From the NCBI RefSeq assembly GCF_009930795.1, contig NZ_CP017146.1, positions 2,356,001-2,420,000 on the forward strand: a DNA stretch of 64,000 nucleotides, given 5' to 3'. Below are positions 1-64,000 of the stretch, piece after piece. The notes below the pieces were generated by a model, which was given only the letters and a program-made list of their open reading frames with translations, did not search any database and had not been told where the DNA came from. Both the position numbers and the translations under genes were made by a program. This DNA is from Marisediminicola antarctica. Its GTDB lineage: Bacteria; Actinomycetota; Actinomycetes; Actinomycetales; Microbacteriaceae. Position 1 is the first letter of the stretch. Each line of letters begins with the position of its first letter.

Positions 1-213
1 GGAGTAGTCAGCGCCGGGCACACCCGCGCGCCGGTACTCGAAGTCGTCGCTCCCCGATACGAGTTCCCAGACCTGCTCCACCCCCGGCTCGCCCATCGCA
101 CGAACGAAGCTCTTCTGGGGCATCCCCTCGATGAACTCGAGTTCGACGGTTTCGGCGTTCTCGCCGTCATCCTCACCCTGGACGAGGCGCGCGGTATACA
201 TGGAATCAGTCAT
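1..213 (-). CDS. Hypothetical protein, 5' part only (runs off the window)
   Basis: An open frame on the minus strand starts at the ATG at 211-213 and is still open at base 1, giving the first 71 residues. The visible part is acidic and begins MTDSMYTARLVQGEDDGENA; no domain, signal peptide or membrane segment is recognisable. It is transcribed away from the carbonic anhydrase, so the 130 bp between 213 and 345 should contain both promoters. Codon use is typical of the neighbourhood. I do not recognise the family and infer no function. Confidence 0.6.
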   Translation of the reverse strand, partial: MTDSMYTARLVQGEDDGENAETVELEFIEGMPQKSFVRAMGEPGVEQVWELVSGSDDFEYRRAGVPGADYS

Positions 214-344
214 GCGTCGACCGTAGTCGAGACCCGCGGACGATCGTGAGGGCCTTGACTGGCGATCAGGCTGCACCCGAATGACCCGCGGGACCAGTGG
301 ATGTGAAGATGGATACATCGCCTCTAGACAGTAAGGACCTCCAG

Positions 345-836
345 ATGACCATCACCGATGAACTACTCCGCAACAACGAGCAGTACGCCGCCCAGTTCTC
401 TGGCCCGCTGCCATTGCCGCCGAGCCGACACCTCGCCGTGCTGGCCTGCATGGATGCCCGGATCGACGTCTACCGGGCACTGGGGTTGAACGAGGGCGAG
501 TCGCACGTCATCCGCAACGCTGGCGGTGTCGTGACGGAAGACGGTATCCGCTCGCTCGCGATCAGCCAGCGGCTGCTCGGAACCGAGGAGATCATCCTCA
601 TCCACCACACCGACTGCGGCATGCTCACTTTCACCGATGACGGGTTCAAGCAGAGCATCCAGGACGAGGTCGGAATTCGCCCCCCGTGGGCCGCCGAGTC
701 GTTTCCCGATCCGTTCGACGACGTGACGCAGTCGATCAACCGGATCATGGCGAGCCCGTTCATTCCTCAGAAGGGTTCCGTGCGCGGATTCGTCTTCGAT
801 GTCGCCACGGGCAAGCTCATCGAGGTGACTGTCTAG
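345..836 (+). CDS. Beta-class carbonic anhydrase
   Basis: The 163-residue product should interconvert CO2 and bicarbonate in the cytoplasm. The zinc site of beta-carbonic anhydrases is visible: Cys35-x-Asp37-x-Arg39 in the stretch ACMDARID, then His88 and Cys91 in HHTDCGM. The length matches the small actinobacterial beta-CA subfamily. The frame is open upstream to an ATG at 297, but the ATG at 345 is preferred because AAGGA lies about 10 bases before it and the homologous region begins there (MTITDELLRNN). It is a single gene between a divergent hypothetical protein and the MoxR/VWA pair, with no sign that it belongs to either. Confidence 0.9.
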   Translation: MTITDELLRNNEQYAAQFSGPLPLPPSRHLAVLACMDARIDVYRALGLNEGESHVIRNAGGVVTEDGIRSLAISQRLLGTEEIILIHHTDCGMLTFTDDGFKQSIQDEVGIRPPWAAESFPDPFDDVTQSINRIMASPFIPQKGSVRGFVFDVATGKLIEVTV

Positions 837-893
837 CTGGCATGGGGCGGATTCACTGCCTCGACCGGTGGGACGCGGCGTAGGTTTGCTGGG

Positions 894-2279
894 GTGACGA
901 TACCTACCCCGGCAACGGTCGGCGAGCTCCGCGCCTCGGGCCATGTGCAGAAGACCCTCCGCGTCGAGATTCGCGACAATCTCCTGGCCGCCCTGCGCGA
1001 GGGCCGCGATCCGTGGCCCGGCCTGCACGGGCTCGACTCCACCGTCATCCCACAGCTCGAGCGTGCACTCATCGCCGGTCACGACATCGTGCTGCTGGGC
1101 GAGAGGGGACAGGGCAAGACCCGCCTGTTGCGCACGATGGTCGGTCTGCTCGACGAGTGGTCTCCGGTGATCGCGGGGTCCGAGCTCGGCGAGCATCCGT
1201 TCGACCCCATCACGGTGACGAGCCGTCGCCGCGCCGCCGAGCTGGGCGACGATCTGCCGGTCGCCTGGCGTGGACGCGACGAGCGTTATTCCGAGAAGCT
1301 CGCCACCCCCGACACAAGCGTCGCCGACCTGATCGGCGACGTCGACCCGATGAAGGTCGCCGAGGGCCGCAGCCTCGGCGACCCCGAGACGATTCACTTC
1401 GGCCTCATTCCGCGCAGCCACCGGGGGATCGTGGCCATCAACGAGCTGCCCGACCTCGCCGAGCGCATTCAGGTCGCGATGCTCAACGTGATGGAGGAGC
1501 GCGACATCCAGATCCGCGGCTACGTACTGCGACTCCCTTTGGACGTGCTGGTGCTGGCCACCGCCAACCCGGAGGACTACACGAACCGGGGTCGCATAAT
1601 CACCCCTCTGAAAGACCGCTTCGGCGCCGAGATCCGCACCCACTATCCGACCGAGCTGGTCGACGAAATCGCCATCATCGGGCAGGAGTCCGACCTCGTC
1701 GCCGACGTTCCCGACTACCTCGTCGAGATCCTCGCCCGCTTCACCCGTGCCTTGCGCGGCTCGAGCGCGGTCGACCAGCGCAGTGGAGTCAGCGCCCGCT
1801 TCGCGATCGCCGGCGCCGAGACCATCGCTGCGGCCGCCATACACCGCGCCACCCGCCAGGGTGAGACGGATGCCGTGGCCCGCCCGGTCGATCTCGAGAC
1901 GGCCGTCGACGTGCTCGGCGGCAAGATCGAGTTCGAATCGTCCGAGGAGGGGCGGGAGGACGAAATTCTCGACCACCTGCTGCGTACCGCGACGGCCGAG
2001 ACGGTGAGGGCGCACTTTCGCGGGGTCGACTTCTCCGTGCTGGTGGAGGCGATCGAGGCCGGTGCCCTGGTCACGACGGGCGAGCAGGTCACCGCTCGCG
2101 CCTTCCTCGACGGGCTGCCGGTGCTCGGCGAGTCCGAGCTGTATGACGAGGTCTGCGACCGGGTCGGTGCGATGAGCGACGGGCAGCGGGCAGGTGCCAT
2201 CGAGTTGGCTCTCGAGGGACTCTACCTGCAGCGTCGGATCAGCAAGGAGAGCGGCGGGGGCGAGACGACCTATGGGTAG
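894..2279 (+). CDS. MoxR-type AAA+ ATPase (magnesium-chelatase ChlI-like)
   Basis: A 461-residue AAA+ ATPase of the MoxR/ChlI type. Walker A is GERGQGKT at residues 69-76; the Walker B region near residues 180-186 reads AINELPDL; a sensor-1-like segment follows in LATANPEDYTNRGR. MoxR ATPases usually act as chaperones with a von Willebrand factor A partner, inserting metals or remodelling a target complex, and such a partner starts inside the end of this gene (8-bp overlap). Translation is assigned to the GTG at 894, where homology starts; the Shine-Dalgarno match is weak. No target enzyme gene is adjacent, so the substrate is unknown. Confidence 0.88.
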   Translation: MTIPTPATVGELRASGHVQKTLRVEIRDNLLAALREGRDPWPGLHGLDSTVIPQLERALIAGHDIVLLGERGQGKTRLLRTMVGLLDEWSPVIAGSELGEHPFDPITVTSRRRAAELGDDLPVAWRGRDERYSEKLATPDTSVADLIGDVDPMKVAEGRSLGDPETIHFGLIPRSHRGIVAINELPDLAERIQVAMLNVMEERDIQIRGYVLRLPLDVLVLATANPEDYTNRGRIITPLKDRFGAEIRTHYPTELVDEIAIIGQESDLVADVPDYLVEILARFTRALRGSSAVDQRSGVSARFAIAGAETIAAAAIHRATRQGETDAVARPVDLETAVDVLGGKIEFESSEEGREDEILDHLLRTATAETVRAHFRGVDFSVLVEAIEAGALVTTGEQVTARAFLDGLPVLGESELYDEVCDRVGAMSDGQRAGAIELALEGLYLQRRISKESGGGETTYG

Positions 2280-4275
2280 GGCCAACCGTCGACTCACCCG
2301 CGCCGCCCGCTACGGCAGGTACGCGGGCGGGCCCGATCCGCTCGCCCCGCCCGTCGACCTGGCCGAGGCGCTCGACGCCATCGGCGAGGACGTCATGGCG
2401 GGCTACTCGCCCGAGCGGGCGATGCGCGAGTTCCTGCGGCGCGGCGGCACCGACCGGGCCGGCCTCGACGACCTGGCCCGCAGGGTGGCCGAGCGCAGGC
2501 GGGAGCTGACCCGGCGGCACAACCTCGACGGCACCCTTGAGGAGGTCAGGGAGCTGCTCCAGAAGGCGGTCACGGCCGAACGCGCGCAGCTCGCCCGTGA
2601 TGTCGACCTGGACGACGGCGACCGGATGCTGGCCGAGATGCAGCTCGAGAACCTCCCGGCATCCACTCCCGCGGCGGTCAGCGAACTGGGCGACTACGAC
2701 TGGCGCAGCGGCGAGGCCCGCGCCGACTTCGAGAAGATCAAGGATCTGCTGGGCCGGGAGATGCTCGACCAGCGATTCGCAGGAATGAAAAAAGCGCTCG
2801 AGAACGCCACCGACACCGACCGGGCCGCGATCAACGAGATGCTCCGCGATCTCAATGACCTGCTCGCCGCGCACGAGAGCGGCGACGACACCCCCGACCA
2901 GTTCGACGAGTTCATGGACAAGCACGGCGACTTCTTCCCGGAGAATCCCGCAAACATCGACGAGCTTCTCGACGCGCTCGCCCAGCGCGCCGCCGCCGCC
3001 GCGCGGATGCGCAACTCCATGACCCAGGAGCAGCGCGACGAGCTCGACGCGCTGGCCGGGCAGGCCTTCGGCTCACCCGAGCTCATGCAGTCGCTCGCTC
3101 AGCTCGACGGTCACCTCCAGGCGTTGCGCCCGGGGGAGGACTGGGGCGGCTCGGAGCGCATGGAGGGTGGGGAGGGGCTCGGCCTGGGCGACGGCACGGG
3201 CGTGTTCCAGGATCTCGCCGACCTCGACGAGTTGTCCGAGCAGCTCACGCAGTCATACAGCGGGTCGAGCATGGACGACCTCGACCTCGACAAGCTGACC
3301 CGGCAGCTCGGCGACGTGGCGGCGGCCGACGCCCGCACGCTCCAGCAGCTCGACGCTGCGCTTCGCGATCCCGGCACCATGAAGCGCGGTTCCGACGGTG
3401 CGCTCAGGCTGACGCCGAAAGCAATGCGCCAGCTCGGTAAGGCGCTATTGCGCGATGTCGCGGCCCGGATGTCCGGGCGCCAGGGCAACCGTGATGTGGC
3501 GACCGCCGGTGCCGCGGGGGAGTTCTCGGGGGCCACCCGCGAGTGGGCCTTCGGCGACACCGAGCCGTGGGACGTGACCCGCACGATCACCAACGCCATC
3601 GCCCGTACGGCGGGGGAGGGCAGCGGGACCGCTGCGGGCATCCGGCTCGAGATCGGCGACGTCGAGGTACAGGAGACCGAGGCCCGCACACGGGCGTGCG
3701 TGGCGCTGCTGGTCGACACGTCGTTCTCGATGGCCATCGACGGCCGGTGGGTGCCGATGAAACGCACCGCGCTCGCGCTCCACACGCTCATCACGAGTCG
3801 TTTTCGCGGCGACGACCTTCAGCTCATCGCCTTCGGCCGTGTGGCGGAAGTCATGGAGATCGAGCACCTCACCGGCCTCGACGCGGAATACGAGAAGGGC
3901 ACCAACCTGCATCACGCCCTGATGCTGGCGAATCGGCACTTCCGCCGGCATCCGACCGCCCAGCCGGTACTGCTCATCGTCACCGACGGCGAGCCGACCT
4001 CGCACCTCGAGGCCGGCGGCGACGTCTTCTTCAGCTACCCGCCACACCCGGTGACGGTGGCCCTGGCCGTGCGCGAGCTCGACAACTCGATGCGCCTCGG
4101 CGCACACACGACCTTCTTCCGCCTCGGCGAAGACCCGGGGCTCGCCCGGTTCGTCGACTCTCTGGCGACGCGGGTCGGCGGCAGCGTCGTGGCACCCGAG
4201 CTCGACGACCTGGGTGCCGCGGTAGTCGGCTCGTATCTGGGTTCGCGTCGGCGGGATGGCGGGGTCAGCGCCTGA
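2272..4275 (+). CDS. VWA-domain protein, partner of the MoxR ATPase
   Basis: This 667-residue protein is translationally coupled to the MoxR ATPase: its ATG at 2272 lies inside the end of that gene (stop 2277-2279). The N-terminal two thirds are charged and helical. The C-terminal third is a von Willebrand factor A domain: the MIDAS signature DTSFSM begins near residue 482 and a second metal-site loop, TDGEPT, lies near residue 571. The pair resembles the ChlI/ChlD-like or CoxD/CoxE-like ATPase/VWA couples that remodel metalloenzymes or membrane complexes. No signal peptide or membrane segment is seen, so a cytoplasmic role is expected. The gene ends 54 bp from a convergent gene. Confidence 0.85.
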   Translation: MGRANRRLTRAARYGRYAGGPDPLAPPVDLAEALDAIGEDVMAGYSPERAMREFLRRGGTDRAGLDDLARRVAERRRELTRRHNLDGTLEEVRELLQKAVTAERAQLARDVDLDDGDRMLAEMQLENLPASTPAAVSELGDYDWRSGEARADFEKIKDLLGREMLDQRFAGMKKALENATDTDRAAINEMLRDLNDLLAAHESGDDTPDQFDEFMDKHGDFFPENPANIDELLDALAQRAAAAARMRNSMTQEQRDELDALAGQAFGSPELMQSLAQLDGHLQALRPGEDWGGSERMEGGEGLGLGDGTGVFQDLADLDELSEQLTQSYSGSSMDDLDLDKLTRQLGDVAAADARTLQQLDAALRDPGTMKRGSDGALRLTPKAMRQLGKALLRDVAARMSGRQGNRDVATAGAAGEFSGATREWAFGDTEPWDVTRTITNAIARTAGEGSGTAAGIRLEIGDVEVQETEARTRACVALLVDTSFSMAIDGRWVPMKRTALALHTLITSRFRGDDLQLIAFGRVAEVMEIEHLTGLDAEYEKGTNLHHALMLANRHFRRHPTAQPVLLIVTDGEPTSHLEAGGDVFFSYPPHPVTVALAVRELDNSMRLGAHTTFFRLGEDPGLARFVDSLATRVGGSVVAPELDDLGAAVVGSYLGSRRRDGGVSA

Positions 4276-4329
4276 GTAGTGCGGCCGCCGGTGCCGCCCC
4301 CCACCCTGGGATCGCCGACGGGGCATCAG

Positions 4330-6156
4330 TCATTTCTCGTCGTCGCGGCGGTGGAGTGCGTTTTTCACCCGGCCGATGCCCTCGACGGCCATCGCTGTGG
4401 CGGAGTCCTTGATCACGTTCAATCCCATCGGGTCGCCCTTGAGCAGCGCCTTCGCTGTGTTGATGGCATACTCGGCCGTGATGTGGGGCGGCAGCGGGGG
4501 CACGTTCCGACTCACGTACGCGTCGATCACCGTCACGCCGGGGTGCGCAAAGGCCTCGTCCCAGGCCGCAGCGGCCTGGTCGTCCTTCGTGACCTTGATG
4601 CCCTTGAAACCGAGGAGCTCTGCGTAGCCGGCGTAGTCCATCGTCTCGACGTCCTGCGAGCCGCGCCACAGGGGGTTGCCATCTTCGGTGCGCATCTCCC
4701 ATGACACTTGGGCGAGGTCATCGTTGTGCATGATCGCGATGATCAGCTGTTTGTTGGACCATTTCGCAAGGTACTTCTTGACGGTGATGAGCTCGTTCAT
4801 TCCGAGCATCTGGAACGCACCGTCGCCGATGGTGCAGACGACGGTGCGGTCGGGGAAGGCGAACTTCGCCGCCGTCGCGTATGGCATCGCCGCGAGCATG
4901 GTGGCGAGGCGACCGGAGAGGTCGCCCATCATGCCGCGACGCAACCGGATGTGGTGGCCGTACCAGTCGGCCGTGGTGCCGGCGTCGCAGGTGACGATCG
5001 CGTTCTCGGGCAGGCGCTGGTTCAGCTCATGGAAGACACGGCGCGGGTTGACGCCGTCGTCGTAGCCGATCATCGCTTGATCGTGCATCTCGCGCTCCCA
5101 GTCGACCATGTCGGCGGCGATCTTCTCCTGCCAGGAGCGGTCCTCTGCGCGCGCGAGCAGGGGGATGAGCGCCTGCAGCACGGCTTTGACGTCGCCCCAG
5201 AGGTTCAGTTCGGTCGGGTAGCGGATGCCGAGTTGCTCGGGTTTGAGGTCGACCTGAACGGCGCGGGCCTGCCCGGTCGCGGGCAGGAACTGGCCGTAGG
5301 GGTAGTTGGAGCCGAGCAGGACGAGGGTGTCGCAGTCCTTCATCTGATCGAGGCTCGGCTTGGACCCCAACAGTCCCAGCTGTTGGGTGTGCCAGGGGAT
5401 GTCGGAGGGGACGACCTGCTTGCCGCGCAGGGCGGTAATGATGCCGGCGCCGGCGAGGTCGGCGGCCTCGAGGACCTCGTCGGTGGCACCTCTGGCACCG
5501 TGGCCGACGATGAAGCTGACCTTCGACCCGGCGTTGATGATCTCGGCCATCTTCACGATCTCTGACAGGGGCGGTGTGATCGCGGTCGACGGGGCGACGG
5601 CGCTCGAGCGCGAGACCCAGTTCTCGGGCTCGGGCTCGCTCCATTTCATCGCCTGAACGTCGTGGGGCAGAATGACGACGGCCGGCTGCAGTCGCAGTCG
5701 TGCGGTGCGGAACGCTGTGTCGATGACCGCTTGCGCCTGGTCGGGCGAGACGATCGTCTGCACGTAACAAGCCATATCGGCGAAGACCCGCTCAAGATTG
5801 TTTTCCTGCTGCACGAACGTGCCCAACGAGGCCAGCCCTTGCTGGCCGATGATCGCGACGACCGGCTGATTGTCCATCTGCGCGTCGTAGAGACCATTCA
5901 GCATGTGGAAGGCACCCGGGCCGGAGGTGGCAATGCACACGCCGACCTCTCCGGTGAACTTCGCGTGGGCGGTCGCCATCAGCGAGCAGATCTCCTCGTG
6001 CGTCGGGCGGATGTACTCAACGCCTTTTCCCTCCCGCTCGGCCTTGCCGAGCATGCCGTCCATTTCGCCGATCCCGTCGCCGGGAAACCCGAAGACGCGG
6101 CTGACACCCCACTCCTTGATGCGCTGGATGATGAACTCGCTCACATTCATTGCCAT
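4330..6156 (-). CDS. Thiamine-diphosphate-dependent enzyme, pyruvate oxidase (PoxB)-like
   Basis: A 608-residue enzyme with the three-domain layout of the pyruvate oxidase/acetolactate synthase family. The N-terminal PYR domain has the catalytic glutamate in IRPTHEEICSLMA; the C-terminal PP domain has the ThDP/Mg motif starting TIGDGAFQMLGM near residue 443. Overall character is closest to quinone-dependent pyruvate dehydrogenase (PoxB), which oxidises pyruvate to acetate and CO2, but the substrate cannot be fixed from sequence. The ATG at 6156 is followed by a second ATG two codons on; a GGATCC-type purine-rich stretch lies just upstream. A GMC oxidoreductase remnant lies 28 bp upstream on the same strand and may have been its operon partner before truncation. 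Confidence 0.8.
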   Translation of the reverse strand: MAMNVSEFIIQRIKEWGVSRVFGFPGDGIGEMDGMLGKAEREGKGVEYIRPTHEEICSLMATAHAKFTGEVGVCIATSGPGAFHMLNGLYDAQMDNQPVVAIIGQQGLASLGTFVQQENNLERVFADMACYVQTIVSPDQAQAVIDTAFRTARLRLQPAVVILPHDVQAMKWSEPEPENWVSRSSAVAPSTAITPPLSEIVKMAEIINAGSKVSFIVGHGARGATDEVLEAADLAGAGIITALRGKQVVPSDIPWHTQQLGLLGSKPSLDQMKDCDTLVLLGSNYPYGQFLPATGQARAVQVDLKPEQLGIRYPTELNLWGDVKAVLQALIPLLARAEDRSWQEKIAADMVDWEREMHDQAMIGYDDGVNPRRVFHELNQRLPENAIVTCDAGTTADWYGHHIRLRRGMMGDLSGRLATMLAAMPYATAAKFAFPDRTVVCTIGDGAFQMLGMNELITVKKYLAKWSNKQLIIAIMHNDDLAQVSWEMRTEDGNPLWRGSQDVETMDYAGYAELLGFKGIKVTKDDQAAAAWDEAFAHPGVTVIDAYVSRNVPPLPPHITAEYAINTAKALLKGDPMGLNVIKDSATAMAVEGIGRVKNALHRRDDEK

Positions 6157-6183
6157 GTCGGATCCTTTCGCTGGTGGTTTCGG

Positions 6184-6340
6184 TCAATTCGCGAGGTTGC
6201 CACCGGCGGCGAGCCGGTCGGCCGCCCTGGCCGCGACGGCCATGACGATCAGCGCCGGGTTGGCGCTTCCCTGCGTCGGGAGGATGCTGCCGTCGGTGAT
6301 CATGAGGTTGGGGACGGCGCCCTCGCCTAGTAGCAGGGGC
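6184..6340 (-). pseudogene. Truncated GMC oxidoreductase, C-terminal tail only
   Basis: Reading the minus strand into the TGA at 6184-6186 gives about 50 residues typical of the C-terminus of glucose-methanol-choline oxidoreductases: VPNLMITDGSILPTQGSANP followed by an Ala-rich helix, which is the family's substrate/FAD-closing segment. No start codon or FAD-binding N-terminus is present; upstream the sequence changes character and leads into an unrelated hsdR remnant. It is therefore the end of a roughly 500-residue gene cut off by recombination. The orientation and spacing suggest it once preceded the thiamine-diphosphate enzyme. Confidence 0.75.
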
Positions 6341-6625
6341 AGTGTCGTGTCGTGGCCCTTCCAAGTTTGTTCGAGAGCCTAATTCGCGTGCGAAGCGTTC
6401 GCTAGAGGTCACGACGAGGCGGCGGCAGTCTGACCTGATGCCGACACTGGTGGAGTTGCTCCAACGTGAAGCGCCCACACTGCGAAAGCGTCGGCAAAGC
6501 CTCCATGCGCACCATCGGCGCTATCGGCGCTATCGGCGGCAACATAGTCAACTACCTGATCCCCGCCCTCGCCCTCGTCTGCGAAACCTGCGCAAGATGA
6601 TCGGATTTGTCAGAGAGAACCTCGC
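6341..6625. other. Non-coding junction between two gene remnants
   Basis: No convincing gene. The stretch joins the GMC oxidoreductase tail to the hsdR tail and carries a short tandem repeat, ATCGGCGCT, around 6516-6540. It probably marks the breakpoint of the event that removed the rest of both genes. Confidence 0.5.
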
Positions 6626-6880
6626 GGAGGGATTCTGGTCCAGATCGCCCGCGACCTTGCCGATGTCAGGCGGCGCGATGTGCGCGCCGACTGGACCGCG
6701 CGTGACGAAGTGCGGGCCATACTGCGCGCGTCGATCAAGCGTCTGCTCGTGAAGAACGGCTATCCGCCGGACAAGCAGCCCGACGCGATCCGGCTCGTGA
6801 TGGAGCAGATGAAGACGATGGCGCCGCGGTACACGGAGGACCGGACCGAGGACCGCTACGCGGCAACAACCGAGAAATAG
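6626..6880 (+). pseudogene. hsdR 3'-end remnant, copy 1
   Basis: The frame ending at the TAG at 6878-6880 encodes about 84 residues that closely match the C-terminus of the intact HsdR at 47355-50537: QIARDLADVRRRDVRADWTA aligns with QIARDLVDVMRRDVRTDWTV, and the shared segment KRLLVKNGYPPDKQPDAIRL is identical. It has no start or upstream motor domain, so it cannot encode a restriction subunit. It has the same orientation as the intact gene and as a second remnant at 16081-16278, and is followed by a 66-bp palindromic repeat also found after that second remnant. Confidence 0.85.
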
Positions 6881-6883
6881 AAG

Positions 6884-6949
6884 GCGTCTGCGCCCGTACG
6901 GAGCATCCGCCCCCGCACGACCGGGGGCAGACGCGACGTACGGGCGCAC
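6884..6949. repeat. 66-bp palindromic repeat, copy 1
   Basis: This 66-bp sequence recurs at 16288-16353 with a single mismatch. It starts GCGTCTGCGCCCGTACGG and contains two downstream arms that can each pair with that same left arm, so it can fold into two alternative hairpins. In both places it lies just downstream of an hsdR tail remnant. It could be a transcription terminator carried with hsdR, a REP-like element or a recombination site. Confidence 0.8.
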
Positions 6950-7089
6950 AGGTCGCACAACGCCACCCCAGCAAGCACCGCCACCCCAGCAAGCACCGCC
7001 ACCCCAGCCTCAGCGGAAGACCGGGCATAACGCGAACCTTGCCGAGTACGACGGCGAGGGATGCGAATCCGTCCCGGCGTGCCCGGCGC

Positions 7090-7494
7090 CTATGGCTGGG
7101 GTTGCGGGATGATCTGACACACAGTCCCTGCTGAGCAGTCGGCTGGGTCGAGGTTCTGGCTGACCTCAATGAGGTGCTGCAGCTCTGATTCGAGGCGAGC
7201 GAGTTCTCGTTGCCGGTCACGCACATCTTCGAGCTTCCCGGCGAGGAGTGTCGCGACATGCCCGCATGGCACAGCGCCGGCGTCACGGAGCGAAATGATG
7301 CCGCCGATGTCGGTCAGCGACAGCCCGGCACCCTGTGATGCCCGGATGAACCGTAGACGAGAGACAGTGGCCTCGTCGTACTGGCGGTAACCGTTCGCTT
7401 CACGTGCTGCGGAAGGCAGGAGTCCCCGGCGTTCATAGAATCTGATGGTTTGCGCGTTCACCCCGGCGACAAGGGCAAGATCTCCAATTCGCAT
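7090..7494 (-). CDS. MerR-family metal- or thiol-responsive regulator
   Basis: A 134-residue MerR protein. The N-terminal winged helix-turn-helix is clear (MRIGDLALVAGVNAQTIRFY, then ERRGLLPSAAREANGYRQYD), followed by the long dimerisation helix and a cysteine-bearing C-terminus. Cysteines lie at residues 77, 120 and 126. Metal sensors such as MerR and ZntR use three cysteines, but their spacing (about 35 and 9-10) differs from the 43 and 6 here, so the effector is uncertain. The ATG at 7494 is chosen because the MerR fold starts exactly there. The gene diverges from 7550-9270 across a shared operator, as expected for a regulator of those genes. Confidence 0.87.
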   Translation of the reverse strand: MRIGDLALVAGVNAQTIRFYERRGLLPSAAREANGYRQYDEATVSRLRFIRASQGAGLSLTDIGGIISLRDAGAVPCGHVATLLAGKLEDVRDRQRELARLESELQHLIEVSQNLDPADCSAGTVCQIIPQPQP

Positions 7495-7510
7495 AGTCCC
7501 AGTGAACCAC

Positions 7511-7541
7511 TTGACCTTGCACCACAGTGCAAGGTTTATCG
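7511..7541 (+). promoter_or_regulatory. MerR-type operator and promoter with a long spacer
   Basis: A -35 element TTGACC (7511-7516) is followed by a perfect 9-bp inverted repeat ACCTTGCAC-CACA-GTGCAAGGT (7514-7535), then a -10-like TTATCG (7536-7541). The 19-bp spacer occupied by the dyad is the hallmark of MerR-activated promoters, where the regulator untwists the DNA. The predicted transcription start falls at about 7548-7550, that is, at the ATG of the next gene, so the mRNA may be leaderless. Confidence 0.8.
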
Positions 7542-7549
7542 TGAGTGCT

Positions 7550-7852
7550 ATGGAGGAGATCACGTTGCAGTACTTCGATGGATGCCCGAACTGGACCATT
7601 GCCGCGGAGCGGCTGGCCTCGATCGCCCAGACGCACCCCGATATGACGGTGACCCACCAACTGGTGGAGACCCCCGAGGACGCGGGGGCGATCGGTTTCC
7701 GCGGATCACCGAGCATCCTCGTCAACGGCACAGACGTGTTCCCGGACCCGTCGGCCCCTGTTGGGCTCGCCTGCCGCATCTACGTCACACCCGACGGCTT
7801 CGCCGGTGCGCCAACGCTCGAGCAACTTCAGGCGGCGATCCGCGCGAGCTGA
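7550..7852 (+). CDS. Small thioredoxin-fold protein of the MerR-controlled operon
   Basis: A 100-residue protein beginning MEEITLQYFDGCPNWTIAAE. The beta-strand followed by GCPNW and the later GSPSILVNGTDVF segment (with the family's cis-proline position) indicate a thioredoxin fold; actinobacterial relatives are often annotated as thioredoxin or alkylmercury-lyase-like. Only one cysteine is present in the active loop, so it is not a normal dithiol oxidoreductase; a thiol carrier or metal-binding role is possible. A GTG in frame at 7541 is an alternative start, but the ATG at 7550 coincides with the predicted transcript start. It precedes the flavoprotein by 65 bp on the same strand. Confidence 0.75.
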   Translation: MEEITLQYFDGCPNWTIAAERLASIAQTHPDMTVTHQLVETPEDAGAIGFRGSPSILVNGTDVFPDPSAPVGLACRIYVTPDGFAGAPTLEQLQAAIRAS

Positions 7853-7917
7853 GCAGCACAACTGCGAGCAGGACCACGATGTTGTCCGGCCATAGTGCCG
7901 GCAGAAAGGAATTCCAC

Positions 7918-9270
7918 GTGAACGAGGACTACGACCTGTTCGTCATCGGCGCAGGGATGGCTGGCACAACGGCAGCGAATAAGTGCGCAGCCCAGGGGTG
8001 GCGGGTGGGCATCGTTGACGCGCTCCCTTACGGGGGCACCTGCGCGCTGCGCGGCTGCGATCCGAAAAAGATCCTCCGCCGCGGCGCGGAAGTCATTGAC
8101 GCCGCTCGCTTGATGCAGGACAAGGGCATCGCCCAGAACGGGCTGTCGATCGATTGGGCGGCGTTGATGCGCCACAAGAGAGGCTTCACCGATGCGGTGC
8201 CGCAAGGCATGGAGGACGAACTCACTGGCAATGGGGTGATGACCTTCCACGGAAGCGCCCGGTTCACCGGACCGAACCAGCTCGAGATCGACGGAACAGA
8301 ACACCGTGCGAAGCATTTCCTGATCGCAACCGGGGCGCGCCCGCGCCCCCTGAGCTTCCCCGGACACGAGCACCTGATCGACAGCACCGACTTCCTGAAC
8401 CTTGACGCTTTACCGCCGCGGATCGTGTTCATCGGTGGCGGGTTCATCTCCTTCGAGTTCGCGCACATCGCGTCGCGCGCCGGGGTGGACTGCGTGATCA
8501 TCGACCACGGCGACCGCCCCCTCCGCGAGTTCGACCCCGACCTCGTTGAACTCCTCATTCAACGAACCGAGCAAACCGGAATCCGGGTGCAACTCGCCAC
8601 CACGACCACCCGTGTCACCCGCACCGCCACCGGACTGGACGTAACGGTGGACCAGGGTGGGAAGACTTTCACAATCGGTGCGGACCTGGTGGTGCACGGC
8701 GCTGGCCGCGTCGCGAACCTTGATGGGCTGAACCTCGACGCCGCGAACATCGCATCCGGGCCGCGAGGGGTCACCGTCGCCGGGCATCTGCAATGCACCA
8801 CGAATCCCGCGGTGTATGCGGCAGGCGACGCCGCCGACACCCCCGGCAAACCTTTGACGCCCGTCGCCGTGTTCGAGGGCAAGGTGGCAGCGTCCAACAT
8901 GTTGAAAGGCACCACCACGACCCCGGACTACACCGCTGTGCCCACCACCGTGTTCACAATCCCGGAGCTCAACAGGGTTGGCATCCTCGAACATGAAGCC
9001 GGTAACAGCGGCCTCGACATCGACGTGCGGCACAACGACACCAGCGGCTGGTACTCCAACTACCGCGTGGGCGAGACAACAGCAAGCGCGAAAATCATCA
9101 TCGACAAAGCGACCGACCGGATTCTCGGCGCGCACTTGCTCGGACCCGGCTATGGCGAACTGATCAACATCTTCGGCCTCGCCATCAAGCTCGGACTGAC
9201 CTCCCGGCAGCTGAAATCAATGACCGCGACCTACCCATCCATCGGCGCAGACCTCGGCTCCATGCTCTAG
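7918..9270 (+). CDS. Class I flavin disulfide-reductase homologue (NAD(P)/FAD oxidoreductase)
   Basis: A 450-residue pyridine-nucleotide flavoprotein. The FAD-binding GAGMAG is near the N-terminus; the redox pair is in GGTCALRGCDPKK (CxxxxC retained); the NAD(P) motif is IGGGFISFEFAH; the second FAD motif is YAAGDAADT. Unlike mercuric reductase there is no C-terminal vicinal cysteine pair, and the usual HPTxxE dyad is replaced by YPSIGAD, so the disulfide-substrate chemistry of glutathione or lipoamide reductases is doubtful. The start is the GTG at 7918, with AGAAAGGA about 8 bases upstream. It forms an operon with the thioredoxin-like gene under the MerR promoter. Confidence 0.85.
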   Translation: MNEDYDLFVIGAGMAGTTAANKCAAQGWRVGIVDALPYGGTCALRGCDPKKILRRGAEVIDAARLMQDKGIAQNGLSIDWAALMRHKRGFTDAVPQGMEDELTGNGVMTFHGSARFTGPNQLEIDGTEHRAKHFLIATGARPRPLSFPGHEHLIDSTDFLNLDALPPRIVFIGGGFISFEFAHIASRAGVDCVIIDHGDRPLREFDPDLVELLIQRTEQTGIRVQLATTTTRVTRTATGLDVTVDQGGKTFTIGADLVVHGAGRVANLDGLNLDAANIASGPRGVTVAGHLQCTTNPAVYAAGDAADTPGKPLTPVAVFEGKVAASNMLKGTTTTPDYTAVPTTVFTIPELNRVGILEHEAGNSGLDIDVRHNDTSGWYSNYRVGETTASAKIIIDKATDRILGAHLLGPGYGELINIFGLAIKLGLTSRQLKSMTATYPSIGADLGSML

Positions 9271-9427
9271 CGCGGACCTCCACCCGCCCCCCACAGCGAC
9301 CGACATCTACAGGTCGACGTCGACGCGATGTGCTCTCGGCCGATGAAGTTCCTCAGCATTGGGCTGGTCGGAGCCGGTGCGGTGGGGATTCGAGTCATGG
9401 TGTTCCCCGAGGACTGGAGGGTGAGGA

Positions 9428-10237
9428 TCAGTCTTCGTCTTCAGCGCGCGACAGCCTCTGCGACACATAGACGGGAATGAACGACGCAAGGATGATGACG
9501 GTGGCAACGACGTTGACGACGCTGGCCTCATTGGGGCGGGCCATCTGATTCATGATCCAGAGCGGAAGCGTATCCACTCCCGGAGGTGCCGTGAAGATGG
9601 TCACCACGACCTCGTCGAAGCTGAGGGCAAACGCCAGCAGCCCACCGGCGACGAAGGCGGTACGGAACTGGGGGAAGGTGATGAGTCTGAAGGTCTGCCA
9701 GAGTCCGGCCCCGAGGTCCATCGAGGCCTCCTGCAGGTTCGGGCTCATCCGCCTCAGACGGGCGAGCACATTGTTGAACACCATGACCATGCAAAAGGTG
9801 GCGTGGGCGACGATCATCCCGAAGTACCCGATCTGGATGCCGACAGGTTCGAGGATGTTGTTGTACGTGTTGCTCAGCGCGACACCGGTGACGATCCCGG
9901 GAAGCGCAATGGGGAGCACGACGAGCAGGTTGACTGTCTGCTTGCCGAAAAAGCTGTAGCGCTGCAGTGCGAACGCGGTGAGCGTGCCGAGCAGGAGTGC
10001 TATTACGGTGGCGCCGAGGCCAACGACGACCGAGTTGAGAAGGGCGGCACGGATGGGCTCGCTGGTGAAGGCGACCACCCACCAGTTGAGTGAGAAATCC
10101 GTCACCGGCCAGCTCGCGATTCGGGCGGCGTTGAACGAGTTGAGCACGACCAGAGCGAGCGGGATGTACATGAACGTGAGCACGACGGCGACGATGGCTC
10201 CGAGGCCGATCTTGGCTCCGCGGGTGAGTCTCAGCAA
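9428..10237 (-). CDS. ABC transporter permease, PotC/YdcV type
   Basis: A 269-residue inner-membrane permease with six predicted transmembrane helices. The coupling loop that binds the ATPase is visible as EASMDLGAGLWQTFRLITFP. It is the last gene of a four-gene polyamine-type importer operon read in the order ATPase, binding protein, PotB-like permease, PotC-like permease. The start is a TTG at 10237, 9 bp after the stop of the upstream permease and preceded by TAGGAG, which implies coupled translation. The substrate class (putrescine/spermidine or related amines) is inferred from family resemblance. The 157 bp between 9271 and 9427 show no gene. Confidence 0.88.
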   Translation of the reverse strand: MLRLTRGAKIGLGAIVAVVLTFMYIPLALVVLNSFNAARIASWPVTDFSLNWWVVAFTSEPIRAALLNSVVVGLGATVIALLLGTLTAFALQRYSFFGKQTVNLLVVLPIALPGIVTGVALSNTYNNILEPVGIQIGYFGMIVAHATFCMVMVFNNVLARLRRMSPNLQEASMDLGAGLWQTFRLITFPQFRTAFVAGGLLAFALSFDEVVVTIFTAPPGVDTLPLWIMNQMARPNEASVVNVVATVIILASFIPVYVSQRLSRAEDED

Positions 10238-10246
10238 AGCGGGCTC

Positions 10247-11161
10247 CTACATCCGGTCGAGTGCGCCGGTCTTGCGAACGGCGAACAGGTAGACCAGCAC
10301 GAAAACGATGGGTACGACCGAGAAGGCGGCCGCGATGGGCGGGTTGAGGTTGATGTTCGAGGCGATGATGCTGCCGATCATCTGGGTGGACCCGCCCACG
10401 AACTTCGCGGCGAGGTAGTCGCCGAGGCTGAGCGAGAAGGTGAATATCGAGCCGGCGATAACGGCGGGCTTGAGCAGGGGGATGACGACGGTGCGGATAG
10501 TGGTCCAGCTGCGGGCCCCGAGGTCGGCCGACGCGTCGAAGAGGTTGGCCGGGATTTGGCGCACAGCGGTGTAGACCGGCAGCGCCATGTAGGGGAACCA
10601 CAGGTAGGTGAGGGTGAGCACCACGGTCGTGTAGCTGAATCCCGGACCGCTGATGCCGAGGGGTTCGAGGGCCGAGTTAAAGAAGCCGTTCTCAGTGAAC
10701 GTGATGCGCATCGCGAGGATCTTCACCAGGTATCCGGCCCAGAGGGGCAGGGTGATCGCGACGGCCAGGAAGGCGCGCAGCCACGGTGACGCCACCTTCG
10801 CCATGAAGATGCCCAGCGGGATGGAGAATACGACGCTGAGTAGCGTCACCAGCAGCGCGATGGACAGTGTTCGCAGCGAGGTGGAGAGGTAGGCGGGGTT
10901 CTCCACCAGCCTGATGAAATTGTCGAGGGTGAATCCCGGAACGACCTTGGAGGTGAACGGGTCGGTGCGCCAGAACGCGGTGATCAGGAGCATCACGAGC
11001 GAGAAAATGTAGACGCCGACGAGCCACGTCATCGGGAGGGCCAGCAGCCCGAGCAGGCGCAGCCGCGGGCTGCGGTGAAGCCGTGTCGAGATGGGCTTGC
11101 TGCCGGCGGCCGCGACGCGGCCCGGCTCGGCCGTCGTGACGCGGGGCACTGTGCTGGTCAC
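10247..11161 (-). CDS. ABC transporter permease, PotB/YdcU type
   Basis: A 304-residue permease with a hydrophilic N-terminal tail and six predicted membrane helices. The EAA-type loop is DASADLGARSWTTIRTVVIP. It pairs with the PotC-like permease to form the channel of the importer. The start is a GTG at 11161 with AAAGGA about 7 bases upstream. A strong GC-rich hairpin separates it from the binding-protein gene, so it is probably expressed at a lower level than that gene, as is common in ABC importer operons. Confidence 0.88.
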   Translation of the reverse strand: MTSTVPRVTTAEPGRVAAAGSKPISTRLHRSPRLRLLGLLALPMTWLVGVYIFSLVMLLITAFWRTDPFTSKVVPGFTLDNFIRLVENPAYLSTSLRTLSIALLVTLLSVVFSIPLGIFMAKVASPWLRAFLAVAITLPLWAGYLVKILAMRITFTENGFFNSALEPLGISGPGFSYTTVVLTLTYLWFPYMALPVYTAVRQIPANLFDASADLGARSWTTIRTVVIPLLKPAVIAGSIFTFSLSLGDYLAAKFVGGSTQMIGSIIASNINLNPPIAAAFSVVPIVFVLVYLFAVRKTGALDRM

Positions 11162-11201
11162 GGTTATTCCTTTGGTGCTTGCGGATGCGGGTGGCGGGGG
11201 T

Positions 11202-11227
11202 GGCGGGGCCCCAGTCGGGGCCCCGCC
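11202..11227 (-). terminator. Strong intra-operon hairpin between binding protein and permease genes
   Basis: A perfect 11-bp stem (GGCGGGGCCCC, loop AGTC, GGGGCCCCGCC) with no following T-run. Its place between the binding-protein stop and the permease start suggests an RNA-stabilising or partial-termination hairpin that favours expression of the binding protein. Confidence 0.6.
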
Positions 11228-11236
11228 GGAAGACGG

Positions 11237-12412
11237 CTAGCCCTTGACGGTGAGCCAGGCATCCGTCCACTGCTGGAAATTGGTGCACGTGACGTCGGTG
11301 CGGCCGTCGATGCACTGCTCGATCGGCGTGGTCCAGAACCACACGTTCTTGAAGTACTCCTCATCGGTGGCGTGGAAGTACTCGCAGTGCGCTGCCGCCT
11401 CGTCGCTGGTCTCGCAGAAGGCGGCGTTGGCCGGAGCCATGCCGAAGCCCATCGCGATCGCGCCGTTGACCTCGGCGGAGCTGGTGTAGTCCATCCACAG
11501 GTAGCCGCAGTTCGGGTTCTTCGACTCGGCCGAGATCATCCAGGCATCCGACCATCCGGTGGAACCCTCTTCGGGCAGCACACTCTTGAACTTCTCATCC
11601 TCGGTCAGCTTGCGCAGGATCTCCCATGAGGTGCCGACGACAGACGTTCCTCCGGCATAGGAGGTGATCTGGGCGACCGGGTCGGCCCAGTACTCGCTGA
11701 CAATGCCGTTCTGCGTCTTGAGCAGCTCGATGGCGGCGTCAAGCTGCTCCTGGTCGAGCGCGTACGGGTTGGTGATGCCCAGGTCGGGCTCGTGCGTCAT
11801 CAGGTAGACGGCGGCATCGGCGATGTAGATCGGGGCGTCATAGGCGGTGATCTCTCCGGCGTAGGGGCTGTCTTCCTCCCACACGACATCCCAGCTGGTG
11901 GGCGTCTCCGTGACGACCTCGCTGTTGTACTGCAGGATGTTCGCACCGCGGCCGATCGGAATGCCGTAGCTCTTGCCGTTGATCGTGTCGTAGATCTGGC
12001 CCTTCATGCCCTCGACGATGTCGTCGCCGAAGTTGGGGATCAGGTCGATGTTGATCGGCGCGACGTCGCCGCCGGCGATCAGGCGCAGGCTCGCATCGCC
12101 GGAGGCGGAGACGAGGTCGTAGTCTCCGGTGCGCATGAGCGTGACCATCTCGTCGCTGGTGCCAGCGACACGACGGTTGACGACGCATCCGGTATCTTCG
12201 GTGAACTGGTCGGACCACGCCGGCTCGACGAACCCGCTCCACGCGACGATGTTCACCTCGCCCTCGGCCTCACCGAGCTCCTCGACCATCGGCACGTCGG
12301 GGACCTCGATGCTGAGGCCGCCGGCTTCCGTGTCGCCCGCGCTGCTACAGCCGACGAGCACGAGCGTTGCCGCTGCCGCCATGGCGGGAAGCAGCATGTA
12401 CTTCTTCTTCAT
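11237..12412 (-). CDS. Polyamine-type ABC transporter substrate-binding lipoprotein
   Basis: A 391-residue exported lipoprotein: MKKKYMLLPA, a hydrophobic stretch, and the lipobox LVGC with Cys22 as the lipidated residue. The mature part resembles PotD/YdcS periplasmic-binding-fold proteins (NIVAWSGFVEPAWSDQFTED and later GTSWEILRKLT are typical). It would be anchored outside the membrane and deliver the substrate to the two permeases. The ATG at 12412 has AGGAGAG upstream. Its position 58 bp behind the ATPase gene and before both permeases completes a standard importer operon. Confidence 0.9.
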   Translation of the reverse strand: MKKKYMLLPAMAAAATLVLVGCSSAGDTEAGGLSIEVPDVPMVEELGEAEGEVNIVAWSGFVEPAWSDQFTEDTGCVVNRRVAGTSDEMVTLMRTGDYDLVSASGDASLRLIAGGDVAPINIDLIPNFGDDIVEGMKGQIYDTINGKSYGIPIGRGANILQYNSEVVTETPTSWDVVWEEDSPYAGEITAYDAPIYIADAAVYLMTHEPDLGITNPYALDQEQLDAAIELLKTQNGIVSEYWADPVAQITSYAGGTSVVGTSWEILRKLTEDEKFKSVLPEEGSTGWSDAWMISAESKNPNCGYLWMDYTSSAEVNGAIAMGFGMAPANAAFCETSDEAAAHCEYFHATDEEYFKNVWFWTTPIEQCIDGRTDVTCTNFQQWTDAWLTVKG

Positions 12413-12470
12413 GTGACTCTCCTAGTGATGTGTGGTGCAGGGATGGTGCATCGTTCGGGTCGTAGTCGGC

Positions 12471-13544
12471 TCAGGGGACGATCGACACGTGGTCGGTCTT
12501 CCAGATGGCCCGCACAGCTTCTCCGCGGCGGAAGGCCGCCGCGGCTGTGGGGTGGTGGTCGTTGTGGCGTTCTGCGGTGAGGCGCAGGCCGGACGCGGTC
12601 TCGACGATGTACCGCGTCGCGGGGCCGGTGTAGACCGTTTCGTAGACGGTGCCGAGCACGGAGGTCTCGTCGGCGGCGACGGCGGATGTCGCATCTGCGA
12701 GCCGAACCCGTTCCGGGCGCACGCTGATGAGCTTGTCGATTCCGGTGATGATGCTGGCGTGGGCGGGAGCGATGAGGTTCGAGATCCCCAGGAATCCCGC
12801 CACGAACGCGGTCTGGGGAAACTCGTAGACCTCATTGGGTGTGCCGACCTGTTCAATGCGGCCGTTGTTGAACACGGCGATGCGGTCACTGAGGGTGAGG
12901 GCCTCCTCTTGGTCGTGGGTGACGAAGATGAAGGTGATGCCGACCTCGCGCTGAATCTGCTTGAGCTCAACCTGCATCTCTTCGCGAAGCTGCTTATCGA
13001 GCGCCCCGAGCGGCTCGTCGAGAAGCAGCACGCTGGGCTGCAGGATGAGCGCGCGGGCCAGGGCGATACGTTGCCGCTGCCCGCCGGAGAGTTGGTGGGG
13101 CAGTCGGTCTGCGGTGTCGGCGAGGCGCACCTGCTGCAGTGCCCGTTCGACCCGTTCCGCCGTTTCGGACTTAGCCATCTTGCGGACCCGCAAGCCATAG
13201 CCGACGTTTTCAGCGATCGTCAGATGCGGGAACAGTGCGTAATCCTGGAAGACCGTGTTGACGTTGCGGTCGAATGGGGCCATGCGGGTGACATCGACGC
13301 CGTCGAGTTCGATGGTGCCGCTCGTGGCGTCTTCGAAGCCGGCGATCATGCGCAGCACCGTGGTCTTGCCCGACCCGGAGGGACCGAGCATGGAGAAGAA
13401 CTCCCCGGAGTGAACTTCCAGGTTGAGCTCCGCGACGGCGACGACATCCCCGAACGCCTTGGTGAGGGAGTGCAGGCTGACGCCCTTTGTGGCGGGGGGA
13501 GCGGCTGATGCTGCTGGCGCTAGTGCGCGGCCAGACTGTGTCAT
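12471..13544 (-). CDS. ABC transporter ATP-binding protein, PotA type
   Basis: A 357-residue ATPase with Walker A GPSGSGKTT, the Q-loop, the signature LSGGQRQRIALARAL, Walker B LLLDEPLGALD and a C-terminal TOBE-like regulatory domain, as in PotA and other di-domain importer ATPases. It energises uptake by the permease pair. The frame is open to 13592, but the ATG at 13544 is preferred because AAGGAG lies 10 bases upstream. It is the first gene of the importer operon and diverges from a GntR-family regulator across about 140 bp. Confidence 0.9.
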   Translation of the reverse strand: MTQSGRALAPAASAAPPATKGVSLHSLTKAFGDVVAVAELNLEVHSGEFFSMLGPSGSGKTTVLRMIAGFEDATSGTIELDGVDVTRMAPFDRNVNTVFQDYALFPHLTIAENVGYGLRVRKMAKSETAERVERALQQVRLADTADRLPHQLSGGQRQRIALARALILQPSVLLLDEPLGALDKQLREEMQVELKQIQREVGITFIFVTHDQEEALTLSDRIAVFNNGRIEQVGTPNEVYEFPQTAFVAGFLGISNLIAPAHASIITGIDKLISVRPERVRLADATSAVAADETSVLGTVYETVYTGPATRYIVETASGLRLTAERHNDHHPTAAAAFRRGEAVRAIWKTDHVSIVP

Positions 13545-13585
13545 TGGTCGATGACTCCTTGGAACGGCGGTGGTCTCAGAGGTTG

Positions 13586-13620
13586 GGAACAAACATATAG
13601 TTCCATAGGTTTAGTTTCAA
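13586..13620 (-). promoter_or_regulatory. Candidate promoter of the importer operon overlapped by a dyad operator
   Basis: On the minus strand TTGAAA (13615-13620) can serve as a -35, with TATATG or TATGTT 15-17 bp downstream as a -10. An inverted repeat GGAAC-N9-GTTCC (13586-13604) overlaps the -10 region. This suits repression by the divergent GntR-family regulator, though the assignment is inference. Confidence 0.45.
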
Positions 13621-13682
13621 GGGTGTTAACTTCCCGGTTCGCCCGTCACGGCACCCGCGACCGGGTGGGGCAGAATGATGCC

Positions 13683-14447
13683 GTGCCCGCATCCACGACG
13701 ACGCCCTCGCGACGGGGTCAGCCCTCCCGCCTGCAGAGTGCCGTGTTCCAGCCCATCGGCGACGCCGGACGGGCTGCGCTGGTGGAGCGCCGCATCGCCG
13801 AGGCGATCACCGGGGGAGTGCTCGCCCCCGGCACAAAGCTCCCGGCCGAGTCCGAGTTGGCCAAGCTGTTCGGCGTGGCGCCGGTGACCGCTCGGGAGTC
13901 ACTGCAGTCCCTGCGCGATCGTCGGCTCGTTGTCACCCGCCGCGGGCGCAATGGCGGGAGTTTCGTCGTCGAAACGGCCAACGCGGCCGAATTCGGCACG
14001 CAAGCGCTGCGCGATATGTCGCGGGTTGCCCTCCGCGACCTCGCCGCGCACTACCTGGCGGTCACGGGCGCCTGCGTTGCGCTGGCCGCGCAGCGGGCCG
14101 ACCCGAGCGAGATCATGCACATCCGCGGCCGCCTCGATCGCTTCACCGGCAACGACCCGCTCGTGTGGCGTCGGCTGGCCGACGACGCACACCTCGAGAT
14201 CTCCGCGCTCAGTCAGTCGGCCAGGCTCACCCGTGAGCAGATGCGCCTTCAGGCGGAGTTCTCGCCGTTCCTCGCACTCGTCGATGCGTCAGAGACCGAT
14301 CGCGATCGCAGCCGCAGCCAGCTGCTCGCCCTGCTCGACGCGGTCTCCGAGGCAGACTCGGCTGCTGCGACCAGCCTGGTCCGGGAATCGATCACGGAAG
14401 CCGTCGACCGGCTGATCGACCGCCAGGCGGAGCTGGCCGGATCATGA
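13683..14447 (+). CDS. GntR/FadR-family transcriptional regulator
   Basis: A 254-residue regulator. The N-terminal winged helix includes the family signature LPAESELAKLFGVAPVTARE followed by the recognition region SLQSLRDRRLVVTRRG. The C-terminal all-helical part resembles the FCD ligand-binding domain of the FadR subfamily. The GTG at 13683 is taken as start because the conserved region follows; the upstream in-frame extension lies in the promoter region. It diverges from the importer operon and is followed 85 bp later by a Cache-domain protein, so it most likely controls amine uptake and perhaps that protein. Confidence 0.85.
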   Translation: MPASTTTPSRRGQPSRLQSAVFQPIGDAGRAALVERRIAEAITGGVLAPGTKLPAESELAKLFGVAPVTARESLQSLRDRRLVVTRRGRNGGSFVVETANAAEFGTQALRDMSRVALRDLAAHYLAVTGACVALAAQRADPSEIMHIRGRLDRFTGNDPLVWRRLADDAHLEISALSQSARLTREQMRLQAEFSPFLALVDASETDRDRSRSQLLALLDAVSEADSAAATSLVRESITEAVDRLIDRQAELAGS

Positions 14448-14532
14448 GTGCGCGCGCCCGATCCCAGGACTGTGTAGCATCCCATTCACCGAGGATCCGC
14501 GCCCGGGCGCGACCCGCAGCGAGGAGGTCGCC

Positions 14533-15234
14533 ATGACGGCAGAAGTCACCACGGTCGCGTCCCGCGCGGTCTCGGCCGTCGACGGATACTTCGCCGATGC
14601 CCTCGACGCGCTGGAAGCGTGGCAGCTTGACATCGCGCGAGACATCGCCGCGGCCAGGCGCTCCGGGCCGCTCACCACGTCGCGACTCGACGAACTTGTG
14701 GCGCCGTACGCGCGGCAGACCCTCGACACCCCCGGCATCTCCGTCTACGGCGCGGGCTTCATCGCTGCTCTCGACTCGCTTGCCGACGCCGCCAGTCATC
14801 TTGCCTGGTGGCAGGGGCCCCAGCGTGCCCGACTGACCCTCGCCAACCAGGCGATCAACAAGGGCAACATCGATTACAGCGAACTCGAGTGGTATCGGGT
14901 GCCCATGCTCACGGGAGAGGCCCACATCGCGGGGCCCTACGTCGACTACCTGTGCAGCGACGAGTACACGATCACGGTGGCCGCTCCGGTGAGTATCGAC
15001 GACGAATTCGTCGGCGTCACGGGACTCGACTTGCTCATCGACACCGTCGAGCGCGACCTCACACCCCGACTCGCGACGCTCGGTTCCGCCATCACGATCG
15101 TCAACAGCGCCGGCCGCGTCGTGGTGTCGACGAACCGCCGCTTGGCCACCGGGGAGTCGCTGCGCGGTGACGGATACCGGGACGCCGAGCGGGTGCCGTG
15201 CGTGCGCACGCCGCTCGAGATTGTGCTCATCTGA
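14533..15234 (+). CDS. Cache-domain protein associated with amine uptake
   Basis: A 233-residue protein that resembles a single Cache-type sensory domain: the segment IAGPYVDYLCSDEYTITVAA followed by GVTGLDLLIDTVER is the typical central strand pair of Cache folds. No signal peptide, membrane helix or output domain is visible, so it may be a soluble ligand-binding protein. The ATG at 14533 has AGGAGG upstream. It sits 85 bp behind the GntR regulator on the same strand and may be co-transcribed with it, suggesting a role in sensing the imported compound. Confidence 0.75.
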   Translation: MTAEVTTVASRAVSAVDGYFADALDALEAWQLDIARDIAAARRSGPLTTSRLDELVAPYARQTLDTPGISVYGAGFIAALDSLADAASHLAWWQGPQRARLTLANQAINKGNIDYSELEWYRVPMLTGEAHIAGPYVDYLCSDEYTITVAAPVSIDDEFVGVTGLDLLIDTVERDLTPRLATLGSAITIVNSAGRVVVSTNRRLATGESLRGDGYRDAERVPCVRTPLEIVLI

Positions 15235-15336
15235 GCGCGCCAGCGACGTGAATCAGTCCGCTTCGGCGGCCGCTAGGTCGATGGATGCCAGCAGCGCCCA
15301 CAGCTCGGCGCGATCCTCGAACCGGTCGAGACTGAG

Positions 15337-15495
15337 ACCCAACGCCGGCGGGCTCAAGAGCAGTACTTCCCCTGGGGCTCGGACGAATGGCGCGCGGCGA
15401 ACGGAATGCGCAACGGCGTCGAATCCCTCAACCGCAACGTCAAGTGATCCCAATACGAAGACATCGCGACCGCGGAACTGCGAGCAGTGTGGCCG
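15337..15495 (+). pseudogene. Degenerate C-terminal fragment of a DDE transposase-like protein
   Basis: Conceptual translation gives NAGGLK, then after a one-base frameshift EQYFPWGSDEWRAANGMRNG VESLNRNVK, an in-frame TGA, and SQYEDIATAEL. These match residues around 504-548 of the 617-residue protein at 59965-61818 (NAGGLKNEQYFAYG, LRNGVESANRNVK, AQFEDIATPD), including the presumed catalytic glutamate. A stop and a frameshift show it is dead. It is a remnant of an element related to the one at the right end of the window, in the same orientation. Confidence 0.85.
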
Positions 15496-15547
15496 CCATG
15501 CGAGACTGAACAAGACGGGAATTCTCAGGTCGAAGTGGAAAACGGCC

Positions 15548-16018
15548 ATGGTTTGCGTCATCGTGCCAGCTGCAGCTCTGGCCGGGTGCAGCACTAAATA
15601 TCAGGGTTACCACAGCGGAATCGATGGCGTCCTTTGGCGGCAGGTCGCCAGTTTCGAAGACCCCGTATCTCGAACTCTCTTCGTACCGGTCGCAAACGAG
15701 CCGACGGGGTATCTCGATGATGTCGGCGGCGTGCGTTGGGACGGCGCAGCTGCATCGGCAGCGGACCTCAGGCTGGAGGACGGCGGGGTGGTCCTTTACG
15801 ACCTCTCCTCTACCGAATCGATTGCGAAGCTCTCGGTGTTCATCAGCTCTGGACCTCGGTCCGACGAACCCACCGATGAGGGTCCTTTTTACAACGGCCC
15901 GAGCGCGGTCTTCACCTGCTTCGGAATCGAGGCGCGCTTTCGCGCGGAAGCGACACCATCTGTAAATCGGGTCATCTTTGATGAGTGCCCAGCAACTCTG
16001 GTGATGACGGTGCCATAG
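15548..16018 (+). CDS. Small exported lipoprotein with a possibly displaced 5' end
   Basis: A 156-residue product starting MVCVIVPAAALAGCSTKY, with a lipobox ALAGC but no basic residues before the hydrophobic core. The frame continues upstream through RSKWKTA, which would supply the missing positive charge, but that region merges with the degenerate transposase remnant; the original start was probably lost in the junction. The mature part is acidic with no family I can name. It may be poorly expressed or non-functional. It is followed by an hsdR remnant. Confidence 0.55.
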   Translation: MVCVIVPAAALAGCSTKYQGYHSGIDGVLWRQVASFEDPVSRTLFVPVANEPTGYLDDVGGVRWDGAAASAADLRLEDGGVVLYDLSSTESIAKLSVFISSGPRSDEPTDEGPFYNGPSAVFTCFGIEARFRAEATPSVNRVIFDECPATLVMTVP

Positions 16019-16080
16019 GACGCGGCCTTCGCCAGCGCGGAAGTGTTCGACGGGTAGTTCGACAAGACGGTTGCTCGGTT

Positions 16081-16278
16081 GCGAGCCCGCCGTTCAAGAC
16101 CAACGAGCTCGCGTTCTATGACGTCGTGACCGAGAACGAGCCGGCCGTCGAGGGGCTGGGGGAGGGGATTGTGGCCCCGATCGCCCGCGACCTTGTCGAT
16201 GTGATGCGGCGCGATGTGCGCAGCGACTGGACCGCGCGTGTTGATGTGCGGGCCGAGCTGCGCGCGTCGATCAGCTGA
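16081..16278 (+). pseudogene. hsdR 3'-end remnant, copy 2
   Basis: The frame ending in TGA at 16276-16278 encodes NELAFYDVVTENEPAVEG and RDLVDVMRRDVRSDWTARVD, corresponding to the region starting near residue 965 of the intact HsdR (NELAFYDAVTQNESAVKV, RDLVDVMRRDVRTDWTV). It stops at RASIS, about 40 residues short of the intact C-terminus. It has no start or motor domain. It is in the same orientation as the intact gene and as copy 1, and is followed by the same 66-bp palindromic repeat as copy 1. Confidence 0.88.
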
Positions 16279-16287
16279 GCGATTCCG

Positions 16288-16353
16288 GCGTCTGCGCCCG
16301 TACGGAGCATCCGCCCCCGCACGACCGGGCGCAGACGCGACGTACGGGCGCAC
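16288..16353. repeat. 66-bp palindromic repeat, copy 2
   Basis: It differs from 6884-6949 by one base. The left arm GCGTCTGCGCCCG (16288-16300) pairs perfectly with 16326-16338, and TGCGCCCGTACG (16293-16304) pairs with 16341-16352, so two mutually exclusive hairpins are possible. Confidence 0.8.
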
Positions 16354-16428
16354 ACGCCAACAACGCCGCCCCGGCGAGCGCCGCCATCCCAGCGTCCAGC
16401 TCCGCACCCCAAAAACCGCAAGAAAAAT

Positions 16429-16460
16429 GGGCCGGCCCCGACTCTCGTCAGGACCGGCCC
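16429..16460. terminator. GC-rich hairpin in a gene-free stretch
   Basis: GGGCCGGCCC (16429-16438) pairs with GGACCGGCCC (16451-16460) with one mismatch. It could act as a terminator towards either side. The rest of the 340-bp gap between 16354 and 16696 shows no gene, RNA or further repeat that I can support. Confidence 0.45.
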
Positions 16461-16696
16461 TTGCCACTGTCTTCAGTTTGCACTGTCTCAACCAGTGTGG
16501 GAGGTTCGGGAAATCCATGTGGGCCCGTGAACGTTATGCAGTTCTCGCGAGCCCGAAAGCCCCTTCCACGAAATAACCCGTTCGATTCCATCGGGAGCGT
16601 CGGTTTGGCGAGCTCTGCAGCAGCATCTTGCGATCGCCCTGACCCTTCCCTTCTTTCCTAAATCACATATTGCGAGTAGTCAGGGCGCCGCCTCAA

Positions 16697-17230
16697 TCAT
16701 TTGCTGGGCGCGAAACCGAGGGACTTCAGGAGGTACTCCTCTTCCTCCTCGCTGACATCCTCCGAAATGGCAATCACGATTGCATCCCCGGAGTTGTAGT
16801 CCTTAGCGAGCGCCTCGTATTCGGAGGGGGAGATGAACTGCTCGACCTCGGAAAGGATGAGCTTATAGGCGTTGAAGTTGAACTCGCTGTCCGGCTCCAG
16901 AATGTTCAGCGGGCTGTGAACGTCTCCGGCAAGCGATTCGGACTCTGGGCGAAGGTCGACCGAACCGACGAAAATGTTTTCGATGATGCGGCCGATGATG
17001 CCAGCCTCGCGAGCTGCAGCAAGTGCGACGTGAGCGGTGCCGCCCTCGGCTGAGGTGAACGACGGGATCGGCAGCTGGTCATTGTTGAAGTACGCCATTC
17101 GGACGTTGTTGAGCACGCTCATCTCAGCGGGGCTGGATGCGACGTTCGGCTTGTACGGAGGCGTGAGGAGTTCCGCGAACTTATCCGAGAACGCCTGAAA
17201 AGACGGGGCGATGATGAGCTGGTGGATCAT
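16697..17230 (-). CDS. Hypothetical acidic protein
   Basis: A 177-residue protein starting MIHQLIIAPSFQAFSDKFAE and ending in a Glu-rich helix (EDVSEEEEEYLLKSLGFAPSK). No signal peptide, membrane segment or named motif is seen. The ATG at 17230 has GAGGAATT about 13 bases upstream. Base composition is lower in GC than the flanking core genes, suggesting acquisition by transfer. It is the first gene after the second hsdR remnant and lies on the opposite strand from the putative nuclease at 17668; I cannot assign a function. Confidence 0.7.
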   Translation of the reverse strand: MIHQLIIAPSFQAFSDKFAELLTPPYKPNVASSPAEMSVLNNVRMAYFNNDQLPIPSFTSAEGGTAHVALAAAREAGIIGRIIENIFVGSVDLRPESESLAGDVHSPLNILEPDSEFNFNAYKLILSEVEQFISPSEYEALAKDYNSGDAIVIAISEDVSEEEEEYLLKSLGFAPSK

Positions 17231-17667
17231 GTCTGAATTCCAATTCCTCGGGAAAGGCCGGGCGCGACTGCATAGAGCGTTGGCCGCGCGCGCGAACATC
17301 CGACTGATCCTCCACGCGTCGAGCGGCCCGTCGTCTTGTTCACCCGACCAGGTGAGTGTTAATAGTGGTCGTTGTTAATCCGCACCACTTTTTGCTCGCT
17401 TTTGGGGCGGAACTTTACCGGAGTATAACTCGCTGGTGAGTTTGGATCTGTTGACCTGCCACGCGCCAAAGAGGATCGCGGGCGTAGGAAGGAGCGATCT
17501 CCGAGTTAGCTCGCATGCGCGATCCCCGCTTCAATTCGCTCAACGGCTCTTCGATGAGCTGCTCGAGGAACGACGGGTTTATTGAGGACTGACGCTTACT
17601 CGCGGCAACGCTCTCAATAATTGAGAATTCAACATGAAGGGCGTGCTCTTTCCTATACGGTTCAGTC
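17231..17667. other. Intergenic region between divergent accessory genes
   Basis: About 440 bp, AT-richer than its surroundings. It should hold the promoters of both flanking genes. A minus-strand open stretch at 17415-17640 reads like protein (FLEQLIEEPLSELKRGSR) but has no good start, so it is not called as a gene. Confidence 0.4.
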
Positions 17668-18450
17668 ATGCCAAACTTTCCGCTCGAAGCTGGTCTTACC
17701 GCGTCTCTATGGGATCTCTTTTCTTCCGAAGGACCGCGCAAAATCGCGATGGAAGCTTTGCTTGAGCAACTGCCCAAAGATGACCCTGCCGTGGAATTGC
17801 TGGCGAAGAAGGCTGCGACCTTGTCCACCCGGGCTTACTTGCCTGGGCCAACGCCCAGCCCCGACTTGGTGCTCATCGGCTTAGACGACGAAGAAGGCAA
17901 CGCGGATATCCTCGCCGTGATCGAGGTGAAGGTTTGGGCGAATATGCACTTCGCGCAGAAGGCTTCAGCGAACAAGCTCGTTTTGCTGACGGATCCCGGC
18001 GCTACCGCAGTGCACAATGCCGTGCTCACCGACGGTAGCGATGAAATCGGGCAAGTTGACCTCTACCGGAGTCGAAAGTGGTGGGGCGAGGGATTAGTCG
18101 AGGTCGAGGGCGGCGTCCCACGACCTGATGACAAGATCCGTTTGACCAATCCAGACGAAGTGCTTTGGCTACTGTTTGATGTCAGAGGACGCCCCGCCGA
18201 AAAATTGTTCGAAAAGGCGCACAGCTCGACGATGTGGAGAACCATTGACCTGCGCCGCTTCGGTGGCCGGCTTCGCGAGCTTCGTTCCACGGACCCCGCT
18301 TTGATTGAATGCCACCGCGACACCATCGCCGTGGTGCTATGGCACATAAACCAGCGGCCAGGCCGCACCACTCCCTATGCTGAAGGCAATTCGATTTCAA
18401 AAACCGAGCGTCCACCATTGTCGGATTTCGAAGTTCAAATGGACGAATAG
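17668..18450 (+). CDS. Possible PD-(D/E)XK nuclease-fold protein
   Basis: A 260-residue protein. Around residues 65-92 the pattern PSPDLVLIGLDD followed by ILAVIEVKVWA fits the PD-(D/E)xK nuclease core: an Asp at the end of one strand and Glu-x-Lys in the next (IEVKV). No other domain is recognisable. The ATG at 17668 directly precedes the conserved part. The gene lies alone at the left end of a defence-rich region, so an anti-phage or DNA-repair nuclease is plausible, but this fold is shared by many functions. GC content is below that of core genes. Confidence 0.6.
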   Translation: MPNFPLEAGLTASLWDLFSSEGPRKIAMEALLEQLPKDDPAVELLAKKAATLSTRAYLPGPTPSPDLVLIGLDDEEGNADILAVIEVKVWANMHFAQKASANKLVLLTDPGATAVHNAVLTDGSDEIGQVDLYRSRKWWGEGLVEVEGGVPRPDDKIRLTNPDEVLWLLFDVRGRPAEKLFEKAHSSTMWRTIDLRRFGGRLRELRSTDPALIECHRDTIAVVLWHINQRPGRTTPYAEGNSISKTERPPLSDFEVQMDE

Positions 18451-18963
18451 CTATCCGTTTCTCTGATGCACCCCAAAGCACGGGCCGATAATCGTTCTCT
18501 TCGATATTGCCGTAAGTCGAGCATCGATAGCAGTACTCCGAGCTTCGGTTCTTCGCAACCATTCTCGGTTTCGGTGAATCGCCGTTGCCGTCGAGTGTCG
18601 AGTACTGCAACGCCGATCGAAATCTCATTATCGACCAAACAGGAGTTTTTGTCGGTGTTCGCTCGATGGGGGTGCTAGATTTCGAATAGCACCGCGACAA
18701 GGTCTTGTAATTACGGATTTGCATGGCACGAAACGGCGCTCCTGGCTTCAAGCGTCCTCATGGCCCCATCCATCTGAGGAGGCCACTTTCTATTCGAGCC
18801 TTTTCGGCTCGACCGTGGTTAGCCGTTATCTGATGGGTCGTGACCGGGTATCCACTCCGGTCCCCGGACTTGTGCACGCAGGTAGACATATCGACAGTTG
18901 AGCGCGTCCATCGTTTCGGGCAATAGTCCGAGCAAGAGGCGCCAGATGCAACGGAGTGACCGA
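18451..18963. other. Intergenic region, no supported gene
   Basis: About 510 bp without a convincing gene on either strand. A small hairpin CGAGCC-TTTTC-GGCTCG lies at 18795-18811. The region just before 18964 presumably carries the promoter for the four-gene cluster downstream. Confidence 0.4.
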
Positions 18964-20982
18964 GTGACCGAAAGTAGGGCGAGAGCCCGCAAGAACCCAG
19001 TGCGCCGGGTGCTGGGCGCCGTTCTGGCACTCATGACGGTCGTCGTGCTGACGGCCTGTGGTGCGCGCATCGACACCACCATGAACGTCAGCGAGAACGG
19101 AAGCGGTTCGCGTGTCATAGTCGCGACCATCAGCGGGGAAGACCTGGGCATTGTCAGCAACGGATCGCCCGCGATCGACGCCTCAATTCAGAAGAACTTA
19201 CCCGGCGAACTGATGTACTCCGGAATCTCATCGACCGCCGACGGTGGCGCAACCGTTACCCTCACGCTCGAATTCGCGAGCTCCGCTGACTATGAGAAGA
19301 AGGCGCGGGCGTTACTCAGCAGGGGTGGCAACGATGAAGCGGACCTTGACTTCGCGGTCACCGACTCTCTTCTGCTCAATGGCATCCGGATAGAGGAGAG
19401 TTTCACCAGCTACGACCTGCTGAAGTGGCTATTCGACGGGCTCATCGCCGATGGGGTGGTCGCCGAGAGCGACGCGGGCAACATGTACGAGATGGGCTCG
19501 TCCGTGCTGAATTACGGCGGCGAATCCATCAGCCAGTCAGGCTCGTTCGATCACACGGCAGTTGTAGACAACGGCTTTGCGGGCATTTCTATGGCCACTG
19601 ACCTCGCCGACCCCGACAGGATCACGCGAACGATCACGTACTCCGTGACCACCACGAAATACGCCTCGAACAAAGCCCTCTACGACGAGTTTTTTGCAGA
19701 GTCGACTCCGCCTGGCGCGGACCTCAGCGCAGTAGACAATGGCGTTTGGAAGATGACGTTCAGCGGCGACGCACAAGCAGTCACAAAATTCACCGACACC
19801 GCGACCAGAGGGACCTCCAGCGAGTTGTCGGTGAAGACCGCATTGGCGCCGAACGATCCCGCGACGTTAATCACAACCGTGATCGACGTGGCGAGCTGCG
19901 AGAGCATTTGCGCGAGCGGTACCGCTATCCAGGACACCCTCACGGGTGGCGCCGGCTATACCCCAGAATCCATCGAGGTCGACACGTCCGCGGGCGACCC
20001 GGTAGTGTTCGAAAACGCCCCGGCCATCACCTCCATCGACGCCCTTTTCGAGTTCGGGATGTTCGGCGGCGTCACCAGTACGGTGAATTTTGTCGTGCCA
20101 AACGAAGCCGTGGCGCTCGTAGGCGACGGCTTCACGACCCTGTTTGAACCGGCAAACGGCGTCGGTACCTTGACTTTGGACAAGGGCGAGAACGACACCG
20201 TATACACGGCGGTGGTCAAGGGTGATGGTGCAGAGACCTTCGCCGCCGCCTACGCGCAATGGGCGCCAGAGTCCCGGGTATCTGCTGTCGAGCAGGACGG
20301 GACCACCCTCTTCGGGCGAGAGATGAGCTATTTCATTGACACGGGGTTGACCTCGATACTCCATGGGCACGCCGTCACCGACGAGACCATCACCACTGTC
20401 GCGTTGCCCTGGGGGCAGTCCGTGTCGTCTTCGTCGGGCGAACTAACGACGAAAAGCGGAATCACCGGAACGTCTGTGATCGCCACGGGTGCAAGTGCCC
20501 AGACCGCGTTCCAGGCGGGCGGGCCCACCTTCGCGGGTCTGCTCACGATCGGCTTTCTTTTCGTCGTTCTCCTCGGGTTGGCATTCCTTCTGGCAAGAAG
20601 CCGCCGCAACGTTTTCACGACGTTGAAGGGCGCGGGTGTGCGTTTCAAGGCAACCATGGACGCGCCGGATCTCGGCTCGCTTCCGGGTTCACGAGTGCAG
20701 TCGGCCAGTTCGGGAAATGCGGCTGGGTCAGTGCTAGGTCTAGGTGTCGGTGCCCCTTACGTGGGCTCGCAACGGTCGATGGTCGAGTGGCCGCAGCATC
20801 CGGTCAGCCCGAAGCCTTCGGCTTCGTTGTTTGTTCTAGTCCCGGCCGACCAGCACAAGACCACACATGGAACTTCATTGTTCACGCTGCCCTTCGACAA
20901 AGTCGCCGACCAGATCCGCGGAAACCTATTCGCTCACTATGACGCTGTCGGCGATAGCCGACCGCGCAAGCGCACCAACTGA
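18964..20982 (+). CDS. LppM-like lipoprotein with a C-terminal membrane anchor
   Basis: A 672-residue surface protein and the first gene of a four-gene cluster. The N-terminus (basic residues, hydrophobic core, LTAC lipobox) marks an exported lipoprotein; the start of the mature part, GARIDTTMNVSENGSGSRVI, resembles the LppM/DUF3153 type. A membrane helix at about residues 523-544 (GLLTIGFLFVVLLGLAFLLA) is followed by RSRR and a 125-residue cytoplasmic tail. The GTG at 18964 is preferred to TTG 18898 or ATG 18946 because GGAG lies about 9 bases upstream. The double anchoring leaves a large extracellular domain and a cytoplasmic tail that could contact the other three products. Confidence 0.75.
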   Translation: MTESRARARKNPVRRVLGAVLALMTVVVLTACGARIDTTMNVSENGSGSRVIVATISGEDLGIVSNGSPAIDASIQKNLPGELMYSGISSTADGGATVTLTLEFASSADYEKKARALLSRGGNDEADLDFAVTDSLLLNGIRIEESFTSYDLLKWLFDGLIADGVVAESDAGNMYEMGSSVLNYGGESISQSGSFDHTAVVDNGFAGISMATDLADPDRITRTITYSVTTTKYASNKALYDEFFAESTPPGADLSAVDNGVWKMTFSGDAQAVTKFTDTATRGTSSELSVKTALAPNDPATLITTVIDVASCESICASGTAIQDTLTGGAGYTPESIEVDTSAGDPVVFENAPAITSIDALFEFGMFGGVTSTVNFVVPNEAVALVGDGFTTLFEPANGVGTLTLDKGENDTVYTAVVKGDGAETFAAAYAQWAPESRVSAVEQDGTTLFGREMSYFIDTGLTSILHGHAVTDETITTVALPWGQSVSSSSGELTTKSGITGTSVIATGASAQTAFQAGGPTFAGLLTIGFLFVVLLGLAFLLARSRRNVFTTLKGAGVRFKATMDAPDLGSLPGSRVQSASSGNAAGSVLGLGVGAPYVGSQRSMVEWPQHPVSPKPSASLFVLVPADQHKTTHGTSLFTLPFDKVADQIRGNLFAHYDAVGDSRPRKRTN

Positions 20983-20997
20983 CGCAAGGACAAACTC

Positions 20998-21780
20998 ATG
21001 TTTCAATCTGAATCGACCACAACAACGACAGGCGGTTTCGCGGCGGCTGACGGCTCCGCTACACCGGTCGTCCCGGAGTCCAGCTACCCGTTCCGCCTCC
21101 TGTCGGACGAAACCGTGCTCGGTATGTACCCCATCACCCGCAAGCGCCGCCCGTTGGGCAAGCTAGCGAGCTTTCTGTTCGTCACGGACTCACGAGTCAT
21201 CTACTCTGCCGAGGCCAAGTCCCTCGCCTCCTCTTCTATCCACACGAAGGAGTATCAGGTGCCGCACATTCACGGCGTCGAGGTCGGGCGGCACAGCGGG
21301 CTTGATGCGCTCGGGGTAGCCGCAGCAGTCGGGGTCATCTTCAACTTTGTCGGGATGATCATCCTCGCATCCCTAGTCGGGTTGGCTGGCGGCGACATGG
21401 GCTTCTCTGGCGGCTCGGGTTTCGAAGGCGTTGGTTTCCTGTTTGGTTTTCTCGCTTTCGCATCCCTGATCGTCGGCGCTGTGGTCGTATTCATCTTGCG
21501 GCGGTCGACCGCCACCCTGAAGATCGTGGGCCCAAACGCTCCGCAAACGCTGACTGCCGAGGGCGACCTGCCCAAGCTGCTCGTGACGATCCTGCTCTTC
21601 GTGATTTTCGGCTTCTTCATGGGGGTCATTGTGATCATCTGGGCGATCGCTCGCGAACTCGGTGTGTTCAAGGCCGACGACGCACAGCTCTTCGCCGACC
21701 CCGCGAACATGGACCGCATCGCATTCGACGCGGGTGCGCTGATCCTTGACGTTCAGGCACGAGGCAAGCTCGCAGGATAG
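20998..21780 (+). CDS. Three-helix membrane protein with a PH-like N-terminal segment
   Basis: A 260-residue protein, 15 bp downstream of the lipoprotein gene. Residues 33-98 (LLSDETVLGMYPITRKRRPL, then a strand-rich stretch with FVTDSRVIYSAEAKS) resemble the beta-rich bacterial PH-like domains that precede membrane helices. Three hydrophobic helices follow at about 104-130, 145-167 and 194-217. The C-terminal tail is soluble. Close spacing and common strand place it in one operon with its neighbours; function is unknown. Confidence 0.72.
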   Translation: MFQSESTTTTTGGFAAADGSATPVVPESSYPFRLLSDETVLGMYPITRKRRPLGKLASFLFVTDSRVIYSAEAKSLASSSIHTKEYQVPHIHGVEVGRHSGLDALGVAAAVGVIFNFVGMIILASLVGLAGGDMGFSGGSGFEGVGFLFGFLAFASLIVGAVVVFILRRSTATLKIVGPNAPQTLTAEGDLPKLLVTILLFVIFGFFMGVIVIIWAIARELGVFKADDAQLFADPANMDRIAFDAGALILDVQARGKLAG

Positions 21781-21832
21781 GTCCGAAAGCAATGAGTAGG
21801 CATCGCGATACCCGCGTCTTCGAGGCCGGGCT

Positions 21833-23335
21833 ATGAAGGCGGGCAGCATGACGGCATTGAAAGACCTCGGAGGTGCACTCCAGGAAGCGGGCAAGGCTCT
21901 CAGAGAGTTGGAAGACGCGTTTGTGGAGCTGCAGCAGGCCGACCCGGCGATCGAGACTGGGATCAGTGGCGGAAGTGCTGTCATCCCGACTGGCGTGTCC
22001 GATATCTCGGAGTTGACACCCCTTAACACCGCTGCGGGCGTTCTCCGAGTAGCCGCCGACGCGCTCAACACGCTAGCTGATGCACTAGAAGCTTTGCAGA
22101 GGGTGGGCGTGGCCCTCAAGAGCATCGCGGACATGGCAGGAGTTAGTGAGACAGGAGTAAGCGAGACAGGAGGTGCGCCCGCTGTACAGCAGGCGCCCCC
22201 AACCGTCGTGATCTTGGAACAGCCGGGTCAATCCGTCGAAACCCAGTACGCGAACCCCGAAGCAGCGGGAGGGGACCTATCCGAACCGGCAACACGGGAT
22301 GAACAGCCAACTGGCCCTACCTCAGCTCAACTAGTTGCGAACACTTCGGAAGCAGACCATGGTGTTGTTTTGCGCGAGGTGTCCACGACCGCCGAGAATG
22401 TGGGGCAGAGCACAGAAAGCAGATCCTCCACCGAGGGGAGTTCGGAGCGCCACGATTCCCATCCCGAATTGCTCGATGGAACAGCGGTAGGTGCAAGGTC
22501 ATATGGTCTCAGTGACCGCTCCAGCCTCGAGACATGGACAGACCCAGCGTCTGTACCTGGCACCGGGACATCGGATCAGACAGCGCCACTCACCGACACA
22601 TCAAGCGTCCGAAGGTCCCATGCAGAGACCGATGCCGGCGCCGAGCCGGTGGTTGAAATGTCTCTTTCGATAGAAGTTGAACTGAATCTCCACCCTAACT
22701 CCGAGTCATCACCAGAGGCAGAAGCGAACACTGCGCTCGTATCAAACGGGGAGTACGCCGGAAAACCCGGTCCGGAGGTCAAACCCGGGGCTCAACCATG
22801 GCAAGGTTTCGCGATTGAGACTGGCCCCGGAGACGGAACTGAGCCACCCGGCGAAGCCGGCATCGCGCCCGAGGCCGGAGCAGCGCGTGAGCTAGAGGCC
22901 GAGCCTGAACCAAAGCCTGAGTCCGAACCTGAGGCCGAGCCAGAGCCCGAGTCCGAACCTGAGGCCGAGCCCGAACCTGAGGCCGAGTCCGAACCTGAGG
23001 CCGAGCCAGAGCCCGAGTCCGAACCTGAGGCCGAGCCCGAACCTGAGTCCGAACCTGAGGCCGAGCCAGAGCCCGAGCCCGAACCTGAGGCCGAGCCAGA
23101 GCCCGAGTCCGAACCTGAGGCCGAGCCAGAGCCCGAGTCCGAACCTGAGGCCGAGCCAGAGCCCGAGTCCGAACCTGAGCCCGGGTCGGAACTTACCGCA
23201 GGATCGGAACTTGAGGCAGAGCCAGAGGTTGAGGCTGAGCCTGAGGTTGAGGCTGAGCCTGAGGCGGTGCCGGAGGAAGAGGCAGAGGCTGAGCCAGAGC
23301 CCGACGTTGACAATGACCCAGAACCGGATTGGTAG
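21833..23335 (+). CDS. Glu/Pro-rich repeat protein with an N-terminal helical region
   Basis: A 500-residue very acidic protein. The N-terminus ([20 protein letters not shown], then [20 protein letters not shown]) is amphipathic and probably coiled-coil. The middle is low-complexity. Residues about 350-490 are tandem [10 protein letters not shown]-type decapeptides that would form a long, stiff, negatively charged rod. No signal peptide or membrane helix is seen. Start ATG 21833 or the second ATG 21848; neither has a strong Shine-Dalgarno. It ends 3 bp before the ATPase gene, so the two are coupled. The highly charged tail could be a spacer, a DNA mimic or a wall-spanning element; all are inference. 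Confidence 0.72.
22919..23190. repeat. 30-bp tandem repeat encoding [10 protein letters not shown] units
   Basis: About nine imperfect tandem units with the core GAGTCCGAACCTGAGGCC plus GAGCCAGAGCCC, some truncated to 18 or 12 bp. Every unit is a multiple of three, so unit gain or loss keeps the frame open and changes rod length. Confidence 0.85.
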
Positions 23336-23338
23336 ACA

Positions 23339-24637
23339 GTGGCATATTCAGAAGAAGTAGTCAGCGGGCATGAGCTCAGGGACGCGGTCGGATACATGGG
23401 TCTGGGCTCGGCAGAGTTCGGAGTGCATGGAGTGGGCGGCACCGGCATCGCGCTGAGTGATCCGATGATGGGCCGTCACGTCCTCTTTCTCGGTGGAATC
23501 GGTACTGGCAAGACCGTCGGGATGTCTGCACTGATCGCCTCCATCCGCCAAGCTCTCACCCCGGAAGACATCGTGGTCTTTTTTGACACCAAGGGCGATT
23601 ATTACGAGTCCTTTTTCCGACCAGGGGATGCGGTGATCGCGGCGACCACGGCCGAGGAATTCCAAGGCCAGGTGTCGTGGAACCTGTTTGAGGAGTTCCG
23701 CGAGGTGGCGCATGGTCGTGCTGTCGAAGATGAGATCCTCGAAGTTTGTAACGGCCTGTTCTCCTCCCTTATCGACAACGCCGGCGACAACGCCTACTTC
23801 GCCAATGCGGCGAGGGACGTGTTCGTGGCCCTGGTCACGGCTATGTACCGTCAATCAGCTGCACGGTCCAATCAGGATGTTCGGATGATTGTGGGAGGGA
23901 TGACTCACGCCGAGATGCACGAGCTGCTCGATCATCCGGACAACGGCGATCTCCGTGGGGCAAAGAACTACATCGCCAAAGAGGGCGGTAATTCGACCAT
24001 GGCCACAATGGCGTTTATGCAGCAGGTGATCCAGGAGTCCTTCCGCTCGTCGTTCGGCCAGCCGGGGGACTTCTCGATTCGCCGTTTCGTTCGCGAAAAG
24101 GGTGCGAAGGCGCTGTTCCTCGAGTACGATATCGCCGCCGGAACGATGTTGGCGCCGGTGTACAAGACGATGATCGACGTCGCTATGAAGGAGTCGATGG
24201 CGCGCTCGCGGACCGCTGGCCGGGTGTTTTTCGTGCTCGACGAATTCGCCCTTCTGCCCGAGCTGACCCATCTGTCCAACGGTTTGAACTTCGGGCGTTC
24301 GCTCGGCCTCAGATTTGTCGTCGGAACCCAGAACATCAAGCAGGTACAGGCGATGTACGGAGACCAAATGGCCGCATCCGTGCTGTCATCCTTCGGCACA
24401 GTGTTCGCATTTCGCTTGTACGACGGAAGTTCGCGGGAGTTCGTACGAGACCGATTCGGTAAGAACAAGAAGATCACGCGGTTTGAATCCAGCGTGCGAA
24501 CCAAGGGTATGAACGAGAGCACGTCCCCGGGCTACGTCGTCGAAGACTGGGACCTGTCCAGCCTGCCGGTGGGCACCTGCATCGCGGCCATCCCAGACCA
24601 CGCGCCGGTCAACTTTACGTTTCGATACGAACCGTAG
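23339..24637 (+). CDS. VirD4/TraG-type DNA-pumping ATPase, soluble form
   Basis: A 432-residue P-loop ATPase related to conjugative coupling proteins and HerA/FtsK pumps. Walker A is GGIGTGKT at residues 52-59 and Walker B is VFFVLDEFALLPEL from residue 296; the motif VGTQNIKQVQAMYG fits the family's glutamine-bearing sensor region. It lacks the N-terminal membrane helices of real VirD4/TraD proteins. No relaxase, VirB or TraI gene is nearby, so ordinary conjugation is unlikely. The GTG at 23339 follows the repeat-protein stop by 3 bp. Together with a lipoprotein, a membrane protein and an acidic rod protein it could form a membrane-associated machine for moving DNA or protein. Confidence 0.78.
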   Translation: MAYSEEVVSGHELRDAVGYMGLGSAEFGVHGVGGTGIALSDPMMGRHVLFLGGIGTGKTVGMSALIASIRQALTPEDIVVFFDTKGDYYESFFRPGDAVIAATTAEEFQGQVSWNLFEEFREVAHGRAVEDEILEVCNGLFSSLIDNAGDNAYFANAARDVFVALVTAMYRQSAARSNQDVRMIVGGMTHAEMHELLDHPDNGDLRGAKNYIAKEGGNSTMATMAFMQQVIQESFRSSFGQPGDFSIRRFVREKGAKALFLEYDIAAGTMLAPVYKTMIDVAMKESMARSRTAGRVFFVLDEFALLPELTHLSNGLNFGRSLGLRFVVGTQNIKQVQAMYGDQMAASVLSSFGTVFAFRLYDGSSREFVRDRFGKNKKITRFESSVRTKGMNESTSPGYVVEDWDLSSLPVGTCIAAIPDHAPVNFTFRYEP

Positions 24638-25101
24638 AGCCTTTCGCTATCCACTGCATCAATTCGTGACGCCAGGGTCGCATGCTGCCGAGGTCCCGCG
24701 CTGTTTTGACGATGGTGTCAAATCAAGGAGGTTTGACGTCTTCCCGGCTGCTGACTTCGCCGGAGGGTGGTTCCCACACAGCGCCGCCGGGCACCACAGC
24801 TCCGATCGGACATAAGTGCTGTTATCGGACGTTCACCTCGGGCGTAGGGGCGCAGATGTGAATGACTCGAATCTGCAATCGCGAGGCCAGTGCTACACAG
24901 CCCAGTCTTGTGACCCATCACTTGCGGGAATCATCAATACGAGACACTCTCCACAGAAGACTCATGGTGTCGCGTTGCCTGGAGCGGCGCAGAAGCCGAC
25001 GGTCGCGATGCGCAACTTCCCCAGCATCACAGCCGGAGATACTGCTTAGAACGGACTGAAAGATTGAGCTCTAGTGTGAGACTCGGACGGAGAGCGCAGA
25101 C
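24638..25101. other. Intergenic region, no supported gene
   Basis: About 460 bp. Short open stretches occur on both strands but none has a credible start with coding character. GGAGAG just before 25102 is the ribosome site of the next gene. Confidence 0.45.
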
Positions 25102-26589
25102 ATGGTGACAAATGACCCTCTCAACCTCGACGAGGCGGGCGAATGGGCTGGGCTGTGGTGGCGGCCGGACGACCCTAACGAGCGGGTCCCGGGCGTGCTT
25201 CGTTACAACGCCGCGGGCAGCCTGTCACTCTCGCTGATCGGTGCGTTCGAGGACCGCGTCACGTCGAACCTTGCTCCCGGGGTGACGGCGCACCACGAGG
25301 GGACCCGGACATGGGACGTCATACACGGCGCGGCTGAGCAGCGCGAGATTAGCCTTCTTGGCTGCGTCCCCACCGGCGGGAGTCGGACCATGTTCGCGCG
25401 GGTAGAAAGTCCCGATAAGCAGACCGTGACTGTGACGATCGCGATCATTGGCGTGCACGTCAGTGGCGAGGAAGCCCCCGTGTTTTCAGCGGCCGAGGTT
25501 TCGATCGAGGACCTCGGACTCTGGTCTGGGTCGTCCGCATTAGAAGGCTTTCTCGGCGCGTCCGGCGGCGAGATCGACGGGACTGGGAGCATCTCGGTCA
25601 AGCCGGTTGAAGCGCAATCAGTAGTTGTCGATGGGACCGACTATCGCCTTGCGCACACTCACACGCTGCCCTTCTTCGACCAGCGCAAGGGGGGCACTCT
25701 CGGGCGCATGCGAGACACGACCTCCATCCGAGTCGCCCCATCCGAACCGTTCGCCCTGAGCGCCGCCCTGAAGGCGGCAAACTTGGTGCAGGACCTGGTC
25801 GCACTGGCGACGCACCGCGCCGCCGGCGTGATCTGGCTCCGACTAGAGGTGGCCGCGACCGAGTCCGTCCTGCCAAACGGTCGCCCAGCACCTCGCCATC
25901 GTGCCCACGTGCTCTATTCGCCCGTCGCGCTCGGAAAGCGCGACGCCAAAGCGATTGACCCTCACCGAATGTTCTTCACGTGCGAATCCCTCCCATTCAA
26001 GGAAGTGATGCTCCGCTGGGGTGAGGCACACGGTCGCCTGCAGGCGGCGACCAACATGATCCTCGGTCTGCGCTACGCTCCGGCCAGCTTCGTCGAGAAC
26101 AACCTCCTGACCGCCGTTGGTGCTGCGGAGGTGCTGCACCGCAGCCTCCGCATCGACGAAAAACCGTTCCCCAAGGCGGAGTTCACAGCTATGCGAGACG
26201 CGATGCTCGAGCAGGTTCCCGAGGAGCACCGGGATAGATTCAAAGGGGCCATCCGCAACGATCCGACCCTCCAAGACCGTCTTCGTGCCCTTGCTGCGCG
26301 CCCCGGCCAGAACGCGATCGCGCTCCTCATGCCGGACGCCGCCCAATGGGCGAAGAGGACGACGCAGGCACGCAACGACCTTGCACACGAGGGCAGAACG
26401 CCGAACCATTCCGTCGAAGAGCTGATCGCTATCGTCGAGGTCACCACGGCGGTCGTGATCCTTAACGTGCTGCACGAGCTCGGTCTGTCGGCCGAGCGGC
26501 AGCGGAAGATCGTGCTGGAGCACCCTCAGCTGAGGGCGACGTCGCGAGCCGCGGTCGAGTGGCTGGCAGTTCCAGGGCGCCGCACCTGA
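25102..26589 (+). CDS. ApeA-like anti-phage HEPN protein
   Basis: A 495-residue protein that resembles ApeA, an abortive-infection protein with a HEPN RNase domain. The N-terminus has the typical GLWWRPDDPNERVPGVL opening; the C-terminal helical domain carries the HEPN catalytic pattern R-x4-H in TTQARNDLAHEGR (near residues 430-440). HEPN proteins cut RNA; in ApeA this halts translation after phage sensing by the N-terminal domain. The gene stands alone, convergent with the SIR2-STAND gene 88 bp away. The ATG at 25102 has GGAGAG upstream. The assignment is from motif reading; other HEPN families are possible but less likely given the N-terminus. Confidence 0.75.
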   Translation: MVTNDPLNLDEAGEWAGLWWRPDDPNERVPGVLRYNAAGSLSLSLIGAFEDRVTSNLAPGVTAHHEGTRTWDVIHGAAEQREISLLGCVPTGGSRTMFARVESPDKQTVTVTIAIIGVHVSGEEAPVFSAAEVSIEDLGLWSGSSALEGFLGASGGEIDGTGSISVKPVEAQSVVVDGTDYRLAHTHTLPFFDQRKGGTLGRMRDTTSIRVAPSEPFALSAALKAANLVQDLVALATHRAAGVIWLRLEVAATESVLPNGRPAPRHRAHVLYSPVALGKRDAKAIDPHRMFFTCESLPFKEVMLRWGEAHGRLQAATNMILGLRYAPASFVENNLLTAVGAAEVLHRSLRIDEKPFPKAEFTAMRDAMLEQVPEEHRDRFKGAIRNDPTLQDRLRALAARPGQNAIALLMPDAAQWAKRTTQARNDLAHEGRTPNHSVEELIAIVEVTTAVVILNVLHELGLSAERQRKIVLEHPQLRATSRAAVEWLAVPGRRT

Positions 26590-26676
26590 GCTACGTAGCT
26601 TCCGCTGGCGTGCGTCCCGTGCTGCTGGATCTATTCACGCGCGATGTCTGCAAGACGGTGTGTTGTGCGCGGCAAA

Positions 26677-29600
26677 CTAGTTGCTCCCGGGGGCCCTAGG
26701 CGCGGTCGTATTTGCGAGCAGTTCCTCGGCCAGAGCCGCGATCTCGCCGGACGTCGTGGACACCCGCTGCAGAAGCGTCCGCATGCTGTCGGGGGCGTCC
26801 TGCAGTCTTGTTTGCCAAACCTTTCGGACGGCTTGCGCCCTCAGGCGCCCGATGACGGCGTCGAGATCGGTTGCATTTAGATCGTCAGCGAGGTCGATGA
26901 ACCCGCCGATGCCGTTCAGGTCGTGCTTCTGCGGCTGGCTAAGGGAGGGGACCAGATCTTCGGACATCTGGCCCAGCCAGCAGATTGCCGCGTTGCGATC
27001 GACATCAGCCACTGCCCTCAATTGCGACGTAACCTGTCGCCACCCCGAGCCCCGTGGCGCATCGAGCCCCACGCGAGCGCCGCGACGTAGCCACTGCGCC
27101 GCGAGGTCGGGATAGGGCTCCACCAGTATGGCCGGGAACACTTCGATCTCCGCCTCGTGATCCCGGAGGAACGCCCGCACTACAGCTCGCCCACGGTCAC
27201 CCCAGCACACGTGATACAGCAGGTGATCCACCGCACCAAACGGATTCCGGTCTGAGCCTTCTTCCAACTGCGCCTCGTTTACGATGCGCATCACCCAGTC
27301 CGTGGATAATGCGTCCGCGATCTGGTCGGTAATGTCGGTCGAGAGGCAGGAGAGCCAGCCCAGAAGTAAATCCAGATCGTACAGCTGGTACTTCGTCTTC
27401 CCTTGCAGGGATTGCGCCGCAGCTTTCCAGTCCACGTCTGACATCACATCGTGTGCCTTCGCGGCCAACTCGCGAAGCCCAAGCTCCCGCGCGTCCAGGA
27501 ACGCAGCGCGGGCCTCATCGAGCTCCTGTAGTTCGACTTCGTCGATCTCACGCTCGTATTCCTCGGTGTGTTTGTGTGCTGTGGGCGCGTCGGCGAGGCT
27601 GGCCACGATCCACATCGTGCCGAAAACCCACTCAGAGAAGTTGCTGGCAGCATCCGCGATGTCGTTTTCAATGGCGGATTGAATCTCGGCGCCGCAGGCG
27701 TCTAGCGCTACCGCTGCCACCCGGGGAGCTAGTGACGCTAGCTCGTCGATGAGCTCGTAGATTTCGAACGGGTGCGAGTGCTCATCTCGGTTCGACAACC
27801 AGCCGGAGAGGAGATCGGTGTTGATCCCGGCTTCGAATTCTTCGCTCCAGCTCAGCAGAGTTCCGCTGCGCAGGTCGGGGCCGAGCTCTTGGATGACGTG
27901 CATCCAGTCTGCCGCTGCCCAACGGCTTCCCGCAATGGACAACCGCTCGCCCAGCACCTGCGCCGAGGTGGACGCGCGAAGGAGGCGATGGGCCTCTTCG
28001 TGGTCAGAGCGCAATCCGCTTAACATCCATCGGAAACCGCTGACCTCTTCAGAGACGAGATTTGGTAGCCAACTGATCATCCACTCCGCAAGTTTGCTGG
28101 CCGCGTGGTCGGAAAGTTTCCGCAGCCATTCGGACGACCAGAGCAGGTTGAGAGCGACGCCTCGATCCCGGCCGGGGGCTGCAGCAATACACTGGCGCAG
28201 CAGACTTTCCGACACCTCGTCGTCAACGATCGAACTCGCCCACCGAAAGCGGTAGATGTCGATTCGGTCAAAGGTACGTAACAGCCAGAACTTGCCGACG
28301 GTATCAATGGACTCATCGAGGAGATTCGCGCGCACAAATGCGCGCACAGCTTCGCCGATCGCGTGCGGTTCGCGTCGCCCGAGATCTTGAAGCACCCTTT
28401 CCGCAATGCGGATGTGGGCGGCGCGGATCCGACCGTCGTGCTCGCGAATGAGCTTCTCGTCCATCAGGACAAGCAGTGCGTCGTCCACACGTCTCTGCTG
28501 AAGTTTCTCATCTACACAGAACCGATCGTTGAAGTATCTTTCCAACGTGGAAGCAAGCTCGACACTTGTAACGCCGGCGTCGCGAGAGGTCATCTGTGCA
28601 ATGCAGATGACAGCTAGGAGGAGTGCTGCGTTTCCATTTTCGACCATCCGGTCCAGGGCGCCGGTGATACGACGTTCACCGCCCGAGGCGATGAACATAT
28701 AGAGCCATGGCTCAGCAGCAGTCTTCAGCGCAAGCTCAAGCCTTTGTTCCGGGGTGTCGGAGAAGACTGACCATCGGACTCGATCATCAAGTTGAGTGAG
28801 CATCGGGCCAACCGCGTCAAGGTGAGCTCGGCAGTAAGCGTGCACCACCTGTACCGCCTGCGTCGCGACCAGTGTTTCGTCGTCTCTCGCCTCCAAGCGC
28901 TCAGTTGAAGCAATGAGGACGGCATGGTCCTCATCGGCAGACGATTCGAACTCCGCGAGAACCCCTGGGTCAATAGCTTGGGCGTCATCGACAACAGCTA
29001 GAACCGGACCGGAGAGAACCCGAAACTCTTCAACATCGGCTAGGGAAGCGACTCCGGGCTGCTTCAGCTCGACCACCTTCCAGCCCTCACGGTTGAGTCG
29101 GCGCGCAGCGTGGAAAGCCGTGATCGACTTTCCCGTGCCGCTTGCACCCGACAGAGTTGCGTAGCGCGACGAGAGAAGCCGTTCCGCGAGCCGCGGAGCG
29201 GCCGGCAGCTCAGGGCATGCATCCACATCAGTTGGTCGAAGACGCTCACCTCGCAATGCAGCTAGGAAGCTTCGACTTCGCAGAAAGGTGACGTGCTTCC
29301 ACCCGCTGAGTGGTTGAGGCGGCAAAAGGTGCGCCGCGAAGGAAGCGAGTGCAGCATCGGCGGACAGCTGAATCGCTCCCTCACCCACCGCCGACGGGGT
29401 AATGCGGAACACAGGCCACCGAGCCTCCAGCGGGGAAAGCAGCGACTCAACAACAGTCAAGTCGCTGCCGCTGTACCCGAGCACGATCAGAGTTCGTGGA
29501 CGATCCGACAACCGGTCGATGTGGTCGTGTACCTCTGCGGCCACTTGGCCGTCCTCGTCAGGAAGCACCCACATGCCTTCCGTGTGGGCAGCATCACCAT

Positions 29601-30078
29601 GAGGCTTGTGCAGCAGGCCCGCCGGCAATCCAACGCCGTACAGGCGCTCGTGAGCGCGTTCCAGACAGGTATCCCAGTTGTAGGAAACCACTGCCTCAAC
29701 GTGACCGGAGTTAATGAGACGAGCGAGATCAAGGTGCGCACTCGACGGTTCCCTGTCCGCATCAAGTGCTGCGAAGGCCACCTGAAACGCAGCGCGGGCA
29801 TGCGGGAACTCCCTCACCAGCTGCCAACCAATGTCTAACCTGTCAGGGTCTGACCCGAGGATTTCCTTCGCGCTTCCGATAGCCCTCGTCCGCGCGCGAA
29901 GCTCGGTAAGAGCATCCGGGGCATCTTCGATCGCATGCCATAGCAGAGGCGGCAACTGCGCGGTCATTGGATAATGCGCTGCCGAGACCCCGGCACCAAC
30001 GACCACCACGGCTCCAAAGGGACGGATCATCGCCGCCGCTTGCAACAGCTGGGCGCCAACATCCACGTCTGAGCTCAT
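26677..30078 (-). CDS. SIR2-STAND NTPase, AVAST type 5-like immune sensor
   Basis: A 1133-residue three-part protein. Residues 1-230 form a SIR2 domain: VVVVGAGVSA with the NAD-binding GAG at 28-30, SYNWD with Asn134 and Asp136, and the catalytic His160 in HKPHGD. Next is a P-loop NTPase with Walker A GASGTGKS (311-318) and Walker B VLAVVDDAQ (359-367). The remainder is helical repeat-like and probably senses a ligand. This order is that of SIR2-STAND defence proteins (such as Avs5), which deplete NAD when a phage protein is recognised. It lies 112 bp downstream of the DruE-like helicase gene on the same strand and could be co-transcribed. Confidence 0.8.
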   Translation of the reverse strand: MSSDVDVGAQLLQAAAMIRPFGAVVVVGAGVSAAHYPMTAQLPPLLWHAIEDAPDALTELRARTRAIGSAKEILGSDPDRLDIGWQLVREFPHARAAFQVAFAALDADREPSSAHLDLARLINSGHVEAVVSYNWDTCLERAHERLYGVGLPAGLLHKPHGDAAHTEGMWVLPDEDGQVAAEVHDHIDRLSDRPRTLIVLGYSGSDLTVVESLLSPLEARWPVFRITPSAVGEGAIQLSADAALASFAAHLLPPQPLSGWKHVTFLRSRSFLAALRGERLRPTDVDACPELPAAPRLAERLLSSRYATLSGASGTGKSITAFHAARRLNREGWKVVELKQPGVASLADVEEFRVLSGPVLAVVDDAQAIDPGVLAEFESSADEDHAVLIASTERLEARDDETLVATQAVQVVHAYCRAHLDAVGPMLTQLDDRVRWSVFSDTPEQRLELALKTAAEPWLYMFIASGGERRITGALDRMVENGNAALLLAVICIAQMTSRDAGVTSVELASTLERYFNDRFCVDEKLQQRRVDDALLVLMDEKLIREHDGRIRAAHIRIAERVLQDLGRREPHAIGEAVRAFVRANLLDESIDTVGKFWLLRTFDRIDIYRFRWASSIVDDEVSESLLRQCIAAAPGRDRGVALNLLWSSEWLRKLSDHAASKLAEWMISWLPNLVSEEVSGFRWMLSGLRSDHEEAHRLLRASTSAQVLGERLSIAGSRWAAADWMHVIQELGPDLRSGTLLSWSEEFEAGINTDLLSGWLSNRDEHSHPFEIYELIDELASLAPRVAAVALDACGAEIQSAIENDIADAASNFSEWVFGTMWIVASLADAPTAHKHTEEYEREIDEVELQELDEARAAFLDARELGLRELAAKAHDVMSDVDWKAAAQSLQGKTKYQLYDLDLLLGWLSCLSTDITDQIADALSTDWVMRIVNEAQLEEGSDRNPFGAVDHLLYHVCWGDRGRAVVRAFLRDHEAEIEVFPAILVEPYPDLAAQWLRRGARVGLDAPRGSGWRQVTSQLRAVADVDRNAAICWLGQMSEDLVPSLSQPQKHDLNGIGGFIDLADDLNATDLDAVIGRLRAQAVRKVWQTRLQDAPDSMRTLLQRVSTTSGEIAALAEELLANTTAPRAPGSN

Positions 30079-30190
30079 TCCCTGAATCTTGCGTCAGAAC
30101 ACTCACCGATAAGAGCGGCGCGCGCAACTACGATCAGCACAATACCCCGTTGCCACTCACGTCAGGAGCCGCACGAGATCTCCGTATCAG

Positions 30191-33100
30191 CTAGTTGCGG
30201 ATGGACGTCGCGGCCTCTTGCAGAACCCTCAGCGGTCGTCGGTCGATTTCGAAGAAATCGGTCCAGGTGACCGCAGCGCCGGGGAAACCCGCGCGCGCTT
30301 CCGCCAAAGCGGTCACCTGTTGACGGGAGTAGTTCTCCTCATTGCGCCACCAAAGCGGGTGTCCGATAAGGATGAGCGCTTTGCCGCCCAGGAGGCTAAT
30401 GATTGGCACCTGACCCTGTGCTTCAATCACCGTAATTTGTCCGGGCGCGACTTGATTAAGAGAGTCCACGAGCTTGCTAGTGCGACCGAACCAGCGCGCC
30501 AGCGACAAGGGATTGCCTGAAGCAAGATCCAGCATGTCGAGAGCGAGCCGCCAGTCGAGGGCGCCGTGCAAGGTTTGGTTATCCCACGCGCGAAGGCAGT
30601 CAGGGCAGGAGGTCGTGCAGGACTTGTGCTCGTCGACGCTGTACTGAGCTGTCAGTCGTTCCCTCGTCACGGAGAGCAACTCGGCGAACACCTCCGGCCG
30701 GGCAAGCTCGACGGCGTAGCCGGCGCCATTGTCGATTGCGTCGGCGACAAAGACCTTCGCTCCACTATGTCCATGCAAACGGGTTGGCTGTAAACCGGTT
30801 TGGAGCTCTTGTGGATCGATATCCAGCAACATCTGTGAGGAGCGTCTCAGCACCTCCGCAAAGGACCAGAATGCAGAGTAACCGGCTGGCATCGCGTTTC
30901 CGTCCAAGGGGATGAAGCCCGCGACATTGTCAGCCCGCGCTAGGTCGACCGTTAGGGCATCAGTGACGCGCACCTCGCCGATTGCGGCGATATCGACTGG
31001 TATCCCGGTAGAGGGGCGACCTTTCCAGTTCCCAGAGTAGAGGTCGTCGTCAACGGCAATCACGCTTTGATCACTCAGCCGCTTCAGGTTGAAAAGATTG
31101 CCGGCGTTGTCGTTGTACTGGACGAGCTTGCTCTGCTCGAAAAGGTCGATGTCGACTGCGCAGACCTGTGCACTGAATCTTGGGTCGCCCACCGGGGCAA
31201 AGGTTGGAGCGCTCTTTCCCTGTCTGCGGATGTAGTCGCTCCGGAATGGTCGTGCTGCGTATGTTGTGCGAAAACCCAACGGTTCATACATTGGAAATGT
31301 TCGGAAGGCGTCCCCGCAAACGTTGCACGGCGTTGATTTGGCTTCGTCGATGAATGTTGAGCCGCATCCGCTGCATGTAGAAATCACCACGGCGGCGCCG
31401 AGCGGATTCACGGATCGTCTCGAGGCGCCGATGCCTTCATAGGCTGCAAATCCGGCTGACTGATGGACCATCCCGTCGCGGACGACCTCGGCGCCGGGGG
31501 CATAACTGGTAATCGCCATCCCTAGAGCTCTGTCGGAAACGACTCCTTCGTCTGGCCGAGTTCCCCGCGTGATGGGACGGTCGTATAGCTGACGGACCCG
31601 AGTCGGAAATCCGAACATGGGCAAGACTCCTGCATATGCTAGGCGCGTGCTGAGCTCTCTGGAATGAACGAGGTCAGGTTTGGCGAGGAGGGAGTCGATT
31701 TCGATCACGAGCTCGAGGCGCATCCATGCAATGAGCTTCGACGCTGCATCGTCTTCGATTCCTGTGAAGACAGTCAGTCGTCCTACAACCTCTGCCACTT
31801 GTGGGGAACTGCTCAACCAGTTCGATACGCCGATGCGGTGTGAAGGCCATTCGCTAACTTGTCCGAATGTGCCGTGGATGCTTTCTCGTGTCCAGGCCGG
31901 TGGATGCGGGAGACTGCCGAACGCACGGCGAAGGAGTTCGGCATTGATCACTCGGCGGACGATTCGTTCGCGCGCGAGGTCGAGACGGGGCTGGGGTGGC
32001 GCCTCACCAGTGATGCGTTCGGCATTCTGGAAGTAGTACTCGTCGTGTGCGGTGTCGCGGCAGGTGGTTATGGCGAAAGAGAAAGGCTGTCCTGCACGGC
32101 CGGCTCGTCCAACCCTCTGCTGATAGTTGAATCGTTGCGGCGGCATGTTCGCCATCATGGTGGAAGTCAGGGAGCCGATATCGACGCCGACCTCCATCGT
32201 CGTGGTGACGCTGAGGACATCAAGCTGGTTGGTGAGTGAGTTTTCGACGGGATTGGGTAGCTGCACGCCGCGGAACCAACGCTGTCGCTTGCGCTGCTCT
32301 GTGAGGGGTTTTGTCTGAGCGGTAAGTTCTGCGACTGCCACACGGCGTGGAGGTTGCCCGCTGAGCCACTCGTAGTAGTCGTCGGTATCGACGGTTCGCT
32401 CAACCTTGATCAACGTTGTGCCGCGGCAGCCGCTGTTTGCGCATACCCCGGCAGACTCGTGGAGGTGACGGAAGCTGCAAACGGAGCATTCGAAGTAAGC
32501 GTCGCCGCCAGGTATGAGGTCCAGGTGACCGGTGGCATCGTGAATGCGGAGTATCCAGCCGCGCGCGACAGTCGTGTAAAGCGTTTCGAACAGCCACGCC
32601 GTGAGAGTGTTTTCGTCGACGGAGTGTGCGGTCGCAACGGCTTTGAGGTAGTCAGAAACGGGTCTCGGTAGGGTAGCCGAGTCGGCAGCGTAATCCGATC
32701 CTTCCACGAGGTCGGCGAGTCCGAGGATGCGGATGCAGCTTGCAATGAACTGGACGCCCAGCGTCTCGCCGAGTGGCCCCTCGGAGATACTGGAAGACGG
32801 TGGACAAATCCATGCCAGGCCAGTGGATTCGAAATCGCGTCGCTCGCCATCGAAGACAGCTTCCGCAAGTTCGCGATTCAGGAGCCCGTTGAAGAAAGCG
32901 AGTGCACCGGCCGATGAGGCGGCACCAGCCTTGTTCCAGAGCCCAGACGTGGGCGGTGTGAAGTACTCGTACCAGGGTCGGCCGTCATACACCAGTGCTT
33001 CCGGGGTGGTTCCCGCAGGGCTGATTCCGAGTCCAGTCAGGACCACCGAGATCTGGTCGCGCAGTTCGATCCATTCGAGGCGGGCGTCCAATGCGTCGGC

Positions 33101-35563
33101 GCGCGTTGCGTCAATAAGAGTTCGGTCTTCAAGCGTTTCAGTGCCTGCATCGCTGCGGAAAATCGCGCCCGCTAAAAGCGGGTGCTTCTGCATGATGTCG
33201 CTCGCTCGCTGGCGCGATGCCGCCGAAAGCTCTCCGGCATTGGTTAGGAGTGCGAAAACAAGGCGAAGGGGATCTGTCGTCGTCGCCGACTTAACTGCGC
33301 GGCGGGCCGTTTGGCGGATCAGGTCCCTGTACTGGCGCACATTCATCGAAGCTGCGGTGCGGGCAGCGGTGTCGCGATTGTCGGTGAACACGATCGTGCG
33401 GTAATCCGCCGGTTTGGCGCCGAGTGACCGCGGAAGTTGTGTCATGAATATCTGCGTGGCCTGCTGCGCACCAGTGGAGTGAGCGGAGATTGTGGTGCGA
33501 ACTTCTCCCGACAGGAATGCTGCGGCCTTCTGCCTGCCGGCGCCGGCCGTCTGTCCACATGCTGGGCAACGGCTCGGGAGTGCTGGCGTTCGTCCAAGAA
33601 GCTCCGCTCGCCCGGAGACTTCAAGACACCACCCGGTAGGACTGGGGACAAACCCTCCAAACAAGAGTCGCCCGCTCGTTTCTAGCGTCGCGGGTACCCA
33701 TGAGTTAGTTATGCCCGCATGCGTCCACGTCTCGGAGCGCAATGGCGGCACACCTGCGCTTGCCGGCCAGAACCATCGATAGTCCTGGCGTGTCCGCCGG
33801 GCGACCTGTGGCGAGCTTGCCGACGGAATGCTCACCGGGGTCGCGCTCAAGACCTCCTGACCGCCGGGCAGGCGGAGCACGTATCCGCCGAGGCTTGCGT
33901 CGCCACACTCGTCGCAATACAAGAGTTCGAGCACACGTGCACCGCACCAGGCGCAGATCGATGAAGGGGTCGACGAGACGCGACCGAATCCGCGGGTGGA
34001 CTCCTCGGCGGTCAATCCAGAGCATGCCGGGCTGCAACAGGCCCAGAGTCCGGGAAGCGATCGAGCGAAGATGTGACCGCGAAGGGGAAAACCCGAAGAC
34101 GATGCTTCTGCTCCAGCGATTCGGTCGAGCACAACCTCAAGCGCAGAGCCATCGTCGGGTTCATCGAAGATGCGGGCGCTGATGTCTTTCGAAAATGTCG
34201 CGCGAAAGTTGCGCGTGGCTCCCATGCGAGGGTCGGCACATGCGGCGGCGACGGCTTCCGCCAACTGCGCGGGATCGTCACCGAAAGAGTCGGTCGCTCC
34301 CTCGGCAAGCACGCGCCGCCGGTTCAGGACCGCCTGTGGAGTTGGAAGGCGGGGGCTGCCCGACGTGATCATGAACGAGTCACCGCTCACTCCGAAGAAC
34401 TGCTCGAGGTACGCCCTGCTTGCTTCTCCCGCGCCAAGGGATGCGCTTGCGGCAATTATTCTTAATTGCGGAGAATCCGAGGCAAGCCCTAACCGGTCGA
34501 GTAGTCGCCTAACTATCAGTGCAATCTCGCTTCCGGACGACCCCCGGTAGCTATGCAACTCGTCGACTGCAAGGGTGAAGACGTTTGATGGATCGGCGGC
34601 AAGCCATCCACGGGTTTGGGAGAACATCGGACTTTCAAAATCACGCATCAGGATGGCGTTCAGCATTGAGTAGTTCGTCACGATGACGTCGGGGGGATCG
34701 GCAACCATGTCCCAACGCACCAACATTTCATGCCGAAGGGGATCAGAAAAAAGCGCCAAATCCCCGGTCGCAAGTTGGGCGTCCTTTGCGAGTTGGTTGT
34801 ACTCGCTTTCGAAGGCTCGGAGGTCAGCAGCGACATCAGCCACCCGTCCCGCGGCGGATGCCCTTGTGGGCAGCTGATTGTTACCGAGCGTGGCGCCCGT
34901 GTACCGGCCGAACCAGAAGTTGGATTCCGGGCGCCTTTCCGAGATACGCCGAAAGGCAAGGCGAAGCCGCGACACCTGGTCCTCGACAAGCGCGTTGGTC
35001 GGATAGAGGATCATCGCGCGAAGGGCAGATTGCCGCAGTTGGTTTCCACGCAGGGGCTGCCACTTGGGCGAGCCAAAACTCTGCCACCACGGCTGCGGAG
35101 CCGGCTCCCGCTGCCACCTCATCGACTCTGCAACGAGTCGCGTCATGATCGGGAGGAGGAAGGCTTCCGTCTTCCCGGAGCCAGTACCTGAGGTGACTAC
35201 GACATTGTGAGGCAATGAACCGTCTGCATTAAGCGAGTGTCTCAGTGCGTCGGCCTGATGCTGGCGCAGCATCACCGGTGAACCGGGGACCCCGAACTGA
35301 CCGAAAAGGGCTTGCCCGACGATCCCCGCGGCGTCGGAATCAATCCCGGAGTCATCCGCAACATCCGCGAGATTCACGGAAGCCGGGTAGGGGAGAACTG
35401 GTTCAATCAGGACGTCTCCGAATAACCGCCCGGATTGTTCGAGGATCCTCCGCCGTTCACTCTGAAGGGCTCGGTCTTTCAACCGGTAATTAGTGTCGAT
35501 GTATCGCAGGTACGCGTTCTTCAGATCGCGCTGCAGGGATATCGGTTGCGGTGTCGGTTCCAT
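30191..35563 (-). CDS. druE: Druantia DruE-like DEAD/DEAH helicase with DUF1998-type C-terminus
   Basis: A 1790-residue superfamily 2 helicase. Walker A is SGTGSGKT (125-132), motif II is DELH (334-337), SAS follows in IIAASASLG, and motif VI is RVGRAGRAG. Cysteine-rich segments (CDECG; CSGCG and [13 protein letters not shown] near the C-terminus) indicate zinc sites, the last in a DUF1998-like region. Size, motifs and the adjacent large unknown protein match DruE of Druantia systems. The ATG at 35563 overlaps the stop of the upstream gene by one base (TAATG), so translation is coupled. Related helicases occur in DISARM and Dpd systems, but no methylase, DrmB or DpdA homologue is present. Confidence 0.75.
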
Positions 35564-38500
35564 TAGACCAATCTCGCCATCAGGGCATGTGCGAAGATCT
35601 CGTCGATTTCGGTGTAGACGAGCGAAAAAGTTGATGCATCTCTCAGAGGCAGTTCGCCACTACATAAGACCGCCGCGCGCTCGTAGAGCCCCGGAAGGTT
35701 GGCGCCGCTCGGGACTCGAAGCTGCTGGCTTGCGGCGTTATAGGCCACCAGAGGCGCGCCCGAGATCTGCGCCGCCAAGTGTTTGGCGAGGTCAAAAGGT
35801 ACGCGCGCCACCGTGCCGTTTTCTACGTCATCCGCCGTCCTGTATAGGTACGTGGAGTTGTAGGCACTCTTCGTTCGGTAAGCCCCCGGTCGGGCGATGT
35901 TGCGGACGGGCAGCCAACTGGCCGAGCCGGTTGAGAAGTACTCCGCATGCGAGGTGAACTCCGCGTCGACTCTCGGCAGTGCGGCTGCGACCTCTGACAG
36001 CGTTGGGAGGATGAGAAGCATGCTGCGGCCTGCCGCCCGAGCGATCTCGACATCGACGTCGGCGGACTCAGCCAGAAGAGCCAGAGGGTCGACTCCGGCG
36101 ACAAGCGGAAGGTGCGCGCTGTCTGGCTCGACGACTAGCGCTTCGCCGCCGAGCTCGCGCGCAGCGCGATACAGGTTCTGAACGGTTTCGCGAGGCCAGG
36201 CGCCCGTGACGAGGAGGCTCGTGTCTTCAAGCTCGGCTAGGCATGTGGATGCGATCTCGAACCGTTGCACCCGGAATTCGTCGTCCCGGTAGGTCTCGAT
36301 CACTCCCAGTGACTCGAGGCTGCGCACGAGATGGTGCTCGAAAGCTGCCGTGTCTTCTATCTGACGCGCGAGTGCACGCAGGTCCGCGGCCGATCCCGTG
36401 CCGAGATAGATAAGTGCGTCTACGACCGCCGCCCAGGCTTGCGTCTGAGGCTGCGCCGGAGTGAGGTTCGCGACCGATATTCGCTCGACGGCGCCATCCT
36501 CAGCCTTCCGCTTCTGCAGCTCCTTGTCCCAGGACTGGGCTGGCGACCGTTTGGTGACACCGCACTGCGAGCAGGACCCAAAGAGCCACCGACCTTCAGG
36601 TTTACCCGAAAAGGTTGGTAGCCGTATCTTGTGCGCGCCCGTAACGATGCAACTGTCCGAAGGTGGCGAGTCGATCCGCACCGTAGATTGACTCGGTCTC
36701 GGCGTGACCTGGCGTCGCCAGGATGTCGAAGGCGCCGGTGCGAGCCCTGAAAGGTTCAGAACTGAGCCAACCGAAAAAGCACCGTCCACGACAATCGATC
36801 CCTCGCCGCTGACTGCGCGCACCGGCCATAGCGGGTCGCTGTCACGGTGGGCGAGGTGCTCTATCTTGTTCCAAGAGTACTGATCCAAGCTATCTGACGA
36901 GCGCAGCCGCAGCGTCTGAGTCTGTAGCCGCTTGTCTCCCATATAGAGGGTGACTACATAGTCGCCTGTCGGCAGCTTGAAGGGCGCAATATCGACAAGG
37001 AATGGTGCGTGTTGAGGAGTGGCCAACTCGATCTCGATCGCTTCATCGCCCTCGATGTCGCGTGGTGTGCACGTCACGCGAAGTTGCCGCGCCTCGTCGG
37101 ATGCAACAGCCAGTTGCGGCTGGTCCACTGCACTCCACCTGGCGATTCGCCCCGGCAGCCGAAGGCCCCCGGTTAGCGCCATCTGAGTGCTCAACCGCGG
37201 GACGAGCACATCAAGCTGTTGGTTTGACACCAGATTGGGACTTGGTGCCTTCAGAATCTGAACTTCCGAGAAAAGAATCCACCCATCGGGAACGCCAGCC
37301 GCCGCGTCACGCTGGCGGTAACCCGGACGAGCCACTTCAGTAAGTATCCGAGTTACCAATGGCGGAAGGATCCCGTCGTCGCGAACGAGGATTGCCGACG
37401 GATCGCCGACCAGGATCCGCTCGGTCTCGATGTAGGCGTTTGCGAACGCATCCTTCACAAGCGGAACAACATTTCGCGGAAACCTCTGGAACGTCACATC
37501 GTCATCTGTCACCACCGAGAGAACTCCTGAGAGTATCGATTGTGGGTCTAAGTTCGCCGATTGTGCAGATACGCCACACAATGCGTTTCCCAATCCATTT
37601 ACGGTTAGGCGGATTGGCCCGTCCGAGGTCGTGATTGTCACTTGACCGGACGAGACTGCCGCTGCTGGGACGACGAACGCCACATCAAGGGTTGCCCCAA
37701 ACAGGTCGTGGCGTTCAGATACCGCAAGGGAGCAGCGCGGCGTTCGGCGGACAGAGCTCTTTGTATTGCCCGAATTGACCTCCCGTCCATAACCGTCCCA
37801 CGCGTCGAACTCGCCAATCGCGATCTCAACTATCCGGGCTCGCGAATCTGGATTCGCCCACAGCTGTCGCATCGAGGCGGACGCCGGGGAAGGTGACTCG
37901 GAGATCCATTGGCCAAGGGAGATCTCCATGTCCGTCTGAGATATCCCCGTGCCCGCAGGCAAAGCCATGTCCGAGAACATGCTTTTCAGTTGACGACGCT
38001 CGGTTTCGCGAATCAAGGCCTGAGAAATGGGGAGTCCTACGTATCGCAGGTTCAACGCGTAGGCACTCGGAAGGCCCCGATTTCCGTCCAGCGCCTCTAG
38101 CCAGATTCTCAAGGCATCCCAGTAGGCCTCAGACGATTGTCGAAATGACTCCTTGAACCGGTTCGAGTCCTGTGACGGAACATTCAACAGGTTCAAGAGC
38201 CTTGCGTAGTATGCACTGTCATGTATCTGTGTCACTTTGCTGTCACCCATGGTCTCTGCGGCCGCGGTGAACGTTGTGAGCAGGGCAACGACGGGTGGGG
38301 CAGGGAGATCTGTGCCTGCACGTTGTGCCGCCCGCAGTCTGGCGCGCCAAACACTTAGGCGATTGTCGAATTCGTGGAACACGCGGTGCCCTCCGCCACC
38401 GAGAAATAGGAGCGATCGGACGGCAGCAATCATTTGCTCTGTAAGACCCATGGGGCTTAGGTCGAGGCTCGAAGCTGCCTTTCCGAAACAGGCGTCGTCC

Positions 38501-38604
38501 ATGTCCAGATAGACCGGTAGCCCTGCGTGTTCGGCGGCAAAGAAGTTTTCGGTTAAGGCGTCGTCGATCGCTTGGTAGCTAGCCCATGACCCAAGAAGCT
38601 TCAT
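35563..38604 (-). CDS. druH: Druantia type III DruH-like protein
   Basis: A 1013-residue protein of unknown fold, starting [20 protein letters not shown]. No enzymatic motif is obvious; a CSQCG half-site near residue 670 may bind zinc with other residues. In Druantia type III the system consists of the helicase DruE and one large partner, DruH, in this order; size and one-base overlap with the helicase gene support that reading. Homology to DruH could not be tested, so the name rests largely on context. The start at 38604 has only a weak purine stretch upstream. The promoter should lie within 38605-39168. Confidence 0.6.
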
Positions 38605-39168
38605 TCTTCAGCGTCTGGTGGTCGGGTGCTCCCTGACAGTCCGATGCGGTGTGGCACGCAATCGCTGGCAGATTGCGAGTAACGCGACATCGTGTCTCCT
38701 GGTTGGCAATTTCAGTAGTCGGGAACAAGTTGACCCTGACGACCCCAACGTTGACGTGTCAATCATTCACTATTCGTAATCATTTGTGTATCCCTCGTTT
38801 TGGGGGTTTCGTCTATGAATCGCAGGGCTGTTTCAATGGGGCTTGAACTGGACGGTCCGCGCTCACTGGGCCTTCTCGTCATCTTTCGTCGCGTTCCTCG
38901 GCTTTCGGGTACCGACGAAGCGCGCGCTCGGCGATTCTGCGAAAGTCGTCGAGGCGATCGGGCAGATCCAGCTCGGACGGCTTTTGTGCCTAGGCCGATC
39001 GCGACCAAGCAAGCGCTCCTGTCTGGCAAGCGTTCCCGGCGCGAGACGCTTGCGTCTCTGGCCGACTGGCCCCGTTCAGCGCCGTGCTCCTGCGGCGGCG
39101 CTCGCCCGACGCCGGTGGTTCGCCCTACGATCGGGGTGCGTGGCCGGACGCTTGATACGGGAGCGAAA
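38605..39168. other. Gene-free region upstream of the Druantia-like operon
   Basis: About 560 bp with open frames that overlap on several strands and none with convincing coding character. A plus-strand stretch from 38843 reads partly like protein but lacks a start and becomes arginine-rich noise. It probably holds the druH promoter and decayed gene remains. Confidence 0.4.
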
Positions 39169-39455
39169 ATGGGCCCGAGCAAGCGATATGCCGAGCGAGT
39201 TGATCGCCAGATAGGGGAGCGCGCCACATTCGCGGGCGCGCGCCGACATCGTTGGCCGACGCTGAGTTGGAGCTGGACTTGCTCCCGCTCACGAAGACCC
39301 CGAAGTCGCACGAGGTGCGCGCTTGGGTGCGTTACGGCGGGGTGGCCGTCAAAGTGAGCGCACGAGCGGTGGCTTGGACTCCACGTGCGGTCGCTCTCGA
39401 ATGGGAAAATTCGTCCGGCGGTTCGAACAGACCGATTGGGGTGTGGGGGAGGTAG
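39169..39455 (+). pseudogene. Frameshifted small conserved actinobacterial gene
   Basis: The ATG at 39169 starts MGPSKRYAERVDRQIGERAT, and after a frame change near 39230-39250 the text continues ADAELELDLLPLTKTPKSHE then VRAWVRYGGVAVKV and AVAWTPRAVALEWE. Joined, these resemble a roughly 95-residue protein common in Microbacteriaceae (from memory). No single frame encodes both halves, so the gene is broken unless the sequence has an error here. Confidence 0.55.
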
Positions 39456-39483
39456 CGCAGAAACTCGATGCGATCAATAACTT

Positions 39484-39843
39484 ATGGGATCTGTGCGCGC
39501 GAACATTCGCCTCGGAATCGGGCGAAGTGGCTCCACCTTTAAGGTGCGCCGCTTGTCTGCAGGATCACCTCTCGATCTGCTCGCCATCGTTGAGCAGTAC
39601 GGGAATGGTTTGCTCGGCGTTGGTGGAACGGCCGCGCTCCTCATCTACGTTCTCAAGAATCCGGACAATCTTGCTGGAGCGATCCCAAGGGCCATTGCGG
39701 CGTGGCGCGGCGGTTGGGCAGATGCTGACGACGCAAGACCTCGTCAACTGGTCGCCCGATCTGCCCGAAAGCGCTTCGAGGCGGAGGCGGGCGACATCCT
39801 CAGAGCCATCGACGCGAAACCCAGCCAAACGGCACTTTCCTGA
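39484..39843 (+). CDS. Hypothetical small membrane protein
   Basis: A 119-residue open frame starting at the ATG at 39484. Residues 30-57 (LDLLAIVEQYGNGLLGVGGT then ALLIYVL) form a probable membrane helix, followed by a basic and amphipathic tail ending in KPSQTALS. No Shine-Dalgarno stands out and no family is recognised. It lies between a frameshifted gene and a convergent coiled-coil protein, so it may itself be a remnant. Codon pattern is consistent with coding. Confidence 0.45.
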   Translation: MGSVRANIRLGIGRSGSTFKVRRLSAGSPLDLLAIVEQYGNGLLGVGGTAALLIYVLKNPDNLAGAIPRAIAAWRGGWADADDARPRQLVARSARKRFEAEAGDILRAIDAKPSQTALS

Positions 39844-40010
39844 AAGGACACCCGCAGCCTGAAGATGTTCACGACGAGTTGGCCGCAGCCATCGAATCTG
39901 GTGCGATTCCGACGAACGAATCGGCGCTTGATGAGACGCCCGGCATTGAATCCTAGGCTTCGACCGGACCCAATTCACTGGAATAGAGGATTGGGTCCCT
40001 GCATCTGGCG

Positions 40011-40667
40011 CTATCCGATCTTCGCCCAGTCACCACAGCTGCTGGACTGGAAATCTTGCCCGCCGCTTACCGAGACCGTCAGGACCCCGATGCCGCCGAG
40101 GTCGTTCTCGACAATGTCGTCGTAGTTCGTGCCTGACTTCGTGATCTTCCAGTAGCACCGCCCGCTCGTAGAGGTCGTCTGGTAGGTGCCCGCCTCCATG
40201 CTCACGCCGACGGTGTAGTACGTACCGTCCTTCAGAGTCGTTGCCTGGATACGAGTCTCCTTTGCCGTAATGGCTTCCTCTCGACCCGTGACAGCCAGTT
40301 CGCGCTCGGCCACGGACTCCTCCAGCGCGGCGACGTCGTCGGACGCGTTCTTGAAGACATTGCGCGCCTGGGTCATCTCATCGAGGTCACGTTCCAGCGA
40401 GGCCGAGTTTGATTGCAGGGTTTCGATGCGACCTTCTGCGGTCGTCTGTGACTTGTTGGCAGCGAAAAGGGCTTCGCTGAGATCCGAGGCGGTGACCCCA
40501 AAGGCCACCCAACCTGTCACCGCCGCCGCTGACGCGACAAGGAGTGCCACGGCCGTTTTGCTCATCTTGCGTCGCGGCTTCGAGGAGCTGGCGGAGGTGT
40601 TGGCAGCTGCAGGCACTGCCGGATCCCCGGTTACGGGAGGCGTGCTGGGTGCGGGTGACTCAGGCAT
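40011..40667 (-). CDS. Membrane-anchored coiled-coil protein with a C-terminal beta domain
   Basis: A 218-residue protein. A basic stretch (KPRRKMSKT) precedes one membrane helix at about residues 38-56, then a long coiled coil (DLSEALFAANKSQTTAEGRI and onwards), then a C-terminal domain containing DGTYYTVGVSMEAGTYQTTS and SGRCYWKITKSG, a module found at the end of many actinobacterial extracellular proteins. The ATG at 40667 has GGAGAAAATC before it. It is the last of three membrane-associated genes read leftwards from 42249. Confidence 0.75.
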   Translation of the reverse strand: MPESPAPSTPPVTGDPAVPAAANTSASSSKPRRKMSKTAVALLVASAAAVTGWVAFGVTASDLSEALFAANKSQTTAEGRIETLQSNSASLERDLDEMTQARNVFKNASDDVAALEESVAERELAVTGREEAITAKETRIQATTLKDGTYYTVGVSMEAGTYQTTSTSGRCYWKITKSGTNYDDIVENDLGGIGVLTVSVSGGQDFQSSSCGDWAKIG

Positions 40668-40747
40668 GATTTTCTCCAAAGAATGAGGCTGATACTGGGA
40701 CAAGCGGGCGGCCCGGGTGGGGCACCCTGTCTGAACGGAGTGGGTGA

Positions 40748-41218
40748 CTACTCGACCGTGAGAATCACGTCGAGCCCGTTGTCGGGGTGGTACGACCAGA
40801 ACGCGCTAACGTCGTCCCAGTCCCCGGTCTGTCGGCGATCCAGCGACCTCGTCTCGCCCATCAGGGCGGTCACGCGGTCGGGGACCTCAAGATCCTCCAG
40901 CACACAGAGGATCTCGGCGAAGGAAAGCGTGCCGGTGTCGTCCTCACCCTCGCCCTCGCCCTCCATGTCGAGGGTGAGGGTCGTGCCCTCGTCGCCGAGG
41001 CGCGCGTCGGCGTTGCCTTCCAGCTCGCAGGCGCTGACTGCGGCTTCGAGTTGTGACGGCTGACTCGTGGCAAAGGCGATGCCGGCGACGATAGTCAGGA
41101 GGCCAACCGCTAGAGGCACACCGAGCTTCACGCCTCGGGGGAGCTTGGCGAGGAAGGTCTGGCGCGTCGCGGGCTCGGCTGCGGCCTCCGGCGCGCCGTT
41201 GGTCTGTTCGTCAGTCAT
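40748..41218 (-). CDS. Small membrane-anchored acidic protein
   Basis: A 156-residue protein with a short cytoplasmic N-terminus, one membrane helix (about residues 31-50, KLGVPLAVGLLTIVAGIAFA) and an acidic extracellular domain containing DMEGEGEGEDD. No family recognised. The ATG at 41218 is 6 bp after the stop of the TM2-domain gene, indicating one operon. Confidence 0.7.
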   Translation of the reverse strand: MTDEQTNGAPEAAAEPATRQTFLAKLPRGVKLGVPLAVGLLTIVAGIAFATSQPSQLEAAVSACELEGNADARLGDEGTTLTLDMEGEGEGEDDTGTLSFAEILCVLEDLEVPDRVTALMGETRSLDRRQTGDWDDVSAFWSYHPDNGLDVILTVE

Positions 41219-41223
41219 GTGGG

Positions 41224-42249
41224 CTACTTCGCTTCCAGCGTCCAGGGCGCGTCGGCGGTCACGGTCAGCACCGAGGGGCCGGCCGTGAGCGGCACGGTGC
41301 CGGAGTAGGTTCCGATCTCGTTGATGAGCAGACCGAAGTTGAAGTCGTCGCTGGTCTGCTGGAAGACGACGAAGTTGCTCGAACCGGAGTAGCTGGCCGT
41401 CAGCTGGCCGGCCGGACCCTCGTAGAAGTAGACGCTGTCGCCGGTGCCGGATGCCGCAAGCGGGGCGGCAGTCGAGATGGGGGACATGGTGATCGTCCAC
41501 GGGGCATCAGCGGCGACCTGCAGGGTGACGCCCTCGCTGAACGACTGGAATCCGTACACGGTCGTTCCCGTGTAGGCGCCGATGGTGTTGACCAGAAGCT
41601 CCCCGGTGGATTCGTTGGCTGCGTTCAGCACGCTGATCGAGAAGTTGCCGCCGCCGTCGTATTGCGCGGTGACAAGCCCTGCCGTCGCGCCGGCGGGGAG
41701 GGTGATGAGGCTGTCGCCTGTCCCGATCTCGGTGACCGCGTCGAAGGTGCCGTAGGTGTCGACGGCCCACTGCTGCACGGTTGCGGAGTCTGCCTCCGGC
41801 TCTTCCGGGGCGGCTGGCGCCGTGTCGGTGGCGGTCTCGGTGTCTTCGGATGCTGCCGGGGCGGCGGGTACGGCGGGGGCGGCGGTGTTCGAGCTCGCGC
41901 CGGCGGTGACGCCCGAGATCACGAGCGACAGCACGATCGCTGCCGCGGTGACGATCCACGCGATCTTCTTGTGCTGAGCGAACTCGGCGAGGGGGAGTCC
42001 CTGCTTGTCGCGGGCAGAGCCGCTGAGCACGATGATGAGGTCGACCAGGTACCAGATGCCGAATCCCGAGAAGGTGACGAGCTTCAGCAATCCGGTGCCG
42101 ACCTTGCCGAGGTAGAAGCGGTCGACTCCGAAGAACCCGAGAAGCAATGCGAAGAGCCAGGTGAGGACGAAGGACCTGCTCGAAATCTGCGTCTCAGGCG
42201 GCGCGGAATCGGACTTGTTTTCGGTCGTGACGGCGTTGCTGTCGGACAT
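41224..42249 (-). CDS. TM2-domain protein with an extracellular beta-sandwich-like repeat
   Basis: A 341-residue protein. Residues 26-85 form a TM2 domain: two helices joined by LGFFGVDRFYLGKVGTGLLK. A third helix (about 97-116) leads to an Ala/Pro/Glu-rich linker and then two related extracellular repeats, each with a GDS...ITL/YFYEG strand followed later by ADAPWT (ending TLQVAADAPWTITMSP and VTADAPWTLEAK). TM2 proteins are widespread; the duplicated outer domain suggests binding of a ligand or partner. The ATG at 42249 has AGGAGA upstream. It heads the three-gene membrane operon and diverges from the type I restriction operon. Confidence 0.78.
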   Translation of the reverse strand: MSDSNAVTTENKSDSAPPETQISSRSFVLTWLFALLLGFFGVDRFYLGKVGTGLLKLVTFSGFGIWYLVDLIIVLSGSARDKQGLPLAEFAQHKKIAWIVTAAAIVLSLVISGVTAGASSNTAAPAVPAAPAASEDTETATDTAPAAPEEPEADSATVQQWAVDTYGTFDAVTEIGTGDSLITLPAGATAGLVTAQYDGGGNFSISVLNAANESTGELLVNTIGAYTGTTVYGFQSFSEGVTLQVAADAPWTITMSPISTAAPLAASGTGDSVYFYEGPAGQLTASYSGSSNFVVFQQTSDDFNFGLLINEIGTYSGTVPLTAGPSVLTVTADAPWTLEAK

Positions 42250-42348
42250 GATTGTCTCCTGCTGTTTAGTGGGTGAAGGGGCATCGGCGCCACGGTGTGC
42301 GTGCGCTTCGCCAAAGCTAAACGCGCCGTGACTAGTAAACCGTGAAGT

Positions 42349-42372
42349 CGTTGATAAGCCGGGTTATCAGCG
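42349..42372. promoter_or_regulatory. Inverted repeat in the divergent TM2/hsd control region
   Basis: CGTTGATAA-GCCGGG-TTATCAGCG: 9-bp arms with one mismatch. It is midway between the divergent starts at 42249 and 42454, a good place for an operator; the HTH domain of the protein encoded from 42454 is one candidate to bind it. Confidence 0.4.
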
Positions 42373-42453
42373 ATTCTTTGCAGCAGTATCAACAATTGCC
42401 GTAGTCTCACTTTTGGCGCACAACCGGTCCGGGCGGTGTCAGAGAGGAGCGCG

Positions 42454-44511
42454 ATGTCTACGGCAACGCCGCTCGTCTTGACCATGACCGAAATTGCCGC
42501 CCTCGCCCAAGTGCACCGGCCGGTGGTGTCCACATGGCGAGCGCGGTCGGCCACGTCAGAGCACCCGTTTCCGGGCCCGATCTCGCAGCGGGGCTCGCAG
42601 CTGCTCTTCGACGCGGGCGACGTCTCGCGCTGGCTCACCGACACCGGGCACGGCAACAACGCCTCCGCTGATCGCGATGCTGCCGCCCACGCCGCGATCC
42701 CAAGCTCGGCGTCGTTCGACGCCATCACGGCCCTGCTCACCCTCCGCGTCGCGACCGGGCGATCGCTCTCGGGGCTCTCGGATGCCGAACTCATCGACCA
42801 CGCCGACGCCGCCGACCCCGACGACGCGATGCTGTTCCGCGAGGTCGAGGCGACTCCGAACCTTGGCACCGTGGCTCGCTACGTCGACGAACTCGTGGAC
42901 GCCGCCTACGGCGAGGCACCCGCCTTCGAACGGATTCTCTCGACTCACCGCCAGAAGCGCGCCGACGGAACACCGGCTCCGGTGCTCAACGCCGACGGCA
43001 TCCATCTCGTCGCCGGCGTCGCCAAGGGCCTCGCGTTGACCTCCACCCACGACGACAGTACGGAGAGGCTCGCGGAACTTGTCGACTCGACCGGCACAGC
43101 CACCGACGTGACCGTGGAGATCGCCAGAGACGAGCGGTTCGAGGACATCGTCGCGAGCCTCGACGGAACGACCGGGACGGACGCCCACGCGCTCCGACGC
43201 ATCCGGCGCCGGCTTGCGGTGCACAAGATCACCACACGCGACCAGAGACCCGACAGCGACGCACGCCAATTGCACCTCGCAATCTTGGGGTCGTCCACAC
43301 CGGCGGCCGCAGTCGACGCGGTCGGCATCCTCTCAGCCATCGATGAAATTGCCGTGCAGCTCGATCATTCGCAGCTCGCCCTGATCGTCGGCCCGTCGGC
43401 CGTGCTCAGCGACGCGGACCTCGATCGCACTGCTGACGAGGTCAGGTCGGGGGTGCTGCGATCGGGGCAGCTTCGCGCCATCATCCGCCTTCCCGCGGGG
43501 TTTCGGGCAGGGATGCCACGGCAGTCCCTCACCCTTTGGGTGATGGGGCCGGCCCACCCCGATGTCGAGCTCGCCGACCGGTGGACGATGATCGCCGACC
43601 TGTCGACCGCCCGCCGCGACCCGTCGTTCGACACCGACCTGATCAGCGACGTCGTCGCGTCTCTCGGGACCCATTCGACCGTGCGCGCCCACGCCTTCCG
43701 GTTTGCGCGCCTCGCGTTCACCCGCCAGCTCCTCGCCCGAGGTGGATCACTCGTCCAGACGCCGACGAGCGGTGCAGCAACCCGCTCGAATCAGTCCGCC
43801 GTTGAGGATTCGCTCCGCGCCGAGACGCTGATGACGGAGTTGGGCCTTCCCAACGTTTCCGTGGCACCAGCGCCGCCTGAGGTGCACTCGGCCAGGCCCC
43901 GGCTCGCGACCATCGGGCAGCGACTCGACTCGCGGCAGCTGTGCTACATCGCCGGCAACCGCCTGACCGCAGAGCTCGTCGAATCGACGCCCGCGGCGAG
44001 CGGCCGTGTGCGGGTCATCGGCCCCGACGAGGTGCTCGGCGACAGGATCGTCGGTAGCCGGTCGGTCGATCGCCTGCAGTTTTCGAGCGAGCTACCATCT
44101 GGTCGCCTGACCGAGCCGGGGGATGTCGTCTTCTGCACGGCCCCGAGCCCCGCCGCGATCGTCGACCGCGAGGGGCTGTCCGTGGTGCAGTACCCAGCGC
44201 GGATCCTCCGCATCCGTCCCGACGGCGACGACGAACTGCTGCCCGACGTGCTCGCTGCAGACGTGAATGCACGATCAGCATCGGACACCACGTGGCGTGC
44301 TTGGCCGTCCCGCGGCGTGGATCCGCGTCAACGCGCCACGCTCTCGGCCACCCTCGACTCGCTGCGCGACGAGCGTGCCGCCATCTCCCTCCACCTTGCC
44401 CGACTCGATGAGCTCGAATCCGTGCTCGTCGACGGCGTCGCGCACTCCCGCCTCACCCTGTCGGCGCCGCACGTGGCAGACACCTCCGACCCCTCGAAAG
44501 GACACCCCTAA
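42454..44511 (+). CDS. HTH / methylase-like / specificity-like fusion preceding hsdM
   Basis: A 685-residue protein that starts the restriction operon. Residues 1-65 form a helix-turn-helix (TMTEIAALAQVHRPVVSTWR). The middle resembles the C-terminal half of N6-adenine methylases (LRAIIRLPAGFRAGMPRQSL then TLWVMGP) but has neither the SAM-binding motif nor NPPY. The C-terminal 200 residues look like a specificity-subunit target-recognition half followed by a coiled coil (LDSLRDERAAISLHLARLDE). The ATG at 42454 has GAGGAG upstream. It overlaps hsdM by one base. It may regulate the operon or tune target recognition. I know no characterised function. Confidence 0.7.
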   Translation: MSTATPLVLTMTEIAALAQVHRPVVSTWRARSATSEHPFPGPISQRGSQLLFDAGDVSRWLTDTGHGNNASADRDAAAHAAIPSSASFDAITALLTLRVATGRSLSGLSDAELIDHADAADPDDAMLFREVEATPNLGTVARYVDELVDAAYGEAPAFERILSTHRQKRADGTPAPVLNADGIHLVAGVAKGLALTSTHDDSTERLAELVDSTGTATDVTVEIARDERFEDIVASLDGTTGTDAHALRRIRRRLAVHKITTRDQRPDSDARQLHLAILGSSTPAAAVDAVGILSAIDEIAVQLDHSQLALIVGPSAVLSDADLDRTADEVRSGVLRSGQLRAIIRLPAGFRAGMPRQSLTLWVMGPAHPDVELADRWTMIADLSTARRDPSFDTDLISDVVASLGTHSTVRAHAFRFARLAFTRQLLARGGSLVQTPTSGAATRSNQSAVEDSLRAETLMTELGLPNVSVAPAPPEVHSARPRLATIGQRLDSRQLCYIAGNRLTAELVESTPAASGRVRVIGPDEVLGDRIVGSRSVDRLQFSSELPSGRLTEPGDVVFCTAPSPAAIVDREGLSVVQYPARILRIRPDGDDELLPDVLAADVNARSASDTTWRAWPSRGVDPRQRATLSATLDSLRDERAAISLHLARLDELESVLVDGVAHSRLTLSAPHVADTSDPSKGHP

Positions 44512-46136
44512 TGCCGCCGAAGACCAAGGTCGCCCCGACCCCCTCGACCATGAAGGAGCTGAAAGACACCCTCTGGAAGGCCGCCGACAAGCTCCGCGGA
44601 TCGATGGATGCCTCCCAGTACAAAGACGTGATCCTCGGGCTCGTGTTCCTGAAGTACGTGTCGGATGCCTTCGAGGAGCGCCGCGACCGCATCCGCACCG
44701 ACCTTGTTGCCGACGGACTCGATGACGACCAGGTGGCGCAGCTCATCGACGACGTCGACGAGTACACCGGATCGGGCGTCTTCTGGGTACCGGAACCCGC
44801 AAGGTGGACCTACCTCGCCGAGAACGCGAAGGGACTGCCCGCGATAGGTGCGGAGCCGCCGAAGCAGATCGGCCAGCTGATTGATGAGGCTATGGGTGCC
44901 GTGATGGACGCCAACCCCGGTCTCGCCGCCACCCTGCCGAAGATCTACAACCGCGACAACATCGACCAGCGCAGGCTCGGCGAGCTGATGGACCTCTTCA
45001 ACTCCGCCCGGTTCACCGGACAGGGTGCCGCCCGAGCCCGCGACCTGCTGGGGGAGGTGTACGAGTACTTCCTCGAGAAGTTCGCGGCAGCGGAAGGCAA
45101 GCGCGGAGGCGAGTTCTACACTCCGGCAGGAGTCGTGCGGGTATTGGTCGAGATGCTGCAGCCCACCCACGGCCGCGTCTACGACCCGTGTTGCGGGTCG
45201 GGCGGCATGTTCGTGCAGGCCGAGAAGTTCCTAGAGCACCACAACCGCGAGGGCAGCGACATCTCCGTGTACGGGCAGGAGCTTAACGAGCGCACCTGGC
45301 GCATGGCGAAGATGAACCTCGCCATCCACGGGCTGGGCAGCAACCTCGGCGGAGTATGGGGCGACACCTTCGCCCGCGATCTGCACCCCGAGCTGCAAGC
45401 GGACTACGTGATGGCCAACCCGCCCTTTAATATCAAGGACTGGGCGCGCAACGAAGCCGACGCCCGCTGGCGGTACGGGATACCGCCCACCGGCAACGCG
45501 AACTACGCGTGGATCCAGCACATCCTCTCCAAGCTCGCCCCTGGTGGTCAGGCCGGAGTCGTCATGTCGAACGGCTCGATGTCGTCGAACTCCGGCGGCG
45601 AAGGACAGATCCGCGCTGAGATCGTCGAAGCAGACCTAGTCTCGTGCATGGTCGCCCTGCCGACACAGTTGTTCCGCTCGACAGGCATCCCGGTGTGCGT
45701 GTGGTTCTTTGCGAAGGACAAGACCGCGGGCGAGGCTGGCACGGTCGACCGCACCGGTCAGGTGCTGTTCATCGACGCTCGTAACCTCGGCTTCATGATC
45801 GACCGGGCCGAGCGTGCTCTGACTGACGAGGACATCGCCCGTATCGCGAACACCTTCCACGCATGGCGGGGGACTCCGTCGGTGAATCCGGATGCTGTGA
45901 TCCCCGCATACGAGGATGTCGCCGGTTTCGCATACTCCGCCACCCTGGCCGAGATCAAGGCGGCGGACTACACGCTCACCCCCGGTCGCTATGTGGGGGC
46001 CGCGGATGTCGAGGACGACGGCGAGCCCATCGAGAAGAAGCTCAGGCGGCTCACCGAGGAGCTCTTCGCCCAGTTCGGCGAGTCAGAGCGCCTCGCGCGG
46101 ATCGTACGTCAACAATTGGGGCGGGTCGATGTCTGA
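44511..46136 (+). CDS. hsdM: Type I restriction-modification methyltransferase subunit HsdM
   Basis: A 541-residue N6-adenine methyltransferase subunit. The N-terminal helical HsdM domain is followed by the SAM motif VYDPCCGSGGMF (near residue 225) and catalytic motif IV NPPF (ANPPFNIKDW, near 303). Two copies with one HsdS methylate both strands of a bipartite site; with HsdR they form the restriction enzyme. The ATG at 44511 overlaps the stop of the preceding gene by one base and its own end overlaps hsdS by 8 bp, so all subunits are translationally coupled. Confidence 0.95.
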   Translation: MPPKTKVAPTPSTMKELKDTLWKAADKLRGSMDASQYKDVILGLVFLKYVSDAFEERRDRIRTDLVADGLDDDQVAQLIDDVDEYTGSGVFWVPEPARWTYLAENAKGLPAIGAEPPKQIGQLIDEAMGAVMDANPGLAATLPKIYNRDNIDQRRLGELMDLFNSARFTGQGAARARDLLGEVYEYFLEKFAAAEGKRGGEFYTPAGVVRVLVEMLQPTHGRVYDPCCGSGGMFVQAEKFLEHHNREGSDISVYGQELNERTWRMAKMNLAIHGLGSNLGGVWGDTFARDLHPELQADYVMANPPFNIKDWARNEADARWRYGIPPTGNANYAWIQHILSKLAPGGQAGVVMSNGSMSSNSGGEGQIRAEIVEADLVSCMVALPTQLFRSTGIPVCVWFFAKDKTAGEAGTVDRTGQVLFIDARNLGFMIDRAERALTDEDIARIANTFHAWRGTPSVNPDAVIPAYEDVAGFAYSATLAEIKAADYTLTPGRYVGAADVEDDGEPIEKKLRRLTEELFAQFGESERLARIVRQQLGRVDV

Positions 46137-47355
46137 GTTGATTGGGACGACACTGGGCGAGCTTGCGAAGAGTGGAGTACTGGTACTGGGGGACGGATAT
46201 CGAACCCGGCAGGATCAGTTCTCAGCGTCGGGGTACCGCGTGCTCCGCGTGGCCGACATTGACAACGGTGCAGTTCACGCAACCGGGCCCGACTTTGTTC
46301 ACGAGGACTTCGCGAGAGCGATCGGCGCGAAGTCGGGACAAACCGGCGACGTGCTTCTGACGACAAAAGGGACAGTCGGACGAGTTGCGATTCTTCCCGA
46401 CATCGAGGACCGCATCGTTTACAGCCCTCAGCTCTGTTTCTTTCGTGTCATTCGCCGCGAATTACTCGAACCACGATTCTTGGCCTATTGGTTCAAGAGC
46501 GCCGGTTTCATTCTGCAGTCGTCGCACATGCAGAGCAACACTGACATGGCGCCTTACATCAGCCTTACTGATCTCAAGTCAGTCAGGATCGACTTGCCTA
46601 CCCTGAAGCGTCAGAGGGCAATCGCGGAGGTGCTGGGCGCGCTTGACGACAAGATCGCCGCCAACGCCAAGCTGATCGACTTGCTGCTTGCGGTGGTGAA
46701 CACGGAGTTTGTGAGGCGGTTTGGCGACCGTAGTCTCGAAGTCACGGTGGGGACTTTGGCCGAAGTCGTCGACTGCCTGCACTCGAAGAAGCCCGAGCGC
46801 ATGCCGGATGGTGCCACGCTGATGCAGCTCAACAACATCCGCGATGACGGACTTGTTGACCGCACGTCGACCTACTGCGTCTCTGCCGAGGACTACGTGG
46901 AGTGGTCACGGCGTTTCGAGACGCGCGCATGGGACCTTGTCATCACGAACGTCGGGCGTGTCGGAGCGGTCGCGAGGATCCCCGACGGGTACGTAGCTGC
47001 GCTCGGTAGGAACATGACGGGCATCCGCCCCAAGGACGCCGCAGAGTCAGGTTCATTCATCAGCGCTGCGCTCCTGTCGCGTGCAGTTCGCCGCGAGATC
47101 GACCGGCGCACCGATCCTGGAAGTGTCATGAGTACGCTCAACGTCAGGAGTGTCCCGCTCCTGCGTCTGCAGGGCTCGTCTCCCTCCGAGCGCAACGCAT
47201 TTCACGAGTTCGCCTCTCCGTTCTTCGAAAGCGCCGATGCCGCCCTCTCAGAAAACGCATCTTTGGCCGCGACCCGCGACGCACTCCTCCCACAACTCGT
47301 ATCCGGGAAGGTCCGCGTCCGCGACGCGGAGCGCACGCTGAGCGAGGTGCTCTGA
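46129..47355 (+). CDS. hsdS: Type I restriction-modification specificity subunit HsdS
   Basis: A 408-residue specificity subunit with two target-recognition domains. The first ends at the conserved helix LKSVRIDLPTLKRQRAIAEV then LGALDDKIAANAKLIDLL; the second ends at the matching helix before the C-terminus (ASLAATRDALLPQLVSGKVR). The GTLxEL-like opening of each half is visible (GTTLGELAKSG, VGTLAEVVDCLHS). The ATG at 46129 lies within the end of hsdM. The two recognition domains differ from each other, as needed for a bipartite asymmetric site; the site cannot be read from sequence. Confidence 0.92.
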   Translation: MSELIGTTLGELAKSGVLVLGDGYRTRQDQFSASGYRVLRVADIDNGAVHATGPDFVHEDFARAIGAKSGQTGDVLLTTKGTVGRVAILPDIEDRIVYSPQLCFFRVIRRELLEPRFLAYWFKSAGFILQSSHMQSNTDMAPYISLTDLKSVRIDLPTLKRQRAIAEVLGALDDKIAANAKLIDLLLAVVNTEFVRRFGDRSLEVTVGTLAEVVDCLHSKKPERMPDGATLMQLNNIRDDGLVDRTSTYCVSAEDYVEWSRRFETRAWDLVITNVGRVGAVARIPDGYVAALGRNMTGIRPKDAAESGSFISAALLSRAVRREIDRRTDPGSVMSTLNVRSVPLLRLQGSSPSERNAFHEFASPFFESADAALSENASLAATRDALLPQLVSGKVRVRDAERTLSEVL

Positions 47356-50300
47356 TGGCCGGAATGTCTGAGGCGCAGTGGGAGCAGCTCACCCTCGACA
47401 CGCTCGGTGAGCTGGGCTGGCGCACGACGACGGGCGAGCAGATCGCGCCCGGTTCCGGTCAGCGTGACTCGTGGGCTGATCCGCTCATTCGTCCGCGTCT
47501 GCTGGAGGCGATGCGTCGGCTGAACCCGGCGGTGCCCGCGCAGTACCTAAAGCAGGCGCTCACCGAGATCGCCAGCCCGGCATCCGCCGACGCGATAAGT
47601 GAGAACCGGCGCATTCACGACATCCTCGTCGACGGCTATCGACTGGGCTATGTCGACGCCGATGGGCAGGAGGTCAACGCCACCATTCGCGTGCTGAGCA
47701 CGCAGCCGGAGGAGAACGACTGGCTCGCCGTCAACCAGGTCACCGTACGCGACCGAGAGCACACCCGCCGCTTCGACCTCGTGCTTTACGTCAATGGCAT
47801 GCCTCTGAGCGTCATCGAGCTCAAAAAGGCGGGCTCCGAGCGGACCAGTGCTGCTGCGGCGCACGCACAGCTGGCAACGTACCTGCGCGAGTTCCCGACG
47901 GCGTTCCGATTCTGCACATTCACCCTCGCGAGCGACGGCACCGAGGACACCCTCTACGGCACGCCGTTCACGCCGCTGAACCACTTCGCGCCGTGGAACG
48001 TCGACGACGATGGTGTTCCCGTGGTGCGGGGCCGCGTCGAAGGCGGCGACGTCGTCACCGCACTGGAAGATGCCCTGTACGGGCTCTACAACCAGGAGCG
48101 CCTGCTGCAACTTGTGCGCAGCTTCACCGCGTTCGACGACGACGCCGGCGGATTCGTTAAGCGGATCGCGAAGCCGCACCAGTACTTCGCCGTGACCAAG
48201 GCGGTCGGCAGCACCGTGCAGGCCGTCGCATCCAACGGCAAGGCCGGTGTGGTCTGGCACACCCAGGGCTCCGGCAAGTCGATGGAGATGGAGCTCTACG
48301 CCAACCTCATCTCCCGGCACCCAAAGCTGCGCAATCCCACGATCGTGGTCATCACCGACCGCACCGAGCTCGACGGCCAGCTGTTCCAAGGATTCGACCG
48401 CAGCTTGCTGCTGCCGGAGAAGCCGAAGCAGGTGCGCCGGCGCAGCGAGCTCCGCGATGAGCTCAGCAACCGCGCCACGGGTGGCATCTACTTCAGCACG
48501 CTTCAGAAGTTTGGCCTCACCGACGCGGAGAAGGCATCGGGAACGGCGCATCCGCTTCTCTCCGACCGGCGCAACATCGTGGTGATCGTCGATGAGGCGC
48601 ATCGCAGTCATTACGACGACCTGGACGGGTACGCCCGGCACCTGCGCGACGCGCTGCCCCACGCGACGCTGATCGCGTTCACCGGCACGCCCGTGTCGTT
48701 CGACGAACGGAACACGCGCGAGGTGTTCGGCGAATACATCGATATCTACGACCTCACTAGGGCTGTGGATGACGGCGCGACCGTGCCCGTGTTCTTCGAG
48801 CCCCGGCTCATCAAGGTGGCGCTCGCGGGGGATCTCACCGTGGACGATATCGATGCGGCCGCAGACGAGGCCACGCTCGGACTCGACGAGACCGAACGCA
48901 CCCGGCTCGAGGCATCCGTCGCGGTTGTCAATGCGGTCTACGGAGCGCCCGAGCGCCTCGACGCCCTCGCCACCGACATCGTGACCCACTGGAACGACCG
49001 GCGGGATCTGATGCGCCCGTTCCTCGAGGTGCCCGGAAAGGCCATGATCGTCGGGGCCACCCGCGAGATCTGCGCGCGCCTCTACGACGCGATCATCACG
49101 CTCGAGCCGAGCTGGCACTTGGACGAGCTGAGCGGCGGACGCATCAAGGTGGTCTACTCGGGAACCCCGTCGGATGTGTCGCCGGTCGTGGAGCACGTGC
49201 GCCGGCCGTCGGACAACGAGGTCATCAAGAGCCGCCTGCGCGATCCCGACGACGAACTCGAACTCGTGATCGTCAAAGACATGATGCTCACCGGGTTCGA
49301 TGCCCCGCCCCTGCACACCCTCTACCTCGACCGACCGCTCAAAGGTGCCCTGTTGATGCAGACTCTTGCGCGGGTCAACCGCACCTTCCGTGGCAAGGCC
49401 GACGGGCTGCTCGTCGCGTACGCGCCGCTTGTCGACAACCTCGCCAAGGCCCTCGCCGAGTACACGGTGCGCGACCAGGCCGAGAAGCCGGTCGGGCGGG
49501 ACACCGGCGAAGCGGTTGACGTGACCAAGGAGCTCGTCGCCCGGATCCGCGTACTCCTTGAGGGCTACGACTGGAAGACCGTGCTGAACGCCGGGGGAGC
49601 AAAGGCCTACCTCAACGCCGCGACCGGTGCCACCAACTACCTTCGTGCGGTGGGACCGGCCAACGCGCCGGAACTCGGCGCAGAGACGCTCGCTGCGCAA
49701 TACCGCAAGTTCTCGAGCCAACTCGCGCGGGCGTGGGCGCTGGCCTCCGGCGGCAAGAACCTTCCCGAGCTGCGTCCCGAAATCGCGTTCTTCGAGGAGG
49801 TGCGAGTGTGGATGGCAAAGTTCGACGCGCGCGACCGCCAGGCGCGTGGCGAGCCGATCCCGGACGAGGTGCAACGCCTGCTCGTCGCGCTCATCGACTC
49901 GGCGACGGATGCGCAGGACGTGGTCGACATCTACGCGGCGGCCGGGATGTCGCGTCCGTCGCTCGCGGACCTGACGCCCGGTTTCGTTCAGACGACCCAG
50001 GACGCGCCCAACCCTCAACTGGCGGTTGAAGCTTTGCGGGCGATGCTGCTCGAGGAGTCGGCGACGGCGGCGCGGAACAACGTCGTGCGGCAGCGAGCCT
50101 TCTCCGATCGCATCGGTGAGCTAATGACCAAGTACACGAACCAGCAGTTGACCTCCGCCGAGGTGATAGCGCAGCTCGTCGAGCTCGCCAAGGAGATCGC
50201 TGCCGAGGCATCCCGGGGGTCGTCGTTCACCCCACCGTTGAACACCGACGAGCTCGCGTTCTACGACGCGGTCACTCAGAACGAGTCGGCCGTCAAGGTG

Positions 50301-50537
50301 CAGGGGGAGAGCATCCTCGCTCAGATCGCCCGGGATCTCGTCGATGTTATGCGGCGCGATGTGCGGACCGACTGGACCGTGCGCGACGACGTGAGGGCCA
50401 AGCTGCGGGCCTCGATCAAGCGCCTGCTCGTGAAGAACGGCTATCCGCCGGACAAGCAGCCCGACGCCATCCGGCTCGTGATGGAGCAGATGGAGACGAT
50501 GGCGCCGCGGTATGCGGATGATCGGAGCGCCGCCTAG
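47355..50537 (+). CDS. hsdR: Type I restriction endonuclease subunit HsdR
   Basis: A 1060-residue motor/nuclease subunit. The N-terminal nuclease core has the Glu-x-Lys pair in SVIELKKAG (near residue 155). The helicase motor has Walker A HTQGSGKSMEM (near 305), DEAH box IVDEAHRS (near 413) and motif VI-like QTLARVNRTF. The C-terminal helical domain docks onto the methylase; parts of it are duplicated as remnants at 6626-6880 and 16081-16278. ATG 47355 overlaps the hsdS stop (TGATG). The operon looks complete and intact. The gene overlaps the convergent lipoprotein gene by 4 bp. Confidence 0.95.
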   Translation: MAGMSEAQWEQLTLDTLGELGWRTTTGEQIAPGSGQRDSWADPLIRPRLLEAMRRLNPAVPAQYLKQALTEIASPASADAISENRRIHDILVDGYRLGYVDADGQEVNATIRVLSTQPEENDWLAVNQVTVRDREHTRRFDLVLYVNGMPLSVIELKKAGSERTSAAAAHAQLATYLREFPTAFRFCTFTLASDGTEDTLYGTPFTPLNHFAPWNVDDDGVPVVRGRVEGGDVVTALEDALYGLYNQERLLQLVRSFTAFDDDAGGFVKRIAKPHQYFAVTKAVGSTVQAVASNGKAGVVWHTQGSGKSMEMELYANLISRHPKLRNPTIVVITDRTELDGQLFQGFDRSLLLPEKPKQVRRRSELRDELSNRATGGIYFSTLQKFGLTDAEKASGTAHPLLSDRRNIVVIVDEAHRSHYDDLDGYARHLRDALPHATLIAFTGTPVSFDERNTREVFGEYIDIYDLTRAVDDGATVPVFFEPRLIKVALAGDLTVDDIDAAADEATLGLDETERTRLEASVAVVNAVYGAPERLDALATDIVTHWNDRRDLMRPFLEVPGKAMIVGATREICARLYDAIITLEPSWHLDELSGGRIKVVYSGTPSDVSPVVEHVRRPSDNEVIKSRLRDPDDELELVIVKDMMLTGFDAPPLHTLYLDRPLKGALLMQTLARVNRTFRGKADGLLVAYAPLVDNLAKALAEYTVRDQAEKPVGRDTGEAVDVTKELVARIRVLLEGYDWKTVLNAGGAKAYLNAATGATNYLRAVGPANAPELGAETLAAQYRKFSSQLARAWALASGGKNLPELRPEIAFFEEVRVWMAKFDARDRQARGEPIPDEVQRLLVALIDSATDAQDVVDIYAAAGMSRPSLADLTPGFVQTTQDAPNPQLAVEALRAMLLEESATAARNNVVRQRAFSDRIGELMTKYTNQQLTSAEVIAQLVELAKEIAAEASRGSSFTPPLNTDELAFYDAVTQNESAVKVQGESILAQIARDLVDVMRRDVRTDWTVRDDVRAKLRASIKRLLVKNGYPPDKQPDAIRLVMEQMETMAPRYADDRSAA

Positions 50538-50962
50538 AAGGCGGACAACCAGATCTCCATAGTGCTCGACCATTCCGGGCAGTAAGCGCCAGGGGCCATT
50601 GCGAACACCGCAAGCTCGTAGTCCTGAGCGAATCCCTGGACCATGTTCGCGGCATGGATCTCATCGAGCGTCGCGCCGGAATCAAGATCCTCGCATGCTC
50701 GCCTTCCCAAGCCGATCAAAACGTGATCCGAGACCCGTTCCGTGTCTGGGTTGAACGCGCGAACGAAGGCCAAAAGCATATTGTCTGCTTCCTCCGGCGT
50801 CAGCGTCACCTCTGATTCCGTTTGCGTCGGCGTCGGCTCTGAATCCGCTGGCGTCAGCGTGAGTGATAGTTCTGCGTTCGGTAGTCCCATGCACCCTGAC
50901 ATCGAGGTTATGAAGAGCGCCGCGAGCAGCAGAGCGCCCATAGGCCGAGGGAATTTGTGCAT
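50534..50962 (-). CDS. Small lipoprotein, DUF732-like
   Basis: A 142-residue exported lipoprotein: MHKFPRPMGALLLAALFITS then the lipobox MSGC. After a Thr/Pro/Glu-rich linker the C-terminal part has the pattern GRRACEDLDSG ... AVFAMAPGAYCPEW, resembling actinobacterial DUF732 domains with two conserved cysteines that probably form a disulfide. The gene converges on hsdR and overlaps its last 4 bp. Function unknown; a cell-surface location is expected. Confidence 0.75.
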   Translation of the reverse strand: MHKFPRPMGALLLAALFITSMSGCMGLPNAELSLTLTPADSEPTPTQTESEVTLTPEEADNMLLAFVRAFNPDTERVSDHVLIGLGRRACEDLDSGATLDEIHAANMVQGFAQDYELAVFAMAPGAYCPEWSSTMEIWLSAF

Positions 50963-51065
50963 GCGTCACATATATCACGGGTGTGCTGTCCGTCGCTGGC
51001 GCACATTCGGGTAGATCGTTTCGAGCCCATCTGACATTTCTTGAAACTGGGCGTCAGCTGTACGT

Positions 51066-51310
51066 ATGTTGGGAAAACGGATCGTCTCATTCTTGCCTAG
51101 CCGCGGATTATCCGACGCGCTCTCTCACGTGGCCCTCCAACACTCCTGGCAGCAAATCGAAGAGATGGAGCGGGATGCGCTGGCGCTATGGCTGCACACG
51201 GGCGACAGGATCGACGATTCTTACGAGACACTTACCGCACCACCCTCGCCGCGATCAAGGCGCGGCTGCAAGGCGAGCTGACTATCGTGCGGATGGGAGC
51301 GTTGCTATGA
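51066..51310 (+). pseudogene. Possible frameshifted small gene
   Basis: From the ATG at 51066 the frame gives MLGKRIVSFLPSRGLSDALS, then WQQIEEMERDALALWLHTGD and RIDDSYE, after which coding character moves to another frame (DTYRTTLAAIKARLQGELTI then VRMGALL, stop 51308-51310). The join would lie near 51225-51235. It reads as one roughly 80-residue helical protein broken by a small indel. Family not recognised. Confidence 0.4.
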
Positions 51311-51619
51311 AGGGCGTCGCGCGGAGGCCAGCTACTCGTTCGGTGAAGTGATCTTGATATTGCCGCTAGTGCGGGCGTCGACGAGGCAGTCGGCGAGACG
51401 CAACGCGTCAGTTTCGGTTGACCGGGCACGAGCCGCAAGTCACAGGCGGAGGACGGCATGTCCATGCTCAGGGCCACAGCCTCCACGCTCGGCTCGTCCT
51501 GACATTCACCCAGCGAATCGACACGTTTGGATCGCTTGCAGTGCACACAGCGACAAATGCGCAGCTGCCGCGCATGACCTCTTTCGAGATCGCCTCTCTG
51601 CGGTCCGGAAGGGTGCGAC
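51311..51619. other. Region without a supported gene
   Basis: About 310 bp of overlapping open frames with no clear start or coding bias. It is probably decayed sequence. Confidence 0.35.
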
Positions 51620-52195
51620 ATGTTCGAGGAGGCTCCTGCAGCCGATCTATGCGCGCGAGCATTCGCACTCTGGCGGACTGAGGGCGCAGCGGACGGGTCA
51701 CTCGCGTATTGGGGGGCAGATCAGGCCCTATCAGGCGGACTAAATGCACCCGGCCCCGTCCCGTGGAAGCGCGCGACGAACTGGGCTGAAGCGCTCCGTC
51801 GGCATGAGGACTTCTGGCGCACTCACGGACGAAGCCCGCGGGAGAACACGCGGAACCGCAGCGCCCTTCCGTCGTCCGAGCGGCACGCCGGGGAGTGGGC
51901 CCGGCGCCAGCGCCGTTACGAGAGCAATCTAACCCGGTATCAGGTGATCCGTCTCGACATCTCTCCGTCGTTCCGCTGGGATCCGCACGAGGAGGCGTGG
52001 CAGTCGCGACTCGACGAGTGCATCCAGCACCGTATCGCCACCGGGCGAATCCCGTACCTCAACATCGCGGATGCCGCTGAGTTCGCTTTGGCCCGCTGGC
52101 TTGGCCGGCAGATGCGCCTGCTGCAGTACGGCGCTCAACCGGCCGCCCGGGCAGAGAGGCTGAGGGCGTTTTTGTCCGATTCGCCGACCCCGTGA
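51620..52195 (+). CDS. Helicase-associated (HA)-domain protein
   Basis: A 191-residue protein. From about residue 50 it contains two degenerate helicase-associated repeats: W-A-x2-L-x2-HEDFWRTHGRSPREN ... EWARRQRRYESN, then WQSRLDECIQHRIATGRIPY ... ALARWLGRQMRLLQYG. These small three-helix modules occur in tandem in actinobacterial proteins and may bind nucleic acid. The N-terminal 45 residues look unrelated. Start ATG 51620; no strong ribosome site. Two related proteins lie at 55790 and 57658, so this region has accumulated the family. Confidence 0.6.
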   Translation: MFEEAPAADLCARAFALWRTEGAADGSLAYWGADQALSGGLNAPGPVPWKRATNWAEALRRHEDFWRTHGRSPRENTRNRSALPSSERHAGEWARRQRRYESNLTRYQVIRLDISPSFRWDPHEEAWQSRLDECIQHRIATGRIPYLNIADAAEFALARWLGRQMRLLQYGAQPAARAERLRAFLSDSPTP

Positions 52196-52268
52196 CATTG
52201 GCCGTCGGATCGGATGGCAATCGGAGGGGACGGCGCTAGCGTGGGCGGCGACAGACACGGAGTGAGTC

Positions 52269-52688
52269 ATGGGTGGACGGCGGGACGGTGATGCCGGTGA
52301 TGAGCCCGCCCGCAGGGATGACAAGCTCTGGGAGGAGCTGGTCGGTCCTTTCTACGACATCACCTCGATCTGCCGGTCGCTCGATGTCTCGCCGGAGGTC
52401 GCACGTCGGATGGTCGAGCGAGGCGAGCTCCTCGGACTGCCCCTTCGGGGCGGCGAGTTCATCTTTCCGTCGCGCCAGTTCGGTGTGCGCGTGGAGCTAC
52501 CGCCGGGCTTGCCCGAGGTGCTTACCGCGATGCGCGCCAGCTTGGATCCGTGGGGAAGCGCCCTCTGGCTGTTTCAACCGTCACCGATCGAGTTCGACGG
52601 GCTTACGGCCGTGGAGATGATGCGTGCCGGACGGTTGGAATCCGTGCTCGCCATCGCGCAGGAACTCGGCAGGTTCTGGGACAGCTGA
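52269..52688 (+). CDS. Antitoxin-like protein of the Xre/MbcA/ParS type, orphan
   Basis: A 139-residue protein. An N-terminal helix-turn-helix-like segment (YDITSICRSLDVSPEVARRM) is followed by a C-terminal part GSALWLFQPSPIEFDGLTAV then EMMRAGRLESVLAIAQE, which resembles the toxin-binding domain of Xre/MbcA/ParS antitoxins. No RES-domain or other toxin gene is adjacent, so it may be an orphan antitoxin or a regulator. The ATG at 52269 has GGAG upstream. A GC-rich hairpin follows the gene. Confidence 0.5.
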   Translation: MGGRRDGDAGDEPARRDDKLWEELVGPFYDITSICRSLDVSPEVARRMVERGELLGLPLRGGEFIFPSRQFGVRVELPPGLPEVLTAMRASLDPWGSALWLFQPSPIEFDGLTAVEMMRAGRLESVLAIAQELGRFWDS

Positions 52689-52701
52689 GAGCGCGCCAAA
52701 T

Positions 52702-52730
52702 GGGGGCGGGCGCGACCTGTGCCCGCCCCC
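52702..52730. terminator. Hairpin between convergent genes
   Basis: A perfect 10-bp stem GGGGGCGGGC / GCCCGCCCCC with a 9-base loop, placed between convergent stops at 52688 and 52744. It has no T-run, so its strength as a terminator is uncertain. Confidence 0.6.
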
Positions 52731-52743
52731 TGAGTTACGTCGG

Positions 52744-53955
52744 TTAGTGGGGAGCGGGCTGCTCGCTGCGGGCGGCAGCGGCGGCGATGGTGCGCAGGTT
52801 GGCGTCGGTCAGCACGATGGTGAGGGCCAGTTGCGCGGCGGCCAAGCCCTCGATGGTGGAAAGGGCCCCGGTCGCGTGCGTGAAATCGGTGCTCCGGTGG
52901 ATGCGGGCGTTCAGGCGCTCTAGGGAGTACCCGGCGTGACCGCGCAGTGCTTCCCATTCCGGACTGTCGTAGGGGAGGACCCGCTGGGCATGCATGCTGC
53001 CCTTCGCCTCCAACGCTGAACCCACATCGGCGTCCGGGGCGGCCGGGAAGTATCGCTTGTCCGCGTGCACGACGCCGATGGGCAACCGGGTCAGGAGCGC
53101 GGCGCCCATGACGTTCTGCGCGGCGTCAGCCGACGCGGCGCTCGGAGGATTCACGGTGGCCCCGATTGCAAGTTGGAGCTTGCGGGGCGCGCCGTGCTTC
53201 TCTGAATTCATGACCAGTGCAATGCACGCGGACCATCCCCACTTCGGGCTCGAGCTCCTGCGCACCCTCGAGCGGCCGCGACGGCTCGGTGACGCGAGAA
53301 GCTTTTCACCGATGGCGAGAGAGATTGTGCCTTCGCGAAGGTTCTGAGGCTGCTCGCGGAAGGTCATCTGGAGGAAGGCGTTGGTGAATGTGTCGAGGCG
53401 CGCCTTCATGATCATTTCCCGTTCGGGGTCATGGGCGTCCAGCGCGGCCTGCGTCTCCGTGAAGGTGAAGGTGCGGCCGCGTTTCTGCGGGAAGGGATCC
53501 ATGAGATCGAGCAACCGGTGATAGGCGTCGCCTATCCGGCTGTACCAGCATGCCGTCTCGAGGTCGGTGTTCGACTCCGGCGTCGGGAGGCACAGCAGTT
53601 CGCGGGACTCGGGCGCCAAGCGGTGTTGGATCAGGTCTGCCAGCGTCGTAATCGTGTGCGGGGAGCGTTCGCCCGCGAGCAGCACCAAGCCAACGAGGAT
53701 GACACGGTCGGAGACCGTGCTGCGCTCATGGCCGACACGCTGGTGCGGGGTGCGCCAGCTGGCGAGGAGGTCGAGCGCCCCTGTCTGTGTGACGCGGTCG
53801 TTGGCCTGAGCGACCAGGTACGGGTTGATGATCCTGCCGTTGTCGGCGAGGGTCGCGGTGGAGGTGGGAATGTGGATGAGTCGGTTGTTTGTCATGCAGA
53901 GATATGTGTGCGGCGCATTTTCGCGATTCGATGCATTTCGGTCGAGAATCGTCAT
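52744..53955 (-). CDS. Shortened DDE transposase-like protein
   Basis: A 403-residue relative of the 617-residue protein at 59965-61818. Shared features: an N-terminal helical part with RIGDAYHRLLDLMDPFPQKR (compare RIGDAVKRLIALVDEFPGRR), a VVHADKRYFP segment (compare HYIVDRAYPG) and a C-terminal LRGHAGYSLERLNARIHRST (compare YGLRNGVESANRNVKRAQFE). The first presumed catalytic Asp is not visible (ISLAIG in place of IAQDAT) and about 200 residues between the second Asp and the Glu are missing. The frame is intact, so it may be a divergent short subfamily, an inactivated copy or a domesticated protein. The ATG at 53955 has GAGGAGAG upstream. Confidence 0.65.
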   Translation of the reverse strand: MTILDRNASNRENAPHTYLCMTNNRLIHIPTSTATLADNGRIINPYLVAQANDRVTQTGALDLLASWRTPHQRVGHERSTVSDRVILVGLVLLAGERSPHTITTLADLIQHRLAPESRELLCLPTPESNTDLETACWYSRIGDAYHRLLDLMDPFPQKRGRTFTFTETQAALDAHDPEREMIMKARLDTFTNAFLQMTFREQPQNLREGTISLAIGEKLLASPSRRGRSRVRRSSSPKWGWSACIALVMNSEKHGAPRKLQLAIGATVNPPSAASADAAQNVMGAALLTRLPIGVVHADKRYFPAAPDADVGSALEAKGSMHAQRVLPYDSPEWEALRGHAGYSLERLNARIHRSTDFTHATGALSTIEGLAAAQLALTIVLTDANLRTIAAAAARSEQPAPH

Positions 53956-54222
53956 TTCGCGTCTCTCTCCTCAGGTAAAGCACTGATCAGAAGGGTACAA
54001 AAATCTTTCAAAGATTTCCGAACCTGGCAACGAACGGCTCGAGCGTCGCCGTCTGCGCCCACGCGGAGCCCTTGTTCACGGTAACTCGGAGGTCGCTGGC
54101 CATACCGCCGACTCATCGACATTCCCGTCGGCCGGCTGCGGCGGAGTGGGCAAACTCGAGTAGACCTGCACTTGTCGAGACACTCGACAGGGACCACGAG
54201 GGGGACGACGGTGGGACGTGTG

Positions 54223-54453
54223 ATGATCACCGTGCATGTATGTACGTGTCGCGAGATGCCCACGCGGCCGGTCCCACCTGAGAAGGTGAGGGTGGCCGCG
54301 GCGCGAGTTCGGGTGGAGTCGGACCGACAGGTGAACCGCTCGACTCCGCAGTGGATTCTCGATCTGGCGGACCTCGGGAGCGTCGAGCCTTCCGAGCGTC
54401 GGAAGGAACGTTTCGGTCGCCTGAGTTGGTTTCGACGACTTCGACGTCGATGA
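54223..54453 (+). CDS. Small basic hypothetical protein
   Basis: A 76-residue open frame starting MITVHVCTCREMPTRPVPPE and continuing with KVRVAAARVRVESDRQVNRS, TPQWILDLADL and an Arg-rich end. Coding character is reasonable and GTGGGA lies about 10 bases before the ATG at 54223, but no family is recognised. It ends 42 bp before the metallophosphoesterase gene on the same strand. Confidence 0.4.
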   Translation: MITVHVCTCREMPTRPVPPEKVRVAAARVRVESDRQVNRSTPQWILDLADLGSVEPSERRKERFGRLSWFRRLRRR

Positions 54454-54495
54454 GCTCGGGACAAGCCCGGCATCAACACAGGAAGCGAGGATCCG

Positions 54496-55305
54496 ATGGA
54501 ATCACTGTCGACAGCCGAGCGAATCGGCATTCTCGGAGACGTGCACGGCGATCTCGACCATGTGCTGCGGGTGTCGGGCGCGATGTCGACGCGCGACATC
54601 CGGACACTTCTGGTTCTGGGCGACTTTGGATTTATCTGGCCGGGCGCCAACTGGGACAACGTCGTCGCCAAGCTGAGCAAGAGGCTCCTCGCCCGAGGCC
54701 AGTCCTTGTTTTTCGTCGACGGGAACCACGAGGACTTCAGTCGCCTCTACCGTTTCCCCATCGGGCCAGACGGATTGCGGTGGATACGCCCGAACATCGC
54801 GCACATACCGCGCGGATACCGAACCCGCCTAGCCTCTGGGAGGACTCTGGCCGCACTTGGCGGTGCGAGCTCCGTCGACGTTGAATACCGCCGGGAAGGG
54901 TACTCGTGGTGGCCGCAGGAGTCGATCACCGAGGCCGACCTCGACGCCGTCGGCGACGAACCCGCCGAGCTCCTCGTCGGGCACGACGCACCCCTGAACC
55001 TTCCCGGCCTCGATCGTCGGCTGGCCCAAACCGCCGACCAGTGGCCGTCGGCGGGGCGCGAATACGCAGCCGCCGGACGTCGCATGTTCCACCGCGGATT
55101 TCTGCAGCTGCGCCCCGCACTGTACCTCGGCGGCCATTATCACCACCACATCGACGAGACGGTCGTGATCGGCGTCGGTGACGACCGCTTCGAGTCGCGC
55201 GTGGTCCTCCTCGACAAGAACGGTGACCCGACAACCATCAGCCAAGGCATCCTGAACGTGACGACGTTCAACCTCGACCTGTTCTGCCTGGCGAATCGCA
55301 CATAA
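54496..55305 (+). CDS. Calcineurin-like metallophosphoesterase
   Basis: A 269-residue phosphoesterase with the full metal-site set: GDVHGD (residues 14-19), GDFG near 45, GNHE near 77, GHDAP and GHYHHHID. Such enzymes hydrolyse phosphomonoesters or phosphodiesters with a di-metal centre; the substrate is not predictable. No signal peptide. The ATG at 54496 has GCGAGGA upstream. It may be co-transcribed with the small gene before it. The C-terminal 40 residues follow the last metal motif without a recognisable extra domain. Confidence 0.85.
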   Translation: MESLSTAERIGILGDVHGDLDHVLRVSGAMSTRDIRTLLVLGDFGFIWPGANWDNVVAKLSKRLLARGQSLFFVDGNHEDFSRLYRFPIGPDGLRWIRPNIAHIPRGYRTRLASGRTLAALGGASSVDVEYRREGYSWWPQESITEADLDAVGDEPAELLVGHDAPLNLPGLDRRLAQTADQWPSAGREYAAAGRRMFHRGFLQLRPALYLGGHYHHHIDETVVIGVGDDRFESRVVLLDKNGDPTTISQGILNVTTFNLDLFCLANRT

Positions 55306-55353
55306 ACCAACCCCGCGCCGATGCGGGCTCCAGTGTGGGCTAGTCACACCACG

Positions 55354-55557
55354 TCACCGGTGGCGTCGGGGACGCTTCGCGGGGTTCCACGGGAACGGCC
55401 ACGTCGACGGGTCCTGATCGGTCACGTCGACGCCGTCATCCCAGACGCGGGTCCACGGCGGCTCGATGCCGCGTTCCCGGTATGCCCGCTCGAATGCATC
55501 TCCGCGGAACTTGGGGTATCCGGTTCCGTTCGGCGGCAGGTCGTGTTCGCGGGCCAT
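55354..55557 (-). CDS. Small conserved protein, copy 1 of a duplicated gene
   Basis: A 67-residue protein starting MAREHDLPPNGTGYPKFRGD, with ERAYRERGIEPPWTRVWDDG and WPFPWNPAKRPRRHR. A near-identical gene is at 57219-57425; the frame is intact in both with mostly conservative changes, which supports a real gene. The ATG at 55557 has GAGGAG about 4 bases upstream. It diverges from the HA-domain gene at 55790. Function unknown. Confidence 0.65.
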   Translation of the reverse strand: MAREHDLPPNGTGYPKFRGDAFERAYRERGIEPPWTRVWDDGVDVTDQDPSTWPFPWNPAKRPRRHR

Positions 55558-56167
55558 GGTGCTCCTCAGGCTCGAGCAGCCGGCCCTGCGACGACGATAT
55601 TACGCCGCACGTAGGACCTTGCTCCAGCGCCAGTTCGTAGGGGCGCCGCCAGAATGCAGGGCACGACCGCGTCATCGCCACCCACTGCTTTATCCGGGCC
55701 CCGGACTGATGGCTCGAGACTCGTTAACGGCAACGTGCCGCGCATGACTTTCCGGGCGGCTGCGACCTCCGCCCGGAAGGGCACGTGCCGTGGCGATGGA
55801 GGACGGGTCGAGCCGGAAATCGTTCGACCAGCTGGAACGGCGTTGGATGGCCAATTATGAGGAGCTCCGGTCATTCCGGGCAACGAAGGGGAAGTTGCCC
55901 CTCGAGGCGGGCGTGGGCTCGGAGGCGACTCTGGGTGGATGGTTGCGTAACCAACGACGACGGCACAAGCGCGGACGGATGCCGGCGTGGCAGGCAGACT
56001 TGCTGCAGCGGATCCCCGGCTTCGTCTGGGAGCCGGCGGTAGGGGCCTGGTGGGTCAAGCTCGAGCTGCTGCGTGCGTTTCTTGAGCGGGAGGGGCGGGT
56101 GCCGCGTTACCGGGCGGTCCATGCGGGGGAGCGGGAGCTGGCAGCGTGGGTGCACAAGCAGCGCCAT
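55360..56167. repeat. 808-bp direct repeat, copy 1
   Basis: Matches 57228-58035 at a constant offset of 1868 bp with no indel seen, and diverges abruptly at 56168/58036. It contains the small minus-strand gene, the divergent promoter region and the N-terminal 126 codons of the HA-domain protein. Confidence 0.85.
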
Positions 56168-56755
56168 TTCCTCTGCGTCGTGGCGTTTCTGCCCGCAGTC
56201 ATGGGCTGGCATGTCCTCATTCCAGCACTGGGCGGCGCGCTCCTATTGGTCGCCAATCTGGTGCATCGCCCATGGAGACAGATATTCGTCCCACACACGT
56301 CACCGTTCGTCGTCGCCAGCATCGTGATGGTCTCGGTCGGGGTGGCTGCGTTCCAGCTCCTCACGAGTGCCCCTCGCCAGTCGAGCGGATCGCTCGAATG
56401 GAGCGTTCTACCCGGGCAAGAATACGGACCACTCGCCGTCATTGCGATCGTAATCGTTGCTTCGATCACCAACGCAACGTTCGAGGAGCTGTTGTGGCGC
56501 GTTGGGCTACAGAGGCTCTTTGCGGGCCGTGGGTGGCTCATCGCCCAGTGGCTCCTGTTGTCAGTTATCTTCGGCCTCTCTCATGTGAACGGAACGCCTG
56601 GCGGTATCCTCGGGATGGCGTTTGCCGGCTTGTTCGGCTTCGTCATGTGCATCATCCGAGAGGTGTCTCGAGGCTCCGTCATCTGGATAATCGTGGTTCA
56701 CTTCGTCGCGGATGTAATTCTGATCGGAGGCGTTTATGGCATCTTCATTTGGTGA
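55790..56755 (+). CDS. HA-domain / CPBP intramembrane protease fusion
   Basis: A 321-residue chimera. Residues 1-126 are two helicase-associated-type repeats nearly identical to the protein at 57658. At the exact repeat boundary (56168) the sequence switches to a membrane protein with several helices carrying the CPBP (CAAX protease/Abi) motifs: FEELLWR near residue 233, FGLSHVNG near 263 and HFVAD near 304. CPBP proteases cleave substrates in the membrane and include bacteriocin-immunity and abortive-infection proteins. The fusion is in frame. Start is the GTG at 55790 or ATG 55796. The next gene overlaps its end by 20 bp. Confidence 0.75.
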   Translation: MAMEDGSSRKSFDQLERRWMANYEELRSFRATKGKLPLEAGVGSEATLGGWLRNQRRRHKRGRMPAWQADLLQRIPGFVWEPAVGAWWVKLELLRAFLEREGRVPRYRAVHAGERELAAWVHKQRHFLCVVAFLPAVMGWHVLIPALGGALLLVANLVHRPWRQIFVPHTSPFVVASIVMVSVGVAAFQLLTSAPRQSSGSLEWSVLPGQEYGPLAVIAIVIVASITNATFEELLWRVGLQRLFAGRGWLIAQWLLLSVIFGLSHVNGTPGGILGMAFAGLFGFVMCIIREVSRGSVIWIIVVHFVADVILIGGVYGIFIW

Positions 56756-57170
56756 ACAGTTCGCAGCAATCGTTCGCACTACGAGTCGTTCTGCACACGC
56801 CTATTTGTGCGACGGTAACTCAGCCGCGGCCGTGGCTTGGGACGACAACTCCGAAATTACGATTCGACTGTCCCTTCGTGGTGAAGAGATTTGGCTTCTC
56901 GCCGGTTCGGGGACTCTTCTACGTTTTGTGGCTGCGAGTGACGGCGAGTTCGACCACGAGGGCATCGGCTATGTCATCAATCAGATTTTGCATGGAGCCG
57001 CTATTGAGTTCTTTGGTGTGGCCGAAGACACTGACAACGTCAACTTTGCTACGGGCTTTGAGATCGGTCAGTCGCAAGAGTTCGCGGGTGGATTGAACGG
57101 GAGCCAAGCCCGCTTCAGGACGCGTCTGGCCGGACCGATGGCTAGTGCCGCCCTGACCATACTTGAGTAG
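56736..57170 (+). CDS. Hypothetical protein coupled to the CPBP fusion
   Basis: A 144-residue soluble protein starting MASSFGEQFAAIVRTTSRSA. It overlaps the end of the protease gene by 20 bp, which implies coupling and a joint function. No motif is recognised; a strand-rich central part (ITIRLSLRGEEIWLLAGSGT) and FATGFEIGQSQEFAGG are visible. It lies wholly in the 1.06-kb segment that separates the two 808-bp repeats, so it moved together with the protease module. A partner, substrate or immunity protein is possible. Confidence 0.65.
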   Translation: MASSFGEQFAAIVRTTSRSAHAYLCDGNSAAAVAWDDNSEITIRLSLRGEEIWLLAGSGTLLRFVAASDGEFDHEGIGYVINQILHGAAIEFFGVAEDTDNVNFATGFEIGQSQEFAGGLNGSQARFRTRLAGPMASAALTILE

Positions 57171-57218
57171 CCCGCTTTGACGACGTAGACAGAAAGCCCA
57201 GGGTCGATATAGGTGATC

Positions 57219-57425
57219 TTACGTCCGGTGGCGCCGGGGCCGTTTCGCGGGGTTCCACGGAAACGGCCACGTCGACGGGTCCTGGCCGGTCACGTCGGCG
57301 CCGTCATCCCATACCCGAGTCCACGGCGGCTCGATGCCGCGTTCCCGGTATGCCCGCTCCAATGCATCTCCGCGGAACTTGGGGTATCCGGTTCCGTTCG
57401 GCGGCAGGTCGTGTTCGTGGGCCAT
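57219..57425 (-). CDS. Small conserved protein, copy 2 of a duplicated gene
   Basis: A 68-residue protein, nearly identical to that at 55354-55557 (MAHEHDLPPNGTGYPKFRGD; ends PAKRPRRHRT). The few differences are single substitutions (R3H, F22L, V43A, D47G) that keep the frame. The ATG at 57425 has the same GAGGAG upstream. Function unknown. Confidence 0.65.
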   Translation of the reverse strand: MAHEHDLPPNGTGYPKFRGDALERAYRERGIEPPWTRVWDDGADVTGQDPSTWPFPWNPAKRPRRHRT

Positions 57426-58035
57426 GGTGCTCCTCAGGCTCGAGCAGCCGGCCCTGCGACGACGATATTACGCCGCACGTACGACCTTGCTCCAGCGCCA
57501 GTTCGTAGGGGCGCCGCCAGAATGCCGGGCACGACCGCGTCATCGCCACCCAGTGCTCTATCCGGGTCCCGGACTGGTCGCTCGAGGCTCCGTAACAGCA
57601 ACGTGCCGCGCATGACTTTCTGGGCGGCCGTGACCTCCGCCCGGAAGGGCACGTGCCGTGGCGATGGAGGACGGGCCAAGCCGAGAGCCGGCCGACAGGC
57701 TGGAACAGCGTTGGCTTGCCACTTATGGGCAAATCAGGTCATTCCGGGCGACGAAGGGAAAGTTGCCTCTCGAGGCGGGCGTGGGTTCGGAGGCGACTCT
57801 GGGTGGATGGTTGCGTAACCAACGACGACGGCACAAGCGCGGACGGATGCCGGCGTGGCAGGCAGATTTGCTGCAGCGGATCCCCGGGTTCGTCTGGGAG
57901 CCGGCGGTAGGGGCATGGTGGGTCAAGCTCGAGCTGCTGCGTGCGTTTCTTGAGCGGGAGGGGCGGGTGCCGCGTTACCGGTCGGTCGATGCGGGGGAGC
58001 GGGAGCTGGCAGCGTGGGTGCACAAGCAGCGCCAT
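57228..58035. repeat. 808-bp direct repeat, copy 2
   Basis: Second copy of 55360-56167, offset 1868 bp. Here the HA-domain gene continues past the repeat boundary into its own short C-terminus, so this copy may be the ancestral one. Confidence 0.85.
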
Positions 58036-58107
58036 CACTTTCGACAGGGCCGGCTTCGGCCCGATCGCGCCGCTGCGCTGCGCCGCCTGCCGTTCAAGAT
58101 TGTGTAG
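57658..58107 (+). CDS. HA-domain protein, stand-alone copy
   Basis: A 149-residue protein with two helicase-associated-type repeats: RWLATYGQIRSFRATKGKLP ... LGGWLRNQRRRHKRGRMP and WVKLELLRAFLEREGRVPRY ... ELAAWVHKQRH. The last 23 residues (HFRQGRLRPDRAAALRRLPF) complete a third helix and differ from the fusion copy at 55790. Start is the GTG at 57658 (or ATG 57664), with GGAAGGG upstream. It converges on the HTH regulator at 58240. Confidence 0.65.
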   Translation: MAMEDGPSREPADRLEQRWLATYGQIRSFRATKGKLPLEAGVGSEATLGGWLRNQRRRHKRGRMPAWQADLLQRIPGFVWEPAVGAWWVKLELLRAFLEREGRVPRYRSVDAGERELAAWVHKQRHHFRQGRLRPDRAAALRRLPFKIV

Positions 58108-58239
58108 GCGCGCGGGCCAGAGGCGGATTGTCGTCCAAAACGGGAACACGTACCGCGGAAGATGTTCGATTCTGGGTTGATGCGGCCGACAACTCTGGAG
58201 CTTCGACGAGCGGCAGGTCCCGCTTGCCGCCGTTCGCCG

Positions 58240-58656
58240 TCAAGCACCCCCCTCCTGGGGAGCCGGCGAGCGCCAGCTGTCAGTCGTCTCGGGGTCGGTG
58301 AGCTGTCTGAGGGTGGCGCCGATGAAGGGAGCGAGGTCGGGGATCTGGCGTGCCCAGAAGAGCATGTCGGTGATGGTGATCATCGTCTCGCCCCTCAGGA
58401 GTCGCTGGAAGCGGTCCTCGGAGAGGCCGGGTGGCAACTCGTTTGTCGCACAGAACGTCCTGATGTTGGTGTTGTGGTCGAGGAGGTGTTCCCGGATCCT
58501 GTTGGCGACGGCATGTTGCAGCTCCGCCGCCGCTTGGTGCGGTGTCTCCATCGGACCGGTGGCGAGTTGGGTGCTGGTGCGGCCGAACTTCTTCGGGTTG
58601 TCGGCGAGCGAGCGGGGCTCGAACACGACGCCGCCGGGCTGAGGCTTACGAGGCAT
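58240..58656 (-). CDS. XRE-like helix-turn-helix regulator of the recombinase pair
   Basis: A 138-residue protein. The central part (ANRIREHLLDHNTNIRTFCA then SEDRFQRLLRGETMITITDM) reads as an XRE-type helix-turn-helix in which LLRGETMITI forms the recognition region; the flanks are disordered-looking. It diverges from the tyrosine recombinase gene across 133 bp that contain a repeated TTTGCACCA motif, so autoregulation and control of the recombinase are likely. The ATG at 58656 has no clear Shine-Dalgarno and may be leaderless. Confidence 0.65.
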   Translation of the reverse strand: MPRKPQPGGVVFEPRSLADNPKKFGRTSTQLATGPMETPHQAAAELQHAVANRIREHLLDHNTNIRTFCATNELPPGLSEDRFQRLLRGETMITITDMLFWARQIPDLAPFIGATLRQLTDPETTDSWRSPAPQEGGA

Positions 58657-58673
58657 GGCCTAATTTTACCCAA

Positions 58674-58749
58674 TTTGCACCAGTCTGATAGCAATCGCTG
58701 GGTTTTGGTGGTGATATGCGTCGTTTCGCAGTCTGTTTGCACCACAGTC
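58674..58749. promoter_or_regulatory. Paired TTTGCACCA operators between regulator and recombinase
   Basis: TTTGCACCAGTC at 58674-58685 and TTTGCACCACAGTC at 58736-58749, direct repeats 62 bp apart (about six helical turns). They flank the divergent promoter region and are good candidate binding sites for the HTH protein. Confidence 0.5.
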
Positions 58750-58789
58750 ACGCTGAACCGGTTGGCGATCGCCGCACACACACCTCTGC

Positions 58790-59968
58790 ATGACTACCCC
58801 TACAGAACTCTCCGGCCTTCCTGCGACCAGATCGACCCCCTCCGCCATCAAGCGACCGCGGAAGAGCACCGCCGCCAGGATCGCCAACACACACGTCGAC
58901 TCGGGCGTCGACTATGACAGCGACGCACGCCTGCTCGTGTTCCGCGAGGGCGCCGAGGACCCGCGGGTGGCGGCGGCCCGCATGATGCTCCACGGTGCGG
59001 CGAGTGAGGATGCCCGGGTAGCTATGGAGGCCATCCGAGCCGAGCTGCCGCCGGCCACCGCGAAGAAGATGAGCGACTACAAGTCCTCGCTCCCCGCCGC
59101 GGCTGTCGAGGCCATCCGCCCATTCGTCGAGAACGCGGTGGCGCTTGCACTCCCAAAGACCACCCACTCAGTCGAAACGCTCCTCGGCCCCTGTATGCAC
59201 TTCGTCTACTGGGCCGTATACGTCATCGGTGCCGACCTCGACGCCGACATCATCTTCAAGCGGGAGCTGATCGAGAACTACGTGCGCGGGGCGGCGAAGG
59301 ACCGCTCGGAGGGCACCCGCCGCAACCATCGCGCGTGGCTGTTCCGCGTCGCCGAGGCCGCGAACCCTGAGGCCAACCCCCGCAACCCGATGCCGCTGAA
59401 CGCCCGGGCGGTCGAGACTCCCTACGACGCCGACGGCTTTGTCGCACTCGGCCGGTGGGCTGCCGGTCAGAAGACCCCCCACATGCGAACCGCCGCCAAA
59501 ACTCTTCTGGCACTCGGGGCGGGAGCCGGCCTCCGCGCCTCCGAGATCGCGGTACTCAGGCGCGAGGCGATCACCGTCGACGAGAAAGGTCGGGTGACGA
59601 TCGAGATCACCGAGGGCGGTCCGCATCGCGTTGTTCCGGTGACGGCCCAGTTCGAGAAGTCGCTCGCGAAGGCTGCGAAGGTCATGCCGCCCGGCTCTTT
59701 CGCCTTTCTCCCGAACCGGGTCCGGACCGGACATGAGGTCGTGAGTGCCTTCGTCGGCCGATCATCCATGCCGCCGGGCAGCCCGGTCGTGCGGGCGAGC
59801 AAACTGCGCAATACCTGGCTGGTCCGGCAGATGACCAACCGTGTCGATGTGCTCACCCTGATGGATGCGGCGGGTCTGCAGTCGCTCGAGTCGATCTCCC
59901 GGCTGGCGAGCTACGTGCCCCGCCCGTCCGAGAAGGACCGCCTGGCCCAGCTGCGAGGCACGCGATGA
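58790..59968 (+). CDS. Tyrosine recombinase of a two-enzyme mobile element
   Basis: A 392-residue protein with the catalytic layout of tyrosine recombinases: Arg249 in GAGAGLRASEIAVL, Arg340 in ASKLRNTWL, and the nucleophile candidate Tyr375 in LASYVP. The usual His of HxxR is Ser337 and the second His/Trp is not evident, so this is a divergent branch. An N-terminal SAM-like core-binding region precedes it. The ATG at 58790 is taken as start, without a clear ribosome site. Its TGA overlaps the start of the DDE-type gene by 4 bp (ATGA), so both enzymes are made together. It may integrate, excise or resolve the element. Confidence 0.78.
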   Translation: MTTPTELSGLPATRSTPSAIKRPRKSTAARIANTHVDSGVDYDSDARLLVFREGAEDPRVAAARMMLHGAASEDARVAMEAIRAELPPATAKKMSDYKSSLPAAAVEAIRPFVENAVALALPKTTHSVETLLGPCMHFVYWAVYVIGADLDADIIFKRELIENYVRGAAKDRSEGTRRNHRAWLFRVAEAANPEANPRNPMPLNARAVETPYDADGFVALGRWAAGQKTPHMRTAAKTLLALGAGAGLRASEIAVLRREAITVDEKGRVTIEITEGGPHRVVPVTAQFEKSLAKAAKVMPPGSFAFLPNRVRTGHEVVSAFVGRSSMPPGSPVVRASKLRNTWLVRQMTNRVDVLTLMDAAGLQSLESISRLASYVPRPSEKDRLAQLRGTR

Positions 59969-61818
59969 GCCGCCCCACCATTGAATCGCAGTATGAGCAG
60001 GCCGAGAGGTGGATGCATCATACTTTCGGCTCCGGTATGCGCGACTACACCTCGGCAAACCTGAGCACGCCAAACAGCGTCGCCATCGTCGAGGTGGACC
60101 GGCTCGTCAAAGCATCGGCAATTCGCCAGCTCATTGTTGGGTGGCGCGCTGAAGATGTGAAGTCGGCCGCAGGGGCGAAGCCCTTCGTTGATGAAACCGC
60201 GGCACTGGCGCTGATATTGCTGCAGCTCCGACTCGAGCGTCCCACGCTGATCAGCGACATGGCGAAGACGTTCCACAGACTGAGTCCGCGACAGCGGGCG
60301 GTCATCGGGTTACGGCACGACGGTGAGGACACACGCGTCTACGGCCGAATCGGGGATGCAGTGAAGCGTCTCATCGCGCTTGTCGACGAATTCCCGGGTC
60401 GCCGCGACAAAATCCTTAGTCGTGACGAGTTCCGGGCGATGATCGCAGGGCGAGACCCAGCGGACTGCCGAAAGCGGCGCGAGCGGATGTTCCTCCTCGG
60501 CAACACCCTCGTCGAGGGCACCTGGAAGATGCTCCCCCGAGAGGTGCGCGAGCGATGGGAAGGCAACATCGCCCAGGACGCCACACTCGTCCCACTCCAA
60601 GGGCAGCGGGGCAACCCAGCCGGCCACAACCTGAACGAGCGACGCCGATCGATCAACTCTGACGGCGGGTACTACCAGCGCGCCGGAAGCCACGGAGCCA
60701 TGACCCATTCCGACGCCCGCGAAGCCAACAAAGCCAGCCCCGGCGCCAAGAACAAAGGAACGTCCATCGGCAAGAGCACTTGGGGAGTCGAAGCGGAACT
60801 CGCGCGACTGGTTCCCAACCTTCACGACGACCCGGATCTCTTCCCCCTCATCACACTCGGCGTGAGCTACCACATCCCCGGCGCGATCACGGGAGAGGGA
60901 GTGCGCATGCTGAACTCCTTCGTTGACCGAGGGCACCGCCCCAACCACTACATCGTCGACCGCGCATACCCCGGGGGCAAGTTCCAGGAATTCCACCTAC
61001 CCGCCCGACTCCTCGGTGTGAAGCTCGTGTTCGACTACAAGGACAAAGCACTCGGCGTTCAACTGCACCACACCAGCGGATTCGTGCAGGTTTCCGGCGC
61101 CTGGTACCTCGACAACCTCCCCGACGTGCACCGCGACGCCGACAAAGTGGTGCTCGTCGCACGGAACAAGTTCGATGCCGAAATTAACCGGATCGAGAAG
61201 ACCAACCCCACCGACGCTGAACGCGCGGAAGGGAAAGGAAAGGCGGGCAAGGAACTGGCGCCGGCAGAGGAGCTTTACGAGAAACAGTTGGCGCAGCGCG
61301 CAAAGTACATGCTGACCTACAAGGGCCACATCCAGCCAGACGGGTCTCGCCGCTACATCATCCCTACCGATGCACCGGGGTACCCCAAGTGGAAAGCACA
61401 GAAAGGCTCCCACCAGAGCCAGAGCATCGTGATGACCCTGCCTACTGCGAAGGAAATCGAAGATGATGTGAACGCTGGCGGACTCAAGAACGAACAGTAC
61501 TTCGCCTACGGAACGGCACCGTGGAAGCACGCCTACGGCCTTCGCAACGGTGTCGAATCGGCCAACCGAAATGTCAAGCGCGCACAATTTGAAGACATCG
61601 CGACGCCCGACAAACGCGGCGTCCGCGGCAACACCTTCACCTACATCGTCGTCGCGATGAGCATTGTCGCCGAGAATCTTCGACAGATGGTTTCCTTCTT
61701 CAAACGCAAACTTGCGCTGAAAACCATTCACTCAAAGAACAACTACATTCCCTCGCTCTTCTGGCAGAGCGACAACTCGGTGCCCGCACCCGAGCCCGAA
61801 CCCCGGCCACCCTGGTAG
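59965..61818 (+). CDS. DDE transposase-like protein of a two-enzyme mobile element
   Basis: A 617-residue protein whose C-terminal two thirds look like an RNase H-fold transposase: Asp205 in NIAQDATLVP, Asp332 in HYIVDRAYPG, and Glu531 in YGLRNGVESANRNVKR, the last typical of IS4/IS1182-type enzymes. A helical domain (residues 60-200) precedes it, and a charged insertion (about 400-480) separates the second Asp from the Glu. The C-terminus ends in a Pro/Glu tail. It is translationally coupled to the tyrosine recombinase. A degenerate homologue (15337-15495) and a shortened one (52744-53955) show that the family has been mobile here. No flanking terminal inverted repeats were found by eye. Confidence 0.72.
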   Translation: MSRPTIESQYEQAERWMHHTFGSGMRDYTSANLSTPNSVAIVEVDRLVKASAIRQLIVGWRAEDVKSAAGAKPFVDETAALALILLQLRLERPTLISDMAKTFHRLSPRQRAVIGLRHDGEDTRVYGRIGDAVKRLIALVDEFPGRRDKILSRDEFRAMIAGRDPADCRKRRERMFLLGNTLVEGTWKMLPREVRERWEGNIAQDATLVPLQGQRGNPAGHNLNERRRSINSDGGYYQRAGSHGAMTHSDAREANKASPGAKNKGTSIGKSTWGVEAELARLVPNLHDDPDLFPLITLGVSYHIPGAITGEGVRMLNSFVDRGHRPNHYIVDRAYPGGKFQEFHLPARLLGVKLVFDYKDKALGVQLHHTSGFVQVSGAWYLDNLPDVHRDADKVVLVARNKFDAEINRIEKTNPTDAERAEGKGKAGKELAPAEELYEKQLAQRAKYMLTYKGHIQPDGSRRYIIPTDAPGYPKWKAQKGSHQSQSIVMTLPTAKEIEDDVNAGGLKNEQYFAYGTAPWKHAYGLRNGVESANRNVKRAQFEDIATPDKRGVRGNTFTYIVVAMSIVAENLRQMVSFFKRKLALKTIHSKNNYIPSLFWQSDNSVPAPEPEPRPPW

Positions 61819-61865
61819 CCGGAACCACTGCGCGATAACCCCCGCTTACCCGCAACACCGATACG

Positions 61866-61904
61866 AATCGGCGTGCCTGAAAATCCTCAGGCACGCCGAT
61901 TTTG
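61866..61904 (+). terminator. Rho-independent terminator after the mobile-element genes
   Basis: A perfect 15-bp stem, AATCGGCGTGCCTGA / TCAGGCACGCCGATT, with a 6-base loop and a short T-run. It lies 48 bp after the DDE-type gene. Confidence 0.9.
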
Positions 61905-61961
61905 CGTTTAACGCCCGCATCGGGCATCCGCCGACGGTGCCCTGAGCACGAATCCGGGCAC

Positions 61962-61999
61962 AAAAAAGGCCGGGAGACCGCTAAGCGATACTCCCGACC
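61962..61999 (-). terminator. Terminator of tRNA-Leu
   Basis: On the minus strand GGTCGGGAG pairs with CTCCCGGCC (one mismatch) and is followed by TTTTTT (61962-61967). It is 44 bp downstream of the tRNA 3' end. Confidence 0.85.
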
Positions 62000-62042
62000 A
62001 ATTTCCCGAACAATCCAGCTGAATAGGCCGAATCTCTCAGTG

Positions 62043-62126
62043 TGCGCGAAGGGGGACTTGAACCCCCACGCCCTTTCGGGCACTAGCACCTCAAGCTAGC
62101 GCGTCTACCAATTCCGCCATCCGCGC
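62043..62126 (-). tRNA. tRNA-Leu(GAG)
   Basis: An 84-base tRNA with acceptor stem GCGCGGA / UUCGCGC, discriminator A, anticodon loop UUGAGGU (anticodon GAG) on a CUAGC stem, a long variable arm (UGCCCGAAAGGGCGU) as in class II tRNAs, and the T-arm with GUUCAAGUC. CCA is not encoded. It reads codons CUC and CUU. Its 3' end faces the mobile element at 58.2-61.8 kb, the usual place for element insertion. Confidence 0.95.
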
Positions 62127-62265
62127 GCTTCCGGTAATCCCGTGCGGGACCACCGAGGTACGACAATAGCACGCGCGGGGTGGGCAGTTTGAACACCCGG
62201 CACACCCGGGCGGAGATCCGCACGCAACCGCCCCCTCACACGGCGTCATCGGTATCGTGGGAGGC

Positions 62266-63621
62266 ATGGTCACCCCCGAACCCACCGCATCCTCTGCCGC
62301 GCTGTCGGCCGACACCGATGAAAACGGCGTCGCACTCGACGAGACCGCGATCATCGCGCGAGACCTCATCCGGTTCGACACCACCAACTACGGTGAGGGC
62401 AGATCCAACGGCGAGGCGGATGCCGCGGAGTACCTCGAGGCAAAACTCGTGGCCCTTGGCCTCACGCCGCAGATGTTCGAGTCCGCCCCCGGGCGCGTTT
62501 CTGTCGTTGCCCGTGTGGAGGGTGCGAATCCGGATGCCGATGCGCTGGTCCTGCACGGGCACACCGACGTCGTGCCGGCCGACCCGGCGAACTGGAGCGT
62601 CGACCCGTTCGGCGGCCTGATCAAGGACGGACTTCTCTGGGGTCGCGGTGCCGTCGACATGAAGGACATGGACGCGATGATGATCACCGCGCTCGGCGAC
62701 ATCCTCGGCAGCGGCCGCCAGCCGGCCCGCGACATCATCGTCGGCTACTTCGCCGATGAGGAGGACGGGGGACGGCTCGGATCGCACTACCTGGTGCGCG
62801 AGCATCCGGAACTCTTCGCCGGCGCGACCGAGGCGATCAGCGAGGTCGGCGGGTACTCGATCACCCTCAACGGAACCCGCGCCTACCTGCTGCAGACCGG
62901 GGAGAAGGCCCTCATCTGGGTCAAGCTGATCTCCCGCGGCAGCGCCTCGCACGGATCCCGCGTGATGCACAACAACGCGATCACCAAGCTCGCCGAGGCC
63001 GTCGCGACGCTCGGCCGCGAACCGTGGCCGCTGCGCCTGACCGACACGACCACCGAGCTCATCGGCGAGCTCGCCCGCATCCTGGAGCAGGATCCGCAGA
63101 AAGTCGGCCCCGACGAGCTCGTCCTCGCGACGGGCACGGCGGGCGGGTTCATCCAGGGGGCGCTGCGCACCACCACGAACCCGACGATGCTGACCGCCGG
63201 GTACAAGCACAACGTGATCCCCGACACTGCCGAGGCGCTCATCGACATCCGTGCGCTGCCGGGGGAGGAGGATGCCGTGCTCGCCCGGGTGCGGGAGCTG
63301 ATCGGCCCCGACATCGAGATCCAGATCATGCACCAGGACATCGGGCTCGAAACGGCGTTCTCCGGCCCGCTCGTGGACGCGATGACGAACGCACTCGGCA
63401 CCCACGACCCCGGCGCGCCCGTGCTGCCGTACATGCTCAGCGGCGGCACCGACAACAAGGCACTCTCGCTGCTCGGGATCAAGGGATACGGCTTCGCGCC
63501 GCTCAAGCTGCCCGCGGAACTCGACTTCCCTGGCATGTTCCACGGCGTCGACGAACGGGTGCCCCTCGACGCACTAGTGTTTGGCAGGCAGGTGCTGACG
63601 GACCTGCTCCTCGACTATTAG
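62266..63621 (+). CDS. M20-family zinc peptidase (dipeptidase/deacylase)
   Basis: A 451-residue M20 metallopeptidase. The metal site appears as VLHGHTDVVP (His and catalytic Asp), GRGAVDMKD (bridging Asp) and FADEEDGG (catalytic Glu pair); the dimerisation domain follows, with the SRGSASHGSR His. Such enzymes hydrolyse dipeptides or N-acyl amino acids. An in-frame GTG at 62257 is an alternative start; the ATG at 62266 has GGGAGG immediately upstream, unusually close, so the start is uncertain. It reads away from tRNA-Leu and 15 bp later comes uppP. Confidence 0.88.
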   Translation: MVTPEPTASSAALSADTDENGVALDETAIIARDLIRFDTTNYGEGRSNGEADAAEYLEAKLVALGLTPQMFESAPGRVSVVARVEGANPDADALVLHGHTDVVPADPANWSVDPFGGLIKDGLLWGRGAVDMKDMDAMMITALGDILGSGRQPARDIIVGYFADEEDGGRLGSHYLVREHPELFAGATEAISEVGGYSITLNGTRAYLLQTGEKALIWVKLISRGSASHGSRVMHNNAITKLAEAVATLGREPWPLRLTDTTTELIGELARILEQDPQKVGPDELVLATGTAGGFIQGALRTTTNPTMLTAGYKHNVIPDTAEALIDIRALPGEEDAVLARVRELIGPDIEIQIMHQDIGLETAFSGPLVDAMTNALGTHDPGAPVLPYMLSGGTDNKALSLLGIKGYGFAPLKLPAELDFPGMFHGVDERVPLDALVFGRQVLTDLLLDY

Positions 63622-63636
63622 AACGGCTCTCACCGC

Positions 63637-64000
63637 GTGAGTTTCATCGAAGCGATCATTCTCGGACTGCTCCAGGGGCTCACCGAATTCCTCCCGATCT
63701 CCTCCAGCGCGCACCTGCGCATCGCGGGGGAGTTCCTACCCTCGGCGACCGATCCGGGTGCGACGTTCACCGCCATCACCCAGCTCGGCACCGAGGCCGC
63801 GGTGCTGCTGTACTTCTGGGGCGACATCAGCCGCATCATCGGCAAATGGTTCCGCCACTTCGGCTCCGGCGCGAGCCGCGGCGGCCGCGGCGTGGCCATC
63901 GAGAAGAACGATCCCGATGTGCGGTTGGGGTGGCTCATCATCATCGGCACCATTCCGATCGTGCTCGTGGGCTACTTCCTGCAGGACACGATCCGCGGGG
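63637..64000 (+). CDS. uppP: Undecaprenyl-diphosphate phosphatase UppP (BacA), N-terminal part
   Basis: The first 121 residues of UppP, cut by the window end. The family signatures are visible: [20 protein letters not shown] at the N-terminus and a second hydrophobic segment [15 protein letters not shown]. The enzyme recycles the lipid carrier for cell-wall synthesis and gives bacitracin tolerance. The GTG at 63637 is the start, 15 bp after the peptidase stop, so the two may share a transcript. Confidence 0.95.

Follow-up and report, generated by a model that had tools for sequence, protein, structure and literature searches.

The HTH, tyrosine recombinase-like (YR-like) and DDE genes at 58240-61818 form the core of a previously undescribed family of cargo-bearing DDE transposons that is widespread in actinobacteria. 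The window, the whole 64,000-nucleotide stretch of Marisediminicola antarctica DNA that was analysed, holds one copy beside a tRNA-Leu gene. The best reading, with a probability of about three in four, is a DDE transposon in which a catalytically dead YR serves as the target selector. The pairing of the two genes, the element ends, the target duplication, the preference for tRNA genes, near-identical copies at different sites, the dead YR and the intact DDE protein are all observed. The original prediction recognised a mobile element, with a divergent regulator, a YR and an overlapping 617-residue DDE ORF, and all three ORFs lie where it placed them. That span covers the core genes, whereas the element itself appears to run from 16499 to 62038; the prediction had overlooked how large the element is, where its ends lie and the tRNA gene that is its target.

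The stop codon of the YR-like ORF and the start codon of the DDE ORF overlap in an ATGA, and a stop/start overlap is usual among relatives. The YR gene is directly upstream of a full-length DDE gene in 24/25 copies in each of two sets, so the proposed co-occurrence of the two proteins holds, and a divergent HTH gene often accompanies the pair. The Streptomyces counterpart of the HTH-like regulator is an HTH_3 protein (Pfam). Since the pair is found repeatedly across Actinomycetota, with identities of 20-30%, chance is ruled out for the pair in the window. Of 395 genomes sampled from the class, 31 contain the family, which has further members elsewhere in the phylum. The YR is absent beside two DDE copies, L021 (same genome) and L198, and no YR gene was found upstream of the internally deleted DDE relic in the window. 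This relic and a shorter one are the two further related copies that had been noted within the 64 kb (Table 1). A contig search with the window protein alone as query gave no match, and a broad DDE alignment had no segment conserved enough to serve as a search query. No account of the family came up in a search of open-access papers. The genes are annotated as 'hypothetical' in the plasmid records examined; therefore, the family has likely been missed by element finders. The claim of a new mobile element family is supported.

The residues D205, D332 and E531, proposed as the catalytic triad, are conserved in 46/47, 47/47 and 46/47 aligned DDE sequences, respectively, and the long spacing between D332 and E531 is real. 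The family also carries a Y-x2-R-x3-E-x6-K signature. The window protein (P0002) and two relatives (L193 and L185) have no Pfam or NCBIfam match above the cut-off. Another relative, L020, has a weak local match to IS1182 (NF033551, E 1e-9) that is far below the cut-off, and no Pfam or NCBIfam profile places the window protein in the IS4 or IS1182 family. The fold was compared using a predicted model of the Streptosporangium relative L193 (pTM 0.74), which resembles the Tn5 transposase with a Z score of 16.0 over 288 residues; TnsB scores lower against this model (Z 9.5). Foldseek alone gave nothing for the DDE fold at E 0.001, and the PDB sequences matched by the DDE alignment profile include no transposase. 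Going by the model of its relative, the 617-residue protein is a member of a DDE family whose fold is RNase H/Tn5-like.

The YR-like structure matches XerA (Z 15.8) and also resembles the non-recombining repressors MrpR/YopR and SroF. Among 51 YR sequences, R1 is kept in 7/51, R2 in 50/51 and the tyrosine in 30/51, while the HxxR histidine and the H/W residue are each kept in 0/51, which agrees with the reported lack of the usual active-site histidines. The scoring covered the two arginines, the histidine and the H/W residue of the R-K-H-R-H/W set, and the tyrosine. The window protein has L at the tyrosine position. By these residues, the YR-like protein is a YR fold whose recombinase active site has been lost in all 51 sequences.

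Family elements are 5.5-18 kb long; their inverted ends are short and asymmetric, and they are flanked by a target duplication of 5 bp. Direct repeats of 5 bp at the predicted register were found for 14 elements, mostly from Streptomyces and other actinobacteria and including a plasmid copy. In 47 of about 71 loci the element sits, in a single orientation, at the 3' end of a tRNA or tmRNA gene that is convergent and lies 122-388 bp downstream. Where no tRNA is present, the target tends to look like a tRNA T-arm at equal spacing; two of 11 such sites (L199 and L223) show no such resemblance and others are marginal. A CRISPR spacer and an interrupted gene are among these non-tRNA sites. Deleting the element plus one repeat at L014 restores the 32-nt CRISPR spacer. 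S. caatingaensis has five copies that are 99.3-99.8% identical, with right flanks that differ at three sites, and the 478-aa frame of the gene is regained when exactly 5 bp are removed, but not when 0 or 10 are. The insertion junctions yielded ends, 5-bp target duplications, and a frame and a spacer that are restored on removal. A generic test for inverted ends and repeats is weak for most single elements; therefore, the argument depends on the repeats and on the left-end motif that the elements have in common.

Other interpretations of the duplications and ends were dropped. An att duplication at the tRNA was the first expectation, and in G000 and G333 the distal flank carries no long duplication of the tRNA 3' end; the repeats found for the elements are 5 bp long instead. 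The duplication at the CRISPR site was initially taken as 9 bp; the other elements and the frame test give 5 bp and the remainder is a chance extension. A 5.7-kb block common to L062 and L063 was considered as a whole element, and its distal edge lacks matching ends.

The window element probably spans 45.5 kb beside the tRNA-Leu gene (Table 1), where we infer the distal end. The left-end match is moderate (11/16), ranks among the weaker ones of the family and is not significant in the generic test (p about 0.35). It is possible, though doubtful, that this copy is a decayed core next to the tRNA-Leu gene and that the 45.5 kb reflects a chance pairing of ends around unrelated insertions. The 11/16 similarity, which is within chance in the generic scan, is consistent with a decayed core, as is the empty-site flank in G654, which is 67 kb distant; the whole island is therefore larger than the element. 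Against this, an exact 5-bp repeat stands at the expected register, the left end has the GGG start and the shared 11-mer (one further copy at 20708), and next to the left end lies a right-end-like sequence, an arrangement also present in L054, L058 and L064. A decayed core in the window is compatible with the family-level explanation. The elements of the family often carry anti-virus defence genes; the cargo in the window is listed in Table 1. The divergent pairing of a phosphoesterase with a DDE gene recurs in L021.

Table 1. Features of the window element and its surroundings (positions in the window)
Feature	Position	Strand	Basis
DDE relic	15343-15489	+	
Left 5-bp duplication AGTGT	16494-16498	.	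identical to 62039-62043
Proposed left end GGGAGGTTCGGGAAATCC	16499-16525	+	11-mer GTTCGGGAAAT recurs inverted in right end
Proposed whole element, 45,540 bp	16499-62038	+	5-bp repeat, end motif, older right end abutting
ApeA-type HEPN defence protein	25102-26589	+	PF18862, 2e-52
Large protein, weak STAND NTPase similarity	26677-30078	-	below cut-off
DruE helicase, Druantia defence system	30191-35563	-	E = 0, 1496 bits
Type I restriction-modification HsdM	44511-46136	+	
HsdS specificity subunit, ORF start uncertain	45916-47355	+	PF01420
HsdR restriction subunit	47355-50537	+	1e-230
Related DDE relic, internal deletion, same leader sequence	52744-53955	-	
Calcineurin-like phosphoesterase, divergent from DDE relic	54496-55305	+	
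Divergent HTH-like regulator	58240-58656	-	no Pfam match itself
YR-fold protein without YR active site, proposed target selector	58790-59968	+	fold, residue scoring
DDE transposase, D205/D332/E531	59965-61818	+	triad conserved; fold from Streptosporangium relative L193
Right end GAGAGATTCGGCCTATTCAGCTGGATTGTTCGGGAAATTGG, read inward from tRNA, two repeats about 21 bp apart	61990-62038	-	
Right 5-bp duplication AGTGT, overlaps tRNA 3' end	62039-62043	.	
Target tRNA-Leu (GAG), convergent with DDE gene	62042-62126	-	

The DDE protein, with its Tn5/IS4-like fold, probably binds both element ends and catalyzes strand transfer at positions staggered by 5 bp. The YR-like protein, which has kept its DNA-binding fold, probably acts as the selector and most likely reads the tRNA T-arm (TTCRAATCC). 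The insertion would then be placed about 10 nt past the T-arm, at the first base beyond the acceptor stem, with the DDE end always facing the tRNA, and the 5-bp duplication would leave the tRNA whole. The HTH protein is probably a repressor. Repeated insertion at one tRNA may push older copies outward and so form islands. No AAA+ regulator that could pass the selection to the transposase was found. We lean towards a broader view in which this is a minimal two-protein site-specific system unrelated to Tn7, with a dead YR that reads the T-arm, a feature of all tRNA genes, and guides a Tn5-like transposase; changes in the YR alone would have moved lineages among Leu, Ala, Ser, Met, Lys, Val and Gly tRNAs and tmRNA, building many tRNA-linked defence islands. 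Such defence-rich actinobacterial islands would be explained by DDE transposition rather than integrase recombination, and the system could serve as a compact means of directing large DNA inserts to positions next to tRNA genes.

The original prediction suggested that both strand-transfer enzymes may be active, with one for insertion and the other for resolution or excision. The DDE protein would insert, perhaps as a cointegrate, and the YR would act like TnpI of Tn4430. Tn3-type elements such as Tn4430 do combine a DDE transposase and a resolvase of the YR type, and the frequent retention of R2 and the tyrosine fits an active enzyme. The idea is very improbable given the loss of R1 in most sequences, of both other residues in all of them and of the tyrosine in the window. 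The ends also have direct repeats and no recognised inverted core site of the YR type, and what the junctions carry is a 5-bp duplication of the kind that DDE transposition leaves, not a recombinase att core. A conventional YR-integrated tRNA island, with the DDE-like gene as an accessory or passenger, is slightly less probable still. The 3' ends of tRNA genes are the classical att sites and usual targets of YR integrases, and the island context and YR fold are also as expected. However, the distal flanks in G000 and G333 lack a duplicated tRNA 3' end, the repeats found for the elements are 5 bp long instead, and the DDE triad is conserved whereas the YR active site is lost.

The habit of YR integrases to target tRNA 3' ends also weighs against the idea that the DDE protein itself chooses the tRNA site, with the dead YR as a transcriptional regulator or end-binding accessory, as does the separate HTH repressor candidate already in the core. 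This idea is unlikely, but it deserves more weight than the previous two. MrpR is a non-recombining YR-fold repressor (PMC10516654), MrpR/YopR and SroF are all of this kind, and the end repeats need some binding protein. On the other side, TnsF is a precedent for an inactivated YR as selector (PMC10293859). A DDE transposon with a dead YR as its selector is the preferred reading.

The nearest precedent for the proposed selector is TnsF of Tn6022, an inactivated YR-derived DNA-binding protein that selects the target (PMC10293859). Both systems have a DDE transposon, an inactivated YR-derived protein, target duplications, a chromosomal homing site and cargo. Judged by sequence, the YR-like protein shares the active-site loss of a TnsF-type selector, and the selector role is proposed here. 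Tn6022 uses TnsA, TnsB, TnsC and TniQ with TnsF, which consists of zinc fingers and a partial catalytic domain, and its target is comM. The window family, in contrast, has a Tn5-like DDE protein, a nearly complete YR fold and a tRNA target. If the reading is true, TnsF is joined by a second and independent example of a recombinase that became a target selector, here in a system where neither TnsC nor TniQ was found.

Like Tn7 (TnsD-attTn7), the family duplicates 5 bp, inserts in a fixed orientation immediately beyond a conserved essential gene, has end repeats spaced about 21-22 bp and forms cargo islands (PMC2918618 and general knowledge). The 5-bp duplication and single orientation are Tn7-like behavior that does not in itself imply membership. 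No TnsB-type (rve), TnsC AAA+ or TniQ protein was found in the annotated plasmid copies or the window ORFs scanned. The transposase is of another DDE lineage, the proposed selector has another fold and the target is a tRNA. The IS4 (Tn5/IS50) and IS1182 families share the Tn5-like fold, the Y-x2-R-x3-E-x6-K signature and the weak L020 match; the differences here are a two-gene core with an HTH gene, large cargo, a 5-bp duplication and tRNA targeting. YR-integrated tRNA islands (actinomycete ICEs and P4-type islands) are similar in the tRNA 3' end, the YR fold and accretion, but the window family has a DDE transposase and a 5-bp repeat and lacks the YR active site. MrpR/YopR and SroF, regulators of SPbeta-type phages, are phage repressors and not partners of a transposon, but like the YR-like protein they have kept a YR fold for DNA binding.

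The YR gene, encoding a tyrosine-recombinase-like protein, and the gene for the 617-residue DDE transposase-like protein lie with a divergent regulator-like (HTH) gene exactly where the original prediction of a new paired mobile element had placed them, and the claimed overlap of the YR stop with the DDE start is present as ATGA. The related fragments seen twice more in the window are relics of DDE relatives. The suggested co-occurrence search finds a YR directly upstream of full-length DDE genes in 24/25 copies of a first set and 24/25 of a second, counting a few partial or split YRs and one record common to both sets, and the pairing persists at DDE identities down to ~20%. DDE relatives occur in 7 of 297 order-level and 31 of 395 class-level genomes, elsewhere in the phylum and on Streptomyces plasmids, where the order HTH(-)/YR(+)/DDE(+) is the same and YR and DDE are annotated as hypothetical. 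In four of the plasmid copies the HTH gene has a ~180-200 aa hypothetical protein upstream of it, possibly an additional part of the core.

The exceptions are L198 and L021, the latter a DDE-only locus in the window's own genome with the first Asp changed to Gly in the alignment. L021 and the longer window relic share a YR leader (GCCGCACA..CATGAC) and a divergent phosphoesterase, and are possibly derivatives that lost the putative selector. Three loci carry two tandem YR-like genes 5' of the DDE gene, and in L066 one of the two appears broken. DNA directly 5' of the YR start (GCCGCACACAYAYCTCTGCATGAC) is strongly conserved in diverged copies and is a candidate operator or leader.

The window DDE protein has no match in Pfam, NCBIfam or PADLOC and only a chance-level PHROGs match; no profile names the family, and no description was found in the open-access literature, to which the search was limited. 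The predicted residues D205, D332 and E531 correspond to a conserved triad, kept in 46/47, 47/47 and 46/47 aligned DDE proteins (K in 44/47). The window YR has a sub-threshold Phage_integrase match, and a profile built from the YR alignment hits structures of the XerC/XerA-like kind at E 2e-9. With catalytic positions mapped from a XerA/XerC-like alignment, the HxxR His and the H/W are each found in 0/51 YR domains, in agreement with the histidines noted as missing, and R1 in 7/51; Tyr is kept in 30/51, R2 in 50/51 and a nearby Trp in 51/51. Judged from these residues, the DDE enzyme is intact and the YR enzyme dead. Structure prediction, also suggested originally, gives the window YR a clear YR fold (AlphaFold; XerA Z 15.8) that also matches Tn1549 integrase, Cre and the non-recombining regulators YopR/MrpR and SroF. 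For the DDE relative L193, modelled with AlphaFold from an alignment that included the window protein, the best match is Tn5 transposase (Z 16.0, 288 residues, nearly the whole model), and Foldseek alone gave no significant match; the window protein would take its fold assignment through the alignment.

Comparison of junctions located element ends and 5-bp direct repeats. In L014, a plasmid copy, the insertion lies within a spacer of a type I-E CRISPR array, and removing the element with one repeat restores the 32-nt spacer. Ends mostly begin GGG(G/C), such as GGGGTGTTCACGAG on the left and GGGCCGTTCTTGAG or CGACTGTTCTTGAG on the right, and differ because several left ends have their own repeats (GATCGCTTCCCA-like). 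Flanking repeats are TTGCA, CTGGT (two loci), AGAGT, GCTGG, CTGGC, TCGGC, TCTGT (two loci), TTTGT, TGCGT (two loci), GTTGT and CGGGC; three more elements match with a 1-2 nt shift. Five Streptomyces caatingaensis copies, 99.3-99.8% identical, have right ends beginning at the same base and three different right flanks, tRNA-Ala (two contigs) and two other sites. One copy lies in a gene reading by eye as alaS (alanyl-tRNA synthetase); at another site, whose flanks come from separate contig ends, L224 and L199, matched up by their common repeat, dropping exactly 5 bp, not 0 or 10, restores a 478-aa frame. A generic scan of ends is weak per single element, and the case is carried jointly by the shared end motif and the repeats.

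The ends of the window copy pair into a proposed element of 45,540 bp. The likeness of its two ends, taken alone, is within chance; the pairing is supported by the exact AGTGT repeat in the expected register, by GTTCGGGAAAT common to both ends, and by a right-end-like sequence and terminator-like hairpin (by eye) adjoining the left end. A right-end-like sequence likewise adjoins the left end in L054, L058 and L064, where older insertions have been displaced outward by newer ones. The island is larger than the element, since inter-species comparison gives ~67 kb. Among the genes carried by the window element are those for DruE (Druantia), ApeA HEPN, type I R-M and a phosphoesterase, and elements elsewhere bring type IIG/ISP restriction enzymes and a CHAT protein. 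Several further repeats occur in the window (see table).

Coordinates of features in the window and in related loci
Feature	Record	Position	Strand
HTH gene	window	58240-58656	-
YR gene	window	58790-59968	+
DDE gene	window	59965-61818	+
DDE-relative relic	window	15343-15489	+
DDE-relative relic without YR	window	52744-53955	-
GCCGCACACAYAYCTCTGCATGAC stretch	window	58766-58793	
GCCGCACACAYAYCTCTGCATGAC stretch	window	53885-53915	-
Proposed element	window	16499-62038	
Proposed left end, AGTGT|GGGAGGTTCGGGAAAT	window	16494	
Right end, ...GATTCGGCC..|AGTGT	window	62039-62043	
tRNA-Leu (GAG), beside right end	window	62042-62126	-
811-bp direct repeat (93%) inside element, helicase-associated-domain gene in each	window	55357-56167, 57225-58035	
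Dispersed repeat family	window	6629-7006, 16086-16411, 50231-50529	
68-bp GC-rich palindrome-like stretch in dispersed repeats, 99% identical	window	6883, 16287	
Tandem array, 12/18-bp spacing, in ORF 21833-23335	window	22772-23365	
DDE only	L021 (G000)	2696838-2698496	
Tandem YR-like genes	L020	2730-5518	
Tandem YR-like genes	L022	7579-9790	
Tandem YR-like genes	L066	8327-10237	
Hypothetical protein upstream of HTH	L014	3802-4335	
Hypothetical protein upstream of HTH	L159	6895-7428	
Hypothetical protein upstream of HTH	L160	6744-7346	
Hypothetical protein upstream of HTH	L161	6892-7434	
S. caatingaensis copy in alaS-like gene	L202	5160-6690	

In 47 of the ~71 loci with enough downstream sequence, the DDE gene is followed at 122-388 bp by a tRNA or tmRNA gene that points toward it; we estimate the chance expectation at well under 1%, taking a genome to have a few dozen tRNA genes. 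The adjoining genes are tRNAs Leu, Ala, Ser, Met, Lys, Val and Gly, plus tmRNA, and the element end just past the tRNA mostly has two direct repeats ~21 bp apart. At tRNA sites TTCRAATCC plus 10 nt stands 5' of the duplicated 5 bp, and the four plasmid sites have AATCC at that distance, give or take 1 nt. Ranked by a matrix built from nine distinct tRNA sites, 11 non-tRNA sites fall at background fractions of 0.0008, 0.02, 0.016, 0.003, 0.017, 0.07, 0.06, 0.008, 0.37, 0.78 and 0.09. Most of them, not all, are T-arm-like. This likeness suggests that the site-choosing protein reads the T-arm.

The 3' ends of tRNA genes are the usual targets of tyrosine recombinases, which makes the dead YR a natural candidate for the selector. 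The candidacy also draws on TnsF, an inactivated YR that is the proven target selector in Tn6022 (PMC10293859), and on both grounds we infer that the YR is a putative target selector. The window family resembles Tn7 and Tn6022 in having a putative selector with a transposase, a 5-bp duplication and a fixed orientation, but differs in that it is no member by any protein found. By analogy, it would work like Tn7 or Tn6022 without belonging to either.
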